A stretch of DNA of 64,000 nucleotides from Porphyra umbilicalis. Lineage: Eukaryota; Rhodophyta; Bangiophyceae; Bangiales; Bangiaceae. The position numbers and the translations under genes are program-made. The DNA is taken from the NCBI GenBank assembly GCA_002049455.2, contig KV918789.1, forward strand, positions 124,001-188,000, written 5' to 3'. Position 1 is the first letter of the stretch. Every line of letters starts with the position of its first letter. Positions 1 to 64,000 of the stretch are shown piece by piece. The notes under the pieces were generated by a model. That model was given only the letters and a program-made list of their open reading frames with translations. It did no database searches and was not told where the DNA came from.

Positions 1-1
1 G

Positions 2-1750
2 ACAGTGGCGGCGAGCAGCTCGTCGAGCTCCCTCGCAGCGGCTGCCTCGGAGGCCGCCGCCAATCCGCCGGCCAAGCGCCGCCGCGGTCGCCCGCCGGCG
101 GTCGTGGGCGGTGGTGGCGGCGCGTATGGCAGTGGCGGCATTGCCGCCACGGCCGCCACCGAATGTACAGCGTCGCCAACGGCGGCGGCGGCCAAGCGGC
201 CCCGCGCCGAGCCGCTTGTACGAAGCGGGTCGGGCAGGGGACGTGGCCGCGGCCGTGGTCGTGGCGGCGCAAGTGCTGCCGCCGCCACCGCATCGGCCGC
301 CAAGCCCCCGCCACAGGCGGCAGTAGCGGCACATGTAGCGCCGCCCGCCACGGACGTTGCGGCCATGGCGGCCGCGGCGACCGCGACAGCCGCTGCTGCC
401 GCTCTCAGGAGCATGGCCCTGCCTGCGAGTGGGGGTGGCGTTGGCGGTGGTGTCGACGCTGTCGGCGACGGCGACGACGACGACTACGACGGAGAGGGGG
501 GGGAGGAGCCTGCGCCCAACCCACCACTTCCACCACCACCACCGGCGTCGGTTGTGACGGGTATACCTCCATCAGGAGCGGCTCTTAGTGGCCCACCGAC
601 AGGCATCAACGCGGTTCCGACGTCGCTTCCTCCATTGGGAAGTGGGGGGTTGTCTCTTTCCCACGCTGGGGTGCCCCCGCCGTACAATTCGTCCGTGCGG
701 TTGGGCGGCGCTGTCGCCACGGCCGCGGCTGCTCCTCCGACGCCAATGGCGGGCCTGACGTCTCCGCGAGGAGCGCCACCGGATGCCACGGCCGATCCCA
801 TGGCTGCGATGTATAGTGCTAGCCACCGGCAGCCTGCTGGTGGTGGCGGCGCGTCCGGCTTGCCCCCCCCAGTCGGCCTCTCCTCGGGCCGCGCGGGCCT
901 TCCACCGCTCCTCGGTGGCGGCGCCTCGACGTCGTCAGGGTCTGGTAACCTCGGCCTCGGCCCGGGCGAGTCGCTGCCGAGCCTCCCCGCCCGTGGTGCG
1001 AGCGGGTCCCTCTCCTCCCTCCCGTCGCTCGACCGGCCGGGCGGCGGGGCGGCCGCTTCGCCATCTCTTGTAGGCCAGCCGGTGGGAAGCAACGGCGGCC
1101 TTTCGCGCCACTTTCTACCGCCGCTGAACCAGCCGCTGGGCGTCGCGCCACCATCTGATGGCAGTGGGTTGTATGGGTATGGCCCGCCGCCCCTGGCGAC
1201 GGCCGATGGCGGGCGCTTCGGTGGGGGTCCCGCCCGGGGAGATCCCGCCCGCTACGTCGACGTCTCGCGCTACGCCCCGCCTGGCGCGGCGGGGGGTGCC
1301 TACACCCTCCCCACGGCGGGATCGAATGGGTCTTTACCCGGCTTGGCCGCCCCCGGGCCGGCCGGGCCGTCCCCCCTTGGCGGTACCGGCACGCCCTTCT
1401 GGCAGCCGCAGCACCCCGTCGAGTTGCCGGCGGTGGGAGCGATGGGCGACGCCTACACCGCGGCCGATGGTGGCAGTGGCGGCGTGCCGCGACCGGCGCC
1501 TGCCTGGGGAGGGGGACCACAGGCGCCGCCGCCGCCGGGACTAGCACCCCTCGGCCGGCTGGGGCCGCCTATCGGCGGTGACGACGGACCATTGGCGCCG
1601 ACCGGCGGTGGCGGCGGCGCCGCAGCTGCAGACGGGTTTGCCGGCGCCGGTGGCGGGGTTCTGCCGCGGCCGCCACCTCCAGACGGCGGTGGAGCAGGCG
1701 GTGGGCGCGGCGGAAGAGGAACTTTTTCTGTGCGCTCCCTCTTGAATTGA
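2..1750 (+). CDS. AT-hook / Gly-Ala-Pro-rich nuclear protein, 3' part
   Basis: The frame is open from the window edge to a TGA at 1748-1750, so the true start may lie outside the window. Near the left end it encodes a basic KRRRGRPP block, the core of an AT-hook that binds the DNA minor groove, followed by a run of alternating Gly-Arg residues typical of RGG nucleic-acid-binding tails. The rest is low-complexity Gly/Pro/Ala/Ser, with an acidic patch (DGDDDDYDGEGGEE) around residues 155-168. The protein ends RGGRGTFSVRSLLN. The last seven residues before Asn (FSVRSLL) fit the loose Eh1 corepressor-docking pattern F-x-[IV]-x-x-[IL]-[IL]. Seen: composition, AT-hook core and terminal motif. Inferred: a chromatin or transcription factor. 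I recognise no globular domain, so the specific function is unknown. A non-coding GC-rich stretch is less likely because this frame is far longer and more biased than the others. Confidence 0.55.
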   Translation, partial: TVAASSSSSSLAAAASEAAANPPAKRRRGRPPAVVGGGGGAYGSGGIAATAATECTASPTAAAAKRPRAEPLVRSGSGRGRGRGRGRGGASAAAATASAAKPPPQAAVAAHVAPPATDVAAMAAAATATAAAAALRSMALPASGGGVGGGVDAVGDGDDDDYDGEGGEEPAPNPPLPPPPPASVVTGIPPSGAALSGPPTGINAVPTSLPPLGSGGLSLSHAGVPPPYNSSVRLGGAVATAAAAPPTPMAGLTSPRGAPPDATADPMAAMYSASHRQPAGGGGASGLPPPVGLSSGRAGLPPLLGGGASTSSGSGNLGLGPGESLPSLPARGASGSLSSLPSLDRPGGGAAASPSLVGQPVGSNGGLSRHFLPPLNQPLGVAPPSDGSGLYGYGPPPLATADGGRFGGGPARGDPARYVDVSRYAPPGAAGGAYTLPTAGSNGSLPGLAAPGPAGPSPLGGTGTPFWQPQHPVELPAVGAMGDAYTAADGGSGGVPRPAPAWGGGPQAPPPPGLAPLGRLGPPIGGDDGPLAPTGGGGGAAAADGFAGAGGGVLPRPPPPDGGGAGGGRGGRGTFSVRSLLN

Positions 1751-2265
1751 TCCGTCTTCCTTCGTGACTCTTTCTCTGGCCACATTTCTATCTCATTCTG
1801 TGTCGCCCTTTTACTCTTGTTGGCATACACCATTGTAGTCGGCTATGCACCGCTCAGCTGCGGTGGGCTGTCGCCTTCGTCGGCCGGCGTCCTCTTCTGC
1901 TGCTCAGCCTCAAGTCGACCGTCAGCGCGGAAGAGACGGACCATCGCCTGTACCAGGTTCTCAATCCGTACAGCGAGCACTACCCGTCGGACCCAGTCCC
2001 GCTCACCGGCGCGTCGTCAACCGCCTGCATCGCGGTTCAATACCCGCAACCGCCCACCGTCAAAAGCACCCGTAATGCCCGTCCACCGAGGGACCCGACG
2101 CGTCCCCCCTCCCCATGTCGGCCGCAGGGTCCCCACACGCGCAGATCTCCGGCGCCCGCCCCCCAAAAATGTGATACCGTCAGCTCAGCACGCGCGCCGC
2201 CCTCCACCGTCCCACACCCTTTTCGTGCAGCTCAGCCACATCCGCCTCACCCCCACTGCAGCCGC
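1751..2265. other. Convergent intergenic region
   Basis: This 0.5-kb spacer lies between the 3' ends of two convergent genes. It starts T-rich, as expected of a 3' untranslated region, and then becomes GC-rich. I see no gene in it. Confidence 0.5.
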
Positions 2266-4596
2266 TCAAGATGCCCACACGTCCCGTTGGTACCGCCCCG
2301 CCCGTTCCAGGTCAGCCATATACGCTTCCGCCTCGGCCGCGTCGCACCCCCGCCCCCGCCGGATGATGGCCAGCCACGCGGCGTGGACGTCCCCCGCCAT
2401 CCGAGTCGCGTCGCCACACACGTAGACATGCGCGCCGGCGGCGTCGACGAGCGCCCACAGGTCGTCGGCCACCTCGGCCATCCGGTGCTGCACGTACACC
2501 TTGGACGGGCCGTCGCGGGAGAAGGCTGGGTACACCTCCACCTCCCCAGCGGCGGCCGCCACCGACAGCTCCGCCCTGTACAGGTAGTCCTGCCGCTCGT
2601 GGCGGCAGCCCGTAAATAGCAAATTGCGGCCGCCGCCGCCGCCCGCCGCCGCGGCGCGGCGCTCGTCCAAAAAGCCAATAAACGGCGCCACGCCCGTCCC
2701 CGGCCCAACCATGATGATCGGCGTGGATGGAGTTGGTGGCAGCCGAAAGTGGGCGTTGGCGGCAATAAATACGCCGACGCGGTCGCCCGCTGCGACGCGC
2801 TCTGCGAGCTGAGCGGAAGCGACGCCTTTGCGGGGCACCCCGCGGAGAGTATACCGCAGCACGTCAACGGTGATGGCGACGGCCGTTGGCGACGTGACGG
2901 GCGAGGAGGAAACCGAGTAGTAGCGAGCGTGGAGCGGGCGGAGGACTTTGAGGAGTTCCCGGTGGGACAATGCCGCCGACGGAAAGTCGGCGAGCACATC
3001 AGGCACCTCCCGGTCCGACGTGTAGGCGGTCAAGTCTGGCGGGGAGGCGGCGAGCGCCGCCGCTCGGGACTGGTCGGCGGGCGCGTGCGCGACGCGAGCA
3101 ATGGCGGCCAGGAGCTCGGGGCGGACGGCCTTAAGGTCGACGGCCGTCGTGAGGGCCTCGCGAAGGGTCGTCATGCCTCCAGCGCCGGATGCAGCGGGGA
3201 GACCGGGCCCCGACGCTCCGGACCCAACCGGCCCGACCTCCTCCCCCCCGTCGGCAGCGAGCGCGACGAGCATCCCGGCGACCGTCGAAGGGTCGTTATG
3301 CGGCACGACGCCGAGCGCGTCGCCTGCGGTGTAGGCCAACGAGGAACCAGACGCGTCAAACACCACCCGCACGACTTCCTTGCGATCCCCGTCGGGCACC
3401 TCCGCGGTCGGCACGGTTAGCAGCGTCTTTTCCGAAACGGCCGCCATCAGTGGCGCGTTGCGGCTGTAGTGGTTTGGCACGTCGCCGTCGCCGGCGGCGC
3501 CCTTGCGCTCCTCCTCGGCGGCGTAGGCACGAACGGCGTCGACGAGGTAGTCGGCGTCATCGCCACTCGCGTCCACGTCCATCTCCATAGTCGACTCGCC
3601 ACCAACGTCGCCGCCGCTGCCAACCATGATCGTTGGCAGCTGGCCGGCGCGGTGCATGTCCGACAAGGAGGCGACGACGCGGGTCAACCATTCAGAGATG
3701 GCCACCCAATCCTCCTGGTCCACGTCTTGACGAGCGGTGAGTGATGTAGACGGCGGTCCAACTGCCCCCACACCATTGCCATTGATAGAGGGCACGCTGG
3801 GTGCCGCAGTGGCGGCTTGGCTTTTGGCTGCTGCCGCGATCGCCTCGTCGAGGAGCTGCTCCATAATAATCCCGCCGCGGCAAAAGTGGGGGTACCCACG
3901 GTCCCCAAGCGCGAGCACAGAGTATCGGGGCAGCGTGGCGGAGCCCCCAGCGGCGGCTCTCTTAACGTCGAGCCGCAGCGCCGCAATGCCGTCGGCCTCG
4001 AGGGCCTCCTTCAGCTCCGTAGCTTCCGATGGCACGACGCCGTCACCAGTGGTCGACATGACAACCAGCACGACCGCCTCGCGGGCGAGCGACACCGCCC
4101 GCCAGTCGGCCATGTTCACCACCCGCGGCAGGAGAGACACGCAGCCGGGCCCAGCAGCCGACGCCACGGCTTCGCGGAGACCCGCCACACTGCTGCCCAC
4201 CGCCCCTTCATCCCCAAAAGTATCATCGTCGAAGGCGGCGGCGGCAGCCGCGGTGGCAGCCCCCCCGTCATCGACGATGGTACCCGTTGCCAGTGCCGCC
4301 GCCACCCGCCGCGCCACGTCCTTGGAGAACCCATACTCGGTTGCGTATAGGATCAGGACGCGCGCGGCGGCGGTGCCGGCCGGCAGGTCGGCTTCGGGAG
4401 CAAACTCCCAGGTATCGGCGACCAGCTGGGCTTCCCGGGGGGAGGCGCCGGCGGCGACCGCGGCGGCGGCCGCGGACAGCGCCGACTTCTCAACGCCGGC
4501 CTTGGCGGTGCTCCCAGAGGGGGCAAACGACCGCCGCACGAGCCGAACGGCCAACCACAGAAGGACTGCCAGAAGAAGCGCCTGGAGTGGCTGCAT
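2266..4596 (-). CDS. Membrane-anchored NADPH diflavin reductase (CPR/CysJ type)
   Basis: The 776-residue product moves electrons from NADPH through FAD and FMN to a haem or other acceptor. A hydrophobic anchor (residues 5-20, LQALLLAVLLWLAVRL) is followed by an FMN-binding flavodoxin domain from about residue 79, with the phosphate loop YATEYGFSKD and a LGDRGYPHF loop. The FAD domain carries RYYSVSSSP near residue 558 (the RxYS flavin motif). The NADPH domain has GPGTGVAPF near 631, FTGCRHE, SRDGPSKVYVQ and VYVCGDA near 725. The C-terminus RYQRDVWAS resembles the DVW and RYQRDVY endings of cytochrome P450 reductase and sulfite reductase flavoprotein. I chose the ATG at 4596 because the anchor follows at once; an upstream ATG at 4800 would add 68 unlikely residues. 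The N-terminal anchor favours an endoplasmic-reticulum P450 reductase. A free flavoprotein such as methionine synthase reductase is the alternative. No intron is needed. Confidence 0.85.
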   Translation of the reverse strand: MQPLQALLLAVLLWLAVRLVRRSFAPSGSTAKAGVEKSALSAAAAAVAAGASPREAQLVADTWEFAPEADLPAGTAAARVLILYATEYGFSKDVARRVAAALATGTIVDDGGAATAAAAAAFDDDTFGDEGAVGSSVAGLREAVASAAGPGCVSLLPRVVNMADWRAVSLAREAVVLVVMSTTGDGVVPSEATELKEALEADGIAALRLDVKRAAAGGSATLPRYSVLALGDRGYPHFCRGGIIMEQLLDEAIAAAAKSQAATAAPSVPSINGNGVGAVGPPSTSLTARQDVDQEDWVAISEWLTRVVASLSDMHRAGQLPTIMVGSGGDVGGESTMEMDVDASGDDADYLVDAVRAYAAEEERKGAAGDGDVPNHYSRNAPLMAAVSEKTLLTVPTAEVPDGDRKEVVRVVFDASGSSLAYTAGDALGVVPHNDPSTVAGMLVALAADGGEEVGPVGSGASGPGLPAASGAGGMTTLREALTTAVDLKAVRPELLAAIARVAHAPADQSRAAALAASPPDLTAYTSDREVPDVLADFPSAALSHRELLKVLRPLHARYYSVSSSPVTSPTAVAITVDVLRYTLRGVPRKGVASAQLAERVAAGDRVGVFIAANAHFRLPPTPSTPIIMVGPGTGVAPFIGFLDERRAAAAGGGGGRNLLFTGCRHERQDYLYRAELSVAAAAGEVEVYPAFSRDGPSKVYVQHRMAEVADDLWALVDAAGAHVYVCGDATRMAGDVHAAWLAIIRRGRGCDAAEAEAYMADLERAGRYQRDVWAS

Positions 4597-5240
4597 TGCG
4601 CCCGGGGCGGGACGCAAATAATGGGGACGTAGAGGGGAGACCCGCGGGCGGAACAGCGGGACGCGAATAACGCACAAAGACAAGCGAGCAGCACGCAAAG
4701 CGCACCTCAATGGCGATGTATAGGAAAGGCCGGAACCAAGGGATACTGATACACAATGGGGAGCGAGGAGGAAGACAGGAACAACAAGGGAAGATGCCAA
4801 GCGGACAAGAGAGATAGGAGGTAGAAGATTAGCGGGGCCGAGCGCGGCAACGAGAAGTCGTCACTTCTATACAACTCGATGCCACGTGGACAGCAGCAGC
4901 GACGACTGCCGACAAAGGAGGTGCGGGTGGACCGGCGGCTGCACGAGACGAGCTCGGTGCGGGCGCCAAGGGAACGACCCCGCCTGCCGCCGCCGAGGCA
5001 GGTGGAAGGGGCCCGGGCGACGGCGGCGCCGGCGACGACTCCATCCAACTGCCCGACTGCTGCAGCGCAGGGCATCAGCGTGTGTGGCTGATTTCACCAG
5101 CAAAGTGGGAGTGCCGTTGCGGCGTCAACGTGCGGTCGAGCGAGCTTTTTCGTTGGAGGAGCAGGCGAGTGGCAGCAGTGTAGGCAGGGCCATAGCTATG
5201 ATAGCGCGTTGCCCAAGAGTGATCGGGCCGGAGCAAGATT

Positions 5241-5388
5241 CACAGCAAGTCACAGCATGTTGTGACCGTGCTGTGCAAATATACTGCACGCTCGAGGGCC
5301 CCTGAATGGCTCTGTGCGCGGGAAGGGCATTCACAGAATTTTCGGGTTCTCTGTTGTGAGCTGCTGTGACCTGTTGTGACTTGCTGTG
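5241..5388. repeat. 17-bp inverted repeat
   Basis: CACAGCAAGTCACAGCA at 5241-5257 is repeated in reverse complement at 5372-5388 with one mismatch. Both arms sit in further CTGTGAC-like repeats, so the block could form a branched hairpin. No coding function is visible. Confidence 0.5.
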
Positions 5389-5676
5389 CGTCTGCACAGC
5401 GTTTTGTCCCCGATTCCTTAAAACTGAGAACTGCCAGATTCGAACTCGCCCACCGACGGTTCGCAGAACTGTCGCACATTGATCATGCGATCAAATTATG
5501 CCCACTTTCTGTAGATCTTGGAGACAAAGCCCGCAGTGGAGTTCAGAAGTGCTCGAAGACCATCTGCACCGATATTCAGTGGGAATCATCCTCACACCAG
5601 CACCTGCAGATTCGGCAATTGTCCGGCGAAGTTGCTGCCCCATGCTCATGAAAGATCATTCCGATTCGCTGGTTCT

Positions 5677-5790
5677 GATCGTTCTGCGTATCGTGCTGAG
5701 AACTGTCTTGAAGTGGGAGTAAGATCATCCTGAGGATCGTGCTCAGGACTGTCCTGGCGTCGGAGTACAATCATCCTGGGGACCGTCGTC
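5677..5790. repeat. Tandem repeat, about 46 bp, 2.4 copies
   Basis: Units start at 5677, 5723 and 5770. They share the core GATC(A/G)T(C/T)CTG, then ATCGTGCT(G/C)AG(A/G)ACTGTC, and end in GGAGTA. The third copy is partial. Diverged pieces of the same motif recur near 6440 and 6615. Confidence 0.5.
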
Positions 5791-6700
5791 ATAGATTGAG
5801 TGAACGAGTGCGCAAGATTGATCTAGATTCCTGTCTCAAGGACTCGATCGCAGATGATAGCCTGGACTACTTCGAGTGACGTCGTGAGGAGGGTCTGCCG
5901 AACCCGATCAGAGAGCAAGACCTGCCCATGGGGCGTCGCTCCTGGGCCTCGAAACGTGTGCAGAGGGAGCCTCAATGTGACTTGGTAGTCGTGCGACCGA
6001 CACGCTGTTTCCCGGCGCAGAGGGGATGGGAACTGGGTAAACATGCGTCGGCTCGCACATCGAGAATACCGTGAAGTCCCGGACGCACCCAGTCCCGATT
6101 TATGTATGATGGGGTCTCCCACACGCGCAGTAAATTCGTCCTTAGCTCAGTGGCAATCTCGTCCCCTATCGTCCCAACTCAGCAGGTCCCGAACTCGCAA
6201 TCCCCCGGTTCCATACTCGCAATCCCCCGACTCAATACGTATCAGAAGCACTCGCACCACAGACTCAAGCGCATGAGCGATATGTCAGATTCCACGATGG
6301 GCATTGGTCTGAGCGGAGAGAGTGTCAAAAGGATTTTGTTCACACTGTTGACGGTATAGGCAGACATTTTGTTTGCGGAAGAGGCAGTCAGACTATCAGT
6401 TGAACAAGTTCTCACATTTTTTTCGAATGACAGTCCCCGAGATGATCTGTGTGTCAGGATGGCACTGCTTCTGGAACGATCCCAGAATCAGTCCCGAAGA
6501 TGATCCGTTGATCGAGTCCAGAAACTGTAGTGATGAACTGCCGAACCACAGAGGTCACTCGAGAATCAGGCAATCTGAAATTTAGGATTTTCGCTGATCC
6601 ACGGAACTGTTGTGCACATGATCCTCCGAATCATGCTGAGGCCATCTCACAAAAGCTTTGCATGGCTATCTCAAAACATTCTTTCGGGTCTACTCGTTAT

Positions 6701-7132
6701 AGATTTACAAGCCGGCAAATTTAGAACTATCCCGGCGATGAAATACCGACCCGCAGTGTGCTCAGATCCGATCCTTCTTGAGCGACGCGCCATACATCAC
6801 GGTTGAACCGTCAGATGGTCCAGTCAATATCCGCTTTTGTATATCACCCTGACTCACGGACAGCCATGCACAAAAAGTCGGGCTACAAACGTCCGCACAG
6901 CGACAAGAAAGTACTTCTCTCCTGCTCCACACATGCAGGAGCGCCGATTCTCGGCGTAATTGCTGTCACAGTTTTATCACAGGGTGCCGTCTAACCGGAG
7001 CGCATATCAGCGGATGTTGATTGTACTGTATATTTTTATGTAACCACGAAGCATGTCGCAGAGTAGGGTTCAGTGCGGGTCGGTATGTATTTCATCGCCA
7101 TGATAGTTCTAAATTTGCCGGCTTGTAAATCT
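6701..7132. repeat. Inverted repeat, about 60-bp arms (MITE-like)
   Basis: The arm at 6701-6758 matches the reverse complement of 7071-7132 with about three substitutions and a 4-bp indel. It starts AGATTTACAAGCCGGCAAAT. The 312-bp spacer encodes nothing I recognise. The shape fits a small non-autonomous DNA element, but I see no clear target-site duplication. Confidence 0.5.
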
Positions 7133-7430
7133 GTGCAGTGCGTCGTCGTTGCGAGAGATTCGTTTACAGGTGAATATGATACGGGTCGCGATTCCTCCGT
7201 CCACTGATACCTCAGATATCTACGCACCGCGAGTGCCAAATTCTCGACTCTTTTCTCGTGAGGTTGTTGAGGGGAGGGGAGTAGAGGTAAGAAGAAAGAG
7301 AGTGCAACGGGGGGGTGGAAGGTGAGGAAAAGGGAAACGTGAAGGTGGGTGGAGGGCTGGTCGCGGCGTTTGGATGGGAGAGGGACCCTTGACATAGGCT
7401 GTTTGGCACGCCAGGTGGCACCCGCCTCAG

Positions 7431-9146
7431 CCGCCCGTGCAGCCGCAAAGATGGCAGGTGCGTGGCTGCGCCGGCGACGCCGAGGCGACCGCAACGCGGT
7501 TGCGGCACAGCCCCCGTCGGCGGGCGCGGGCCATCTTGGAAGCGACAACACCGCGGCCACAGCCCCGTGCCGACGGCACCGGGGACCCACCCCCACGTGT
7601 CTCTGGCCGTCGGCCGGAAGCGGCACCGCGGGCGGCGCCCGCCCGCGCGGCGGGGCGGCCGCCCCCACAATTCGCGCCGCGGCCCCACCCGCGTCGGGCC
7701 GACGCAGCGCGTGCGGCGGCGCGCACGCGCGTGCGCCTGTGGTGTTGGGGCGCCCCCGCGGCCGACCCCAGCCGCGGGGGCCGGCCGCCGCCCGGGGGTC
7801 CCCGCGGGGCGGCTGGGCCGAGCGGCGCGGCGCCGCGTCCCCCACGCGGCCGTCGGCGTCGAGGGCGCCCACGCGGCGCGGCGGGGCGGCGGCGCCGCTC
7901 GTCAGGCGCCCACGACCCGGCCGCGCGGCCGTGCGCGGCCGTCCCGGCCGAGCGCCGCCGCCGCAGCAGCGGCGTCGACGCCCGGGGGGCGCGGCGCGGC
8001 GGCCGCCCCGCAACGGGGCGTCGACGGCGGCGACGGGCGCGTCGCCGCGTCGACGGCACGTCCGGCACGGGACGCGACGGGGATATGGGCAGGGGGCTCG
8101 GCCTCCCCCCGTACCGCCCGCGACGGCAGCCGTGTCGGCGGCAGCGGCAGCGGCGGCGGCGCCGTCGGCGCATGGAACCCCACGGCGCGCCAACCGGGCG
8201 ACGGGGGGGCCGCGTCGGCGACGGCCGCGTCGGCGGCGGCGGTCATCTGGCACGGACCCGCCGCCCGTCGCTCGGCGGCGACGGGCGCGGCGGCGCGACG
8301 CGGGCGACGGCGGGCGACCCCGTTGGGGCGGGCGCCCGCGTGGCGGCGGCCCCGCGGGTGGCCGACCGCGCGCGCACGCACGGCGGCAGCGTCGACGGCA
8401 GGGACGGCGGCCGCGGCCGCCGGGCGCGCGGCGCGCGGTGCCACGCGGCGGCGGCGGCGGCGGCCGCCCCGGGCCGCCGCCCCGCCGTCGTGGAGGGCGG
8501 GGGGTGCGCGTCGGGCCCGCCCCGACGGGCGGGCGCCCACCCCCCGACGGCGCGCCGGCGGCGTGCCGCGGGCGGCCGACGGCGGCGGCGGCGGCGGGGC
8601 GCGACGGGGGCGCCGCGGGGGGGGTGCGGGGGCGAGCCGACGCGGCGACCCGCCGCTGGGCCAGTGCCCGCGTCGACGCGCGGGGGGGGGGGCGCGCCCC
8701 TGCCCGAGGCGCCGCCGACGGTGCGGCGGGGGACCCCGACGGACACGCCCGGCCGCCGACCGCCCGCCGTGTCTGGCGGGGTGCCCCCACGCGTGGCGGG
8801 CGCCGAGGGGCCGGCGACCTCGGGCAGCGGCGCCACGCGCCCCTGCTTGCAAACCGACGGGCGAGCGTTGGGGGGCACCCCACGGACGAGGGGGCGGGGG
8901 AGGGGAGGAGGCGCGGGGGGAAGATGAGAATAAACGCTGCTTGAGTGCGGCGCCAGAGGGGGGGGCGCGACCAGACAAGAGCAGCGACGGTGCCAGCCTC
9001 CTCCAGGGGGCCAACCACGGGCAGACCGCGACGGCGGGGCCGCTCCATGAACCAAAAAAAATAAGAGAATAGAAAGGCTGGGCAGGGAGCGAGGAACCAT
9101 CCACACCGCGAGGCGTGACCGCCCCTCGCCCCGCCCCCCCCCGGCC
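7431..9146. other. Extremely GC-rich stretch without a recognisable gene
   Basis: Nearly all of 7440-8930 is G or C, which keeps several frames open on both strands at once. None of those frames encodes anything I recognise, and all are Arg/Pro/Ala/Gly repeats. The part next to 9146 is probably the 3' flank of the TerC gene. The sequence may be GC-saturated spacer or a gene scrambled by homopolymer errors. Confidence 0.4.
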
Positions 9147-10309
9147 TCATGCCTTCTTGTCGGCCTCCCCCCCCCCTCCGCCTCTGGGAACAGCACGCTC
9201 GCGCCGACCCCCCCCCCCAAGCACGCGGCAATGACGCCGAGCGACGGCAAAATGCCGACCTCGTAGCCGCCCACGCCCGCCACCATCTTGCCGCCGACAA
9301 AGCCGAGGACGACCGCGAGCGCCGGCTGCAAAAACCGCAAATCCCCAATCGCGTCGGCGAGCACAAAGTAGAGGCTCCGCAGCCCGAGGATGGCCATCAC
9401 GTTGCTCGCGTAAATGACAAAGGTGTTGGAGGAGATGCCAAGCACCGCCGGCACCGAGTCGAGGGCAAAGACAACGTCGGAAAACTCGACGGAGAGGAGC
9501 ACCAGCATCAGCGGCGTGGCGAGACGCGCGCCGTCGGCGCCCGTCGTGAAAAACCGGTCGCCATCGTACGCGTCGCTAAACGGCAACAGCCGCCGCGCAA
9601 ACCGCACCGTCGAGTTGGCCTCAATGTCCTCCTCCTCCTCCCCGCCCGGGAGGATGAGCTTGGCGGCCGACACAAAGAGGACGATGCCAAAGAGGACCGT
9701 CACCCACTCAAAGCGGTGCGTCAGCGCCTCGCCCGCCACAATCATGATGCCACGAAAGGTGATGGCGCCAATGATGCCCCACTTGAGCACCCGCGTCTGC
9801 AGCGGCCGCGGCACGTTGAAGTGTTGGAAGAGGATGAGGAAGACGAGTAGGTTGTCCACCGACAGGGAGTACTCGACCACGTACGCGGCGACAAACTCCA
9901 ACCCCCGGTCCACGCCGAGCCAGTAGCCGACGCCGGCGGCCACGGCGGCGGCGGCAACCACCCACGCGACCGTCTGGGTAATGTCCTTGGTGAGGTCCGC
10001 TTTCGCGTCGGCGCCATCGACGACGGCGCCATTGCCGCTGACACCGTTACCGCTCGTCGGCGTGGGCGACGCCGCGTCCGTACCCGACAGGGCAGGAGGG
10101 GGAGGCGTCGTCTTGGTCTCCGCCTCCTCCCCAACCGCCATGGCCGGCTGGGCGGGCCGGCGGGCGTAGCGGGAGCCACCGCGGCGCGCCCGCGCCGGCA
10201 AGGAGGCGCCGCCCACAAGGGCGCGCGCGCGGCACGCGCGCAACCCCGCGGCGGCCGACGCCTGCCGGCCGATCAGCGGCGCGGCGGCGCCCGCAAACGC
10301 CACCGCCAT
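9147..10309 (-). CDS. TerC-family plastid membrane protein
   Basis: The start at 10309 lies in an ideal GCCACCATGG context. An Ala/Arg-rich leader of about 60 residues looks like a plastid transit peptide. Hydrophobic segments follow, with the TerC signatures VEYSLSVDNLLVFLILF and VEFSDVVFALDSVPAVLG, both with the conserved acidic residues of the family. In plants the family member is a thylakoid protein needed for membrane-protein insertion; the bacterial relatives are tied to metal and tellurite resistance. The body ends VGASVLFPEAEG. It then meets a C10 run (9167-9176 on the plus strand). As written, the frame runs on for hundreds of improbable residues. With one base more or two fewer in that run it would end EADKKA-stop at 9147, which I take as the natural terminus. 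Function is inferred from family membership; the frame step is probably a sequencing or slippage artefact. Confidence 0.8.
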
Positions 10310-11018
10310 GGTGGCACCTGGGGTGGGCGGCAGCGCAGGAAGGCGGGCTGCAGGGAGGGCGCTCGCAAGGAAAACGTGCAGGGGAGGAAGGGAGCACCAA
10401 AACAAGGAAAGGACAGAACAGCAGACGCCCAGGGATAGATGGACCTCCGACGTTGCGCGCGGATGCCGCGGACGGTGGCGGTCTCGGTCGCGGCGGTCGC
10501 ATTGACGGTCTGCAACAGCGCAGGTGTCTTGGCGGATGGTGGAGTGCGACTAACCGCTCAGCACACCTCCAAAAAGCGGACATGGTGTTTCTCGCCTCCT
10601 GGTTGGCTGCCGTTCTCGCTTGGAGAGCACTCTGAGTTCCCATTGGCAAAACGCCAAGGTGTCGGAAAAAATCACTTTTTTTGCAGCTCACGCATGGATG
10701 TGGGACGGCCCGGCATCAATGCCAGAGATTCGATGCATATACGCCAGCTTTCGGTGCTGGTCAAGTACTGCAGGTCGGACTCGTCCCCTGCGCGACTGAG
10801 CGTAAATTTTCACCTTGTCCCGTGCCGGGCATGAGCCAATACACCCTGCACGGGCGCCCGTGCTCGCCTCCCCCTTCCCGACAATGCCCGCCCGACGCCC
10901 GCGCGCCGGCGCCCCGTGGGCGCCTTCCACCACCGCCCTCGACCGCCCGCCCGCCCACCCGGGGCGCCCCCCGCGGTAGCGGCCGCCCCCCCCCCCCCCC
11001 CCCCCCCGAATTTTCACC
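10310..11018. promoter_or_regulatory. Divergent promoter region
   Basis: This 0.7-kb spacer separates the divergent TerC and VPS39-like starts and must carry both promoters. It has a C-run just before the ATG at 11019. I see no clear TATA box or other gene. Confidence 0.45.
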
Positions 11019-12634
11019 ATGGCCACACCCCTCCTCCACCTCCGCGGCTTGTGGCCCGTCGCCTCCCCCCCCGACGGCGGCGGCGCGCCGCCGCTGCTGT
11101 CCCCCGCCGTCGCCGCTGCGCCCGTCGACGGCGGTGGGGGCGGCGGCACCCACCGCCCGCCGCTGCGGGTGGCGGCGGTGCCCGTCGGCGGCGGGCGTCT
11201 GCTGCTGCTGCGGGAGCCCGCTCCGCCCGGGGGGGGGGGGGGGGGGCGCCCGCCCGCACCGCCCCCGCCGACAGCAGTGACAGCGATGACGCGGCGGCGG
11301 CGGCGGTGGCGGCGGCGGGGGCGGTCGGCGATGCAGACGGCGGCGTCGGGTGGATTGTCGAGGCGGACCTGCCGCTACCGACAGAGCCGCCGCTCGGCAC
11401 CGCCGCGGCCGCCCCAGCCGGCGGCGGCGCCCTGCCGGCCGGCGGCGGCAGCGGCGGCGCCGGTGGTGCCGGCAGCGGCAGCGGCGCCAGCAGTGGCGGT
11501 GGCGGTGGCGGGCGCCCCCCTTCCACCGGGCGCCCCCCCCCCTGGCCGGCAGCTCTGGCGGGGGTCCCCCCCTCCCCCCCCCCCCCTCCCGTCCCTCGCC
11601 TGGGTCGCCCCCCGCCGGCTGCTCGTGCTCGCCCCCGGCGCCGGCGTGGGCGTCTACGAGTTGCACGTGCCACCGGCGGGTGCCGCCGGCCCCGCGACGC
11701 TCACGCGCGTGACGGCCGGGTGGGCGGGCCGCCTCGCCGCCGCCACCGCCGACGGGCGGCTCATGGCGGCGGCGGTTGTTGGGGGCGACGACGCTGCTGC
11801 TGCCGCCGCCACGTTGCGCGGCGCCGCCGCCGACGGCGGCGCCGACGGCGACGGCGATAGCGACGGCGGCGGCGGCGGGGCGAGCAGCGGCGCCGACGGC
11901 GACGGCGACGGCGGGCGGGGCGGGGCGGGGGGGGGGGGTGGGCGCCCCCCGCCCCTCGTGCGTTTGGCGGTGGTGGGGGGGCCCGCGGGCGCCCGCGTGA
12001 CGCTCGTGGACGTGTGCCCGCCGGGCGTGGCGGTGCGGGGGGCGGTGGACCTCCCCCCGCCCGTCGCGGCGCTCGCATTTGGCGGCCGCGGCCGCCGCAC
12101 GGTCGCCGTCACGGCGGGGGGGGGGCACCACCTGGTGCGCCTGTCGGCGCGGGGGCAACTCGCCGTCGCCGCCCGCCTGCCGGTGGTGCCCCCGGGGGAG
12201 GGCGCCTCTGACGGGGGGGGGGCGGGCATGGCCGGCGCCCGCGCGGCGCGGCGGCGGGGGCACCACCACCACCACCCGTACCACGCCCACCCCGCCGGCG
12301 GCGGCGGCGGCGGGCCAGGGGGGGGGGGGGGAGTGCCGCCCGCGGTGGCGCCGGCAGCGGCGCCGTCGGGCGTGCGGGCGGTGGCGGTGGCGGCGCCGAC
12401 GGCGACGGCCACGCGTCGGCGCTCGACGTGCGCGGGTCGGGGGCGTCGCTCCGACGCGCCTCGTCGGCGGCGCGCGTCTTTGGCGCCCTCTCCATGGTGT
12501 CGGGCCTGTTTGCGGCGGGGCGGCTGACGCCCCCGCCGCCCCCACCCCCGCGGCGGTCGCCCGTGCCGGGCGCCGGCGCGCGGGCGGTGCCGCTGCCGGA
12601 AGACCGGTGGTTGCTCCTGCCCCCGCCGGCGGGG

Positions 12635-12675
<41 letters not shown>

Positions 12676-15600
12676 CCTCGCGTGCCCACACCCCCAGCGC
12701 CGCGTCGGTGGCAGAGTCGAGCCGCGGGGGGGGGGGGGGGGCGGCGGGGGGGGTGCCGCCGCCGCCACCGCCACCGGGCCGTCGCGCGTCGTCACCTCGT
12801 TTGGCGCGGGCGTGCCCGCCGAAACGTACGACGTGGTGGGGGTGGCGGCGGCGGCGACGGCGGCGGCGGCGGCGGGCGGTGGCGGGCGCGCGAGTGGCAT
12901 TGCCGACGTGTCGCCCGTGGTCGGCGTCGGCGGCGGCGGTGGCGGCGGCGGCGGCAAATTCCCCACCCGCCGCGCCGTGTCGGTCGCGGGGGGCTTGTCG
13001 GACCTCGCGGCGCTGCCGGCGGGGCCGTTTGTGGCGGCGGCGGGGGGTGGTGGCGGTGCCACCGCGGCCGCCGCCCCGTCGTTGCGGTCGTCTGCGCCCC
13101 GGGGGCGCGCCTCCTCCGTCGCCGACGCAGACGGCGGGATTGGGGAGTGGGCCGACGGCGACGGCGACGCGGGCGCGCCGCCGGTGGCGCCCGCCGCGGC
13201 GGCGGCGGCGGGCTCCCTCCTGGTGGCCCTCGGGCGGCCGCTCGCGGGGGGGCCGCCGCTGCCGCCGTCGCCGCCGCCGCCGACGGCCGACGCGGCGGAC
13301 GCGGACGCGGCGCCGCCGGGCCCGTCGGTCGTGTATGTGTTCCCGGCCATGGTCGGCCGCGGCGTGGCGCTGCAGGCGCTGTCGCTCGACGGCGCCGCCC
13401 CGCCGCCCGGCGGCGACGGGGGCGACGCGGGGCGGGCAGCGGCGGCGGCGGCGGCGGCGACCGCCGCCGGCTTTGGCGTGTCGGTCGTCCCCCGCCTGAC
13501 CGCGGCGGGCGCCATGGTCGGCAGCGACGGGGAGGACGCGGACGGCGACGGTGACGATGGGGGCGCCGACGGCGGGGGCGACGGGGGCGCCGACGCCGCC
13601 ACACCCCCGCCGCCCGCCGCCAGTGGCGCGCCCGCGTCGGCGGTGCCGACCGGCCGCCCGGCGGCCGACGCGGGCTGGGGCACACCCCCGCCGCCCGCCG
13701 CCGCCGCCGCCGCCGCCGCCGCGGCCGACCACGCCGACGATTCGGCGGCGGAGCTCGACGCGCTCGCCCCGTTTACCATCCCGCCGGCGGGCGGCGGCGG
13801 CGGCGGCGGGCGGGCGCTCGGGCGGGGGGCCCTCGGCGGCGGCGCGCGGCGGCCGGCCGGGCGGCGGCGCCCCCCCCCCCCGCCCACCCGCCCGTGGCGG
13901 TCGTTGTCACCCGCGGGCGCCTCGGCGTCCTCACCCGCGCCACGCCCCTGGCGGCGGCGGTGGCGGCGGCGGAGGCGGCCGGCGACGCGCCCCTGGCGCT
14001 CGCGCTCGTCCCCCGCGCCGACACGCGGGGGCGCTCGCGCCTGCACGCGCGCTCTGCCGTTGCGTCGCTGCGCGCCGCGCGCCACGCGGCCGCCATTGAG
14101 CACCTGCTGGCGGTGGTCGCCCTCGGCGCGGAAGCCGACGGCCGCCGCGCGCGGCGGCGCGCGCGCGCGCGCCGCGCCGCACGGTCGGCGGGGGGGGGGG
14201 ACGGCAGCGCCACCGACGGGGAGGGCGGGAGCGCCACCGACGGCGGCGCCGACGGCGGGGACGGGGGGGGGGGGGGGCGCCGCCGTCGGCGGCGGCGGCG
14301 ACGGTGGTCGATCCAGACAAGGCGCCGCTGCAGCGGCTGGCGTGGCTCCTCGACGTGCGCGACGCGCACGGCGGCAGCACGTGGGCGTCGTCGGTCGGCA
14401 CCGCCGCCCTGTGGGCCGACGCGGCCTACCGCCTCCGCCGCGGCGCGCGGCACGGCCACCCCGACGTGGACGGGCGGGTGTTGGCGGCACTCGCCGCCGC
14501 CGACGGCGGCGGCTCCCGCGTCATGGACCTCCTCGACAGCCGCCGCGGGCGCTCCCACGCCGTGTCCGTCGCGACCGCCGAGGCGGTGCTGCTGCCGGGC
14601 GCCCTCGGGGAGGCGGCGGGGGGCGGGGGCGCCCCCGCCGGCACCCGCCTGGGGGGGGGGGTGCCCGCGCCGCTGGCGTTACCCCCGTCGGAGCGCCGGC
14701 GGTGCCTCGTCGCCCTCTACCGGGGGGTGGGCGAACACGAGCGCGCGTTGCGGGTGTTGCAGGGGCGCCCGCCGGGGGGGGGGGACGCCCCGCCGCCGGC
14801 GGGGCCGCTCGCCCGCCGCGCCAGCCGCGACCGCGGGCGGGGGGGGGGGGGGCCGCCGACGACCGCCGCGCCGCCGTGGCGGCCGTCGCCGACTACCTCG
14901 CGTCGGCGCTGCTGCCGCGCCTCGGCGGCGGGGGCGACGCTGCGGGCGGCGGCGACGGCGGGGATGAGTACGACGACGGCGACGACGGCGATGGGGGCGG
15001 CGGGGGCGACGGGGGCGGCGCGGAGCCGCCCCCCCCGCCCCCCGCCGACGGGGAGCCCCCCGCCGCCGTCTTTCTCCGCCACGCCCGCTGGTTGATCGCC
15101 GCCGACGGGGGGCCCGCGTTTGCGGCCGCCGACGCGGCGGCCGACGCGGCGGCCACCGCCGGTGGCGCGCGTGCGGCGCTGACGCTGCTCGCCGCCGCGT
15201 GGCGCCTCCCACCCGCCGACGGCCTCGACGCGGCGGCGGCGGGGGGGCCCCGCCTCGCCGCCGCGTACCTCCTCGCCACCCTCGTCGGGGGGGATGGCGA
15301 CGCGGCGGACGCGGCGGCGGCGGCGGCCGCCGCCGCCGACGCTGCCGACGGCAGCGTCGGCGGCGGCGGGAGGGCGGGCCAGAGGGGTGGGGCCCCGGTC
15401 AGCCCGCCGCCGCCGCCGCCCCGCTTTTTGCCGCCCGCCGACCCGCCCGCCCTCGGGCGACGGGAGGCGGCGGCGCGGCGGGCGGCGGTGGCGCTGCTGT
15501 TGGGCGACGCGGCGGCGGCGGGGGAGGGGGGGGACCCCACCGCCGGCTGGCCGTGGTGGGCCCGCCTCGGCGTGGAGGTCGGCGGCGGCGGCGGCGGCGA

Positions 15601-16366
15601 CGGCGGCGACGGCGGCGGCGGGGGCGGCGGCAGCCCCCCCGACTCGCCGCGCGCCGACGGCGTCGACGGTGCCGACGGCGGCGGCTGGGCGCCCCGCCGC
15701 CGCGACGCGGCGGCCGACCGCGCCGCCGCCGCGGACCGCGCGGCGCGCCTCGTGGCGCTGACGGGGGTGCTTGGCGGGCACTTGACCCCCCCCCCCCCGG
15801 GGCCCCCCCGGCGGCGGCGGGGGCGATTGCGCCGGCCGACGCGCGGGCGCTCCTCCGCACCGCCGTCCTCCGCCGCTCGGCGGCGGCGGGCACCCCGCCG
15901 GCAACCATTGCGGCCGTTGCCGCGGCGCTGCCGCAGACGGCGGGTGCGGCGGCGGAGCGCGCGGCGGCGGCGGCGGTCGGCGGGCGCGCCGCCGCGGCGG
16001 TGGCCGCCCTCCTCGACGCCGACGCGGCGGTTGTGGGGGACGCCCCCGCCGCCGCCGCCGCCGGCGGGCGTGGGGGGGGGGGGGGGGGGGGGGGGGCCGC
16101 CCCCGCCCCTCGCCACGCCGGCGGTGGCGCTGCGCCTCGCCGCCGCGTTTGTGGCGGGCGCCGACCGGCGCGCCGCCGAAGCGGCGCTGCTCGCGGGGCT
16201 CATTGCGACGCCCGACCGGTGGGCGGGCACGGAAGCGCTGTTTGCGGATGAGGTGGGGGGGGGGGGGGGGGGGGGCACCCCTCCCCCACCCCGCCCGCCA
16301 CTCCCCCCAATGGCCACGGCGGCGGCGGCGGGGCGGCAGGCGGCGGCGACGCGGCGGGCGGACGCG

Positions 16367-16397
<31 letters not shown>

Positions 16398-16821
16398 GTG
16401 GGTGCTCGCCGCCCGCCTCGTCGCCCGCCGGCGGGGCGCCCTCGACGTGGTCGCGGCGCTGCGCGGGGTGGGGACCCCCCCGCCCCCCCCCAGGGGGGCG
16501 CCCCCCCCCCCCCCCCCCCCCACCCTCGACGCGGCGCGGCCGCTGCTGCTCGCCGCCCTCTCCGCGGCGACCGCCCGCGCGCGCACCGCCGCCGCGCGCC
16601 GCGCCTTGACCGCCACCGAGGCGGCCGTTGCGCGCGCGGCGGCGGCGCGCCGCCGCCGCGCCGCCGTCGCCGTCGGCCACGAGCGCGCGTGCCGCTTGTG
16701 CGCGCGGCGGCTGGGGGATGGGGTGTTTGTCGCGCTCCCGGGGGGGGGGGTCGCCCACCTGCCCTGCTGGCGCGCCGCCGCCGAGGCGGGGGGGGGGGTG
16801 CCCAAAGCCGTGCGGCTCTGA
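11019..16821 (+). CDS. VPS39/VPS3-like HOPS/CORVET subunit, frame broken at homopolymers
   Basis: The start ATG at 11019 has a CACCATGG context and the stop is at 16819-16821. The N-terminal third resembles a CNH beta-propeller (LLVLAPGAGVGVYELHV, WAGRLAAATADGRLMAA, FGALSMVSGLFAA). The middle is alpha-solenoid with the layout of Vps39 domain 1 (LAWLLDVRDA, then CLVALYRGVGEHERALRVL). The C-terminus has CRLCARRLGD...GGVAHLPC, matching the Cys-rich tail of VPS39 and TGFBRAP1. Such proteins tether endosomes and vacuoles through Rab GTPases. The matching peptides lie in all three frames in order, with at least nine switches. Each switch falls in or beside a G or C run, for example at 11229-11247, 12318-12331, 13870-13880, 14840-14851, 16072-16096 and 16257-16274. 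I therefore read this as one host gene with homopolymer length errors. Real decay or very short introns are alternatives. VPS39 and VPS3 cannot be told apart here. Confidence 0.65.
12636..12670 (+). repeat. G35 mononucleotide run
   Basis: Thirty-five consecutive G residues lie inside the VPS39-like gene, where they would encode polyglycine. The reading frame on either side is uncertain because of the run. Confidence 0.9.
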
Positions 16822-17288
16822 GGGGGGGGGGGGGGGGGGGGTGGGGGGGGGCGTGCGAGGGGGGGGTGGCCCCGGGACGCCGCCGTCGGGTCGGTGTGGA
16901 TCGTGTGCAGGTGTCCCCTCCCTTATTTTTTTTATGACCATGCGTGGCGGCGGCAGAGGAACCACGGCGGTGCGGGTGTGCCGGGCAGGGGAGGGGGTGG
17001 AAACGCCGGGGGGGCACCGCCGCCAGGCCGCTCTCCGGCGGCGAGGGGGACGGACCCGCGCGCCCACCAGGGCGGTCGCCGCACCGCCCTTGGGACGCAG
17101 CCGCCCACCGCGCACCCGGTTCCGGGCGCGCCCGACGCCACCCCCGTCTGCCGGCAGCCCGGCAGCCCCCCCACCCGCGGCGGCGCGGCGCGTACCGACG
17201 CCCCCCCCCCCCCTCCCATCCACGCCACCGCACCGCCGCCGCCATCCGCCGGCTGGGCGAGCGCCACGCGCGCGCAGATGGCAGCTCT
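16822..17288. other. Convergent intergenic region
   Basis: This short spacer lies between the 3' ends of the VPS39-like and mL53 genes. It is GC-rich with several G-runs and holds no recognisable gene. Confidence 0.4.
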
Positions 17289-18563
17289 CTAGGAGCCCCC
17301 CCCGTCCCCCCCCCCCCCCCCCGGCGGCGCCACCTCCGCGGCAATCGCCGCGAGGCGGTCCGCGCGGAGCGCCTCAAACGGATTGCCCGCCGCCCCGTCC
17401 GCCCCCGCCCACCGCGTGTGCGCGCGGACGGCGGTGAGGAGGTCGTCGACGGTCAAGCCGACGGCGACAATGTGGTGGATGGCGCCGTCGACTGAGGGGG
17501 GGGCGGCGCGCCAGCGGGGGGACGCGCGGGCGGTGGGGGGGGGGGGGGGGGAGGACCGAAACGGCACGTGGCGGGGGGGGGGGGACCGACACGGCACGTG
17601 GGAGGGGGCACCGCAAAACCGCGGGGGCAGACCACCACGCAGGGGGCCGAGCCGAGCACGCGTAGCGCAGCACGGGGTAAAACGGGAAAGCGGGGGGGGG
17701 GGGGGGGGGGGGGGGGGGGAGAGGGGGGGCGACGCGGAACCGTCAGTGCCGGCTCGTGCGACCGAGACGCGCGCCGTCGGCGGCGCGGCGGGGTGGCGGA
17801 TCGGCCGGGGGCCCGCCGCGGGGGCCTCCAAACACACGCGCACCGGCGGGGGGCTGGACGTACCGTACTGCAAGTCGACGGTCGGCGCGGCGGGGGCGTC
17901 GAGGACGCGCGCAACGACGGAGAGGGCCGGGTTCTCCTTGCGCACCGGCGGCGTTTGCACGCGCGTGAGAAACTCCCTGCGCCCGCGGGGGGGAGGGGGG
18001 CAGACGCCAGCGGCGGCAGCCGTGGAAAAAAAACACAGGGGCGGGGCGGCAAGCACCAAGGGGCGGCGGGGGGGCGCAGGCACGGGGCAACGAGTGCGCG
18101 GGGTGGTTAGCCTCTGGGCGTGGCAGCGGCCATTTTGGAGGTGGTGCCCCGCTCCGCCGGCTATGGCGGAGCAGACGCTGCCGCCGTGGCGGTGACGGCG
18201 GGCGTCCACGCCCCCGCCCGCCGTGGCGGACCTGCCTCCCACCGGTGAGCGCCCGACCGGCAGCAGCCCCCCGTCCCTCCCCCCCGCCCCCTCACGCACA
18301 CGCCCGCAGCACCGATGCGACGCGGCGCGCGACCCCCCCCCCCCCCCCCCCCCCCCCGCTCGCCACGCATGGAACCGCCCACGCAGCGACGCCGCCTCCC
18401 TGGCCGGTGCGGCCGCGCACGCCCCCCCCCCGCCCCCCCCCACGTACCGAGCGGCGACGGCGCGTGGGTCAAAGGGGTCAAACGAGACGGTCGCTTTGGC
18501 AACGTGCTTGAAGAGGATGCGCGCGCGGCTGCCCGCGCGCAGGGCGCGGACGAGTTGGCCCAT
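17289..18563 (-). CDS. MRPL53: Mitochondrial ribosomal protein mL53, three exons
   Basis: The exons are 18448-18563, 17864-17976 and 17289-17491. The introns are 471 and 372 nt; both have GTACGT donors and pyrimidine/AG acceptors (GCAG and CTCAG). The ATG at 18563 has a good GCCATGG context and the 143-residue product ends at a TAG. Exon 1 gives KHVAKATVSFDPFDPRAVAA, exon 2 continues R-EFLTRVQ...SVVARVL...TVDLQY, and exon 3 gives VDGAIHHIVAVGLTVDDLLTAV. This order matches mL53 of the large mitoribosomal subunit: a beta strand with PF, an alpha helix, SVIADV, a VDxxxxDG hairpin, and a final LTxxxMLTA-like helix. The C-terminal polyglycine tail is unusual. A C25 run lies in intron 1 and a G28 run in intron 2 (plus strand). 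The assignment rests on recalled family features, and both splice phases fit. Confidence 0.8.
   Translation of the reverse strand: MGQLVRALRAGSRARILFKHVAKATVSFDPFDPRAVAARYVGGGGGGACAAAPAREAASLRGRFHAWRAGGGGGGGGSRAASHRCCGRVREGAGGRDGGLLPVGRSPVGGRSATAGGGVDARRHRHGGSVCSAIAGGAGHHLQNGRCHAQRLTTPRTRCPVPAPPRRPLVLAAPPLCFFSTAAAAGVCPPPPRGRREFLTRVQTPPVRKENPALSVVARVLDAPAAPTVDLQYGTSSPPPVRVCLEAPAAGPRPIRHPAAPPTARVSVARAGTDGSASPPLSPPPPPPPPPLSRFTPCCATRARLGPLRGGLPPRFCGAPSHVPCRSPPPRHVPFRSSPPPPPTARASPRWRAAPPSVDGAIHHIVAVGLTVDDLLTAVRAHTRWAGADGAAGNPFEALRADRLAAIAAEVAPPGGGGGDGGGS
17692..17719. repeat. G28 run in mL53 intron 2
   Basis: Twenty-eight G residues on the plus strand lie within the second intron, so the sense strand carries C28. 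The run is useful as a marker of assembly quality. Confidence 0.85.
18333..18357. repeat. C25 run in mL53 intron 1
   Basis: Twenty-five C residues on the plus strand lie within the first intron, so the pre-mRNA carries G25 and could fold as a G-quadruplex. Confidence 0.85.
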
Positions 18564-18921
18564 GGCGGCGGCTTGGGGGGGGGGGGGGGGGGGAGCAAGG
18601 CAACCCCGCCGCCGCCGGAGACGCGGCACGCCCGACGGCCGCGCGGGGGGGCCGCGGGACGACCGACGGGGGGGGAAAGCGGGGCGGACCGGCGGCCGGC
18701 AGCGTCGATGGACGCAACGCGAGGCGGCGCGCCGACCCGGTCGGGGGGGGGTGGGAGCGAGGTGAGGGCAGAGTGGCGCGCGCGGGACGCGGCGGGGGCG
18801 CCGCGGGGCGCCACGCGTCGGCGGCGGTGGGGGAGCGACGTCGACGGCTGGACGGAAGTCGGGGTCGCCCCTCGGACAGTCATTGCGCACTGATACGTGT
18901 TCCACTGATACATATCGGACT

Positions 18922-18999
18922 GAAAGCGCGTTTTCGGAAACACCCTGGACTTTTGAAATGACAAAACTGAAAGCGCGTGCGCGAAAACACCCTGGCCTG
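18922..18999. repeat. Tandem repeat, two units
   Basis: Two copies of an ACTGAAAGCGCGT...AAACACCCTGG block start near 18922 and 18965. They mark the point where GC content falls and recognisable host genes end. Confidence 0.5.
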
Positions 19000-19030
19000 G
19001 AGTTGTGCGGTGATCAAAGACCATCTATTT

Positions 19031-19078
19031 ATGTTTCAAGTCTAAATAATTCCGAAGCATTATTTAGACTTGAAACAT
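19031..19078. repeat. Perfect 20-bp hairpin
   Basis: ATGTTTCAAGTCTAAATAAT at 19031-19050 is followed by the 8-nt loop TCCGAAGC and a perfect reverse complement at 19059-19078. It is AT-rich in a GC-rich genome. It could be a tiny MITE, a small-RNA precursor or a transcription-end structure. Confidence 0.75.
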
Positions 19079-20511
19079 GCCGCGTCGCGATTCACTTGGC
19101 ACGTGGCTTTTTTTTCTCGTGCACTGCATCTACTCTCTTGCTAGTCCCCGTGGGCCGGCTAGCGCCTCGTCTGCCACATGTGGTCGTATCCAAGCAACCT
19201 CAGAGTGATTCCAGGCACGTGCGTGCAATACCCTGGCCTTCAGGGCGGTGGCGCGCTCGGCGACGCATCGATACCGGGCACGCCGGCCGGCTCCATGGCC
19301 GCGAGCGTGCACGGGGGCACGTACAGCCACGTTGCCGTGGTGGGGGGAGCGTCGATCGGGGAAAGGGGTGCCACCTCCGCCACCGCAGCGGCGGCGACCC
19401 GCCGGCGTCGCGCGACGCCCACGGGCGGGGCCGTCACTTCGCCGCGCCGCGCACCTGCGCACGGCGGGCGGTGCGGCCGACACGGCGCTTGGGCGGGCGG
19501 GTGGGCCCGACCGCCACGCGACGGGGCGCCTCTAGCCGCGCCGCTAGACGGCCACGACACACCGCCGATTTGGGACGAATGTGGAAAGAAGGACTACAGT
19601 GTGGAAAGGGTTCCAGGTGTATCATGGGAATGTGCTTTTTTCTTCCTTGGAAGCAAAGCTCGATGAGGCCCCTGACTGAGGACCCAACCGTCAGCATTAA
19701 AATGAACGAAAAAAACATACTTTTACCACGGGTGAACTGCCATTGATAACGGTTGTGCACGATTTTGTGTCGCCGCGCGACACCGCCTGACCGAGGCGCG
19801 ACGTGTCTGATCGATCAGTCGGGCGCTCAGACAGGCGCTCAGACTGGCGCTCATGCAGGCACCGCGAGCGGACGTCTTGTCGGCTGGCCGTCGTCCGCTA
19901 CTGGCACCTCAACCAGCGGGTGCCCAACGCTACCCTCTGATTTCCCCCCCCCGCTGCCCCCCCCCCCCTCACCGAGGCAGCCGAATGCGAACGACGCCGA
20001 CTTGGCGACGGCGCGTCCTCCGCGAGAGGCTCTACGGCGCCGCGACGAGCAAAGCTGCCGTCGTACTCGAGTATCGGTCAACGCGGCCACCTTCCGGTGG
20101 CGCCCACTTCCACGGACTCCATCGGGTGGACGAGGAGGGGGTGGAGGGGTCAGGCGGCCATGTCGTACCGGCCGTCCCGTGCATCGGCCGTCAATGATGA
20201 GGAGTATGAAGACATTGAAAGGCCACAGGTCAGCGATGCGTCGTGGACGTCGGGTGTAATGCACGTGGGCGGCGTAGGTGACATTTAAGCAGGAGCCTCC
20301 GCCGCATCTGCTGACCGCAGAGCAGCAACAGTAACAGCGGCATGCGCCGATGGGGCTGGGTGGGAGGATCAACACGACGTGTCTGGGCGGGGAAAGCGAG
20401 GTGGAAGCGGCTGAGGGTCGGCAACGACGGATGATCTCGTGCGCGAAGTCACCACGGATGTGGAAGCGATGAATAGCAGTAGCAGTACCTCATCATCGTC
20501 TGGAGTATCCT
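19079..20511. other. No recognisable gene; includes a GC-rich islet
   Basis: A block at about 19,240-19,560 is much more GC-rich than its flanks and is open in several frames, so it may be a captured gene fragment. Near 19,820-19,850 there is a short tandem GCGCTCAGAC repeat. I recognise no protein. Confidence 0.35.
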
Positions 20512-21797
20512 AATCGAACACTTCCTCCCGGTCTCTGTCATCTCGCTTTACCGACTCGGTTGGGACTGCATCTGACCCGCCGGTGGTTGGTGTGCCCGCG
20601 TCAGATGCACCACCACCTGAGACCCGTGCTGTAGGCGCTCGAGATGGACCCAACGACCAGCCTCGTGGACCTCTTCTCGTCTCCTGCGTGGAGCAGCTGT
20701 TTGACTTCCGGCTCCTGCGCGGTCAAACAACCATGATAGAGGCGGCGTACAACATTGTGCGAATGTTTTTCAATGCGCGCATTCCAACGGTCGCGGAGGC
20801 GACGGGTGCTGGGGTGGTACTAGTGCCTCGTTTCTACGGCTGCCGTCACTGTCAACCCTACACCCAAAGGACTACCCCTGCTGTGCGGCAGGCCTGGGCG
20901 CTGCCGTTCAGGCCAGTGGAGGTGCATCCACGCCTGAACGGGGCTCCAACGACCATATACATCATCCTTCCGAGCGACCATGTGCGGCGCGACTTTGAGA
21001 ATCGTCGGAATTATGATCTATTCCTCCTCGCCGGAGGTCGTAGCGCAGTGAAGCGGCGGTGGCACCCCGAGTTCTGTGACTCCCGGTTCTGCCGCGACCG
21101 AGCCGCCGCGCGCAAGGCAGCGCCGCAACACCGAGCTTTCGTCATCGAAGGCGTGGATTTGCGGAGCGATGACGAGATTGAGGTTGACCTCGGCAGTAGA
21201 GGGGTGCTGCGGGACGTGACTGTCGGCATGGAATCGTTTGCAGGCCACAGCGCCGGCGTGCAGGCGGACGAGTCGGTGCATGCCGGGGATCTCACGCTGC
21301 AGTGCAGCCGAGGTGGTCTTCAGATCGGCACGCTCGACGCCCGGCATTGGCTACCCCACAAGCATGAGCCAATCTCGTGGCACATAGATGGTCGTCCCGC
21401 CTTGAAGGTGGCCCGGTTGACGCTTGTGAGGATCCCCACGCGCCCTGCAGGTCGTCACCCGCGTCATGGTCGTAGTGAGCAGCTTCCTGGTCAGAAATAC
21501 GCGGCTGCAGACGGAGTTGTGACTTTCATGCTTCTGCCGGTTTGTTGTTCGGACGACTTTGTCTGTAATTTGGGTCGGTCGGCGTCTGCCGGTGGCGTGT
21601 GTATGCTCTACTTGCCTTGGCTGTTCCGCCACCGCACAAGCCGAATAGCTGTCAGGCCATTCGGGCTCGCAGGTCCTGACGTGAACTCGGACCTGTACCT
21701 CGAGGCGATCATGGACGACCTGGTGCAAGGGGCCACTGAGGGCTGGATGGTGACGGACCCCGACGGCGTGCGAGTGCGCGTGCTGGCTAACTTGTAG
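20512..21797 (+). CDS. CACTA (En/Spm) tnp2-like transposase, N-terminal part
   Basis: The frame is open from just after a stop at 20509 to the TAG at 21797 and has no early ATG, so an upstream exon or a truncated start is likely. A CRHCQPY pair of cysteines near the N-terminal third could bind zinc. The layout resembles plant tnp2 (Transposase_21): a Cys pair, then ISWHIDGRPALK and RPFGLAGP. It ends DVNSDLYLEAIMDDLVQGA followed by VRVRVLANL, like the tnp2 block that reads D-x-YLxPLIEEL...LRAAL. Catalytic acidic residues normally lie further downstream, and this frame stops before them. I found neither a catalytic part nor CACTA termini. The call is tentative; the protein could belong to another element. 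Confidence 0.3.
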
Positions 21798-24600
21798 CTA
21801 TTAATTGGAGACTACAAGCAAGTGAGCAGGATGGGCAACCTAATGGGCCACATGGCCAACGTTCCGTGACTTTTGTGCTCCTTGACCAATTCGACCGAGG
21901 ATGGCAGCCGCTACGCGACATCCGCAAGCTCGCGCGATATCGCACTGATACAAACAACATCAAGGACGCTTGCCGTCGTGGGTGCTGTACATGATGTTTT
22001 GGAGGAGGAAAACTTCATGGAGCCGTGAGGGAAAGTCGAGAGCGTTGACGAGGAGGCCATGGACATGAGAGTGCAAAGCAGCAGCGACTCGGATTAGGGG
22101 GAAAAATACCAATGAGACAGGTACCGACCAATAACAGCCATCCGACCCCCATCGCCCACCCGACGTCACCGCACCAACAATATCCAAAGTATTACCCACC
22201 GCGACAAGGATAAACCTTCTTTCTCCTCAAAAAGCGCCACCGATTGGGGCTGCTGTGAACCATGCCAATCCCGTCCATGGTCCTAAACTCGCTGTCGCAG
22301 GCATGCATCTTGAGGGCGCGTCGGACACCAGGCTACATACGAACAAAGAGAAGCTGCGAGGGCACCAGCCTCCGCAACTCATCACCATCGGCCTCGGAGA
22401 AGGGCTGCACGACGTCACCAAAATCGCCACATGGGAGCCGGAAATGCCAACCATGGAAAAGAACAGCACCGTAGTGTTGTTGTCGTAGGCTTGAAGACCG
22501 ATTGCGGTGTCCACCATGAGGCCGCCGCTATCGCCAACTGCCAAAATGGACACCGCATCACCGGCGACCACGTGCTCTGCGTCCCCGCGGTGGCATCTCT
22601 GTCGCCACGAAACACCGTCTGGACTACCCAGGAGGGTAGCGACAAGATGTCAGGCACCACGTGCAACGCATAGAGGAGACACAGAGGTGCGCCCGATCGT
22701 CCAGCCGTCAATATCTTGGCTGCACAGTGAAGCTGCAGCACGGAGTTGCTCCGCGACTCCCTCGGTACGGCAACAGGCTGCAGGCACTCCAAAAATCGAC
22801 GTTCCCAAGCGCAATCGAGAAACAGCTTCTTGATCTACGTACCCTCTCAGCGCGTACCCAGCGTCGTCATGCCTATTGCCCCGTGTGATAGAGCGCTTGA
22901 GTGGCTGGTGAAGCCCCGCCAACGGCAGCTCCAAAAGGGCTCGGATGTGGTCCGGGGTGTCCACCATCCGGCAAAGCAGCTCGCGGAAGCGATGCGTGTT
23001 GGGGACGTCTAGAATTCCCGATAACGCATGGCAATCCGGCCTGAAGCACAACTTGTGAACAGCGAGTAGAAACCGCTCCACTAGCACGTCGAGCTGGTCC
23101 CTGTCGTGGCGCCGCTGACAGGCACGCCCACCATCGATCTGTACACGGGGGTAGAACTACGCCGAAGCCGCAAAGCAGCTCAGAGCGTACAGCGTGGCCA
23201 ACACGGCACCTACCGGGGACTATTCCAGCATCCGCCCTCGGGAAGAACTCTACGGCAGACCAGTGGTCCGACCGTCAATGCAGCGGCCCACTCCGCGATC
23301 TAAAGGCTGTCCATCCTGTCTCGTTTTCGTTGTAGACATTGGTTTTGCGGAGTCTGGCGGCAGCGAGCGCGTCTTGTAATGACGCGCTCACCGTCGGGCG
23401 CAGCCCTCAAGGTAGAGCCTTGAAAAAGGCCTTGAAGCAGCAACGTGTCAGTCCCTGAAATATATGGTGGTTGGGGGCGAGCAAGGCGCTACCATGGCAG
23501 TCCAACATACCACCGGTTGAGTACGCTGACACCGGTGGTGGTCAGGCGCAGGCCAAGAAGCTGCAGGCCCAGAAAGCGCCGGCTGCGGCACCAGGTAGAC
23601 GACGTCTGGGAGCCATCGCGCGAGCGTTGCGCCAGCCGTATTCCCGGCCGCCCGCAGCGACCGCCTCGGGAGCGTGGGGAGGCAGTGACCCTGGCCGCCC
23701 GCGACCGTGGCCACTGGGAGACAGGAAGGTGATGACGGCGGCCGCTCGCGTCGAGGCGGCGGCGACCGGGTGACGCAGAGGCGGTGAATCCGGCCACACC
23801 TGTTGGTGGGGAGTTGGCTTGGGCAGCGGCAGAGTGAGGTAGCTAGTGTGGGTGCATGACGCACCCCAGGGCCGGGAGGTGGGGGGGGGGAGCGAAACGT
23901 CAGAGGGAGACACATAGTGAGGATAGTGACACGCGCAGGAGCAGGAGCGCGGCTCTGAGGTCAGCAAGGACTTTGCGGACGTCGCGTGTGTGACACGTGA
24001 ATCATGCAGATTGGTCCTGCAGACAGAAGGCTTGCAGAGGGAGGCGCTGGTTGCTCCTCGTCCATCATTGGCAAATGGCAGCACTTCCCACCCCCCGCAC
24101 GCCCCTTTCACGGCACAGAGTGCCGCTCTGCCGGCCTATCAGCACCCCCACTTAAGGGCGGTCTTCTGGATCATGAGCCAGCCTTCCGATTGGCCGAGAG
24201 TGCCAGAAAAAGGTATTCTTCCGATTTTTCGTCGTACAGAGTGGCATGGACGCAGACCTTCCTGGCAAAAGAAAAAGGAACCCCCGGTCTCAAAAGATGC
24301 GCCTTTTCTCTCTCTACATCGTCATGTTTTTTTTCTGTCCTGGAAGCCCATCGCCTCACTCTTCCTCATGGCCTCGTAGCCAGAAGGCCGGAAAAAATGG
24401 TGTTTACTGGGTGTGTCAGCCGCACGCACTTTCCTCGTGGTGCCTGTATGTGCGACAAACCAGAAGGGCAGGTCGGCGCACTGCCGGTGCTACGCGTTCA
24501 CATTGCGTCCATGACACTGCTTATCCCTGCCCGAAACCTCAACAATATGGGGTTCTTTCTGCTCACTGCGTCACAGCTCCCGCCATGTGCTGGTCACTTT
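21798..24600. other. No recognisable gene
   Basis: Short open frames occur on both strands. One at 22,650-23,087 (-) and a second near 23,470-23,773 (+) look protein-like in composition, but neither matches a family I know. They are probably eroded element sequence. Confidence 0.35.
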
Positions 24601-24639
24601 CGCTTTCCACGCCCTCTTTAATGCTTCACTCCGAGATTG

Positions 24640-25470
24640 CACCCACTGGTTCCCACACAGCTACGCCCGCCCGCTGAACCCGACTGTGACGGTAGAGGAC
24701 TGGGCCGGGCTACTCTTCGGAGCAGCGGGGCGGGGCCTCGGGATGGCCGGGATGGGCATCGGTCAATCCCTGCGCGGGGTGGACGCAGACAGGTTGGAGG
24801 GGATGGGATCGGTGCGGGGTTTGCCAGGGAGGGGGATTCTGACAACGTCGGTAGCGGAGGAGCGGTGGCTGCGGGCGCCCGTGCCCGTAGCGGGGAAAAC
24901 GACGGCGGCGGTCGGAGCTTTGGCGACAGCGACGGTAGCGGCGGCAGGGGCGGCGGCGGCGGTGGTGTCGGCGGCACAGTCTACTCCGAGCGCGCGCCCA
25001 ACTCTCTGATCGTCACCGCGTCCACTGACAGAGTGAAATCGACTGATGCCGGATCCTCCGTTCCGAACTGAGCTCCATCTGCCACCAACCGCGCGGCTCT
25101 TTTACGACGTGTGGCCTCTCTCGAGGAGAGGACTGAGCGCGTTGCCGACTTTGCCGCGCAACTCGAAGCTATTCAAAGGGACCTCGCGCTCTCAAAGGCG
25201 TCGGTGTCAGTCCTCGAGGCCCTCCAGACGGTGATAGCCACGGACAAGTGGGCCCTGGGCAGTTCGCTGCAAGGTTGCTTGCGATCCATGTTGATAGTGC
25301 GTGTCGCCGCCTGCCCAGCTCGGCGCACCGCTCAGCGCAAGCGCGCCCACGACGTGATGATCATTGATCACAGTGCTGTGCGTGGGGCTTTCGACCAGCT
25401 CATCGCAATGTCCGCATTGCAGATGGACAGTCTGAGGAGCACGGCCGGGCGAGTATCGGGGCGCCTATAG
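24640..25470 (+). CDS. Hypothetical Gly-rich then coiled-coil protein
   Basis: A Gly/Ala-rich stretch (24,640-25,010) is followed, in a different frame, by a clean frame from about 25,090 to a TAG at 25,470. That second part begins RAALLRRVASLEERTERVAD and continues with a heptad-like ...AAQLEAIQRDLALSKASVSVLEAL coiled coil. A Gly-rich N-terminus followed by a coiled-coil C-terminus is also the layout of the second gene of the Harbinger element at 58.8-60.3 kb, but I see no sequence match between them. The start codon and the link between the two parts are uncertain. Confidence 0.25.
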
Positions 25471-28359
25471 CGCTTCCACGGGTGCCACACAGTGTGAGAA
25501 ATGCTTGGATGCTGGCGTGCCGAAACGAAGACGGCGCTGTGCAACTCCGTCTCGAGGAAGGATGGTACAAGTACAACGCGACTGCCGCTGGAGCGGCACA
25601 CCGAGGACCAGGGCCTGACGTGATATATCCTCAACAGGAACGGGGTGACAGGGAGTATGGACGTGGCTCAGCGATACCGTCAAGATGACGTTTCGACACA
25701 AGGAAGGCAGGCGGGCGGGCTTGTACGAAGCACTGTGATGATGAACAATGTCCCTGGGTTGGACACGACGTCCCCGGTGTCACTGTGTTGGGTCCCAGTG
25801 CGCGGCTACAGCCGGCCTGCGGCTTCAACTGACGCTGACGTCCCGGGGCGTCTGACATTGACTATGACTATATGCGTCGTTTCATGTGGTGCGAAAGACT
25901 AGAAGGCTTTGCAGTAATAGCAAACAAAGGTGGCTGCCCGTGACCCAACTTCTATCTCATCCATTCACCAGGCCGTGATGGACGACTTCTCTCAGTTGAA
26001 CAGCCCTGGCGGCCGCCTCCACACCCCCTCGTTACCCAAAGGACTAGGAAGCACTCGTAAGGTGACAAAAGAACCACTAACAGGAGTACAGCATGCAGGC
26101 ACACGCACAAGGTATCCCACACAAAAAATGCCACCCTGCCCGTCGCCGCACTTCTTGTCGCCGCCTTAATCGTTTCCAATCTACTTGTCAGGGCCCCAGG
26201 TTGTCGCATCGACCACAGCCGACGCTGAGCAAGCAGCGGCGACCAATCGGGCACACTGCGCGCTCCACTCCGTGCGAGGAGTGACAACGTTTTATTGCGT
26301 CGGCGCCGGCGGACGCCCCGACCGCCGTAGAAGCGTTGTCCGACTTGTTTGCGGGACAGGCCATTATGCGCGGCGCGCGCCGCACGAGGATGGAAGAGCG
26401 CCGTGAGGTTGATGTCCTTGAGCGCCAGGAGGTACGCGGACAAGCCAGACGCGCCTCGTAAGCAGGGGCTTTTGAATCAGCAGTTTTTTATAGAATCAGA
26501 AAATATTCCACTTCCGCTGACATGCACTCGGATTCGAGTTTGTGATGCAGTCATGTATCCGGATTCTAATCTGACGGCGCCAGCCGGAGTAAGGATCAGT
26601 AGTATATTCGGATTTTTTTCGCTCCGATTTTGATTATACTCTGTGTACCCAGAAATAATATACTCCGTCCGAGGAAGGTTATGCACAAATACGGATCGGC
26701 GCACTTGCAAACGAGAGGTTGTCCGGCGACTTCGCCGACAAAGTCTGTGGCGCCAGCCAACGAATGGCTCTACAGTCGTTCCTCAAAAAACCCATCACTC
26801 CGCCGAGACCAACAATGACCCGCACAAGTGACATGTCGCCAAAATCTATTCGAATGCTGCTCTGCGCGGATTTGTGACCTGAAAACGATCCGACCCGTTC
26901 GGGGTCAGCACACGCGAGCGCCCATTCTACGACGGCATCAGCGGTCGCGAGAAGCGACGGAAAATATAATTGGGAATTTCCAGATCATGACGTACGTGAA
27001 TGCGCGACAACGCCTAGTTTCCACAAGTGTGGCATACATTCTATGGTTGTGGCAAGAGAGACGCCTCCTTTCCCACACGCGGTTTGCACAATGCGTGCAG
27101 GCTGAGAATTCTTGCATTGATTGTTGCCGCGCTCATGGCCTCCGATTGGCTCACTGGTGTCACTGGAAACTCTCAGAAGTCTCCTGGGAGCGTCAACCAA
27201 TGGGCGCCTTCGGTCTAGACCCTGCTCACAAAGAGCCTTCAACTGTTTGCCCCACTTCCTGCACTCTGTGAGACAGCACAAAGCAGGGTCATGCACTGCG
27301 CCTCACATCTTCCGCTGAAACAGCTGCCCCGGACTTCAAAACCCGTGATGCGAGCCGCAGCCCTTCAGATTAGAGACTTTTGGCAACTGATTTGTGGGGA
27401 GCTTTGTGGGCATCTAAGGCGCCACGTAGGACACGTTTACAATCAGAGGCGCATCTTCCCACCATTGCGATCCCATTTTTCGTGTGGAGGGGTCCGGTCC
27501 AGACGACTTCGCATCATCTGTGGGGAACGTCTGGTCGATTAATTTCATGCAACGTGGCGTCCCACATCGGATTTCTTTGCAGCGACTGCGGACTGACGGC
27601 CCATCGACGACAGATCAACCACCTCGGCTTGCACACGGGCACAATCGCTCCCTCTCGCTGCTCCCCCCTCCCTGCTTCCTTTCCCGACGTCCTAAGCTAA
27701 AAATTTTCGGTGCTTCTAAGCATAGTGAGCCGTGCTGGCGCCCGCGCGCATTGACGTGCCGTGGTACGTGGCGACAGGGGTGTTGTTCTCGTCCCGCTCC
27801 AAGAATCTTTAGGCGACGCCGCGCATGGTGGACGCTGCTAATGGAGTAATCGACGATGGTGACCATGGCGAACGTCACTGAAGACAGCGGGCCGGCTGCG
27901 CGTAAACGTACATGCTGCCGGCCGACGGCCCGCGGCGAAAAAATGTTGCAGCTCCGTGTTGCAATTGCGAACAATTGCTGGGGGCTGCCCACAATCTGTC
28001 GTCAGTGGAGGGGCACAAAGCCGCAGTGCATCTGTGGGGATGAATATCTCGTGGCCATGGCGTCCCCACAAAGAACCCACAAAAGGTGCCGATAAAAGAA
28101 CTGCCAAAAGTCCCTAGTACTGACCGAAGCGGGTGCGGCACGCGAGCCGGGACAGCCACCCATTTGACTGACCCATGACCTGTCGCGTGCCAGAGACAAG
28201 CAGCTACGCTTTCAGGAAGATCCAGCGATGCATGGGCGCTCAACCCAGATGGAAAACCGGCCGTTCTAGTAAGCCGCAAGTCCGCACAATCAAACACCAC
28301 ACGATGATTGGCCTCAATTTGCTCAGCGTGTTCTGCTGTCGCGTTCAGGGCCGATTTTG
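25471..28359. other. No recognisable gene
   Basis: Only short frames are present. A distinctly AT-rich patch lies at about 26,470-26,700. Nothing here matches a family I know. Confidence 0.4.
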
Positions 28360-28780
28360 ATTGAATTTGTGAATCGATCGTCGACGAGGTTTTCGAAGAG
28401 ACTGGCAGCCCAGATCCACGGATGAATCCGATCGTCGTCATCCGCGATCCGGCTGGAAGCACCGACAGTCGCCGTGGCCGTCGCGCACCGCGTTATCGCC
28501 AAAATGTGACAGATTGTATGGTGTTGGACGCCTATCGCGGTCTTTCGGGTGATCATTCGGCGAAGCGCAGCCCCTCGGCGGGGCGCGCCTGGCTCAACGG
28601 CCGCTGTGAGAACAGTTTCAAGTCTCCGCCCCCTCCCCCCCCCTTGTCGGAAGCGCAATTTGGCCACCGTGCCGGCTGAAATGGCATCCAGGCGGGGTCA
28701 GGACTGCATACCCTGCCCCCCCCCACCTTACTGGCGTACTGAACAGAGGCGTGGGCTCGATGCGTGACCCCGCGACCCAT
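28360..28780 (+). repeat. Dispersed repeat shared with 41.5-42.2 kb and 40.8 kb
   Basis: The block at 28,370-28,515 aligns with 41,535-41,675; shared words include CGATCGT(C/T)GTCATCCGC and GTGACAGATTG. The following GCAATTTGG...CAGGCGGGGTCAGGACTG and C-run match one unit of the roughly 80-bp array at 41.8-42.25 kb. The last part, TGGCGTACTGAACAGAGG, matches the reverse complement of sequence near 40,820-40,840, upstream of a zinc-finger gene copy. It is probably an orphan end of the two-gene element described below. Confidence 0.5.
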
Positions 28781-30345
28781 CGTCAGAACTATGGTCATCC
28801 TGAACGGGAGGAAATCCCGTTCAGGCCCCTGTTACGGCACGGCGCCTGAACAAGGGAACTCCTGTTACAAACGTTGTTCAGGTGCACGGACCTGATCTCG
28901 AGGTCGGACATTACCAGATCGCGAGACACACCCTTAATACTCCTGTTAACCAGGGTCGATTATTATTGCGCTAATCTCTAGACAATGACAGGATACTGGC
29001 GGCCCATGCACACTGCTCGTTGATGCTGCTCTGCTTTATTTCTGGAGGGACTACGGATGGGACTACGGCCATGAGGACAACCAAACGGTGCACCCATCAT
29101 AGCTGACCATGTACCAACGGCGGCAGCAACACAAGTGGGGGAGCCAGTCGGCAGGTAGTACCGAGAACAAGGCACAAAGACCGCGACAGATGCCGTACCA
29201 TCCAAACCCACATCAAACGAGAGCTCGAGATATCGAGAGAGGGGAAGACTAAGAAAAAAGAGCAACGATACGACAGGACAAAACAGGGGACGTACGAGAT
29301 AGGGGGCAGGAAGCGGGGGACGGACGTAGGGAGGAGGGGGGAAAGAGAAATCCAATCAGGAAGTGGGAGAAAGACATACACGATACGCATGAAGAAAACA
29401 TGCATGGACGGTAGCACATGTAGGCACGAGTCAGATGCGAGCTACCACAGATGTCAGTGAACGAGAGCTCCCTGTACGGTAGTGCAACATCCGGTGCAAT
29501 GACCTCGATGGAAGACACGCAATGACAGACAAACGAACGATAGACAGGAGACGAACCAACCACAAACAGCGCACAACATACCTGTTGGAAGACTGGCTCA
29601 AAGACCCAGCATGGTAGGGGGTCGCCCAGTTGGGGAGGGGGACGTTGGTGCACGACAGCAAGAGCCGGGTGAGATCGACACGGGCGCTCCGATCTCGGAT
29701 GACGACTGCAGTGGTCTTGCTCGCCGGCGGCGCGGTGGTGGAGGGTCAGGTCATCGGAGGCTTTAGCCTGTCACTCTTGAGTTGTCTCCAATCGACCAGA
29801 TAAGTCCGTTTTTTCCATGGAGACGTCCGACCTACCACGAGGGCTACGTGTGGCATAGCTCACTTTGATTGGCCGCCCATTCTCTTATATGCTTGACATC
29901 ATTCGTCGTCTCACGAAGTACATAAATCTTCGGTCATCAATCGACTTTACAGAGCAACTCGGGGTAAGTTCTGGAGCGGCGGCCGCGGTCACGTGCGTGC
30001 ACCTCAGGTCCGAGAACACTCCTTGGCGCCGACTTCTTGTGCAGCGCATCGTCGATGGCAAGAGGCATCCAGGCCCGTGCAGGACCCCGACCTGGACAGT
30101 TTACGTCTTCGCAATCCATTGCTGGGATATCATTGGCTTGAATTAGTGCAACAGTCTTGCATGACCTTGCGATCAGCCACGAGACGGTTCAGGGCCTGGC
30201 ACAGCTGCCCTGAACGGGAACTCCTCCCGTTCAGGCCTTTGTTACAGCACAGACGCCTAGACGGGAAACCTCCCGTTCAAGGGCTTCTTGAACGGGACTC
30301 CCGTTCAGGCTCCCGTTCAAGTGTCCACTGTTCTGACGATGTCGC
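28773..30345. mobile_element. Palindrome-bounded element (non-autonomous?)
   Basis: The left edge CATCGTCAGAAC (about 28,779-28,790) is inverted as GTTCTGACGATG at 30,330-30,341. Just inside each edge lies the same perfect hairpin CCTGAACGGGA-5nt-TCCCGTTCAGG (28,799-28,825 and 30,209-30,235). Extra half-palindromes follow at the right end. The interior (28.9-30.1 kb) has short minus-strand frames but no transposase that I recognise. A frame at 29,865-29,970 ends in GGGTAAGT, a possible splice donor. The symmetric ends suggest a DNA element with palindromic termini. Confidence 0.4.
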
Positions 30346-30789
30346 CACGTCGTCGTCGCGCGCGTGCTGACCGTGCCTGAGCCGACGATTTTCTGCGTGT
30401 CCGGTGAAAAAGCTTGCCCAATTTGAATGTGGCGTGATCCTACTCTTTCATACGATACATCGGGCTGGATCAGCACCTTCACCAATCGCGCTTGTTGACC
30501 GGTTTGTCAATGTGCCCGTTACCTCGAGCCCGTCGACGCTCTGGCTTCTCGAGCTGTCACGGAAGCGTACGTTTCGCGACTTTGATCGTGCAACGAGGTG
30601 CCGAATGGGCCGGAAGGGGGGAGCTTTGACTGCACGGAGGAGCGTCGTATCATCTTGTTCATGCGCTTGTTCTATTTCTGACGTTCCATTTCCTTTGAGA
30701 TCTGTCAGGTCAATCTGTGCGGCCTCGGCCGCCTCCTTTCCGTCATCGTCGCTTTTCCTTTATTCTGGGTTGGCTTACTGTTTTCTCAG

Positions 30790-31630
30790 TCAGATGTGCG
30801 AAATCCACGTCGATCCCGCGTCCTCTTGTCGGTCAGGTGATGCGTGGAAGGGTGGGGCCCTCAAGAGCTCGGCGTCTGTCCAAGACGGCTTCTCCGTTCT
30901 TCGTCGACGGCACCCTAGCTGAGCTGCGAGGTGCGTGTTTGCCACAACAGGGAGTCGGGCGAATAATGTCTCTTGGTGTGCCACCAGCCTCGCCTTCACG
31001 ACTTTTTCTATTTTTGTTACTGACAGAGTCACACCTGCCAGCTTCGTCTTTCTCGTTCCCCCCCCGTTTTGTTTGCTCGTTTCGCCACCCGTGCTTCTGA
31101 TTGCCTTACCACTTTCTGCACGCCATAAAAGACAGAGAAACAGTGACCAACGTTGTCCAGTCCAGGTGGGTGGAGTTGGAGCGTCCTCGAAAGGGCGGCA
31201 TCTACCCATGCCAGTACCACTGGTGTGCGTCGGCGGATTCTCGCAAGAGCTCTAATGTGCATGTATTTCGCAGCGAGGAGTGGTGAATAACCGCATTCAG
31301 TGTGGCTGCAGCCCCGCGTCTACGACCGCTTCTGTTTTCGTTCCTAGCACAAGGACATCTGCCTCTGCTTGTCGCCTCGTTCTTGCGCCTACTACCCATT
31401 TGGTGCTTTCGATTGTACTCCGTGCATCCTGTTTCCTGGTTTTTCTGTCCACCGTCAGCTACGCAGAAACCGCGTCAGGCCATTGTCATCCCGTTGAGGA
31501 GTCGGGGGGGGGGGAGGGTCATCCAAACGGATGGTGACGGTTCGACTCGTTGTATCATCGATGAGGCGCCCATTGCAGAAAAACAGCAGTCGAATAGGAC
31601 TCATTTCACAATTGGAAGAGAACTTTGACA
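30790..31630 (+). CDS. Possible spliced gene, unidentified
   Basis: Plausible exons sit between T-rich, AG-ending introns. One at 30,790-30,930 follows TTTTCTCAG and precedes GTGCGT. One at about 31,132-31,282 encodes ETVTNVVQSRWVELERP and YPCQYHWCAS, and precedes GTGAAT. A third near 31,455-31,620 encodes DGDGSTRCIIDEAPIAEKQQ, with an 11-G run that obscures its frame. The phases of the first two exons agree. I do not recognise the protein. The Cys/His content of the second exon could bind metal. Confidence 0.25.
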
Positions 31631-33569
31631 CGCCCAGGGGTTGTGTGAGAATCTTAGTCGACGTTGGTGTCAGAGACCCTTCAATGCGGCCATACCCATT
31701 AGTGTCTGTGCTGTCTTTTCAGTCTTTGTTCTTGTGCGTTTGCGTGTTCCGTGTGACTTGTTCTGAGAGCTGCGTGTCTCATTCTGTATACTACGGGTCA
31801 CGCAGAGCACAGGGCCGCGCGACACACTCGAAATTCTCTCAGTCGGAAGCCACAGGTGTCCGGTGACAGCCACGGAGCTTTCCTGTAGAGAGCGACAAGT
31901 GCTTCTGCATGTTGCAGCAGGGCCTTGTTTTATCATGACTGCGCACTATTCTTATGTGCTCTTGCTTCAGTGTGTATGCTCTCTCATCGGCATCAGCATG
32001 CCCCATGCTTCTATCAGGAGACAGAGAAGGCCTCCGTGGTATTTTGCCTGGCTCGTCGACCACATGTCGAGCAGGAAAACGTCTCACAGAGCAACAGATA
32101 AGGTCGCGTCACACAGCTGGCGCTCCTTTTTCGTGAGCGAGCACGGTGCCTATGGTCTTCACCTGACCTAGTGGCTACCAGCATCCACTAGAGCTGAATA
32201 GGCCTGGAACAAACACGTGTTTTGCACGCATCACAGGGATGCTACCTTGTTTTGATCGTCTCTATGTGCCCAACGTGAGCGGGACCACTTCTATTTTGGC
32301 CAATGCGTGTTTGCGGACACACCGTCCCAGAGGATCTGCAGTCCACGAAATCAGCCGCACTGAGCTCCATAAGTGCGTCGCAACGAGGACACGGCGTTGG
32401 GGCGCTCTTCGATTGATGCCAACCAAATGGCTGTGGAGTGTGCTCTCAGGACGGCCCGCTATGACGCTTACCGAACAGGACTCCGCATGTCGATCGCAGA
32501 GCATGACTCCACATGAGTCTCTCAGACGTTTGCGCGTGACACGCATCACGACTTCTAGCGCGAACAAGAGCGATTGCTGACTCATGCGGTGTTCATTCCC
32601 GATAAGCGGATACCAGCGCCGACACGGACTGTCCACGGCCTCAAGAAAGCGCCACATCCGATGGCAGCTACATGTGTTCGTACGCAGTTGCCGCGCGTGA
32701 TCTGACTCTTCACATCCAGCGTACATTCAGCATCAAACCGAGGCAAACGCTCTGTCCAAGCCTCTTCAGAAGGCACACTCCTTTCTGAGGGTGTGCTTGA
32801 GCTTTCTTTGCGCCACCACATCTAGGCCTGTGCAGTCCATCGCCATCACGGCGGGCATTAATGACAGACGTGGTCAGGAGTTCTGCGATCCATTGTCCTA
32901 GAGCACCCAGCATACCAATCCGCGCAAGGTACCCATCCTCTAGCAACGTACTGTCGCTCGCTCCCGACCACCTATGGGCTCGCCGCGGCCGACTGCCGCA
33001 CGCAGGGTGTTGGCAACGGCCTTCTGCACCACATGGAGCCTCACCACTTGAAGAAAGAACATTTTATGGCCTCGCCATTCCGCCACCCACCCGCCATAAG
33101 CCGACCTGCTGGTGTTACCCGTCACCCCCTCTTGCGCTGAGCTGAACGCCGGAACAGCGAAGGTGGCGTCGTTTGCATCGGTTACGACAAAAGCTTTCTC
33201 AATGACCGAGGTATCGACCGCGTTGCCTGAAGCCTCCGCGGTGATCCGCCGGCCCGCATGACGCGCGAGCATCTGAGGTTCTTGGCGGTGATGTTGCCGC
33301 CTTAAGCAGAAACGACGTTGACTTGTCTACCCTGTAGCCCCGCCGCGACGCTCTTGACTACGCTTACAGTGCGTGACGCACGTGGCGGCCCCCCACGGAC
33401 CGGTTACAGCACCGACAGCCGGTCGTGAGCGGGTTGGAAGTTGACGAGGAAGCAGTTTTATCGCAGTTAACGTCTCTGTCGGCGCTGGCGGCTACTTTGC
33501 CGCCGGGTACGTGAGGCGTTTACCGCTCGTGGTGCTGCCGTCGGCGTTGGTTGTTGAGCTGACCATCCA
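31631..33569. other. No recognisable gene
   Basis: Short frames only. A minus-strand frame at 32,940-33,272 has ordinary protein-like composition but no family resemblance that I can name. Confidence 0.35.
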
Positions 33570-36130
33570 ACACGTTCAAAATAGCTGCGGCAGAGCAGTT
33601 ACGGACGGTGTGCTCGGCAGCTTTCCTCTGAATGTTCGCAGTAAGCATCGACGCGGCTGTGGACACACGGGCTGCAGTGCCGGATGAATCCGCATGCCAA
33701 TTATAGTGTCCTTTGTCGGTTGCACCGTCAGACTAAAGTTGGCGCACAGCGTCTCGACCTGGAGGCGCGTCGCCGTAGCGGCGTCCGTTTGTGACGGCGA
33801 CGGCCCCGAGGGCCGCCTACTGAACTCGTCCTTGGTGGCCTGAATGAGAATACATTGGCGCCACATTATCCTGACCACCGGCGGAGGCACCTTAAACAAG
33901 ACACAGAGGGACAGCCTCATACCGAGCGGCATCACCGGGGGAGCATAGACGCGGGCACTCACGCTGAATGCAAGCACGTGCTCGTTCGCGGGCAACACGG
34001 TAACGTCGAAGAGGGCCTCGATGATGTCTTAGCTGATGAGGTTATCGCCCAGCCAGAGCTGCGTCTCGTAGCGCGGCAGGCTGTAGTACGTGAAGGTACG
34101 GTCGTGAACTGCGCGGTCTTTTTTGCGAAGCCATCCGCCGGAAGGAGACCCGTGGGATGGTGTCCCACAAATGTGTGAGCCACGTCGGCATCGGCCGCCG
34201 CCTCGTTTGCTTATAGATCGTAGTTGAAAACGTTTGCGTCCCTCGAGTCTGCCGTAGAGGGCTCGAACTTGAGTTTCGCGGGTGGCCGCCGGTAGGAGCG
34301 GCAACGGCGGGTACCGGAGAAGTGGGACAAGTAGATTCCAGAGACATACCTGAGCTACCGGAGGACCCAGATAAAGGCGCTGAAAACTACTTACTGCCGC
34401 AAAGAGGCGCAAACGGGCGCCTTGTGCGCGTGGGAGGGCGTGAGGGCAGCTTTGGCTGCCAGCCGCTGCAGGCGTCTCGTCGATCCGACCTTTGAGGTTG
34501 GGAGCATTGGTGGCTTGAATAAGTTGTGGGCCGCCCGAAGGCAGTCAATGAGAAGAGCTCCACTGCAGCTGCCAGTGAGAAGTAGGAGCGGCCGCGCAAC
34601 GTCTCCGCGTGTCAGACCGAGGCCGTTGGGGTCGAGGTGGCGCCGAAGCCTCTGTCGCTTCTTTCGCCGACGCAACTGTCACCGCTGGCGCTGTCGCCGT
34701 GGCGGTTTACCCCGCCGACGGCAAACTGACAGTCGAGACCCTCGCCGCAGACGCCGCCTTCACCGCCATTGTGCCTGTGAGTGACGCCTCTACATCCTGT
34801 GCCAAGTCCATTGGCGGAGCATTCGCGTGTGACCTCGGTGACGGGGGCACCGGCAGCGCCTAAACTCTCTTTGGGGAGGAGACTGTCTTTCAGTCGGCAG
34901 GTGCTGGAAGCGATACCTTCGAGGCCCAAGGAGGTTGTCAATAGGGAGTCCTGCTTCGGGCGGCAGCGCACCTCAACTCACGAGCCGCGCCTGCTCCCAA
35001 GAGATGGTTTTCATGCCATGCGGCAGCCGCAACGACTCAAACAGGGTCGTCATCGGTGAGTAGACGATCCCGCTGTCATCAGACGCGAGCATTTGGTTAT
35101 GGCAGTTAGCCGACAACGTGAGGTTGGTATCTTTCTCTGACAGGACGCGGTAACGCATGGAGAGAGTGAGATACAGCTGGAGCAGCGCGGCCCTCACGTG
35201 ATTGAGCACGTTCAGCAGAAGCTCTCCGAATGAAATCTCGCCGCGCTGCCGCGCCTGCTTGATGTCGAGAATGCAGTTGCCGACCTCTTGCACCAAGAGA
35301 CTACCGATATCGAAATAGAGATCGTCGCCAACGACGGGGGACGATACCGACTCGAACATCTTTGACCAGTCTGAGTCGTACTGCACCCAAAATGGGCGGG
35401 GGAAGGGGCCCTCGAAGTCGCCGGGGCGGCACGGCAGCGCTTGGAGTCCCAAAATGGGCGTCGAGCGGCCGACATCGCCCTCCTTGACCTGTTGGCAGAA
35501 GCAGGACGGCGGCGTAGCCCACGCGAGGTGGCGAAGTGCAGCTCCCGCCGAGGTGGCCGCCCATACGCCAGCGGAGGAGTGGTTGGTAATTTTCGAACGG
35601 CACGTAGTCGCCGACGTCGGCGGCTAAGTGCACGACCTCTTCGTTCTCAACGTCGGCCGCTGAGGCAGAACGAGCGCCGCGGGGTCGGCTGCTTTTGGGG
35701 GGGACCACCGTGGGCATCACTACCACCGCCAGTGGCCGGGCCTACAGGACGAAGAGGGGAGAAAAGGTGGCCAGGGGACGGTAGGCCGGCGGGGTACGGC
35801 CCGCGGCCATGCCGCCGCAGCCGGCATCACAAGGCCCCACCTCGTAGTCTGCACGGTGCAAGACGCCGGGCAAGTATTTCACCGCATCTCGCAGCAGCCT
35901 CAAATCTGGTTCCTCGTTAGAAGTGGTCACCGCCTCAGCACGCAACGCAGAAGGCACCCGATCGACAGCTCTTTCGCAGCCGTCCTCTGCCACCTCACAT
36001 TGGCTGCCTGGTGCGTTGCGGGCCGAGCTGGCGCCACCAGCTTCAGCGGTCGGCGGCGCTCCGCCGACCCCAGCGTCGGGCTCTAGGGCACCCGTCGGAG
36101 CTCCCATCTCCAGGCCACACCACACTTTCG
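33570..36130 (-). pseudogene. Degraded, unidentified coding region
   Basis: Several minus-strand stretches have balanced protein-like composition, unlike their neighbours. One near 35,000-35,450 includes SSPVVGDDLYFDIGSLLVQE, and one upstream (35,590-35,680) includes VGDYVPFENYQPLL. Another at 33,780-34,110 includes TYYSLPRYETQLWLGDN. They look like an old structural protein or an element gene that is no longer whole. I cannot assign a family, and an endogenised virus-like element is one possibility. A plus-strand frame at 34,609-34,863 overlaps it and is equally unassigned. Confidence 0.3.
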
Positions 36131-37828
36131 CCACGCAATCTCGGTCTGCTGCGCCTTACTCCCGCCGACATGGGAGCTGTGGACTGTGCGGGGGTGGCCT
36201 CGCTGTCCTCCAGCTAGCCCCTCTTGATGCCAATGGTGCTTGTTCTCTCATTCGGAGCGCGCAACACATAGCAACATCGCGATCTGTCTTTTCAGGGTCC
36301 TACAGACTTTCCGACTCCTATTCCCTCAGAATGTAAGAAGTCTAGCGCCCTGAAACTGCCTGAAGCGCGTCGGCCGCCCCACGTTTGGCCTTTTCGCCAA
36401 CTACGCACCACCCTTTCTTCATGTGGGAGCGGTCACACGGCTAGGAGACCACTTGCCTTGTGGACGCAGCGGCGTTCGCCGCTGTCATTCTGCCCCATTC
36501 ACCTTTCTCACTTCCCCATATCCCCCCTCCCGCGCCGCCTGTCACCCCCTCACGCATTTTGGATGTGCAGCTCTCGTGCCGCAACGAGATGGTTATCTCT
36601 TCTGGTAGTCAAAGATCTTGACTATTGAGACAGTGCGACTGCGGCTTTGACAAGCACCGTCATCCATACTTCCACGACGTCCTGGTCTGGATTCAGCTGC
36701 TCCGCAGCACGAAGGAGAAAAGCTACGACGGATGCGTCCGCCTCATTTTTTGATTGACCCGCGGTGCTCTCTGTGCCGCCTGTCGACGAGAACACTCAAC
36801 TGCAACAGGCACTGGCGCTCTCACTCAGACTCCAGGAAGCTCAGGGCCGTGCTCTTGGGCCCGCAAACGGGTGCCCATTGTCCGGTCTACCTGGTACCGT
36901 TGACCGCAGCGCGGTGCTGGGACGGCACAAGAGCGCCGAAGCTTCCTTACACTGAAGAACTGCTCTCAACTCCTCAGCGAAGGAGGCAACTGGCCCCGCG
37001 CTATGTTTGTCACAATGTTGGCCTTTGTTTGCAAACGTGCCTGCCCAGCTCGCAGACACCCCTGCGCACGGGCTTCCTGGCGCCCACGTTTCCTTTGAAG
37101 AATCGTGACGCTCACTCCTGTGCTCTCTCGCCATCGCACGCGTTCTTATGGGCACCTTACCTTACTGCAGGGAAAGCACAAGCTGCACAGGCGTTCATTC
37201 CGAGCGCTACGCGCGATCCGCTGACACTACAGCGTGGTCCTGCGTGGGCTCGTGGTATAGGCGCCCACCGCCTGCTGTTTCCTATGAGAAGCCTTGCTTC
37301 TGCGCTGACACTCCCAAATGCATCGTCGTCACCGTTCTGGATAAGCACCCGCGAAAAGGTCTTGGAGCTTTCGAACACTTGCCGCTGGCGGTGGTGCTGT
37401 TGCCGCCTTGCATGCGCGGGCCCACTCAGGTGCGACAGAGAGTCCGCCTGTCGTATGGAGCGCTGTGTGTCAGTCGGGCACTATTGGGGCCTCCTTGAAG
37501 CCCGCAGTCTGACATATCATGGCAAATTCCGTGGAACCGCGACTGGGACTGCCTCGGCAGCCAATTCATGTAAGCTGCTGCGCATTACGCTCGCAGTGCG
37601 GTATGGAATGCTCCAGCCGCCCAAGCCTCCCAAAGCCGTACGGTCTACTTCTCGGACCAGGACTTCCTCCGGCTTGTGCGGACTCACCACGAACGTTACA
37701 AGGGGGGGCCACAACCACCATCTTGGCCTTATCCACCCCGGTTTCTGGTAGGGAGTCGGCTGCGACTTTGCCGGCTGTACCTAGAAGGTGGGATCGTGAC
37801 TGTGTACTCGACGCAGACGACTGGCAAC
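36131..37828 (+). other. Unidentified; weak protease-like fragments
   Basis: At 36,630-36,740 a frame reads CDCGFDKHRHPYFHDVLVWI. At 36,785-36,850 another reads ENTQLQQALALSLRLQEA, which resembles a ubiquitin-interacting motif. Together they loosely recall the insert region of ubiquitin-specific proteases, but the catalytic Cys and His boxes were not found. A 339-codon frame at 36,732-37,751 covers the same place in a different frame and looks fortuitous. Confidence 0.2.
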
Positions 37829-39060
37829 ATGGTTTTTGACGACACGGCGCGCATGCTGGCGGTGTCGTGGGTGCTGTTTGAGGGGTTTACCGAAAAAGAG
37901 GCTGCACGACGCCTCGCCTCCCATCGATTGAATCTGCAGGGATGTTTCAGCGCCTATATCGCGTCGGGCGAGTGGTGGCCTCACCCGGTGTCACGAAACC
38001 GGCATGCGGACGACGTCATCCACGACTCCCATTTCATTGAATTCGTGAACGCTGTCATCCCGTCGGACCCGGGGCAGCTGATAGGTGAAATAAAGGATTT
38101 CTTTGCTTTTCTGTTCACCCTCCCTGGCTACCAAGACTCCTACAAGACGTCTATCGGCACGCTCGACCGAGTCCTTCGCGCTACCGATTTTACCTACCGC
38201 CGGTTGTACCGAATGTGCAGGGAGCGCGACCAAGAACGCCGCGTGGATTTTGCGCGCGTCTTGACAGAGTAATAGCTGTCAAGACGCGCGCAAAAGACAC
38301 GCGGCGTTCTTGGCCGCGCTTCCTGCACATTCGGTACAACCGGCGGTAGGTAAGACCGGTAGCGCGTGGGACTCGGTCGAGTGTGCCGATAGATGTCTTG
38401 TAGGAGTCGCGATAGCGACGGACAGTGGACAGAAAAGTAAGAACATCCTTTATTTCACCTATTTGCTGCTACGGGTCCGACAGGATGACAGCGTTGACGG
38501 CTTGAAGGAAATGGGAGTCGTAGATGACGTTGTCCGCATGAGGGGTGCATCGTCTCCGTTGACGAAACGCACAAAGATGGGGCAGATATGCGGAGACGGC
38601 GCGGCAGGTGGTTTCGCGGAACGTGCTATGATTGCCTCTCTCGGGCTGTTAAGAACATGCTTCGGACTTCACCAATGATGGCAGTATCCTACGAGACGGG
38701 CATCATCCAGTGTGTGACGACACCACCACCCCCCGCGCAGAACTCGGACGTCTGGGAGATATTTTTCGGGGGGCTGCTGCCGACGATGAACGAGGTCGTC
38801 CTTGGGCGCTTGAGCCCGAAAGTGCGTCCTACTCTATGACAATGCGCCCATCCACTCGGCTGAAGCGGACGCATCGATTGCGGCGGCGGGTGTCCTCCCT
38901 CTGCGGCTCCCTCCCTGCCGCCCGGATTTCCAACCAATCGAGGAGGTGTTCAGTGAGCTTTCTAGCTGGTGAAAGACGATGCATCACGCCTTCCCGGGGG
39001 AGCCAGACGCCCTACACCACGCTCTGGCCTTTGCTGCCTTGACGGCAGAAAACATAGGCA
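37829..39060 (+). pseudogene. IS630/Tc1-like transposase, decayed (alpha)
   Basis: The start ATG at 37,829 gives VFDDTARMLAVSWVLFEGF, closely matching the intact copy at 52.6-53.7 kb. The frame stops at 38,272, where an inverted copy of its own middle follows (38,277 to about 38,541). The catalytic half resumes in the plus direction at 38,546 with CIVSVDETHKDG (first Asp). It continues with LLYDNAPIHSAEA (second Asp) and FQPIEEVFSEL (Glu) in a shifted frame, after a change between 38,800 and 38,830. The end of the gene is lost at the junction with the zinc-finger gene. The inverted duplication and the shift make it inactive. Confidence 0.75.
38020..38541. repeat. Inverted duplication, about 250-bp arms, 10-nt loop
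   Basis: The transposase segment ending at 38,266 is repeated in reverse complement from 38,277, with the loop GAGTAATAGC. The arms are about 250 bp long and differ at only a small fraction of sites. A transcript through it would fold into a long double-stranded hairpin. Confidence 0.8.
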
Positions 39061-40592
39061 GCTACCATCCATCGGTTCTCTCCCACCTGACCGACTCGCG
39101 GTGCCGGGGTGCTGGCCCCAGCCACCCCAGGCTGGCCCGTAGACCCATTGCGAAGACTGTGCGCGTCCCTAGGCAGAACGAACGACGAAACTGAGATAGG
39201 CAAACACACAGGCGATATAGTTAGTTCCCGATTGGAGCTCTCTCTCGTGGCTGGAAAACGCGAATAAAGGGATTACGATACAGTCAAGGCAACGGGGAAG
39301 GAGGCACCGCCAACATACAACCGAACCGACCCAACTGGTTCACTCAGCGTGCTCGTCAACGCGCCAATGCGGTCCACGTGGCCTTTGTGCTTGGTTGCGC
39401 TTGCCTTCTCAAGCCGCTTGTGAAGCCCACGTCGAATCACATATGAGTTTAGGATCTCTCCAGGAGCCGACTGTTCACAATCGTTGCCAGCCTGCGTTGC
39501 ATCAGCGAGCAGCAAGGCGGTGTTCTCGTTCATGCCCCCCGCAATCTCACCCGCGTAGGCCTCATGGTAGGCAGCTCCACGAGGGTTGGTCACGAGAGCC
39601 TCTCGTGCATGCGGCCCGGTCAGCGCGTCCGCCACACGGGTCTGGGAGGCGGCTCGGGCCGCCGGGGGTAGGCTTGTTTCGTCTGTTCGCAGCGCCGCCT
39701 TTTTTCGCATGGCGCCGGCCTCGCCCCTGTCTTCTTTCAGGGCTGCTGCACGGCGTGCCGACTCTGCCTCGAGCTCGAGATGAATGCGCTGCGTCTTGCT
39801 ACACATTATGAAGCGGGGCTGGAAGCGCCTCTCCTTATTTTTGATGATGTGCAGTCAACCTGTTTGAGTCCTTCGTAGGGTGAAGGCCTTCGACAAAGCC
39901 ATGGTATGGGGAAAATGTCCCTCTTCAAAGCAAAGTATACAGCTGTGCAGCACCAGTAGCGGATGTCCAATAGCAATTATCAGCGAGTGACTATGACAGT
40001 GCCACGAGAGTCAGTATCCGTCACCGAACGACGAAGCGAGAGAACACAAGCTCCAGAAGACACGAGAAGAAGACATCTCGTCCACAAAAGAAATATGAAA
40101 TGGACACGCACACTGCAGTCCTCGGGAATGTCTTCTTAGCAGTATTAGAGCATGGACAATGTTTGGCCCGAAACTCGACGGGGATGGTCGGGCTGGACAT
40201 GCACTCGAGGCTCCGAGCGCCGCACGTGCCGGCGTTGTGCTTATCGTGCGAAAACCGCTTGCGGTACCCGCAAATCGAGCACACCTGACCCCAGCGGGCC
40301 TCCTCATCCTCCCCACCCGATCCATCGTCAGCCGGGGCACCCCCGCCCAGCTGCGGAACCCCGTCAGACCCAATTGAGGACAGCGGTGCGGAGAACCCAG
40401 AAGCCACCGCATCGGTTGTCCCCACGGGGCTTGCGCGAACCGGTGTCACCGCATTGTCAGTCGCCGTCGGGCGCGTTGGTACAGACCAGTTTAAAGTGTG
40501 GAACCACGACGCTGGCGCGAATCCGCTGGGAGTGGCAGGGGAAGAGGACGTCGCGACGACGTCGGTGCCTACCGGACGGAGCTGGGACGTCA
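39012..40592 (-). pseudogene. CxxC-GYRK zinc-finger gene, alpha copy (decayed)
   Basis: The predicted exons are 40,112-40,592, 39,319-39,942 and 39,168 downward. The first exon has a Ser/Pro/Gly-rich acidic linker, then CSICGYRKRFSHDKH...C (a CCHC-type finger) and CPC. The second begins CILCFEEGH (zinc knuckle) and continues to a helical Ala-rich part containing ALVTNPRGAAY. The third begins DAHSLRNGS and then runs into the antisense of the transposase tail, stopping at 39,012. Intron 1 (40,111-39,943) is GTGCGT...AG. Intron 2 (39,318-39,169) is GTATGT...TAG, 150 nt, phase 2. One in-frame TGA lies in exon 2 between the knuckle and the CSKT block. The first listed exon starts after an AG in phase 1, so a further upstream exon is expected. 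No known family was recognised. Confidence 0.55.
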
Positions 40593-41529
40593 CTGACGCA
40601 CAAATTTTGAATTTCGACCGTCTGGGACACCTATCGCAGCTGGATCGGACTGCTTCCGGGTCATTGTGAGAGCGGGTGGGGGCGCCGGGGGCTCAGCGAA
40701 CCGCCACCCCCCACCCCGCATAATGCGCCGCGAGAGGCGGCATGGCCCAAAAGTCAATTTGAGCAGGCCATCGACGTGCTGACGTGGATCGTGGGAGCGC
40801 GTGTCGAGCGCGCACCTCTGTTCAGAACGCCACTGAGGTGGGGGGGGGGAGGTTATGTATGCGCCCCACTTTCCCGTCGATGGGAAGACTCTGTATCATA
40901 TTGCTGTCTTCCCAATTTTGGCCGGTGTGGTCAAAGTCAAGAAGGGGTCTGGGTCAACTGCCCATTGGTCAATCGAATTTATCTGGCTGAGTGGATGGCT
41001 GAGACGCTGTTCCACACTGTTGATCACCCCTCTTGACATCGACGGGATCGGCCAAAATTGGCAAGACAGCCATAAGAAGCTCAGATGACATCTCTACGGT
41101 AGTTCCACAAAAAACCTAGCACTCGGCCAAGACCAATAGCACCATGGACAAGATCCAAGATTTATGAACACGTGGAAAAGAGCTAAGGAAAATGTGGCCC
41201 GGAGCACTGTGTGGTTGAAGCTGATCCGAACAGCATCATTGCTGCACCTGGGAGCGAGTCGATACTGCTGTGTGTTGCCGCTTCCAGGATCGTCTCAGGG
41301 CCCCGTCAGTGTGGCACTCGGCCTCGGGGCGAAATAGGATGCTCCGCTGCGCAGCAGGGGACAGAGACAGCCAGATTCGACTCGCAACCCGTTCTCGATA
41401 CGCCTCGCTGGTACTGTACTGTTGGACCCGCCCGATCGGCTCCTAAGTTTTCATGAATCTAAATCAACCCAGTGACGGGCCTCAATTTGGATCTGGAAAG
41501 CTGCCAAACCGTTCAGGATCAATATCGAT
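40593..41529. other. Upstream flank of alpha; repeat remnants
   Basis: No gene seen. Read on the minus strand, 40,780-41,060 contains CCAAAATTGG words and a C-run block that match the ends near 28.4-28.8 kb, so it may be the terminal region of unit alpha. Confidence 0.4.
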
Positions 41530-42245
41530 TCATATTACAATCGATCGTCGGCGTGCCGCGCAGCACGGGTCCGCACAAGATTCCGATCGTTGTCATCCGC
41601 CACCTGCTCGATGAGGCGGTGGTGGCCGCCGCATGCGAACGCCGCAGGCACTCGTAAATTGTGACAGATTGCGCGTGGTGGCCTGCGGTCGTGGCCGACG
41701 ACTGGTGACCATGTAGCGCAGCGCAGCCGGCCAGCGGTGCACGCCCCGCTCAACGGCAGCATCCGGGGGTGTTGCAACAACCGTCCTCCCCCCGCCCCCC
41801 ACCTGTTATCTAAAATTGGCAGTGCATCCGACACGCAGGACGCCTGTGGGGCCAGGCACTGTGCGCCCCCCCCCCACTTCATCGTGATGTCCCAAATTGG
41901 CTGTGTGTCAGAAACGCAGTACGTCTCCGGGGCCAGGCACTGGACGCGCCCCCCCCCCCCACCGGGTATCCGAAATTCGCAGTGTTTCCGAAACGCAGGG
42001 TGCCTCAGGCGCCGGGCACTGTGCGCCCCCCCCCCCTCCATCGTGAGGTCTCAAAATGGTAGTGTTTCCGGAGCGCAGGACCTTTTTGGGGCCAGGCACT
42101 GGTCCCGCACCACTCCCCCCCTGATCATACTCCAAATTGGCAGTGTTTCCGACGGCAGGACGTTTTAGTTGGGGCCAGGTACAGGTCGGGTCCCCCCCCT
42201 CCCCCCCTTCATAGGAACCAGAATCGGCAGTGTCTGCAGCACGCA
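41530..42245 (+). repeat. Minisatellite, about 80-bp unit, six copies, with unique head
   Basis: Units beginning AAATTGGCAGTG-like occur near 41,812, 41,893, 41,969, 42,054, 42,132 and 42,218, about 76-86 bp apart. Each has ACGCAGGACG, then GGGGCCAGGCACTG, and ends in a C8-C13 run. The head (41,530-41,700) matches the repeat at 28.37-28.5 kb. The array ends about 350 bp before the zinc-finger gene of unit gamma and may be its terminal repeat. Confidence 0.75.
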
Positions 42246-42590
42246 GGCGGTTCCTGGAGCCCGAAAGCCACTCACATGCTGTTGAGGGGCATCGTCGGTC
42301 ATCTGCTTGTGCGGGTGGGTACAGCACACAGCACGGGTGGCGAAGCCTGGCCCCCGGTGACGTTTCCTCACGATGGCGTGCGCAGCCCCATGCGGACATC
42401 ATTTTGGTGCGCGGGCCGCACTGTCTGCCGCATGTCAGCAGTTCGCCAATCGTATTAATTTGTGTGCCGGCGACGACGTCGAGCGGTCGGGATGGCACCA
42501 CCGTCGTTACGCTGTCCCCTTCCCAGGCCCGAACCCCCTCCCCCTGAGTCATCGACTCGCCCACTGATTGCTTGGTTCACACACCAAACC

Positions 42591-43783
42591 ATGTCATCTG
42601 GTGATGAGATTTGGCCGGTCTGCGCCTGCCCGGCCGACGATGGGGCGGCCGATACGGGACGCGCGGCTGGATCGGTACCGTCGCGTTCCAGCCCCGCTGA
42701 GAATTCGGGTGGTGCGGCTGCCTCTGACGATGGGTCGTCTGAGGCGACTGATGAGGAGGGCGAGGCCCGTCTGGGCCAGGCGTGTTCGATTTGCGGGTAC
42801 CGCAAGCGGTTTTCGCACGACAACCACAACGCACGCACGTGCGGTGCAAGAAGCCTCGAATGCGCTTTCAGTCTAAACGTCCCGGCCGAGTTCCGGGCCG
42901 AGGTTTGCCCTTGCTCTAACACGACTGAGAAGGCAAAAACATGCCCCAAGTCGGCTGTGTATTGCTGATCCCCGAATTTTGTCCTGGTGGACACAGACTG
43001 ACTTGCGGACCGACCCTCTCCACCAATCAGATGCGCCCCTGGGACTGACTTATTGCTCCTGATTGCTAACATGTCCCCATGCAGCCTGGAAATTAACATC
43101 AGCTCCTCTTTTTTTCCGCACTTCTGGCGAGGGAACAGTAGAAAATCTGAAAAGTTCGCGTGGGCAGCTTGCTCCGTGTCAAGAAAAGCGGATCCAGCGG
43201 CAACAAACAGTGAGTTCTGCTGGATGCAAGGTCCTGGCACCAATTGCGGACTTTTAATTGGCTTCGATGCCTTCTTACTGTCGTTGTAAACCAAAAGAGT
43301 GCTCTTGTTCAGAGTCAGTCTCGGTCTCTGTCCCCCAGGACAAAATTCGGGGAGCAGCAATACGTTTTTGTTTCCCTGTGGAGGTGACACAAGTTCCTTG
43401 TTGGATTACACCGTCGTGCTGGCTATGCCGTATGATCATTGGATGACACATGCTAACTCGTGTGTCTCTCGTGTGTGACTTTGCTACGATGTCATTAGCT
43501 GGTTATTTTTTTGTTGCACGCTGTGTTTCCAGGAGGGACACCTTACCCACACTATGACCGTGACGAAGGCCTTCCCTCTTGGACGTACGAAGAATGATCG
43601 GCTATCGATAGGTCAAAAAAAAGGAGGCGCGCGTCGAGCCCCGTTTTATGATGTGCCCCAAGACCGAGGCTGTGTACCTCGAGCGCCAGGCGGCGTCGGC
43701 GCGCCCAGCGGCTACGCTCCAAGCGAACAGGCGCGAGGCGATCAAGGTTCAAAAGCGGGCGGCGCTTTGTCCCGATTGTGACA
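42591..43783 (+). pseudogene. CxxC-GYRK zinc-finger gene, gamma copy, 5' half
   Basis: From the ATG at 42,591 an acidic Ser/Ala-rich linker leads to CSICGYRKRFSHDNH...C and CPCSNTTEKAKTC. The exon ends at 42,958 in phase 2 before GTATTG. The knuckle exon restarts near 43,514 with CTLCFQEGH. An A8 run at 43,615-43,622 separates it by one frame from the continuation, whose conserved part reads PRFMMCPKTEAVYLERQAAS and ends KRAALCPDCD at the beta insertion point. No clean AG acceptor precedes the knuckle, so this copy was probably decaying already. It is strongly similar to the alpha copy. Confidence 0.6.
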
Positions 43784-43880
43784 GAATAAGCATGCGCTAC
43801 TGTCAGCCGCCAGGAATTTCTTTAAAAGGTAGGTCTCGGGGGGTAGCATGTCGAATCCGTGACTTCCGGAAAGGTAGTCT

Positions 43881-43992
43881 GGTATGGTGCGTGTCCCAAA
43901 AATGAGACATCGCGGTTTTTTCTTTTTTTCTTGGCCCACTGGCCTTCTGCAACGGTCCGATGATGTATTGTGCTTCCCAGAAAAAGTGGATC
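43881..43992 (+). repeat. Subterminal inverted repeat, left copy
   Basis: This holds the 30-bp block GGTATGGTGCGTGTCCC... and the 27-bp block TATTGTGCTTCCCAG..., separated by 55 bp. The reverse complements of both are at the right end of unit beta, where the spacing is 517 bp. A T6 tract follows the first block. Confidence 0.75.
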
Positions 43993-44754
43993 CCTCTGTG
44001 CGAAGCAACTGATCCGCTTCAGAGCAATTGTTTGTCATTGAAGGGCTTCCGACGTCTTCGAACGCACATCCGAGAGAGTTGAGGCTGCTGCAAGGGACAG
44101 GGCCGGTGTTCCGCGCCTCCCCATTGGCCCACAGGGAACGATACAAAATGAACAGGCCAGTCCTGGCCGATTTGTGATAAGATCTCAGGACAGACCGGCT
44201 GAATGACGACTCACGAGCACAAGTGCGCAAAACCCGCCGGCCCCCACTTCTGCATGCGCCGTATCTACACGCCATCACAAGTTGGTGTAGCCCAAACTCG
44301 TTCATCCTGTTCTTTCCTGCTGCCCTCCAGCCAGGTTCCGAACCTGTGATTGGATCCCTGCAATGGAAAACCCTCCACCAGCTGCACTGAGCCTTGTCCC
44401 AACGCATGCATCAGGTGGACATCTGCGCTCAGTGGGTGTGCCCAAGCGCAATGATCAACGACGAGCCGTGGAGCCAACCCCGTCGCAGCTCAGGCCTGTG
44501 GACCAGCGCATTTGCTTTGCATCTCCTATTGTGGACACGGTGTCGCTGCGACGATCCAAAACGGGCGCCGCGCCCGGCGTCCGTCACATTTGCTCGGCCA
44601 TCCAAAGCTGCCTGTGACGTTCTGGCAGACAGCCCCCAAAACTGCAGCTTGCCGTCTGCCACGCTGCAATGCCGGCAAGAAAGGAGCCCATCCTCGGACC
44701 ACAGATCACTGGGGTCCACGAGCTCGTGCTTTTTTCGTTCCCGCCCCCCCCATG
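43993..44754. other. Left interior of beta, no recognisable gene
   Basis: Moderate GC with short frames on both strands. Nothing was recognised. Confidence 0.35.
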
Positions 44755-45600
44755 CAGATGCGCATTCCATGGCATTTTCCGGCCTGATCGGCGCCCACCC
44801 TCGGGGACGCAGCGGGTGGGCGATGCGGCCGTCGCCCAAAATTGACATTGCACCCCTCAGTTGGAGATTGGAACACCTGCGCAGTGCACTGGATGGTTCA
44901 GCCCCCGCCCCCCCTCCCCCCCAGATGCGCAATCCATGGTGCTTTTGGGCTCAGTCGGCGCCCAGCCTCGGGGCCACAGCCGGTGAGCGATGCGGCCATC
45001 GCCCAAATTTGAGATTGTACACCTCAATTGCAGACTGGAACACGTGCGCAGTGTACTGGATGGTTCAGCCCCCACCCCCCCCCCTCCCAGATGCGCAATC
45101 CATGGTGATTTCTGGCTCAGTCGGCGCCCAGGCTCGGGGCGGCTGCGGTTGACCGCGACTGTCAGCACCCAAAATTCTTTTGGTTCCACCTTGCTGCACA
45201 TCGGAACTTCCGGACTGGGCACTGGTCCGGATCATCCCCCACCCCCAGCCCCACACCCCCAGATGCGCATTCCGTGGCGATTTTGGGCTCAGTCGGCGCC
45301 CAGCCTCGGGGCCACAGCCGGTCGGCGATGCGGCCATCGCCCAAGTTTGATATTGTACACCTCAGTTGCAGACTAGAACACGTGCGCAGTGCACTGGATG
45401 GTTCAGCCCCCACCCCCGCCCTCCCTAGATGCGCATTCCATGGTGATTTCTGGCTCACTCGACGCCCAGGCTCGGGGCGACTGCGGTTGACCGCGACCGT
45501 CCCCACCCAAAGTTCATTTGGTTCCACTTTGTTGTACATCGGATTTTCCGGACTGGGCACTGGTCCGGATCGTCCCCCACCCCCCCCCCCCCACCGCAGA
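44755..45600 (+). repeat. Satellite array, about 168-bp units, alternating types
   Basis: Units start with CAGATGCGCATTCCATGG (or near variants) at 44,755, 44,922, 45,088, 45,260, 45,426 and 45,597. Two unit types are visible. A carries GCGATGCGGCCATCGCCCAA and CACTGGATGGTTCAGCC; B carries GGTTGACCGCGAC and GGACTGGGCACTGGTCCGG. The order is A-A-B-A-B, so A+B acts as a roughly 337-bp higher-order unit. The array sits upstream of the beta transposase. Confidence 0.8.
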
Positions 45601-46015
45601 TGCGCGTTCAATGGCGGTTTTGGTCTCGGTCTGCGACAAGGCCCGGGGGGATTACCGATGGGCGATGCCATCAATGGGGAAAAACGAATAAACAGGTTGA
45701 TTTGCGTTCGACGCTGTTTTTTTTTTTTGCTATCCGATGTGCATATCATTTTCTGTGCGCACGCGCGCGCCCGCGTTCGTCTCAAGGCCTGGACCGTCTG
45801 TGGGCGCCCCCTCGGGTCTCAGCTCGATCGCACTCCCTCCCGCGCAACGCGACGCGGGTCATGTGCGTCGTCGCGGCGGACCAGGCACAACCTGCCCCAC
45901 CCCTGCTACTATTTTTCCCCAAACACGGCAACGCCACGGGTGATGCGACAGCAGATGCCCCAACCCCCCTGTGAAGACGACAGGGCTACGGCTTGAGCCA
46001 TCTTTGCGTGCAAGC

Positions 46016-47104
46016 ATGTTTCCTCTCGCGGTGCGCTGGCAGGTAATTCGCAACCGCCAGCGTGGCCTCAGTTGGGATTCGATCATCGAGCACTGCAAGT
46101 GAAGCAGGGCGGCAGTGATGGGATGGTGGAACAGTTTCGTGCGCGGCGGGTCACCGTGGAGCGATCCTGTTCTGGAGAACAGGCACGTTGATGCGGCGCG
46201 TTTCCAAGCCCCCTTCTTACGCGCTTTGGAGAGCCTCGTGCGGTCACATCCCGAGGTTTTTCTTCGCGAGATGAAGTCGATTTTTTTCCGCTTGATGACC
46301 TTGCCAGATTTTGACGCGTCCTGGCCCCACAGCATCTCTTCCCTCTCCCGAATGCTCAATGCTATTGGGTTCTCTGTCAAAAAAGTCGAGCGACTGGCAC
46401 AGGAGCGGTGCGCCCAGGCGGCGGAGCTCCACAGCCGGCGGTACAGCAATGTTCCAGATCGGTGCATCGTCGTCGCGGACGAGACGCACATTGACGGAGG
46501 GGCCATGGTGCGTCCTCGAGGTTGGGGTCCAGTGGGCGACAAGGTTGAGATCCTGGCCCCCGACCCCCGCCCGCGAACGCGGTTTTCATCCATTGTGGCT
46601 GTGTCGTACACGCGGGGGGTACTGGATTTGGCTATCCACGAGACCCCCCCTGCACAAGTTGGGGATGACTGGTTGGCTTTTTGTACAAGCCTTGCAATGC
46701 GGATGAACGCGTACGTTCCTGGTGTTCCATGGGACGTCCAACTTGATGATTGTGTTTTACTTTACGATAATGCAGGTGTGCATATCCAGGCGGCTGACCA
46801 ACTTCTTGCGATGAACGGCGTCCGGCGGATGCGACTTCCTCCCTACTGCCCACATCTCTCGAGCATCGAACCAACTTTTGCGGACTACAAGGCCAAAGTT
46901 CGGGACCTGGCCTTTGGCCACCCAGATCTGCCCGACCGAATGCTTCACGTGTTGGCATGGGCGTCTGTGCCTCCAGCCGCAATCCGGGGGCATTATCACG
47001 AGGCGCGTCGGCAATCGTTGCGACACCTTCCCGAACTGACAGGGCCAGGTGGACCGTTGGAGGGTGTCTTCCGTCCCCTTCCTGTCGTGCGCACGGCGCC
47101 GTAA
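46016..47104 (+). pseudogene. IS630/Tc1-like transposase, beta copy, one in-frame TGA
   Basis: The frame from the ATG at 46,016 begins with a helix-turn-helix-like LAVRWQVIRNRQRGLSWDSI and is interrupted by TGA at 46,100-46,102, codon 29. It then runs open to the TAA at 47,104. The catalytic domain shows VADETHIDGG (first Asp), LLYDNAGVHIQ (second Asp) and CPHLSSIEPTF (Glu) with 33 residues between the second Asp and Glu, the same spacing as the gamma copy. It shares the layout WW/DPVL...RH-D, TLP-D and GFSxKK with gamma but is clearly diverged. Recoding of the TGA, or a start at 46,115, is possible, but the simplest reading is a recent nonsense change. Confidence 0.75.
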
Positions 47105-48598
47105 CTTTTTGCTGTCTTGGACCCTCGACACGTCGACCGTTGGCTTCCAGGTGCGCTTCGTGTGTGGAGTTTTTTTGAGGTTACGTAAGTCGACCTTGGC
47201 CCGTCGATGCCACACGGTGTGGCATTCTCCAACACGGCCCCCGCGCCACTGGACCCGCGGTTTCGGTCGTGCACTTGCTACCCACCTCCTGTGCGGGCCC
47301 GGCCTTTGGGTACCGAGGACGATTGCGGGTGCTTTGTGAATCGGTATGCGCTTGCTTGGTGTCTCCCTGGTTCTCTTTCGGTATCGTGTGGATGCCTGGT
47401 ATTTCAGCCTTTCCCCGCTATGCGCCATCTGCCATCGTCTGCCACATCCCCGCTTCATGTTCTGTTGCCTAACGTGCTTTCAACTCGCCGCCCCACTCCA
47501 ATGTGGGACGTGTGCTGCGCTTCTACAGTTTGGTATTCTGCGTTTTTTCTGATGGTTGTCGTATCTACGATGAGGGCCGAACCGGCAAGGGCTGGGTATG
47601 ATTGTCGCCTTGCTCTCTTTCTCGAGGGGGGTGCAGCGGGAGCTATGCCAAAATTTTCTCCGACGCATTGCATTCACTCTTCGACTGGCTCCGTCTTGTG
47701 TCTACACAGTCAGCATTCCCACAGACCGTTGCACCTGTCGCCTCTCCCCTTTTTGTTTGTTTCTCTCGCTTGGGGCCGCCCTTGCTCTGACCGCCACATC
47801 TGGTCTTACTCACTTTAGCGCACGCTGACCACTCCCAATTCACGCGCCGGCCCCGGCTTAGTACACCATTCAGCGTCAGATTCACTGACCATCTCAGCCA
47901 GACAAGACGGCCGGCATTCGCTCCTTCTGCTCGCCGAACCATATCCATCTCGCTCCTCGCTGAGCACTCCACTTCGTTACGATTCCCATCTGTGCGGTGG
48001 GAAACTGCTTGCTCGCATCGTAGACTGTTTCAGATGTACTGCTGGCCTGTGCCTCGGCCAACCATCCGTGTTTACCTTTGGGCTCGGCTGTTCCCAGCGT
48101 TTGCATCCTGTGTTTCCTTCTCTCTCTTGGCACCTTACTTTGGCCGCCACCACTTGTACAGAGCATCTGTCTCATCGCCGCTTGAATGCAAACAATAGCA
48201 GCTTGCTGGAATCGGTTTTCGCCCTCTCATCGCGTCGTTGCGAATGCGAGGAAACTCACTGGTCTCTGATGGAAAGATGACTGATGGACGCCTAGGCTTG
48301 CAGCACATACCCTCTCGTTGCTAATCATGCCACAGAGGAACGTGGAAAGTCCAGCGCCAATGACAACTGGGTGCGCTTATCGCCTGATGTTCTATCGTCC
48401 GAGGGGAAGGGTATAGATGCAAAAAGGACGCTCTAGGCTGACAATAAAGGTGTATACCCATCCATCTCCTGTATGGCTCCTCTAGTCACCCCCAGCACAT
48501 CTGTCCAATAAAACGTACACAACAAGAAGATGAATGCACCCGACTCAAAACGATGCGGCAAAGAGATGCAGACCGGGTTGTGGGCGGCGACTTGGACA
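47105..48598. other. Interior of beta between the two genes
   Basis: Pyrimidine-rich on the plus strand, with many short frames. An AATAAA at 48,443-48,448 (plus strand) could end transcripts from the left. No protein was recognised. Confidence 0.35.
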
Positions 48599-50219
48599 TC
48601 AGCGCTGCGCAGGGCGCAGAGATGCAATCCAGTCCCGGCAGCTCGCTTTGTGGCAGCCAAGCGCCTTGTTGGTGGCTGCAAAGTGAGAAAAAAGATGAGT
48701 CACGAGCTCCTCGACGTCTGCTGACCCCACCAGCGTGGAACCGCGGATGCTGAACTCAGTTGCAGCTGCCTCAACAAGAGACATAAACTCGGCCCTCTCA
48801 GAGCCAGTCTCGTCTGCAAATACCCACTCGGTCAACGAGCCCGCGACTTGAGACGGGGCCAATCGAGGACGACCGAAAGGCCCAGTAACACCAGGGGTGC
48901 CGGCATCGTCCAAAAGGACGACCGGTGCGACGTCAGAAATTCGCTGCGACCTGCAGGCACAAGCCAACGGAAACAGACGTAGAAAAAAAGAATACTGGTG
49001 CAAAAGAATGGAGCGAGTCAGTACCAAGTAACGCAATGAAGGCAGAATGGGAAACAGCGAGAAAGATGTGAACACAATGTGCGGCATAATGGACCTGAAC
49101 AGAAAGACAACGTACAGGCGACGGGATCCCTGGGGGGCCTCAAGCCCAACAGCTGCATCCCGGAGCCGCTTGGCCGACCGTTTTTCAGCGTCGACGCGTC
49201 GGCCGCTCAGAACGGCTAGCGCCATGCCAGCGGCATCATTCGATGCCACCCCACTTGGTGCGCCCGTCACGTTGGTGACAGCGCCGGCCCAGGCGCTGGT
49301 TACAGCGTCCAGGCCAGCGTCAGCACAGCGTGCCTGCTCTTTGCTTGCCGCAACGTTAACAGCAGACACAGTGGAGGCTGGCGACCCCAGCCCGACGAGC
49401 GTCTGGATAACGTCCGTCCGTGGTCTGGACGCGCTCGCAAGGTTGGCCACAAGCCCATTGCGTCGGCGCTGCTCCATCTCCAGCTTCTCGTCTTCTGCCT
49501 CACACGTGGCACGGCTGCGCTGCGCGGCGCTCTCAAGGATCCACGGCTGGCGCGATTGTGGGCACGCGTAGGAGAGATGCGAAAGTTTGGCACTGGGCTT
49601 CTTTGTGAAGGAAATGCCGCCCTTTGTGATGTTCTTTTTGAACAGCCGCCGGCTCAACGCGATAGTAATGGGCTGATGTCCCTTCTTGTAGCACTTCGTG
49701 CATCTGTGGTGCGCGATTCAAACCCAGAGATGGCCGAGAAGAGTCAGGGCATCACAGGAAGTTAACAGCACGGTACAAAGCAATGATCTGAACAGCGTGG
49801 CGATGATAGATATAGAGGGCGTGAGATGGGGTACCGCACTGAAGAGCCATCGGAGGAGCAGCAGGTGACCATGTGGGCCCACGGGGAGCCGAAATGGGAT
49901 GACAGATACGAGAAAATACCGTCCGATACCCACTCAGCAGCCGGGACAACGTACAATTTGAGGCAGTCACAGCCATCCTTGGTGCAAGGTACCAGGGAGT
50001 AGTACGCGTCTGTTGGTTCCAATGCCGACGGGCACTGGATGCGGTTCTTGACGATGATGCAGTCTTTGAAGTAGTGTACGCTTCCCGACGCGTGTTTCTT
50101 ACGGTACCCGCAAGCGCCACAGCTTGCAAACACAGGCGCGTCCGGGGATGTTGGAGATGAACTGGCACCGGCCGGGACGGCCGACTGGACCGGTGCACCT
50201 CCATGCGATGAAATGGAGC
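48599..50219 (-). CDS. CxxC-GYRK zinc-finger gene, beta copy (intact-looking)
   Basis: The exons are 49,955-50,219, 49,116-49,703 and 48,599-48,950. The introns are 251 nt (GTACGT...ACAG) and 165 nt (GTACGT...GCAG), both phase 2. The first listed exon follows TTTCTTTCAG in phase 1, so at least one upstream exon remains to be found. The protein has CGACGYRKKHASGSVH...DC, then CTKDGCDC. Directly across intron 1 comes LCTKCYKKGHQPITIA, a second Cys cluster. A basic stretch, an Ala/Arg-rich helical region (ACPQSRQPW...RRVDAEKRSAKRL) and a C-terminal domain (SERAEFMSLVEAAATEF) follow. The start of the first listed exon is a splice acceptor, not an ATG. No stop or frame break is seen. The family is unknown to me. 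Given the cysteine clusters, a DNA- or RNA-binding accessory protein of the element is the natural inference. Confidence 0.6.
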
Positions 50220-50808
50220 CTGAAAGAAGGCAAACACGCGTGCAATGGCAGGCACGAGTAGATCGGTCCGTATCAGCCGGAGGAATAAGCAAAAGGGAAC
50301 AGAACTGGTGTCAGAAAGGTAATTGGATATGCCGTACTCCATGCGGTCCCGCAGCGCGCGGCGGGGTCTTCGTGTAGGTGTGTCACGCCCGGCCAGACGC
50401 GTACGCGTACAAGCGTCCTCCCGCCGACGTACTCATGGCTGCTGTAGGGGATATGCAAGGACAAGCGCGACTCGCGTCGACGTAGCAGCGACGGGGACGG
50501 GTGGCGGGACAGTGATGGGCGTGACGTCGTGACGCCGCATGAGCGGTGGATGACGCAGCATCGGTGATGTCACGGCCCGCGGTCTGAACATTCCTCAAAT
50601 ACCGACAAAAGTTTTGCACGAAGACTGGAACAAATCTCAAAAGTGGAAAAGACGGATCGGAATATTTGTGAGGCTGGAACAATTCTTAAAACAGGAGAGG
50701 ACGGAACGGAAGATTTGTGACGGGCAAACAATCTTGCGTATCAGATGTAATTGCATGGCATCAGTATCTGATCCGTTTCGACAGGCAGAAGAGTCAGATG
50801 CAGAAGGT
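50220..50808. other. Upstream flank of the beta zinc-finger gene
   Basis: It should hold the missing first exon and promoter. A minus-strand ATG near 50,454 (MSTSAGGRLYAY) is one candidate start, but its available donors do not give the needed phase. Confidence 0.3.
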
Positions 50809-51382
50809 GATCCACTTTTTCTGGGAAGCACAATAATGTGACCCACTCGGTCCCTTTGTGCTTTCAGAACGACCCCTGACAGTGTTATCAGAAGCGGCAC
50901 ATCCTCACGTGTCATGGGGGAAAGTGTCATTCATTGCAACTTCGACAGGTGACGATCACGCGCCCCAATCAAATGCACAGACACTAGAGCTGGCACGTGC
51001 TGACAATTTGTGCACAAAGAAAAGGGCACCACCTTGCCAATAAAAACGTGAAAAAAAACCATGTAGCCCCCTGTGAGGAAAAAACGATTTAGGACGCCCC
51101 TCATCGAAGCTCCAGTTAGCACATGAGCTTTGGCGTTGCAAACCTGTAACCCCAAGAACCTGAAAAAGACTGGCTCCAAGATCGGGGCTATCTGAGAGGG
51201 CCACAGAACAGGGCCCACAGGCGGGTATTATGGAGTTGTCAGCCAAGCACTCGTCGGGAGAGGCTCTTTCCATGGAGGCCAGACGAGAATTTTCTCGTAC
51301 CCCACGCCGCCTGCCCCCGTGCAGTGATGTGTCAGTCCTTCAGAAAACGTGCATGTCTCATTTTTGGGACACGCACCATACC
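50809..51382 (-). repeat. Subterminal inverted repeat, right copy
   Basis: The reverse complements of the 27-bp and 30-bp blocks of the left end lie at 50,809-50,835 and 51,353-51,382. Next to the second block the minus strand reads TGGCTTAGTGG, which resembles a tRNA A box, but no full cloverleaf forms. Confidence 0.7.
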
Positions 51383-51516
51383 TTGACCACTAAGCCACGG
51401 GCCCAATCGGCCCTCCAACTAAGCCCAAATCTGAACATCATATGTCCAGATTATTGGACAATCCGCCTCCGGGTGTGCCGGAATATAGCAGCCTCTATAC
51501 TGCTACACCGATGACA

Positions 51517-52473
51517 TTAACCTTCCCTCAGCCGCCCGAGCTGCAAGCATGGTCCGCGTGGCCGACGCGATGACAGGTCATCAGGCGCGTGCCGCGCTGG
51601 TCACAAATCCGCGTGGCGCTGCCTACCGCAAGGCGTATGCGGGTGGCATCGGCTCCGAAATGGCCGAGATTGTCGCCTTCCTGTACGCCGGTGCGACTCA
51701 AGCCGGTATTGAGTTCGGCGAACCGGCTTCTGGGGAAGTGCCCAACTTCGAGGTGGTTCGGCGCGGGATTCTCAAGCGGCTTCAGAATGCGAGTGCGACA
51801 AAGAAGAAAGCCCACGCCGATCGCATAAGCAAGCTTCTGGGCGCTTTTAGTGGCCCTACCGGTTCATCCAGACTGTACGTTGGCTTTATGGCTTCTCTCT
51901 TACGTCGTCTCTCCCCCCCCCGTCTTTCTCGCATTCCGATTTAGAGAGCGGAAGCTGCAACTTGACACTCACACGAGCTCCATCGATATCCCTCATATTC
52001 TTGCGTTTCGATCCCATCTGCTTCACAGGGACGCTCACAACCTCCGGTATGGATCATCCAGCCGACCAGCGCATGCTGGGTCTCGCGCCGACCTGCCGGC
52101 TACCAACGAGGTGGCCGGGAACCAAACGCCGGCCACTGGCCTGCCCGGGGGACCCAGCAGCGCTGCCGCTGCCGGTGAGAACGCCGCGTTCAATCACTTT
52201 GGCCCGGCGGAGCTTTCCGAGAGCATCGGACTGTTCATTTATGGACCGAGCTCCTCGGCGGAGCGGGAGAGCTTCGTTTGCAAAGCGCGCGCGGGGATGA
52301 AGAGCCAATTTGTCCATGGACACACGGTTTCAGGGTCGTCTTTGTCTACGTCTGCTGTGGTGGCACTCATTCTGTGTAAGTGGGGGAGCGCAGGGCAGGA
52401 CCATTCATCTATTGAGGAACTTCCCGCGGGTTTGGTTGACACAGTCACACGCTGGGTATCTACCCATCGTTGA
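51517..52473 (+). pseudogene. CxxC-GYRK zinc-finger gene, gamma copy, 3' half
   Basis: The frame continues from the insertion point with LPSAARAASMVRVADAM, matching LPPAARAASQTRVADAL of alpha, through ALVTNPRGAAY to a GTACGT donor (exon end 51,874). The 154-nt intron ends CACAG, and the last exon (52,029-52,473) begins DAHNLRYGS as in alpha. That exon carries SSAERESFVCKARAGMKSQF, which aligns with GSERAEFMSLVEAAATEF of beta. The intron phase is 2, as in both other copies. An AATAAA lies 54 nt after the stop. Confidence 0.6.
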
Positions 52474-52526
52474 GCGTTCTTGTTGAGAGTCGTTCGCCTT
52501 CCTTTGGTTTGTCTCGCACCTTCGTC

Positions 52527-52532
52527 AATAAA
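52527..52532 (+). promoter_or_regulatory. Poly(A) signal of gamma zinc-finger gene
   Basis: AATAAA lies in the 102-bp gap between the two convergent gamma genes, shortly after the stop at 52,473. Confidence 0.5.
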
Positions 52533-52575
52533 TCTGTCTTTGCCTGTCCTCCTCTTCATCATCATCTACTCTCGC

Positions 52576-53709
52576 TCAACGGCTCAAAGGCATCTTGCCA
52601 AGGCCCCTCTGGACCAGCGACCTCCGCACATTCCGAACGGCCTCCAGAAGGCAATGCGCAAAGTCCCTGCCAATATTTTCCGCCGACAAAGAGATAATCG
52701 CTAAGGCGTGGCGGAGGGCGTCGGGCTCCTCCGGAAACGAATGATGCATCGTCTGGAGCAGGTTGGACAGATCACTGAAGACCTCTTCGATTGGTTGAAA
52801 ATCTGGGCTGTAGGCAGGAAGCCGCAGCGGGAAGACGCCCGCCACCACAATCCACGCGCCCGCTTCCGCCGTGTGGATGGGTGCGTTGTCCAATAGGAGG
52901 ACACACCTATCGGCTTGGAGTGCCCAAGGCAACGCCGGGACGAACTTTTTCATCCTTGGAAGCAGCCCTGCGAGGAAGATCAGCCAGTCATCCGAGTTTT
53001 GTGACGGGGGAGTGGGTGTCGTCTCGCAGTGGATGACGCCCGTCTGGTAGAATACGGCCATCATGGTGGAAGCTCGGAGGATGTGCTTTCCGGCGCCCGA
53101 AAGGCAGTCATATTGCATCCCGCAAATCCACCGACCACGCCTGCGCCGCACGTCGCCTCCATCCTTGTGCGTCTCGTCAACTGAGACGATGCACCGTAGC
53201 GTAATTGACAGCATAACGCGCGCAAACGCCTCCCGGCGCTCCTGGTCCCGCTTCCGACACATTTGATACAGCTTCTTGAAGGAAAAGCCGGTAGCTCGAA
53301 GAATGCGGTCGAGCGTCCCAATAGAGGCCTTGTATGAGTCGCGGTAGCCAGGGAGAGTGGATAGATTGGTAAAAACGTCCTTTATTTCACCTATCAGCTG
53401 CTCGGGGTCCGAAAGGATGACAGCATTGACGGCTTGAAGGAAGTGGGAGCCGTACATGACGCTGTCGGCGTGTCGGTCGCGTAAAACAGGGTCCGGCCAC
53501 CACTCGCCCGACGCGACGTAGGCACGAATCCACACCTGGACCGTCGCGCGTCTGCAAGCTAAGCGCCGCGCAGCCTCTTTCTTGAAAAAGCCCTCAAATA
53601 GCACCCAGGTGACAGCCAGCATCCGCGCGGTGTCATCAAAGACGATGGTGTCCCGCATACGAGCCGAACGCGGAGCCCTTCTCCCACCTGCTCGCCGTTC
53701 CGACCGCAA
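52576..53709 (-). CDS. IS630/Tc1-like DDE transposase, gamma copy (intact)
   Basis: This 377-residue frame has no break. A possible later start at 53,658 (MRDTIVFDD) fits the alpha copy better. The N-terminal part has a helix-turn-helix with KEAARRLACRRATVQVW, then a WWPDPVL linker and RATGFSFKKL. The catalytic core reads IVSVDETHKDGG (first Asp), CVLLLDNAPIHTAEA (second Asp) and LPAYSPDFQPIEEVF (Glu). There are 33 residues between the second Asp and the Glu, and the SPDxxPIE box is that of IS630/Tc1. Such enzymes cut and paste DNA between inverted repeats, usually at TA. It is convergent with the gamma zinc-finger gene. No terminal inverted repeat was found by eye. Confidence 0.85.
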   Translation of the reverse strand: MRSERRAGGRRAPRSARMRDTIVFDDTARMLAVTWVLFEGFFKKEAARRLACRRATVQVWIRAYVASGEWWPDPVLRDRHADSVMYGSHFLQAVNAVILSDPEQLIGEIKDVFTNLSTLPGYRDSYKASIGTLDRILRATGFSFKKLYQMCRKRDQERREAFARVMLSITLRCIVSVDETHKDGGDVRRRRGRWICGMQYDCLSGAGKHILRASTMMAVFYQTGVIHCETTPTPPSQNSDDWLIFLAGLLPRMKKFVPALPWALQADRCVLLLDNAPIHTAEAGAWIVVAGVFPLRLPAYSPDFQPIEEVFSDLSNLLQTMHHSFPEEPDALRHALAIISLSAENIGRDFAHCLLEAVRNVRRSLVQRGLGKMPLSR

Positions 53710-54129
53710 CGTCGCCTCTAGCAGAGTTCTTATCGACTAAGAGGGGCCTCATGGTAGCGTTGTGCCCCCCCGTGCTGACATGGGACGAATGCGCGGGAGT
53801 CTCAGAGGCACGCACGGGAATAAAAGTAGTCCGCCTGTTCCTGGCAGGTCTCTGGCGAGCGCAACATTGAAAAAGGCACTCAGTTGAAAATGCAAGGGCA
53901 CACCAATGGAATTAGTAATGCATGCCTCAGTGCCCTCATTGGTCATATTGGCACGCAGCCGACCCGTCACGAACGATACATGCAGAATCTTTCAATCTCA
54001 GTGATGCTACCCTGGGCCGTGCAAGCTCCATTGTTGTTTGAGCTTTATGCAGCCCCTTGCCCACGATGCAGGGGTCCACAGCAACGGCAACGTAGCCTAA
54101 AGTCATGCATGGCAGCCCTAGAAATGGTC
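53710..54129. promoter_or_regulatory. Upstream flank of the gamma transposase
   Basis: On the minus strand a TACTTTTATTCC stretch (about 53,817-53,828) could serve as a TATA-like element upstream of the transposase start. Nothing else was seen. Confidence 0.3.
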
Positions 54130-54850
54130 AGCACAGTCAACAAGCCACCTGTCTACGGGTGCCACAGAAGTTTCCGGGACGAACACTGCACAGCGCCGTA
54201 CTGACCACGTCTGGGACTGAGCTTTCATGGTGTCTGCGATGCCAGTGGTACAGATGGCGCGACATGGACAGTCCAGCACGACGTGTAGGCTACCCAGGCG
54301 TCTGCATAGGTCTCCAAGACGTCGCGTTAACGCGCGCATTTATTCAGCTCTGGCTCCGGCCTCAAAAAAGAGACTGGTCCAACTGGTGGCGATCAGCACC
54401 AAGATCGTGTGATAGCGAGACATCGGCAGGGTCGTTCTCAAAAGAACCAGCGCTCGAGGGGTAGGAAGATACCAGGGACTTCTATCACAATCCGCTCTAA
54501 ACGGTCAGACGGCAGCCATCTCTATGTACAGGTCTCCAGCCATAGGGTGCGACAGCCGGGCCAGGGAGAAACAGTGGACAGCAGCTTACTGACCACGTCT
54601 TTGACTGCACCATGATGGCGTCAACGGTACCCGCGGTACAAGCAGCGTGATGAGCCGTGGTCGGCACGACGCTTGCTCTACGCAGGAGTCTGTACAGGTC
54701 TCCAGAACGTGGTAGTGCCTTGCACTTCACCTCAAGTCTTGCTCAAGCTACGAACTTCAGGCTGGTTCAATTGGCGGCACAGGGCGCTACGAGTGCTGCT
54801 CGATACCGTAGGCTTCAACCAGTGTCGACTCTACCACGCCCTGGGATCTG
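54130..54850 (-). repeat. Tandem repeat, about 385-bp unit
   Basis: CTGACCACGTCT occurs at about 54,202 and 54,588, and the sequence on both sides is similar. A third, partial start is near 54,838. On the minus strand both units can be read as related peptides (GDLC/YR...CTxGxxDxxxxQSxTWSV...FxPxxxVAP), so the repeat may once have been coding. The family was not recognised. Confidence 0.55.
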
Positions 54851-56582
54851 TCTATCACAGTGTTTTGGCTTGATCTTATCCCCAAGTTGTCGATTTCGGC
54901 CAGCCTACATACGAAAGCCGCCGTTACAGGGTGTCACCTGTGCTTCTCCAGGTGTTCAGGCACCCTCTATCGAGTCAACCGGCCCACACTCCATATCAAG
55001 TCGATGGCACCGTCCACGAGAGCGGCTCTGCGTGCGCTCTGGGAAGAAAATGCACAAGGAAGATCGGTCCTCGACTCCACGAACTGGAGCGCCCCTAGCT
55101 GCTCGAGCACGCACCCGCCTCTCGCCCACCCGCTCATGCCATGTGCTGACTATCTGCACCAGACGACCGACGATTCATTCCTCGACACTCGGACTTGTTG
55201 CGTCTGTGCAAGATGAAAACAGACACAGTGATGTACGGAATCGTCTTCTCCCTCCTCCCCTTCCCCCCGCGCGGCGCCAGAAGTACCTCGGACAGGCAGG
55301 GCACCCAAGCAACATCACAGCACTGAGTCGTACACGGAAAGCACGTAAGATGCAAAGCACTTGCGCCCGGTCTTGGCACTACAGACAAGCATCTCGCCCC
55401 CGTCCGGTCGATTCCACTCGAAGCAGACGAGTGTGCATGTCTGGGTGGTGCACACGCACTAGCGGCGTTTCGCCAAAAGCAACCCGGGATCACCCGCTGA
55501 TGGATGGCGACGCTTGTTTGTCGGGGTGAAGTGCAGGCCGACATCATACCCCGACAGAAGCTTGAAATCGATCATCATCGTTGGGGCACGCGGCAGAACG
55601 CCCGCTGAGTCGAAATTGCTGTCCATGAGACCGGATGCCAAGTCCCTGTATAACGTCGTTTGCTTGAGGGAGGCCAGTCGTCGCGCCTAGAGTGCAGCAG
55701 GCATGCGCTGATGATTTAAACACCATCAAGGAGATTTTGACTCTGTTGGACCAGTCGTGCGTCCCAAGCTTGTGCTCAAATCTCAGGTTTACTTGACGAC
55801 ACCGGTGGTGAAAATCAATCTGCGCACACCAGCCGTCGTACATCTGAGACACATACGGCTAGAGCACCGACGTTGCGACACGATACTCCCCACCATCGAG
55901 GTCCGCACAACCGAGGTGACACCATCGTATACGCTCTCAAGAGCCGCTGGAGTCCACAGACCTACTCGCGAAAGACGCTCTAGCCGCGAGAGAGGCCGTG
56001 AGCAACCGTCGGTGGGCCGCCATGACAACGGGAACCAGCAGGACGCCCACCTCCTTGAGTGCCAGGGTGGCCTCCGTGCTTGGAAACTAGGAGAAAACAA
56101 AGAAGATGCGGCCCGATTCAGCCAACGGACGCTCCAGGCGCTATAAAGTGGCGATTCCATGCAGGACATGGCTCTCTTCGGCGGAGCGTATAGCATGTTG
56201 GTCGGCGGCAGTTGTCACGATATCAAGCCGCAGCATGATGCCTCTCCGACCAGGCGCGACGCTCTGGATCTCGCAGCCGTTTTCCGGCAAATGATGGGTG
56301 GCAGAGATCATGCGCAGCCCAATCGAGCTCCACGACATGCCGAGACCGTACTGCTTGGTCATGGACGCGTCGACTCAGTTGGCCTCGCCCGTCGTCGCGT
56401 GTGCCTCCTGGTGGGCGCTGACGTTGGAGGTAAAATCGTTGATGAGCGCCCACCGGTAGCGCCCGCCGCCGCTCTGGCCGTCGGCAGGCCCACCGCAAGC
56501 CATTGAAATATCCGATAGAGGGTTCGCCTCATGATAAGGGGTTTACTTGGTTAGGCAAGGAGTAGGAGGGGGGCTGCCAGTA
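54851..56582. other. No recognisable gene
   Basis: Short minus-strand frames have protein-like composition. One at 56,141-56,362 includes MTKQYGLGMSWSSIGLRMIS, and one near 55,459-55,641 includes MMIDFKLLSGYDVGLHFTP. Both are probably eroded element genes of unknown family. Confidence 0.35.
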
Positions 56583-56625
56583 GGTTGTTTCACGATGGCA
56601 AGTTTGGTGCGGATCCGCAACGGAA
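56583..56625 (+). repeat. Left TIR of the Harbinger element
   Basis: Matches the right end over about 41 bp, with a divergent 8-base middle. The inner part GGTGCGGATCCGCA is shared. Confidence 0.8.
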
Positions 56626-57156
56626 GCCACCGGGATGAAATTAGGAACAGTTTCCTACTTTGAATATGAATATTCTACACATTTGGACAGTTTTCGAAGG
56701 ACACAGGATCCGGTGGCGTCCAGACCCCCCCGTAGTTCACAGAAACGCTCCCGCACCCCTCCATTCCCGCAGCTCTGGAGCACCCCCCCCCCTGGCGGTG
56801 CGGAATTGGCCGGATCACGACAAGCGGAATCCGGACCCCCCTCCCAAAGGTGCGGGAAAGGGGGGGTGTGCTCCCACAGCCGGTGACCCATGCCAAGCGG
56901 CGCGCGCTCCAGCACGCCGCGGTGCCATCCGTTTTCTTTTCTCGTTCACACCAGCTGCTGCTCACCGGGGCCAACAGGCCACGAGGAGTCTCACACTCGT
57001 GTAACTGTGTTGCGACTCAGCTGGGTGAGGATACCCCGCCTTTCCCCTGTGGGTTCGTCCCTGTGTCCCGTGCGGCACCGACGTCCCCGCAGCACTTGGC
57101 CCGCTGCCCACGGCACTTGCTCCCCTCCACCGCACGGCACTCGGTTTTCACTCGTC

Positions 57157-58428
57157 ATGGCTCGTGGCGTTCGCAAGCCCGTGCTCGCGAGTCTACGCAC
57201 CAGGTTCATTGTTTTTACGTTGGTCTTTTCCATGAGTGAGGTCGACGCAATGCCGCCTTCTCTCTTCGATGTTCCCAGTGTTCCACAGGTCGATACCATT
57301 CGCGTACTGTGGATGGTTTCATATCATATGCTCACTGCTATGTCCACTCGTCGCTACTTGACGGCCACTCGGCGCGCTCGCTACAAGTGTAGAGACTGGT
57401 ATACCAATGTTTTGTTGCGCTCTACTGATGAGCAGTACCGTTCGTACATGCGCCTGAGCCGCACGACTTTTGAACATGTACTCTCCTTGCTGCGTGCCCA
57501 TGCAGGGGAGATATTCGTGTCGGGGAGGGGTACCCCCCAGCTGTCACTGGAGATCCAGCTGGCCATCGCCCTATATAGGTTTGGTCATTATGGCAACGCC
57601 AGCCGCGTCGAGGCTGTGGCAGACCAGTTTGGCGTTTCTGCGGGTCTCGTGATGAAGTGCACCAAGCGGGTGATCAGGGGGATTAATCGCCTTTCCCCGA
57701 CCATTATTCGTTGGCCGAGCGCGCAGCGTCGAGCGCAGCAGGCCGAGTGGGCTGGCTCTTCCTATGGGTTTGACAATTGTATTGGAGCAACTGACAGAAC
57801 CACCTTTCCTCTGGCGTACCAACCTGCTTTACACCCATGGACGTATTACGACAGGAAGGGCAGGTACAGCCTGAACGCTGTGTTGACTTGTGACTGGGAT
57901 GGTCTCTTCATTAGCGTGGTACAGGGCTGTACCGGGGCGGCTCCCGACGCCTTCGTGCAGACCCTCGCGAACTGGCATCGATACCTGCAAGTGTACTTCT
58001 CACATGGGCAATACCTACTCGGCGACGAAGGCATGAAGTACACTTCGTGGGTCATTGGCCCATTTTTGAAACCAGAGAGCACCACATCTGAGCGACGCAA
58101 TTTCAACTTCCAGCTGGCCCGCCTACGTGTGCGCTCGGAGCACGCCATTGGCGTCCTCAAAGGCCGCTTTGCGAGCTTGAAAGAGCTGCGCATGAGGCTC
58201 AACGGTAAGAACGACTTTGACTGTGCAACGAGCTGGGTGTTGGCCTGTTGTGTTCTGCACAATGTGTGCCGTCAGCAGGAGGACCCGCCATTTGAGGCGG
58301 CCGACGCAGTCGGCGCTGACGAGGCCTGGCTGGGTCCGGGCGTACATGCCCACGAGGCGCGAAACGTAGTACTGGACAAGGTGTGTTCCTTTATGCGGGA
58401 TAGTGGGACGTATCGCAACATGCATTAG
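57157..58428 (+). CDS. PIF/Harbinger-type DDE transposase
   Basis: The 423-residue protein starts at ATG 57,157 (CTCGTCATGG context); an upstream in-frame ATG at 56,890 is less likely. After an N-terminal region (YRSYMRLSRTTFEHVLSLL) comes a helix-turn-helix-like part (LALY-equivalent IALYRFGHYGNASRVEAVA). The DDE_Tnp_4 core has the motifs GATDRTTFPLAY (first Asp), YYDRKGRYSLNAVLTCDWDG, YLLGDEGMKYTSWVIGPF (second Asp) and RVRSEHAIGVLKGRF (Glu), then CCVLHNVC. All three catalytic acids are present and the frame is whole. An AATAAA follows at 58,448-58,453. In the family, this enzyme works with a second, DNA-binding protein, here probably the convergent gene. Confidence 0.9.
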   Translation: MARGVRKPVLASLRTRFIVFTLVFSMSEVDAMPPSLFDVPSVPQVDTIRVLWMVSYHMLTAMSTRRYLTATRRARYKCRDWYTNVLLRSTDEQYRSYMRLSRTTFEHVLSLLRAHAGEIFVSGRGTPQLSLEIQLAIALYRFGHYGNASRVEAVADQFGVSAGLVMKCTKRVIRGINRLSPTIIRWPSAQRRAQQAEWAGSSYGFDNCIGATDRTTFPLAYQPALHPWTYYDRKGRYSLNAVLTCDWDGLFISVVQGCTGAAPDAFVQTLANWHRYLQVYFSHGQYLLGDEGMKYTSWVIGPFLKPESTTSERRNFNFQLARLRVRSEHAIGVLKGRFASLKELRMRLNGKNDFDCATSWVLACCVLHNVCRQQEDPPFEAADAVGADEAWLGPGVHAHEARNVVLDKVCSFMRDSGTYRNMH

Positions 58429-58447
58429 ACGAGAGGGGCTACAACGC

Positions 58448-58453
58448 AATAAA
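58448..58453 (+). promoter_or_regulatory. Poly(A) signal of the Harbinger transposase
   Basis: AATAAA lies 20 nt after the transposase stop codon. Confidence 0.5.
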
Positions 58454-58757
58454 AGCAAAAGCCAGCATCGGTTTCTTTTTTCACTCTCTGCTTTCATACA
58501 TATACTTACACTGAACTGGGAGTGTGTATTTGGATTGGAGTTGGTTTGCACTCTTTGAAGATGATGCGAGATCGAGCCGAGATTCTGCTCCGTGTTCCCC
58601 GTGTTCCCCACCGAGAGTCGTACCCGATGCACTCAAGGACGGTCGCAAGGATCGACACTTGGCTCAAGAAAAACACAAACAAGCGGGAACAAACACTGCA
58701 TGCTACGTAACCGGGCACAAGAAGCCGGAAAACACAACCAACACCACCGCCATATCA

Positions 58758-60294
58758 CTACTCCAAAAGCTTGTTGAGCTGCTCGGCCACGCCGGGCCTA
58801 TCGGGATGCTTCTGCAGCAACTCCGACAGCGACGCAATGCGCCGGCTCTTCATGTCCTCCGCGTGCCGCCGCGCGCTATCATTGAATGACTGCGTCATGG
58901 CCGAGAACAGCTGCGCCGCCCCGGGGAAGAGCGCGTTCTCCGCTTGTGCCGCCCGCACCGAGCGCCCGCTGGCGCCGCCGGCGAGCGGCCCGGGTGTCGT
59001 CACTGCAGCACCGCCCCCACTCCCCGTCACGCGAGCGTCCGGTACAACAGGTTGCGTGGGAGCCTGATGGGCTGGCGGCCCCTCCTCGTCGCCCGAGTGC
59101 GCCCCGCCCATGACCGCATCGCCTCTGTAACCGCCCGTACCACTGTCACCATCACCTCCCCCGCCCCCTCCGCCGCCGCCAAGTCCTCCATCGTCGGAGC
59201 CGTCGCCCACTTCGACAGGGCCACTCGCAACGAGGTCAACAAAATCGGGCGGGGCGTCGACAGGCGGGGCGCCTTCGAATGCCCCGCTCCCGCGCTGAAC
59301 CCCACCAACTAATGGCAGCGTCCGCTCGACGATGACAATGATGCTTTTGATGTCGGCGATTGAGCACCGCCAGTAGCCCGACTGCGCATTGATGCGGACA
59401 TCGACCTTGTTGCCTGGTGCGCGCGCCGCCAAACCGGTGACCTGCGTGGCCACCTCGTGGTTTTTCTTGACAAACTTGATTGCGGCGTCAACGAGGCGCG
59501 ACAGCGACTTGCTTGTAAATCCGCGACGCTTCACCCACTTGCTCTTGTGCACCAGATAGGTTGAAATATTTGCGAGGTGCAGCTGCGCCGTCGTTCCACG
59601 ACGGGCGTGACGCGCCGAGCGCTCGTAGACCACCTTGCTCCACCGCTCGACCGCGCCAACGCGCACCTCAGGCAAAATAACATTTTCACCAATCTTGGAC
59701 GGTAGCGGCTCCCCGTCGCTGGTGTCTGAAAACGGCGAGTCGCTCTCCTCGCCATCGCCCCCCCCAGCAGCAGCAGAATGCGCCGAAGGGAGGCCGTTGT
59801 CTGCGGCTGCAGCTCGCGCACCGGCCGGACCACCCGTCCCCATGCCAGCACTTGAGCGATCCCCACCCCCGTGCGCAGAGGCGTCCGTGGCGGGGGTCGA
59901 CAGAGGGGGGTGCTCCCGGCCAACATTACCGAGCATCCCGCGACCGCGACCTACAAAACCACCTCGGCCGCGTCCATCGCCACCACGCCCTCCGCCACGG
60001 ACACCGCTGAAGAAGGGGGGGACGGGGCGCCCAAGGTTTCCGCGTGTCCGCGCCCACGGCCGCCTCCACGACCGCGGCCGAGCCCTCCGCGACGACCTCC
60101 ATGACCAATATCGCGAACACGCCCTCGGGTGCCTTCCGAAGAGGCGGGGGGGGAAGATCCATTGCCATCGAAACTGCAGGTCCGCCGTCACCTCCATGGC
60201 CTCCGGCGTTGCCGCTCGCAGCCCGACTTTCGACGGCCTCGACTGGCTTCTTGCCAGCGATGCGTCGGCTCTTGCGAGGTGAAGGGGAGGCCAT
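58758..60294 (-). CDS. Second protein of the Harbinger element (Gly-rich, coiled coil)
   Basis: The likely start at 60,294 gives MASPSPRKSRRIAGKKP, a basic nuclear-localisation-like N-terminus. RGG-rich and acidic linkers follow, then a globular part containing WSKVVYERSARHARRG and LVDAAIKFVKKNHEVATQV, and a helical C-terminus ending LLQKHPDRPGVAEQLNKLLE. The N-terminal and main frames differ. The steps fall near a G8 run (about 60,145-60,152) and a G7 run (about 60,016-60,022), so homopolymer error or a short intron is likely. Harbinger elements normally carry a Myb/SANT-like second protein. I do not see the spaced tryptophans of Myb, so the role as DNA-binding partner is inferred from position. 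Confidence 0.55.
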
Positions 60295-60533
60295 CGCGCC
60301 ACGAGCGGGGGGTCACCCGACGCCTTGAAGGCGGCGAGAGGCGACGGGCACCGTGGATTGCGGGCGACAGAGGCCGAGACGGGGCGTCGACTAGAATCAA
60401 GATGCTCACGACGCGGGGTCGCATTCAAGGGCGTCTGGAAACCTCGGAGGCGCCTTGTTTCAATCCAGTCCAATCAAATATTGTAGCCCTCGAAGTTCCT
60501 CCTGCTTCGAATCGACAGGCGTCGCTGTGAGAA

Positions 60534-60576
60534 ACCCGGTGCGGATCCGCACCGGAGTGCGCATCGTGAAGCAACC
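60534..60576 (-). repeat. Right TIR of the Harbinger element
   Basis: The inverted counterpart of the left TIR, ending in CATCGTGAAGCAACC, followed by TA. Confidence 0.8.
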
Positions 60577-63341
60577 TAGTGTCCAGTAGGGGGGTGCAGC
60601 GTGCGGTTCTCAATGCCAGCTGGGCGGCACGGGGCCCCCGCTGGCGTTCCAAATAGGATCCGTCATGCTTCGGTGTGCGTGGGGTAGAGAATTCGTCGCA
60701 ATGGGTGTGCCTTGACTGACACGCTACTTAGGTATGGCATGCCCTCTGACTCCCCTCCCCCTCGCCTCTGCGCTTCGTGCTTGCGCGTGATAGTACGAGT
60801 GACCACATGTTGTCGTGGGCACGAGCACCCCCTCTACCAAGAGTCAGTCGGCCGTGGGCAAGGGGGAGGCGGCGGTGGCCACCATTCTGGAGCATTTCTC
60901 CCAGTCGTTCCCGCCCCACTTCTCCCTCTACTCGACCCACAGCGTCTTTGCCTGTAAACGAGGCATCCTGAGTGCATCACGTGCTGACGCCCACGCCCTC
61001 TCCTCAGCGGTGTGACAGGGTCATAGTGTCGCTGTCGTCCTATATCGGTTCAGCCACCTCTTCACCCAAAGCTCTTCCTTCGATCGCATCGGCGTCAATC
61101 TGACCACTGCCGCAGGTAGCCACTATGGCGCTGTTCAGATTAGCAGCATCGTCCCATGGTTCCTAGAAACTGTCACGGTCTTGCTTTCGGGGAGTTCGGG
61201 GCCGGGGCGGTCTGCATGGTCCCTCGCAATGTCGCTCGGCGCGAGCGTGCTCGAGCACCGCGTATGTGCTGTCAATCCCCCCTGAAACGAGGTGGTCGGA
61301 CTGGGCCGAGGGCAGTGGCTGCGCGTCCACCCCCAAATCGTCGGAACCATAGAGATTATTTTTCTCGGACGTCCCGACACGGGCGACCGACTCGGAAAGC
61401 ACCGGCTTGTGATTGGTCGCCCTTCAGACCTTGTGCCACGTCTCCTGCAACATGCTTCCCCAAAAGACAGGCGTACTGTATGGCTGGAAGAGAATCCCGG
61501 GGGGTCCGGGGCAACCCCGCACGACGTAAGACACATTCTTAGGCATCTATCCCGGCCGCTGCTTGCACGCCGCCCAAACCGGTTAGGGTCAGTCGCCGCA
61601 GAGCGTTAAGGTCAGTGGTGGCAGCCGACTTCCGTGAGGGAAAAACGGCGCCATGGAATGGGGCGGGCGCCGGCTGGAGCCGCGAGCCACAGGGTAGATG
61701 AACGCAGCAAGGCGGTAGCGCTCTTGCCACAGTGGACAGGGGGTGCAGCCGTGGCCGCCGCCAGCGCTGGCTGGCGGCGGCAGAAGTGGAAGGGGGGGCG
61801 GCGGCCACAGCCGCTCGCAGCAGTGGTGGTCGATGGCAGCAGGAGATGATGTATGCCGCTGCCGGCTGGGGAGGCGATGGCATGATGGCAATAAAGGGCA
61901 GTGGCAGGAGCCGCAGACGGTCCGACCAAGATGCGGTCAGAGAGCGCGGCCACGACGCGGCATCAGGTACAGCGGGGGGAGGGCCAACGCAGGCAAGTTG
62001 ATAGATGCGTGAGAATGTGGCGACGGATAGCAGCAACGAGAGAAGCGTGGCGCGTGCTGATCGACAGCGGCGCCAGGACTCAGCCACGTCTCGTGCTGAA
62101 GCCATCAGGGCATGAAGAACAGCACCAGCGTTCATCTTCACCGGCCTTGGGGGTCGAGGGGAGCAACGTCACAAGGGGAGACGAAATCACTGAGATGACC
62201 AGGGAGCGCCGGCCATATTCGCGGGCCCCTCAAGCATCTGACCAGAAGCTGCCTCGTGGGCTTTCGCCGCGTCGCTTGAGGTAGCTGATAGAACGAGCCA
62301 CGTGAGTCACCTGACCTCAGGGGGTATCCGCCGCTGCGGCAGCGGCGGACGTGCCCGTGGCTCCGCTCGCGGCCAGGTACCCCTCCGCAGCATCCACTGC
62401 GGCATGTTGTTGTCTGCTGTCAAAGGCGTCAGAAAACAAGGCGCGCATGCCATCGGTGACAGCCTGACGCCAGCTGTCGCGCCCGGCAATTTTGGGGTCG
62501 AAAGCGAAGCCAGAGCGTGGTTCGGCACCGGCATGTGCAAGGAACGCTTCGCGTCTACCGTTGCCACCTCCCCTGGTTAGCGGCGTTCTGCACTAGACAA
62601 GAAACGAAGTACGTAGCAGCCCAGATGGTCGTGCGTTTGGGCGGAATTGAAGGGCCCGTCTGGAAGACAGTCGAGGACTGCAGCTCGCTGCACCAGATGC
62701 ATTCGCAAGTATTCGTTGCCCATGCGGAAAGTGGCCTCACCTGCGTGCTTGACAAATGATTCGACGACACGAAGTAGCGTCCCTCAGACAATGGCTAATG
62801 ACAGCGGATGAAGTTTTATTCAAAGTCATCGTAGCCGCTGCTTTTTAGCAGTGATTAGGACGAGCGCAGACAGCGGGTGCCATGGTTGCTCTGGAGAGAC
62901 CAGCCAAAGGGAAAAATGCATGATGTCGTCTGCGTCCCTTTTAATCTGGGTTACCTCGTTATCATACAACATGGGAGACTCCAGCTTTTCTGGCGCGTGT
63001 GTCGGGAACACGCGGTAGTCAGATAGTGACGGGATTGCACACGGTCTGGGACAGGAGGATGCCTGAATGAATTTTACGAAGCACAGGCGTTGTGCGTGTG
63101 ACAACTCAGGGAAGCACGGTCGACTCTTCCACGCGACAGCTGTGTGACGCCTGATGGGTAGATAGCTGAATATGGTGCACTACAAGGCGCGGAGAGCCCT
63201 GCTCGGTACAGAGCTTTCCACTTGGTTCTTCATGTACAGACTGGAACACACAGAGCCGCAATGGAGACAATCGTCATGCAATAACAATCATATCGAAGAA
63301 CTGATGCTCACGACCTCAACAAGAGGACCCTAACATCGGCC
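60577..63341. other. No recognisable gene
   Basis: Only short or low-complexity frames. The most open is 61,539-62,141 (-), an Ala/Pro/Arg-rich frame without family resemblance. Confidence 0.35.
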
Positions 63342-63863
63342 ATGTCGGAAACTCTTCATCTCCTCTGGTTTTGTCTTAGGGCACTCGCAGAGCTGACGCC
63401 ATTCTTGCTGGGAGGCTCTTCGAAAAAGCGCCCGGCGGATATTGAGGCAGTGCCGGCACACGCCTCCGTCATTGCTGGCCCTCCCCTGACGCGACATGGC
63501 TCCATGATGCCAGTTCCACAAGCTGCTTTACATCTGTTCATTCCGAAAAAAAGTGGTCCACAGCAATCAAAAGCACACACTGGAACAGGTAACGCAACCA
63601 GGAAACGGAAAGAAGGACCCAAAAAGCATGGACGACAGCAGCGGTCGTATCAGTACATGGACCAAGCAGCTTTAGAAGACGAAGTGCAACAGCTGCACGA
63701 CCTGCCAGTATTCACCACACAACCAAGCTTGTCTTACCTGCTATTCGGTAACGCGGCTGCGGTCAAGCAGCTGCGCGCCGATTGCTGCGCGTCCGTCGAT
63801 GTCCTCGTCGTCCTTGCCCCCCCGTCCGCGCCGTACCGAGCTCACGATGAGCTCTGGGCGTAG
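63342..63863 (+). CDS. Hypothetical protein
   Basis: A 173-codon frame starts at ATG 63,342. It has a hydrophobic leader-like start (LHLLWFCLRALAELTPFLL), a basic middle (NATRKRKEGPKKHGRQQR) and an ordinary C-terminal part (YMDQAALEDEVQQLHDLPVF). No family was recognised. It may be part of an element gene. The remaining bases to 64,000 hold nothing identified. Confidence 0.25.
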   Translation: MSETLHLLWFCLRALAELTPFLLGGSSKKRPADIEAVPAHASVIAGPPLTRHGSMMPVPQAALHLFIPKKSGPQQSKAHTGTGNATRKRKEGPKKHGRQQRSYQYMDQAALEDEVQQLHDLPVFTTQPSLSYLLFGNAAAVKQLRADCCASVDVLVVLAPPSAPYRAHDELWA

Positions 63864-64000
63864 TTTCGTGAAGCTGTGGATGGGACAGTGTATCAAAAAG
63901 GCATCCAATAGCACACACGAGTTCGGAAAGCGCATCGAGAAATCAGCCCACCAGCGACCGCCATGGGGGAGTGTGGCGGTGTTTGTGTCAGTGGCCGAAA

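Follow-up and report, generated by a model that had tools for sequence, protein, structure and literature searches.

A cysteine/histidine-rich partner gene beside Tc1/mariner-like transposases in mobile elements of the red alga Porphyra umbilicalis

Known transposons with accessory proteins

Transposition by a single protein is exemplified in textbooks by Tc1/mariner, and the set of elements described here from Porphyra umbilicalis may depart from this pattern. Some DNA transposons, including VANDAL (VANC), En/Spm (TnpA) and MuDR (MURB), are known to encode an additional, non-catalytic protein, and some of these proteins act on subterminal repeats. They belong to other superfamilies, and the Porphyra partner protein was compared with them only through Pfam and PDB sequence searches. 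For IS630/Tc1/mariner (ITm) elements, the accessible text of PMC8533490 gives one ORF as usual, which agrees with the first-pass annotation of our locus that IS630/Tc1 elements usually carry the transposase alone; the accessible text of PMC12242761 describes them as generally without accessory proteins and calls the ciliate TBE exception surprising.

TBE is the nearest Tc1/mariner precedent. According to the accessible parts of PMC4724952 and PMC7325037, the TBE elements of Oxytricha and related ciliates resemble those of Porphyra in combining a Tc1/mariner-type DDE transposase with accessory ORFs, one of them with zinc-finger domains, in the purifying selection on the extra ORFs, and in having short tandem repeats within a region of ~200 bp. 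Different from the two conserved genes of Porphyra, TBE is described in partial text as having three ORFs, namely a 42-kD transposase, a 22-kD reverse ORF and a 57-kD zinc finger plus kinase. The TBE ends are telomere-repeat (C4A4) inverted repeats, whereas the Porphyra terminal sequences are not telomere-type. The Porphyra partner is spliced and convergent, unlike TBE, and Pfam gave no kinase match.

PIF/Harbinger elements have a 3-bp target duplication and a Myb-like partner. Their transposase is of the DDE_Tnp_4 type, whereas the Porphyra elements have DDE_3, a TA target and zinc-type modules. The likeness lies in an accessory protein that the element encodes besides its transposase, and in MITEs, which are mobilised there by the Harbinger proteins (PMC2836001, accessible text); earlier work cited in that text suggested that Harbinger ORF1 binds the terminal repeats and that the transposase depends on it to reach the nucleus. 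Our literature search, which covered titles and abstract openings, with most subscription journals outside its coverage, found no description of this element family.

Nested two-gene elements in the window

The window, i.e. the whole stretch of 64,000 nucleotides that was analysed, contains three transposases, and a copy of the same zinc-module gene faces each of them in convergent orientation. The arrangement is one of nested insertions, from the outermost inwards gamma, SINE-like insert, short element delta and beta (Table 1). The transposases of the first-pass annotation, at ~37.8–39.06 (+), 46.1–47.1 (+) and 52.6–53.7 kb (−), were all found; PF13358 matches the last two, and alpha was recognised by its DNA identity to gamma (74–75%). 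The proposal that each of them faces a copy of the same gene family was borne out by shared modules and by the middle and C-terminal parts, and the two Cys/His modules and common middle and C-terminal domains it described are features of this gene family. The gamma partner noted as split is indeed the same gene, but the gap consists of two inserts; an ordinary intron was ruled out by the relatives L010 and L011, which have neither insert. One of the two, the SINE-like insert (~237 bp), sits in gamma partner exon 2 and holds delta. Elsewhere in the genome, a 451-base stretch within delta is matched at near full length 41 times (90–96%). A candidate for the other gamma end lies outside the window, at C29:194168-194189, with one mismatch. 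A Harbinger-like element within gamma matches PF13359.

Table 1. Coordinates of the elements, genes and repeats in the window
Feature	Position	Strand	Remarks
Alpha element, degraded and rearranged	26771..41094	.	Terminal repeat TACAGTCGTTCCTCAAAAAACC at 26771; piecewise homologous to C4 element
Alpha transposase remnant	37825..39060	+	Broken by inverted duplication and 3' deletion
Alpha partner exon 2 frame and remaining exon 3 start	39061..39854	-	
Frame with alpha partner exon 1	40021..40692	-	
Gamma element, from partner-side end TACGGTAGTTCCACAAAAAACC to beyond window end	41095..64000	.	
~80-bp tandem repeats, gamma subterminal region on partner side	41785..42239	.	
Frame with gamma partner exon 1	42459..42959	+	C-x2-C-GYRKRF..H..C
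~400-bp TA-flanked insert at gamma partner intron donor	42962..43360	.	43-bp arms; empty site in L010 and L011
Gamma partner exon 2, piece 1	43515..43776	+	CTLCFQEGH module
Delta, short TA-flanked element	43885..51378	.	TIR TGGTGCGTGTCCCAAAAATGAGAC; split by beta; empty site in L009
Beta element, complete, two genes	43968..50833	.	TA 43966-43967 and 50834-50835; terminal repeat TTGTGCTTCCCAGAAAAAGTGGATC
~167-bp tandem repeats, beta subterminal region on transposase side	44710..45668	.	
Beta transposase frame, 333 aa	46103..47104	+	PF13358 9.7e-10; 98% identity to C245 and C14
Beta partner exon 3	48599..48943	-	Conserved C-terminal part, RGST..G; acceptor placed by eye from reading frame
Beta partner exon 2	49112..49703	-	Zinc module 2 and middle part; exon 2-3 donor placed by eye at conserved RLY
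Beta partner exon 1	49934..50310	-	Zinc module 1; window coordinate read by eye; 5' end approximate
Gamma partner exon 2, piece 2	51508..51826	+	Past SINE-like/delta/beta nest
Frame with gamma partner exon 3	51829..52473	+	
Gamma transposase, 386 aa	52576..53736	-	PF13358 1.6e-11; sub-threshold HTH_28

The inverted arms of beta (43966-44001/50800-50835) enclose both of its genes. Two copies are ~97% identical to it with different flanks: L030 in C245, for which both ends are seen, and L031 in C14, where the stretch analysed includes just the partner-side end. The empty site is found as a single TA in the delta copy L039. The outer repeats at 43885/51378 were rejected as beta borders, since the homology with L030/L031 runs only from ~43963 to 50836; these repeats are those of delta. 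The beta transposase frame of the window, with 333 aa, falls short of the 386 aa found in C245 and C14. The beta exon 1 donor, GTGGGT, is one of four fitting donors in the copy L030.

The inverted duplication in the alpha transposase is 265 bp in size (38003-38267/38276-38540), and the deletion at ~39060 removed part of the transposase 3' end and left only about a quarter of partner exon 3. A Pfam search of the broken alpha transposase frames gave no match, and a second alpha terminal repeat was not found. The elements exceed their gene pairs: beta is 6.87 kb, and relatives of alpha/gamma extend over 14.6 kb in C4 and 16.0 kb in C264 from one inverted repeat to the other; these repeats are 62 bp at 81% in C4 and 56 bp at 98% in C264. 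For the alpha/gamma family, an end near the transposase on its own side was ruled out, since the second terminal repeat is found upstream of the transposase at a distance of ~10 kb in C4 and 11.5 kb in C264. Alignment of these two elements is confined to 1728-4501 and the ends; the other ~10 kb in each cannot be aligned between them. Protein-level matches between distant elements (best 14 per comparison) all fall in the two gene regions. A 134-bp MITE (L037) and a 2.3-kb element (L036) have ends in common with these elements, and the end pattern of the MITE is abundant in the genome.

The beta and gamma transposases match DDE_3 (PF13358) above cut-off; Mos1 and Sleeping Beauty chains are weakly similar (E 0.02–0.14). 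By our motif assignment, 33 residues lie between the second D and the E in both, one short of the textbook ITm spacing, DD34E. TA is found at both ends of L030, L032, L033 and the C4 and C264 elements and at the one end seen in L031; at the partner-side end of L022, TC comes next instead. The terminal repeats presumably resemble Tc1 ends. The DDE_3-type catalytic domain, TA target and inverted repeats are a general likeness to Tc1/mariner/IS630, and with the acid spacing they are the sequence characters by which we class the elements as ITm. The usual, non-defining ITm trait of a transposase as the only gene does not hold here: a second gene lies inside the inverted repeats.

This partner is a three-exon gene encoding a cysteine/histidine-rich protein. 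A GT-AG intron fits in frame at the same place in all seven loci examined, and the intron before exon 3 is skipped in the public gene model P0094; L038 is an intronless homologue with both zinc modules in one frame. Members of the family have the modules C-x2-C-G-Y and C-x2-C-x4-GH in addition to common middle and C-terminal parts, the second module being C-x2-C-x4-H plus a distant conserved Cys. From this Cys/His spacing, the partner is predicted to bind zinc. No Pfam zinc-knuckle model scored over cut-off (the best, zf-CCHC_2, reached E 0.49 for one of ten proteins), Pfam as a whole gave no usable match, and PDB sequences gave none below E 0.57. An AlphaFold2 model, built from 26 database proteins headed by P0058 (a frame reading through an intron), is too poor to read, with mean pLDDT of 54 and pTM of 0.27. 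A viral or bacterial origin was considered and dropped: pattern scans of viral_contigs (partners and transposase) and of GTDB genome contigs (one partner exon), which reach only fairly close relatives, yielded no confirmed relative. The label of a red-algal element family holds for Porphyra; outside it, protein matches are nearly all metagenome or read-archive entries, and at least one such red-algal protein is annotated 'hypothetical'.

Pairing and co-divergence in the Porphyra genome

The pairing survey covered the window's own genome, that of Porphyra umbilicalis (83.8 Mb). With the alpha-type partner exon as query, 46 of 56 matches were convergent with a transposase within 6 kb (nine had none and one was on the same strand); for beta partner exon 1 it was 10 of 26 (15 with none, one same-strand). 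The expectation had been that most copies of the zinc gene adjoin a convergent IS630-type transposase, and this is what we found when alpha- and beta-type queries and widened transposase searches were merged: 65 of 92 loci were convergent within 5 kb, 26 had no transposase and one was same-strand. By chance, 1.7 of the 92 would lie near any transposase within 5 kb, a figure calculated from the genome coverage of the neighbourhoods, not from shuffles; the claimed pairing is thus well beyond chance.

When a distant partner type was added, 228 partner loci resulted; among the matches listed, 141 of them lay within 20 kb of a transposase and 87 did not; conversely, no partner was detected within 20 kb at 92 of the 223 transposase loci among the matches listed. 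The tail-to-tail layout described at first applies to 113 of the 141 pairs, whereas 25 are same-strand and three divergent, and in 18 pairs, from some families, the partner is upstream on the same strand, in tandem rather than tail to tail. All locus counts (92, 228 and 223) refer to merged loci, with repeat rows dropped and neighbouring same-strand matches joined, and as the searches scored the best 107 of 379, 121 of 380 and 150 of 359 candidates, the genome counts are lower bounds. The loci are partly non-independent: C29 and C301 have a common alpha/gamma junction, and C394 and C72 are alike over 10 kb.

The dN/dS analysis covered 22 of 24 loci (L023 and L026 are without a close group) and left out alpha/gamma-type pairs with five or fewer differences. 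In 12 comparisons between two gamma subfamilies, dN/dS was 0.12–0.22 for the transposase and 0.09–0.16, 0.25–0.39 and 0.28–0.40 for partner exons 2, 1 and 3, respectively, the exon 1 reference overrunning the likely donor by a few codons. Within subfamilies, the bare ratios were often 0.4–1 and sometimes >1 in both genes. The transposase and partner distance matrices of 14 loci are correlated at r = 0.90–0.92, a value reached in none of 5000 permutations. At the sequence level, both genes are under purifying selection and diverge in parallel, and the partner is kept beside transposases only 31–39% identical to the gamma query.

Explanations for the pairing and for the partner

The heavy nesting of the window might suggest that two unrelated repeats have merely clustered or nested by chance. 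We give this almost no credence: it is contradicted by genome-wide convergent pairing far above expectation, and by the one pair of terminal repeats that encloses both beta genes, with an empty site found. In addition, the copies L032 and L033 (6.94 kb) are 99.5% identical and have different flanks, and such near-identity at different sites means that both genes move as one unit. Sequence comparison of copies establishes the borders, the TA duplications and empty sites, this joint movement, and the shorter elements with the same ends. Given the common TA-flanked inverted repeats, co-transposition and joint evolution, we conclude that the pairing is real and that transposase and partner are two genes of one element.

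For the role of the partner, we consider it probable that these are two-gene ITm elements in which the partner acts with the transposase in transposition, so that mobility would need both proteins. By analogy with Harbinger ORF1, the partner would most likely bind the terminal repeats or recruit the transposase to them. The common ends suggest that the 134-bp elements are moved by these proteins; if so, all essential cis sites would lie within those 134 bp. The same length bears on an unlikely alternative, in which the partner is an element-encoded regulator outside the transposition complex, an anti-silencing or transcription factor on subterminal tandem repeats that would work like VANC of Arabidopsis VANDAL elements. 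Both beta (~167 bp) and gamma (~80 bp) have such arrays, and these are probably dispensable for movement, as the MITE, too short for an array, has an abundant end pattern, so they could serve regulation; however, beta and gamma have different arrays. A self-limiting transposition repressor, improbable in our judgement, would fit a convergent gene near the transposase 3' end, from where it could regulate the transposase, but frequent loss would then be expected in multiplying families, and the gene has been kept across the transposase divergence given above. The first-pass annotation had left the choice between dedicated cofactor and cargo. Cofactor is the better option, and cargo, useful to host or spread and unrelated to transposition, appears very improbable: the ~10 kb of non-aligning DNA in C4 and C264 indicates that extra sequence can be carried, but the partner alone, besides the transposase and the ends, aligns between the distant elements compared, persists in very diverged families that have not retained the rest of the element, and co-diverges with the transposase. 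Against an accessory role counts the observation, in the accessible text of PMC12242761, that DNA-binding profiles were unchanged with the Oxytricha TBE accessory proteins in E. coli.

On a broader reading, which we hold to be evenly balanced, much of this red alga's ITm load would be a two-protein transposition system in which a zinc-module accessory protein, of a new class that has no known relatives, acts with the transposase at the terminal repeats and has an origin separate from Harbinger ORF1 and the TBE proteins. The association would be old, since it spans transposases of 31–39% identity, spliced and intronless partners, and convergent and tandem layouts. This large and diverse set of red-seaweed elements, part of which was active recently, makes the contribution of an accessory protein to such a DDE transposase testable. 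Annotation of red-algal genomes would gain from it, and the elements are candidate two-component tools for seaweed genetics.

Transposases and the partner gene

In stop-to-stop frames analyzed with hmmscan, the transposases of beta and gamma, two of the three two-gene elements, match DDE_3 (PF13358) with E-values of 9.7e-10 and 1.6e-11, respectively; the alpha transposase frames gave no Pfam match. Alpha and gamma transposase DNA nevertheless share 74–75% identity across two long stretches. The alpha transposase contains an inverted duplication, which is not a fresh copy because its arms are ~89% and ~90% identical to the genomic locus L015. Compared to L016, alpha also carries one deletion at ~39060, which removed roughly three quarters of exon 3 of the partner as well as some of the 3' end of the transposase.

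The second gene of these elements, a convergent zinc-module partner, is present in three copies in the window; its exon pieces are alignable across families. In exon 1 (seven sequences aligned), C-x2-C-G-Y, one His and three more Cys are all invariant. Exon 2 (eight sequences) contains C-x2-C-x4-G-H and one distant Cys, the first Cys, the Gly, the His and the distant Cys being invariant or nearly so; exon 3 (eight sequences) contains an R-G-x-T-x2-G motif. A GT-AG intron joining exon 1 in frame to the second zinc module could be placed in 7 of 7 loci (L026 left out), with more than one fitting placement in L010, L012, L016 and L030. The exon order is supported by the intronless relative L038, since it holds both modules within one uninterrupted frame. 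Seven loci related to L038 show a different layout, with the partner 8–13 kb upstream of the transposase on the same strand.

Except for skipped stretches, the partner gene of contig C131 corresponds to the database protein P0094, "hypothetical protein BU14_0222s0010 [Porphyra umbilicalis]"; this public gene model leaves out part of exon 2 and the sequence preceding exon 3. Searches with the partner against Pfam found no family at usable score, profiles of its three exons found no PDB chain below E 0.57, and its AlphaFold2 model was poor.

Nested insertions, element ends and short elements

The gamma partner is split, as first described, but its true nature is that of host to a nest of insertions, which was recognized from empty sites in L010, L009 and L039. 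One ~400-bp TA-flanked insert at the intron donor is missing from L010 and L011, where the empty site reads GTGTACGT; the SINE-like insert in exon 2 is missing from L010. By eye, the latter contains a tRNA-like stretch; an ARAGORN scan of the window found no tRNA. The short element delta sits in the SINE-like insert, and L009 shows its empty site with one TA. Beta in turn sits in delta; in a delta copy on contig C65 (L039), the site of beta is empty, also with one TA. Beta is thus a clean unit whose ends enclose both genes. For an inner stretch of 451 bases in delta, the genome contains 41 further near-full-length matches. Contig C301 (L009 9408–10000) shares the alpha/gamma junction with window positions 40744–41336 at 93% identity; without delta and beta, it is either a duplicate of some age or a haplotype that has diverged.

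Features of the window and of related loci
Feature	Position	Length	Details
Inverted duplication in alpha transposase	38003–38540	265 bp	spacer 8 bp
Alpha left end	26771–28780, 30339–33195
Gamma	41095 to beyond window end
SINE-like insert	43777–43884 and 51379–51507	~237 bp	in gamma partner exon 2; ~5-bp target duplication
Delta	43885–51378
Beta	43968–50833
Harbinger-like element in gamma	56582–60577		DDE_Tnp_4, E 6.7e-23; 3-bp duplication AGT; ends AGGTTGTTTCACGATG
Its second, convergent frame	58761–60473		without Pfam match
GC-rich stretch	8001–18000		GC 75–86%, versus ~58% around elements
C4 element		14,573 bp	end repeat 62 bp, 81%; TA present
C264 element		15,951 bp	end repeat 56 bp, 98%; TA present
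Intronless partner relative (L038, contig C187)	L038:283–2052		long low-complexity tail

Copies of beta on C245 and C14 show ~97% identity across about 6 kb and lie between other flanking sequences; of the C14 copy, the stretch examined includes one end only. A third family is represented on C84 and C8 by two copies that share 99.5% identity across 6.94 kb; their ends read TATTGTC, and their flanks differ. The alpha/gamma-type ends are TACAGTCGTTCC. The left end of alpha is similar to the C4 element's end on the partner side, though the body is inverted, which suggests recombination between subterminal inverted repeats. The Harbinger-like element of gamma is absent from C264.

With at most one mismatch, the alpha/gamma end pattern has 64 forward and 73 reverse occurrences in the genome (reversed control, 0). 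Among 100 places listed, nine pairs lie 2.33–2.37 kb apart, and one of them, L036, has only its ends in common with the large elements. A related pattern with at most two mismatches occurs 212 and 232 times (control, 0), with many pairs ~134 bp apart among the 100 places listed; L037, a MITE of this kind, is a near-perfect inverted repeat by eye. These short elements have the appearance of non-autonomous elements that would be mobilized in trans.

Genome-wide pairing and co-divergence

In the genome (83.8 Mb, 665 contigs, with the window at C29:124001–188000; all locus counts are lower bounds), the gamma transposase has at least 109 matches, the alpha partner exon at least 56 and beta partner exon 1 at least 26. 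Among the alpha exon matches listed, 46 of 56 are convergent with a transposase match within 6 kb, one is same-strand and nine have none; the corresponding numbers for the listed beta exon 1 matches are 10, 1 and 15 of 26. After two further searches, the merged set contained at least 92 partner loci. A transposase lies within 5 kb of 65 of them in convergent orientation and of 1 on the same strand, while 26 have none; 1.7 would be expected from coverage near any transposase. The proposed pairing thus extends to most partner copies found with the alpha- and beta-type queries.

The L038-type intronless query and the PF13358 search each gave at least 150 matches, and the union comprised at least 223 transposase and 228 partner loci. 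Within 5 kb, a transposase accompanies 82 of the 228 partner loci, with 79 pairs convergent and 3 same-strand, where chance would give 6.6. Within 20 kb the number is 141 (chance, 24.8 in all): 113 pairs are convergent and 3 divergent, and in the tandem pairs the partner lies upstream in 18 and downstream in 7. Of the 223 transposase loci, 131 lie within 20 kb of a partner and 92 lack one there, among the matches listed. The loci are not all independent, since some are copies of one insertion (C29/C301; C394/C72). Convergent pairs 13–17 kb apart, on C21, C41, C115, C138, C57, C86, C113, C228, C116 and C498, may be elements of very large size that carry one gene at each end.

Between gamma subfamilies (L009, L010, L011 and L018 versus L012, L013 and L014; 12 non-independent comparisons), dN/dS is 0.12–0.22 for the transposase and 0.25–0.39, 0.09–0.16 and 0.28–0.40 for partner exons 1, 2 and 3, respectively. 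Inside subfamilies it is often 0.4–1 and sometimes above 1 in both genes, as would be expected for copies decaying after insertion. Across 14 loci, matrices of protein distances for the transposase and for the partner exons correlate with r of 0.90–0.92, a level attained by none of 5000 permutations. Beyond the two genes and the ends, there is no alignment between the C4 and C264 elements. Among the best protein-level matches shown, those between distant elements all fall within the two gene regions, and for C264 or beta against the other type the transposase is almost the sole part detected.

Sequence comparison shows that a unit of two genes, bounded by inverted repeats and TA target duplications, moves whole, that both genes are kept by selection and inherited together, and that short elements with like ends have multiplied. 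We regard the element family as real with near certainty.

Known systems and the possible role of the partner

IS630/Tc1/mariner (ITm) elements usually have one ORF, as outlined in PMC8533490, and a passage of PMC12242761 describes accessory proteins as generally absent from them. The TBE elements of ciliates are an exception in the accounts of PMC4724952 and PMC7325037, with one ORF of 57 kD (zinc finger + kinase) and another of 22 kD, both under purifying selection; ciliate Tec elements have three ORFs, one being a site-specific recombinase (in the account of PMC7325037). In the E. coli experiments described in PMC12242761, TBE accessory proteins left DNA-binding profiles unchanged. The Porphyra elements have another gene number and layout than TBE, and their ends and partner domains also differ. 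For Harbinger, the account in PMC2836001 states that two proteins are required for transposition, and that ORF1 has been suggested both to bind the terminal repeat and to be needed for the transposase to localise to the nucleus. The Porphyra elements are not members of Harbinger, and any likeness would be at most by analogy.

Given the subterminal tandem arrays of beta and gamma, the partner may instead have a regulatory role; we nevertheless favor, with some reservation, a transposition accessory protein as the best explanation. The transposase would be a cut-and-paste enzyme, and the zinc-module protein may aid it in finding or synapsing the ends or, alternatively, in entering or acting in the nucleus; by analogy, Harbinger would be the nearest working model for such two-protein movement. 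Within the ITm superfamily, we class the Porphyra elements as a new variant.
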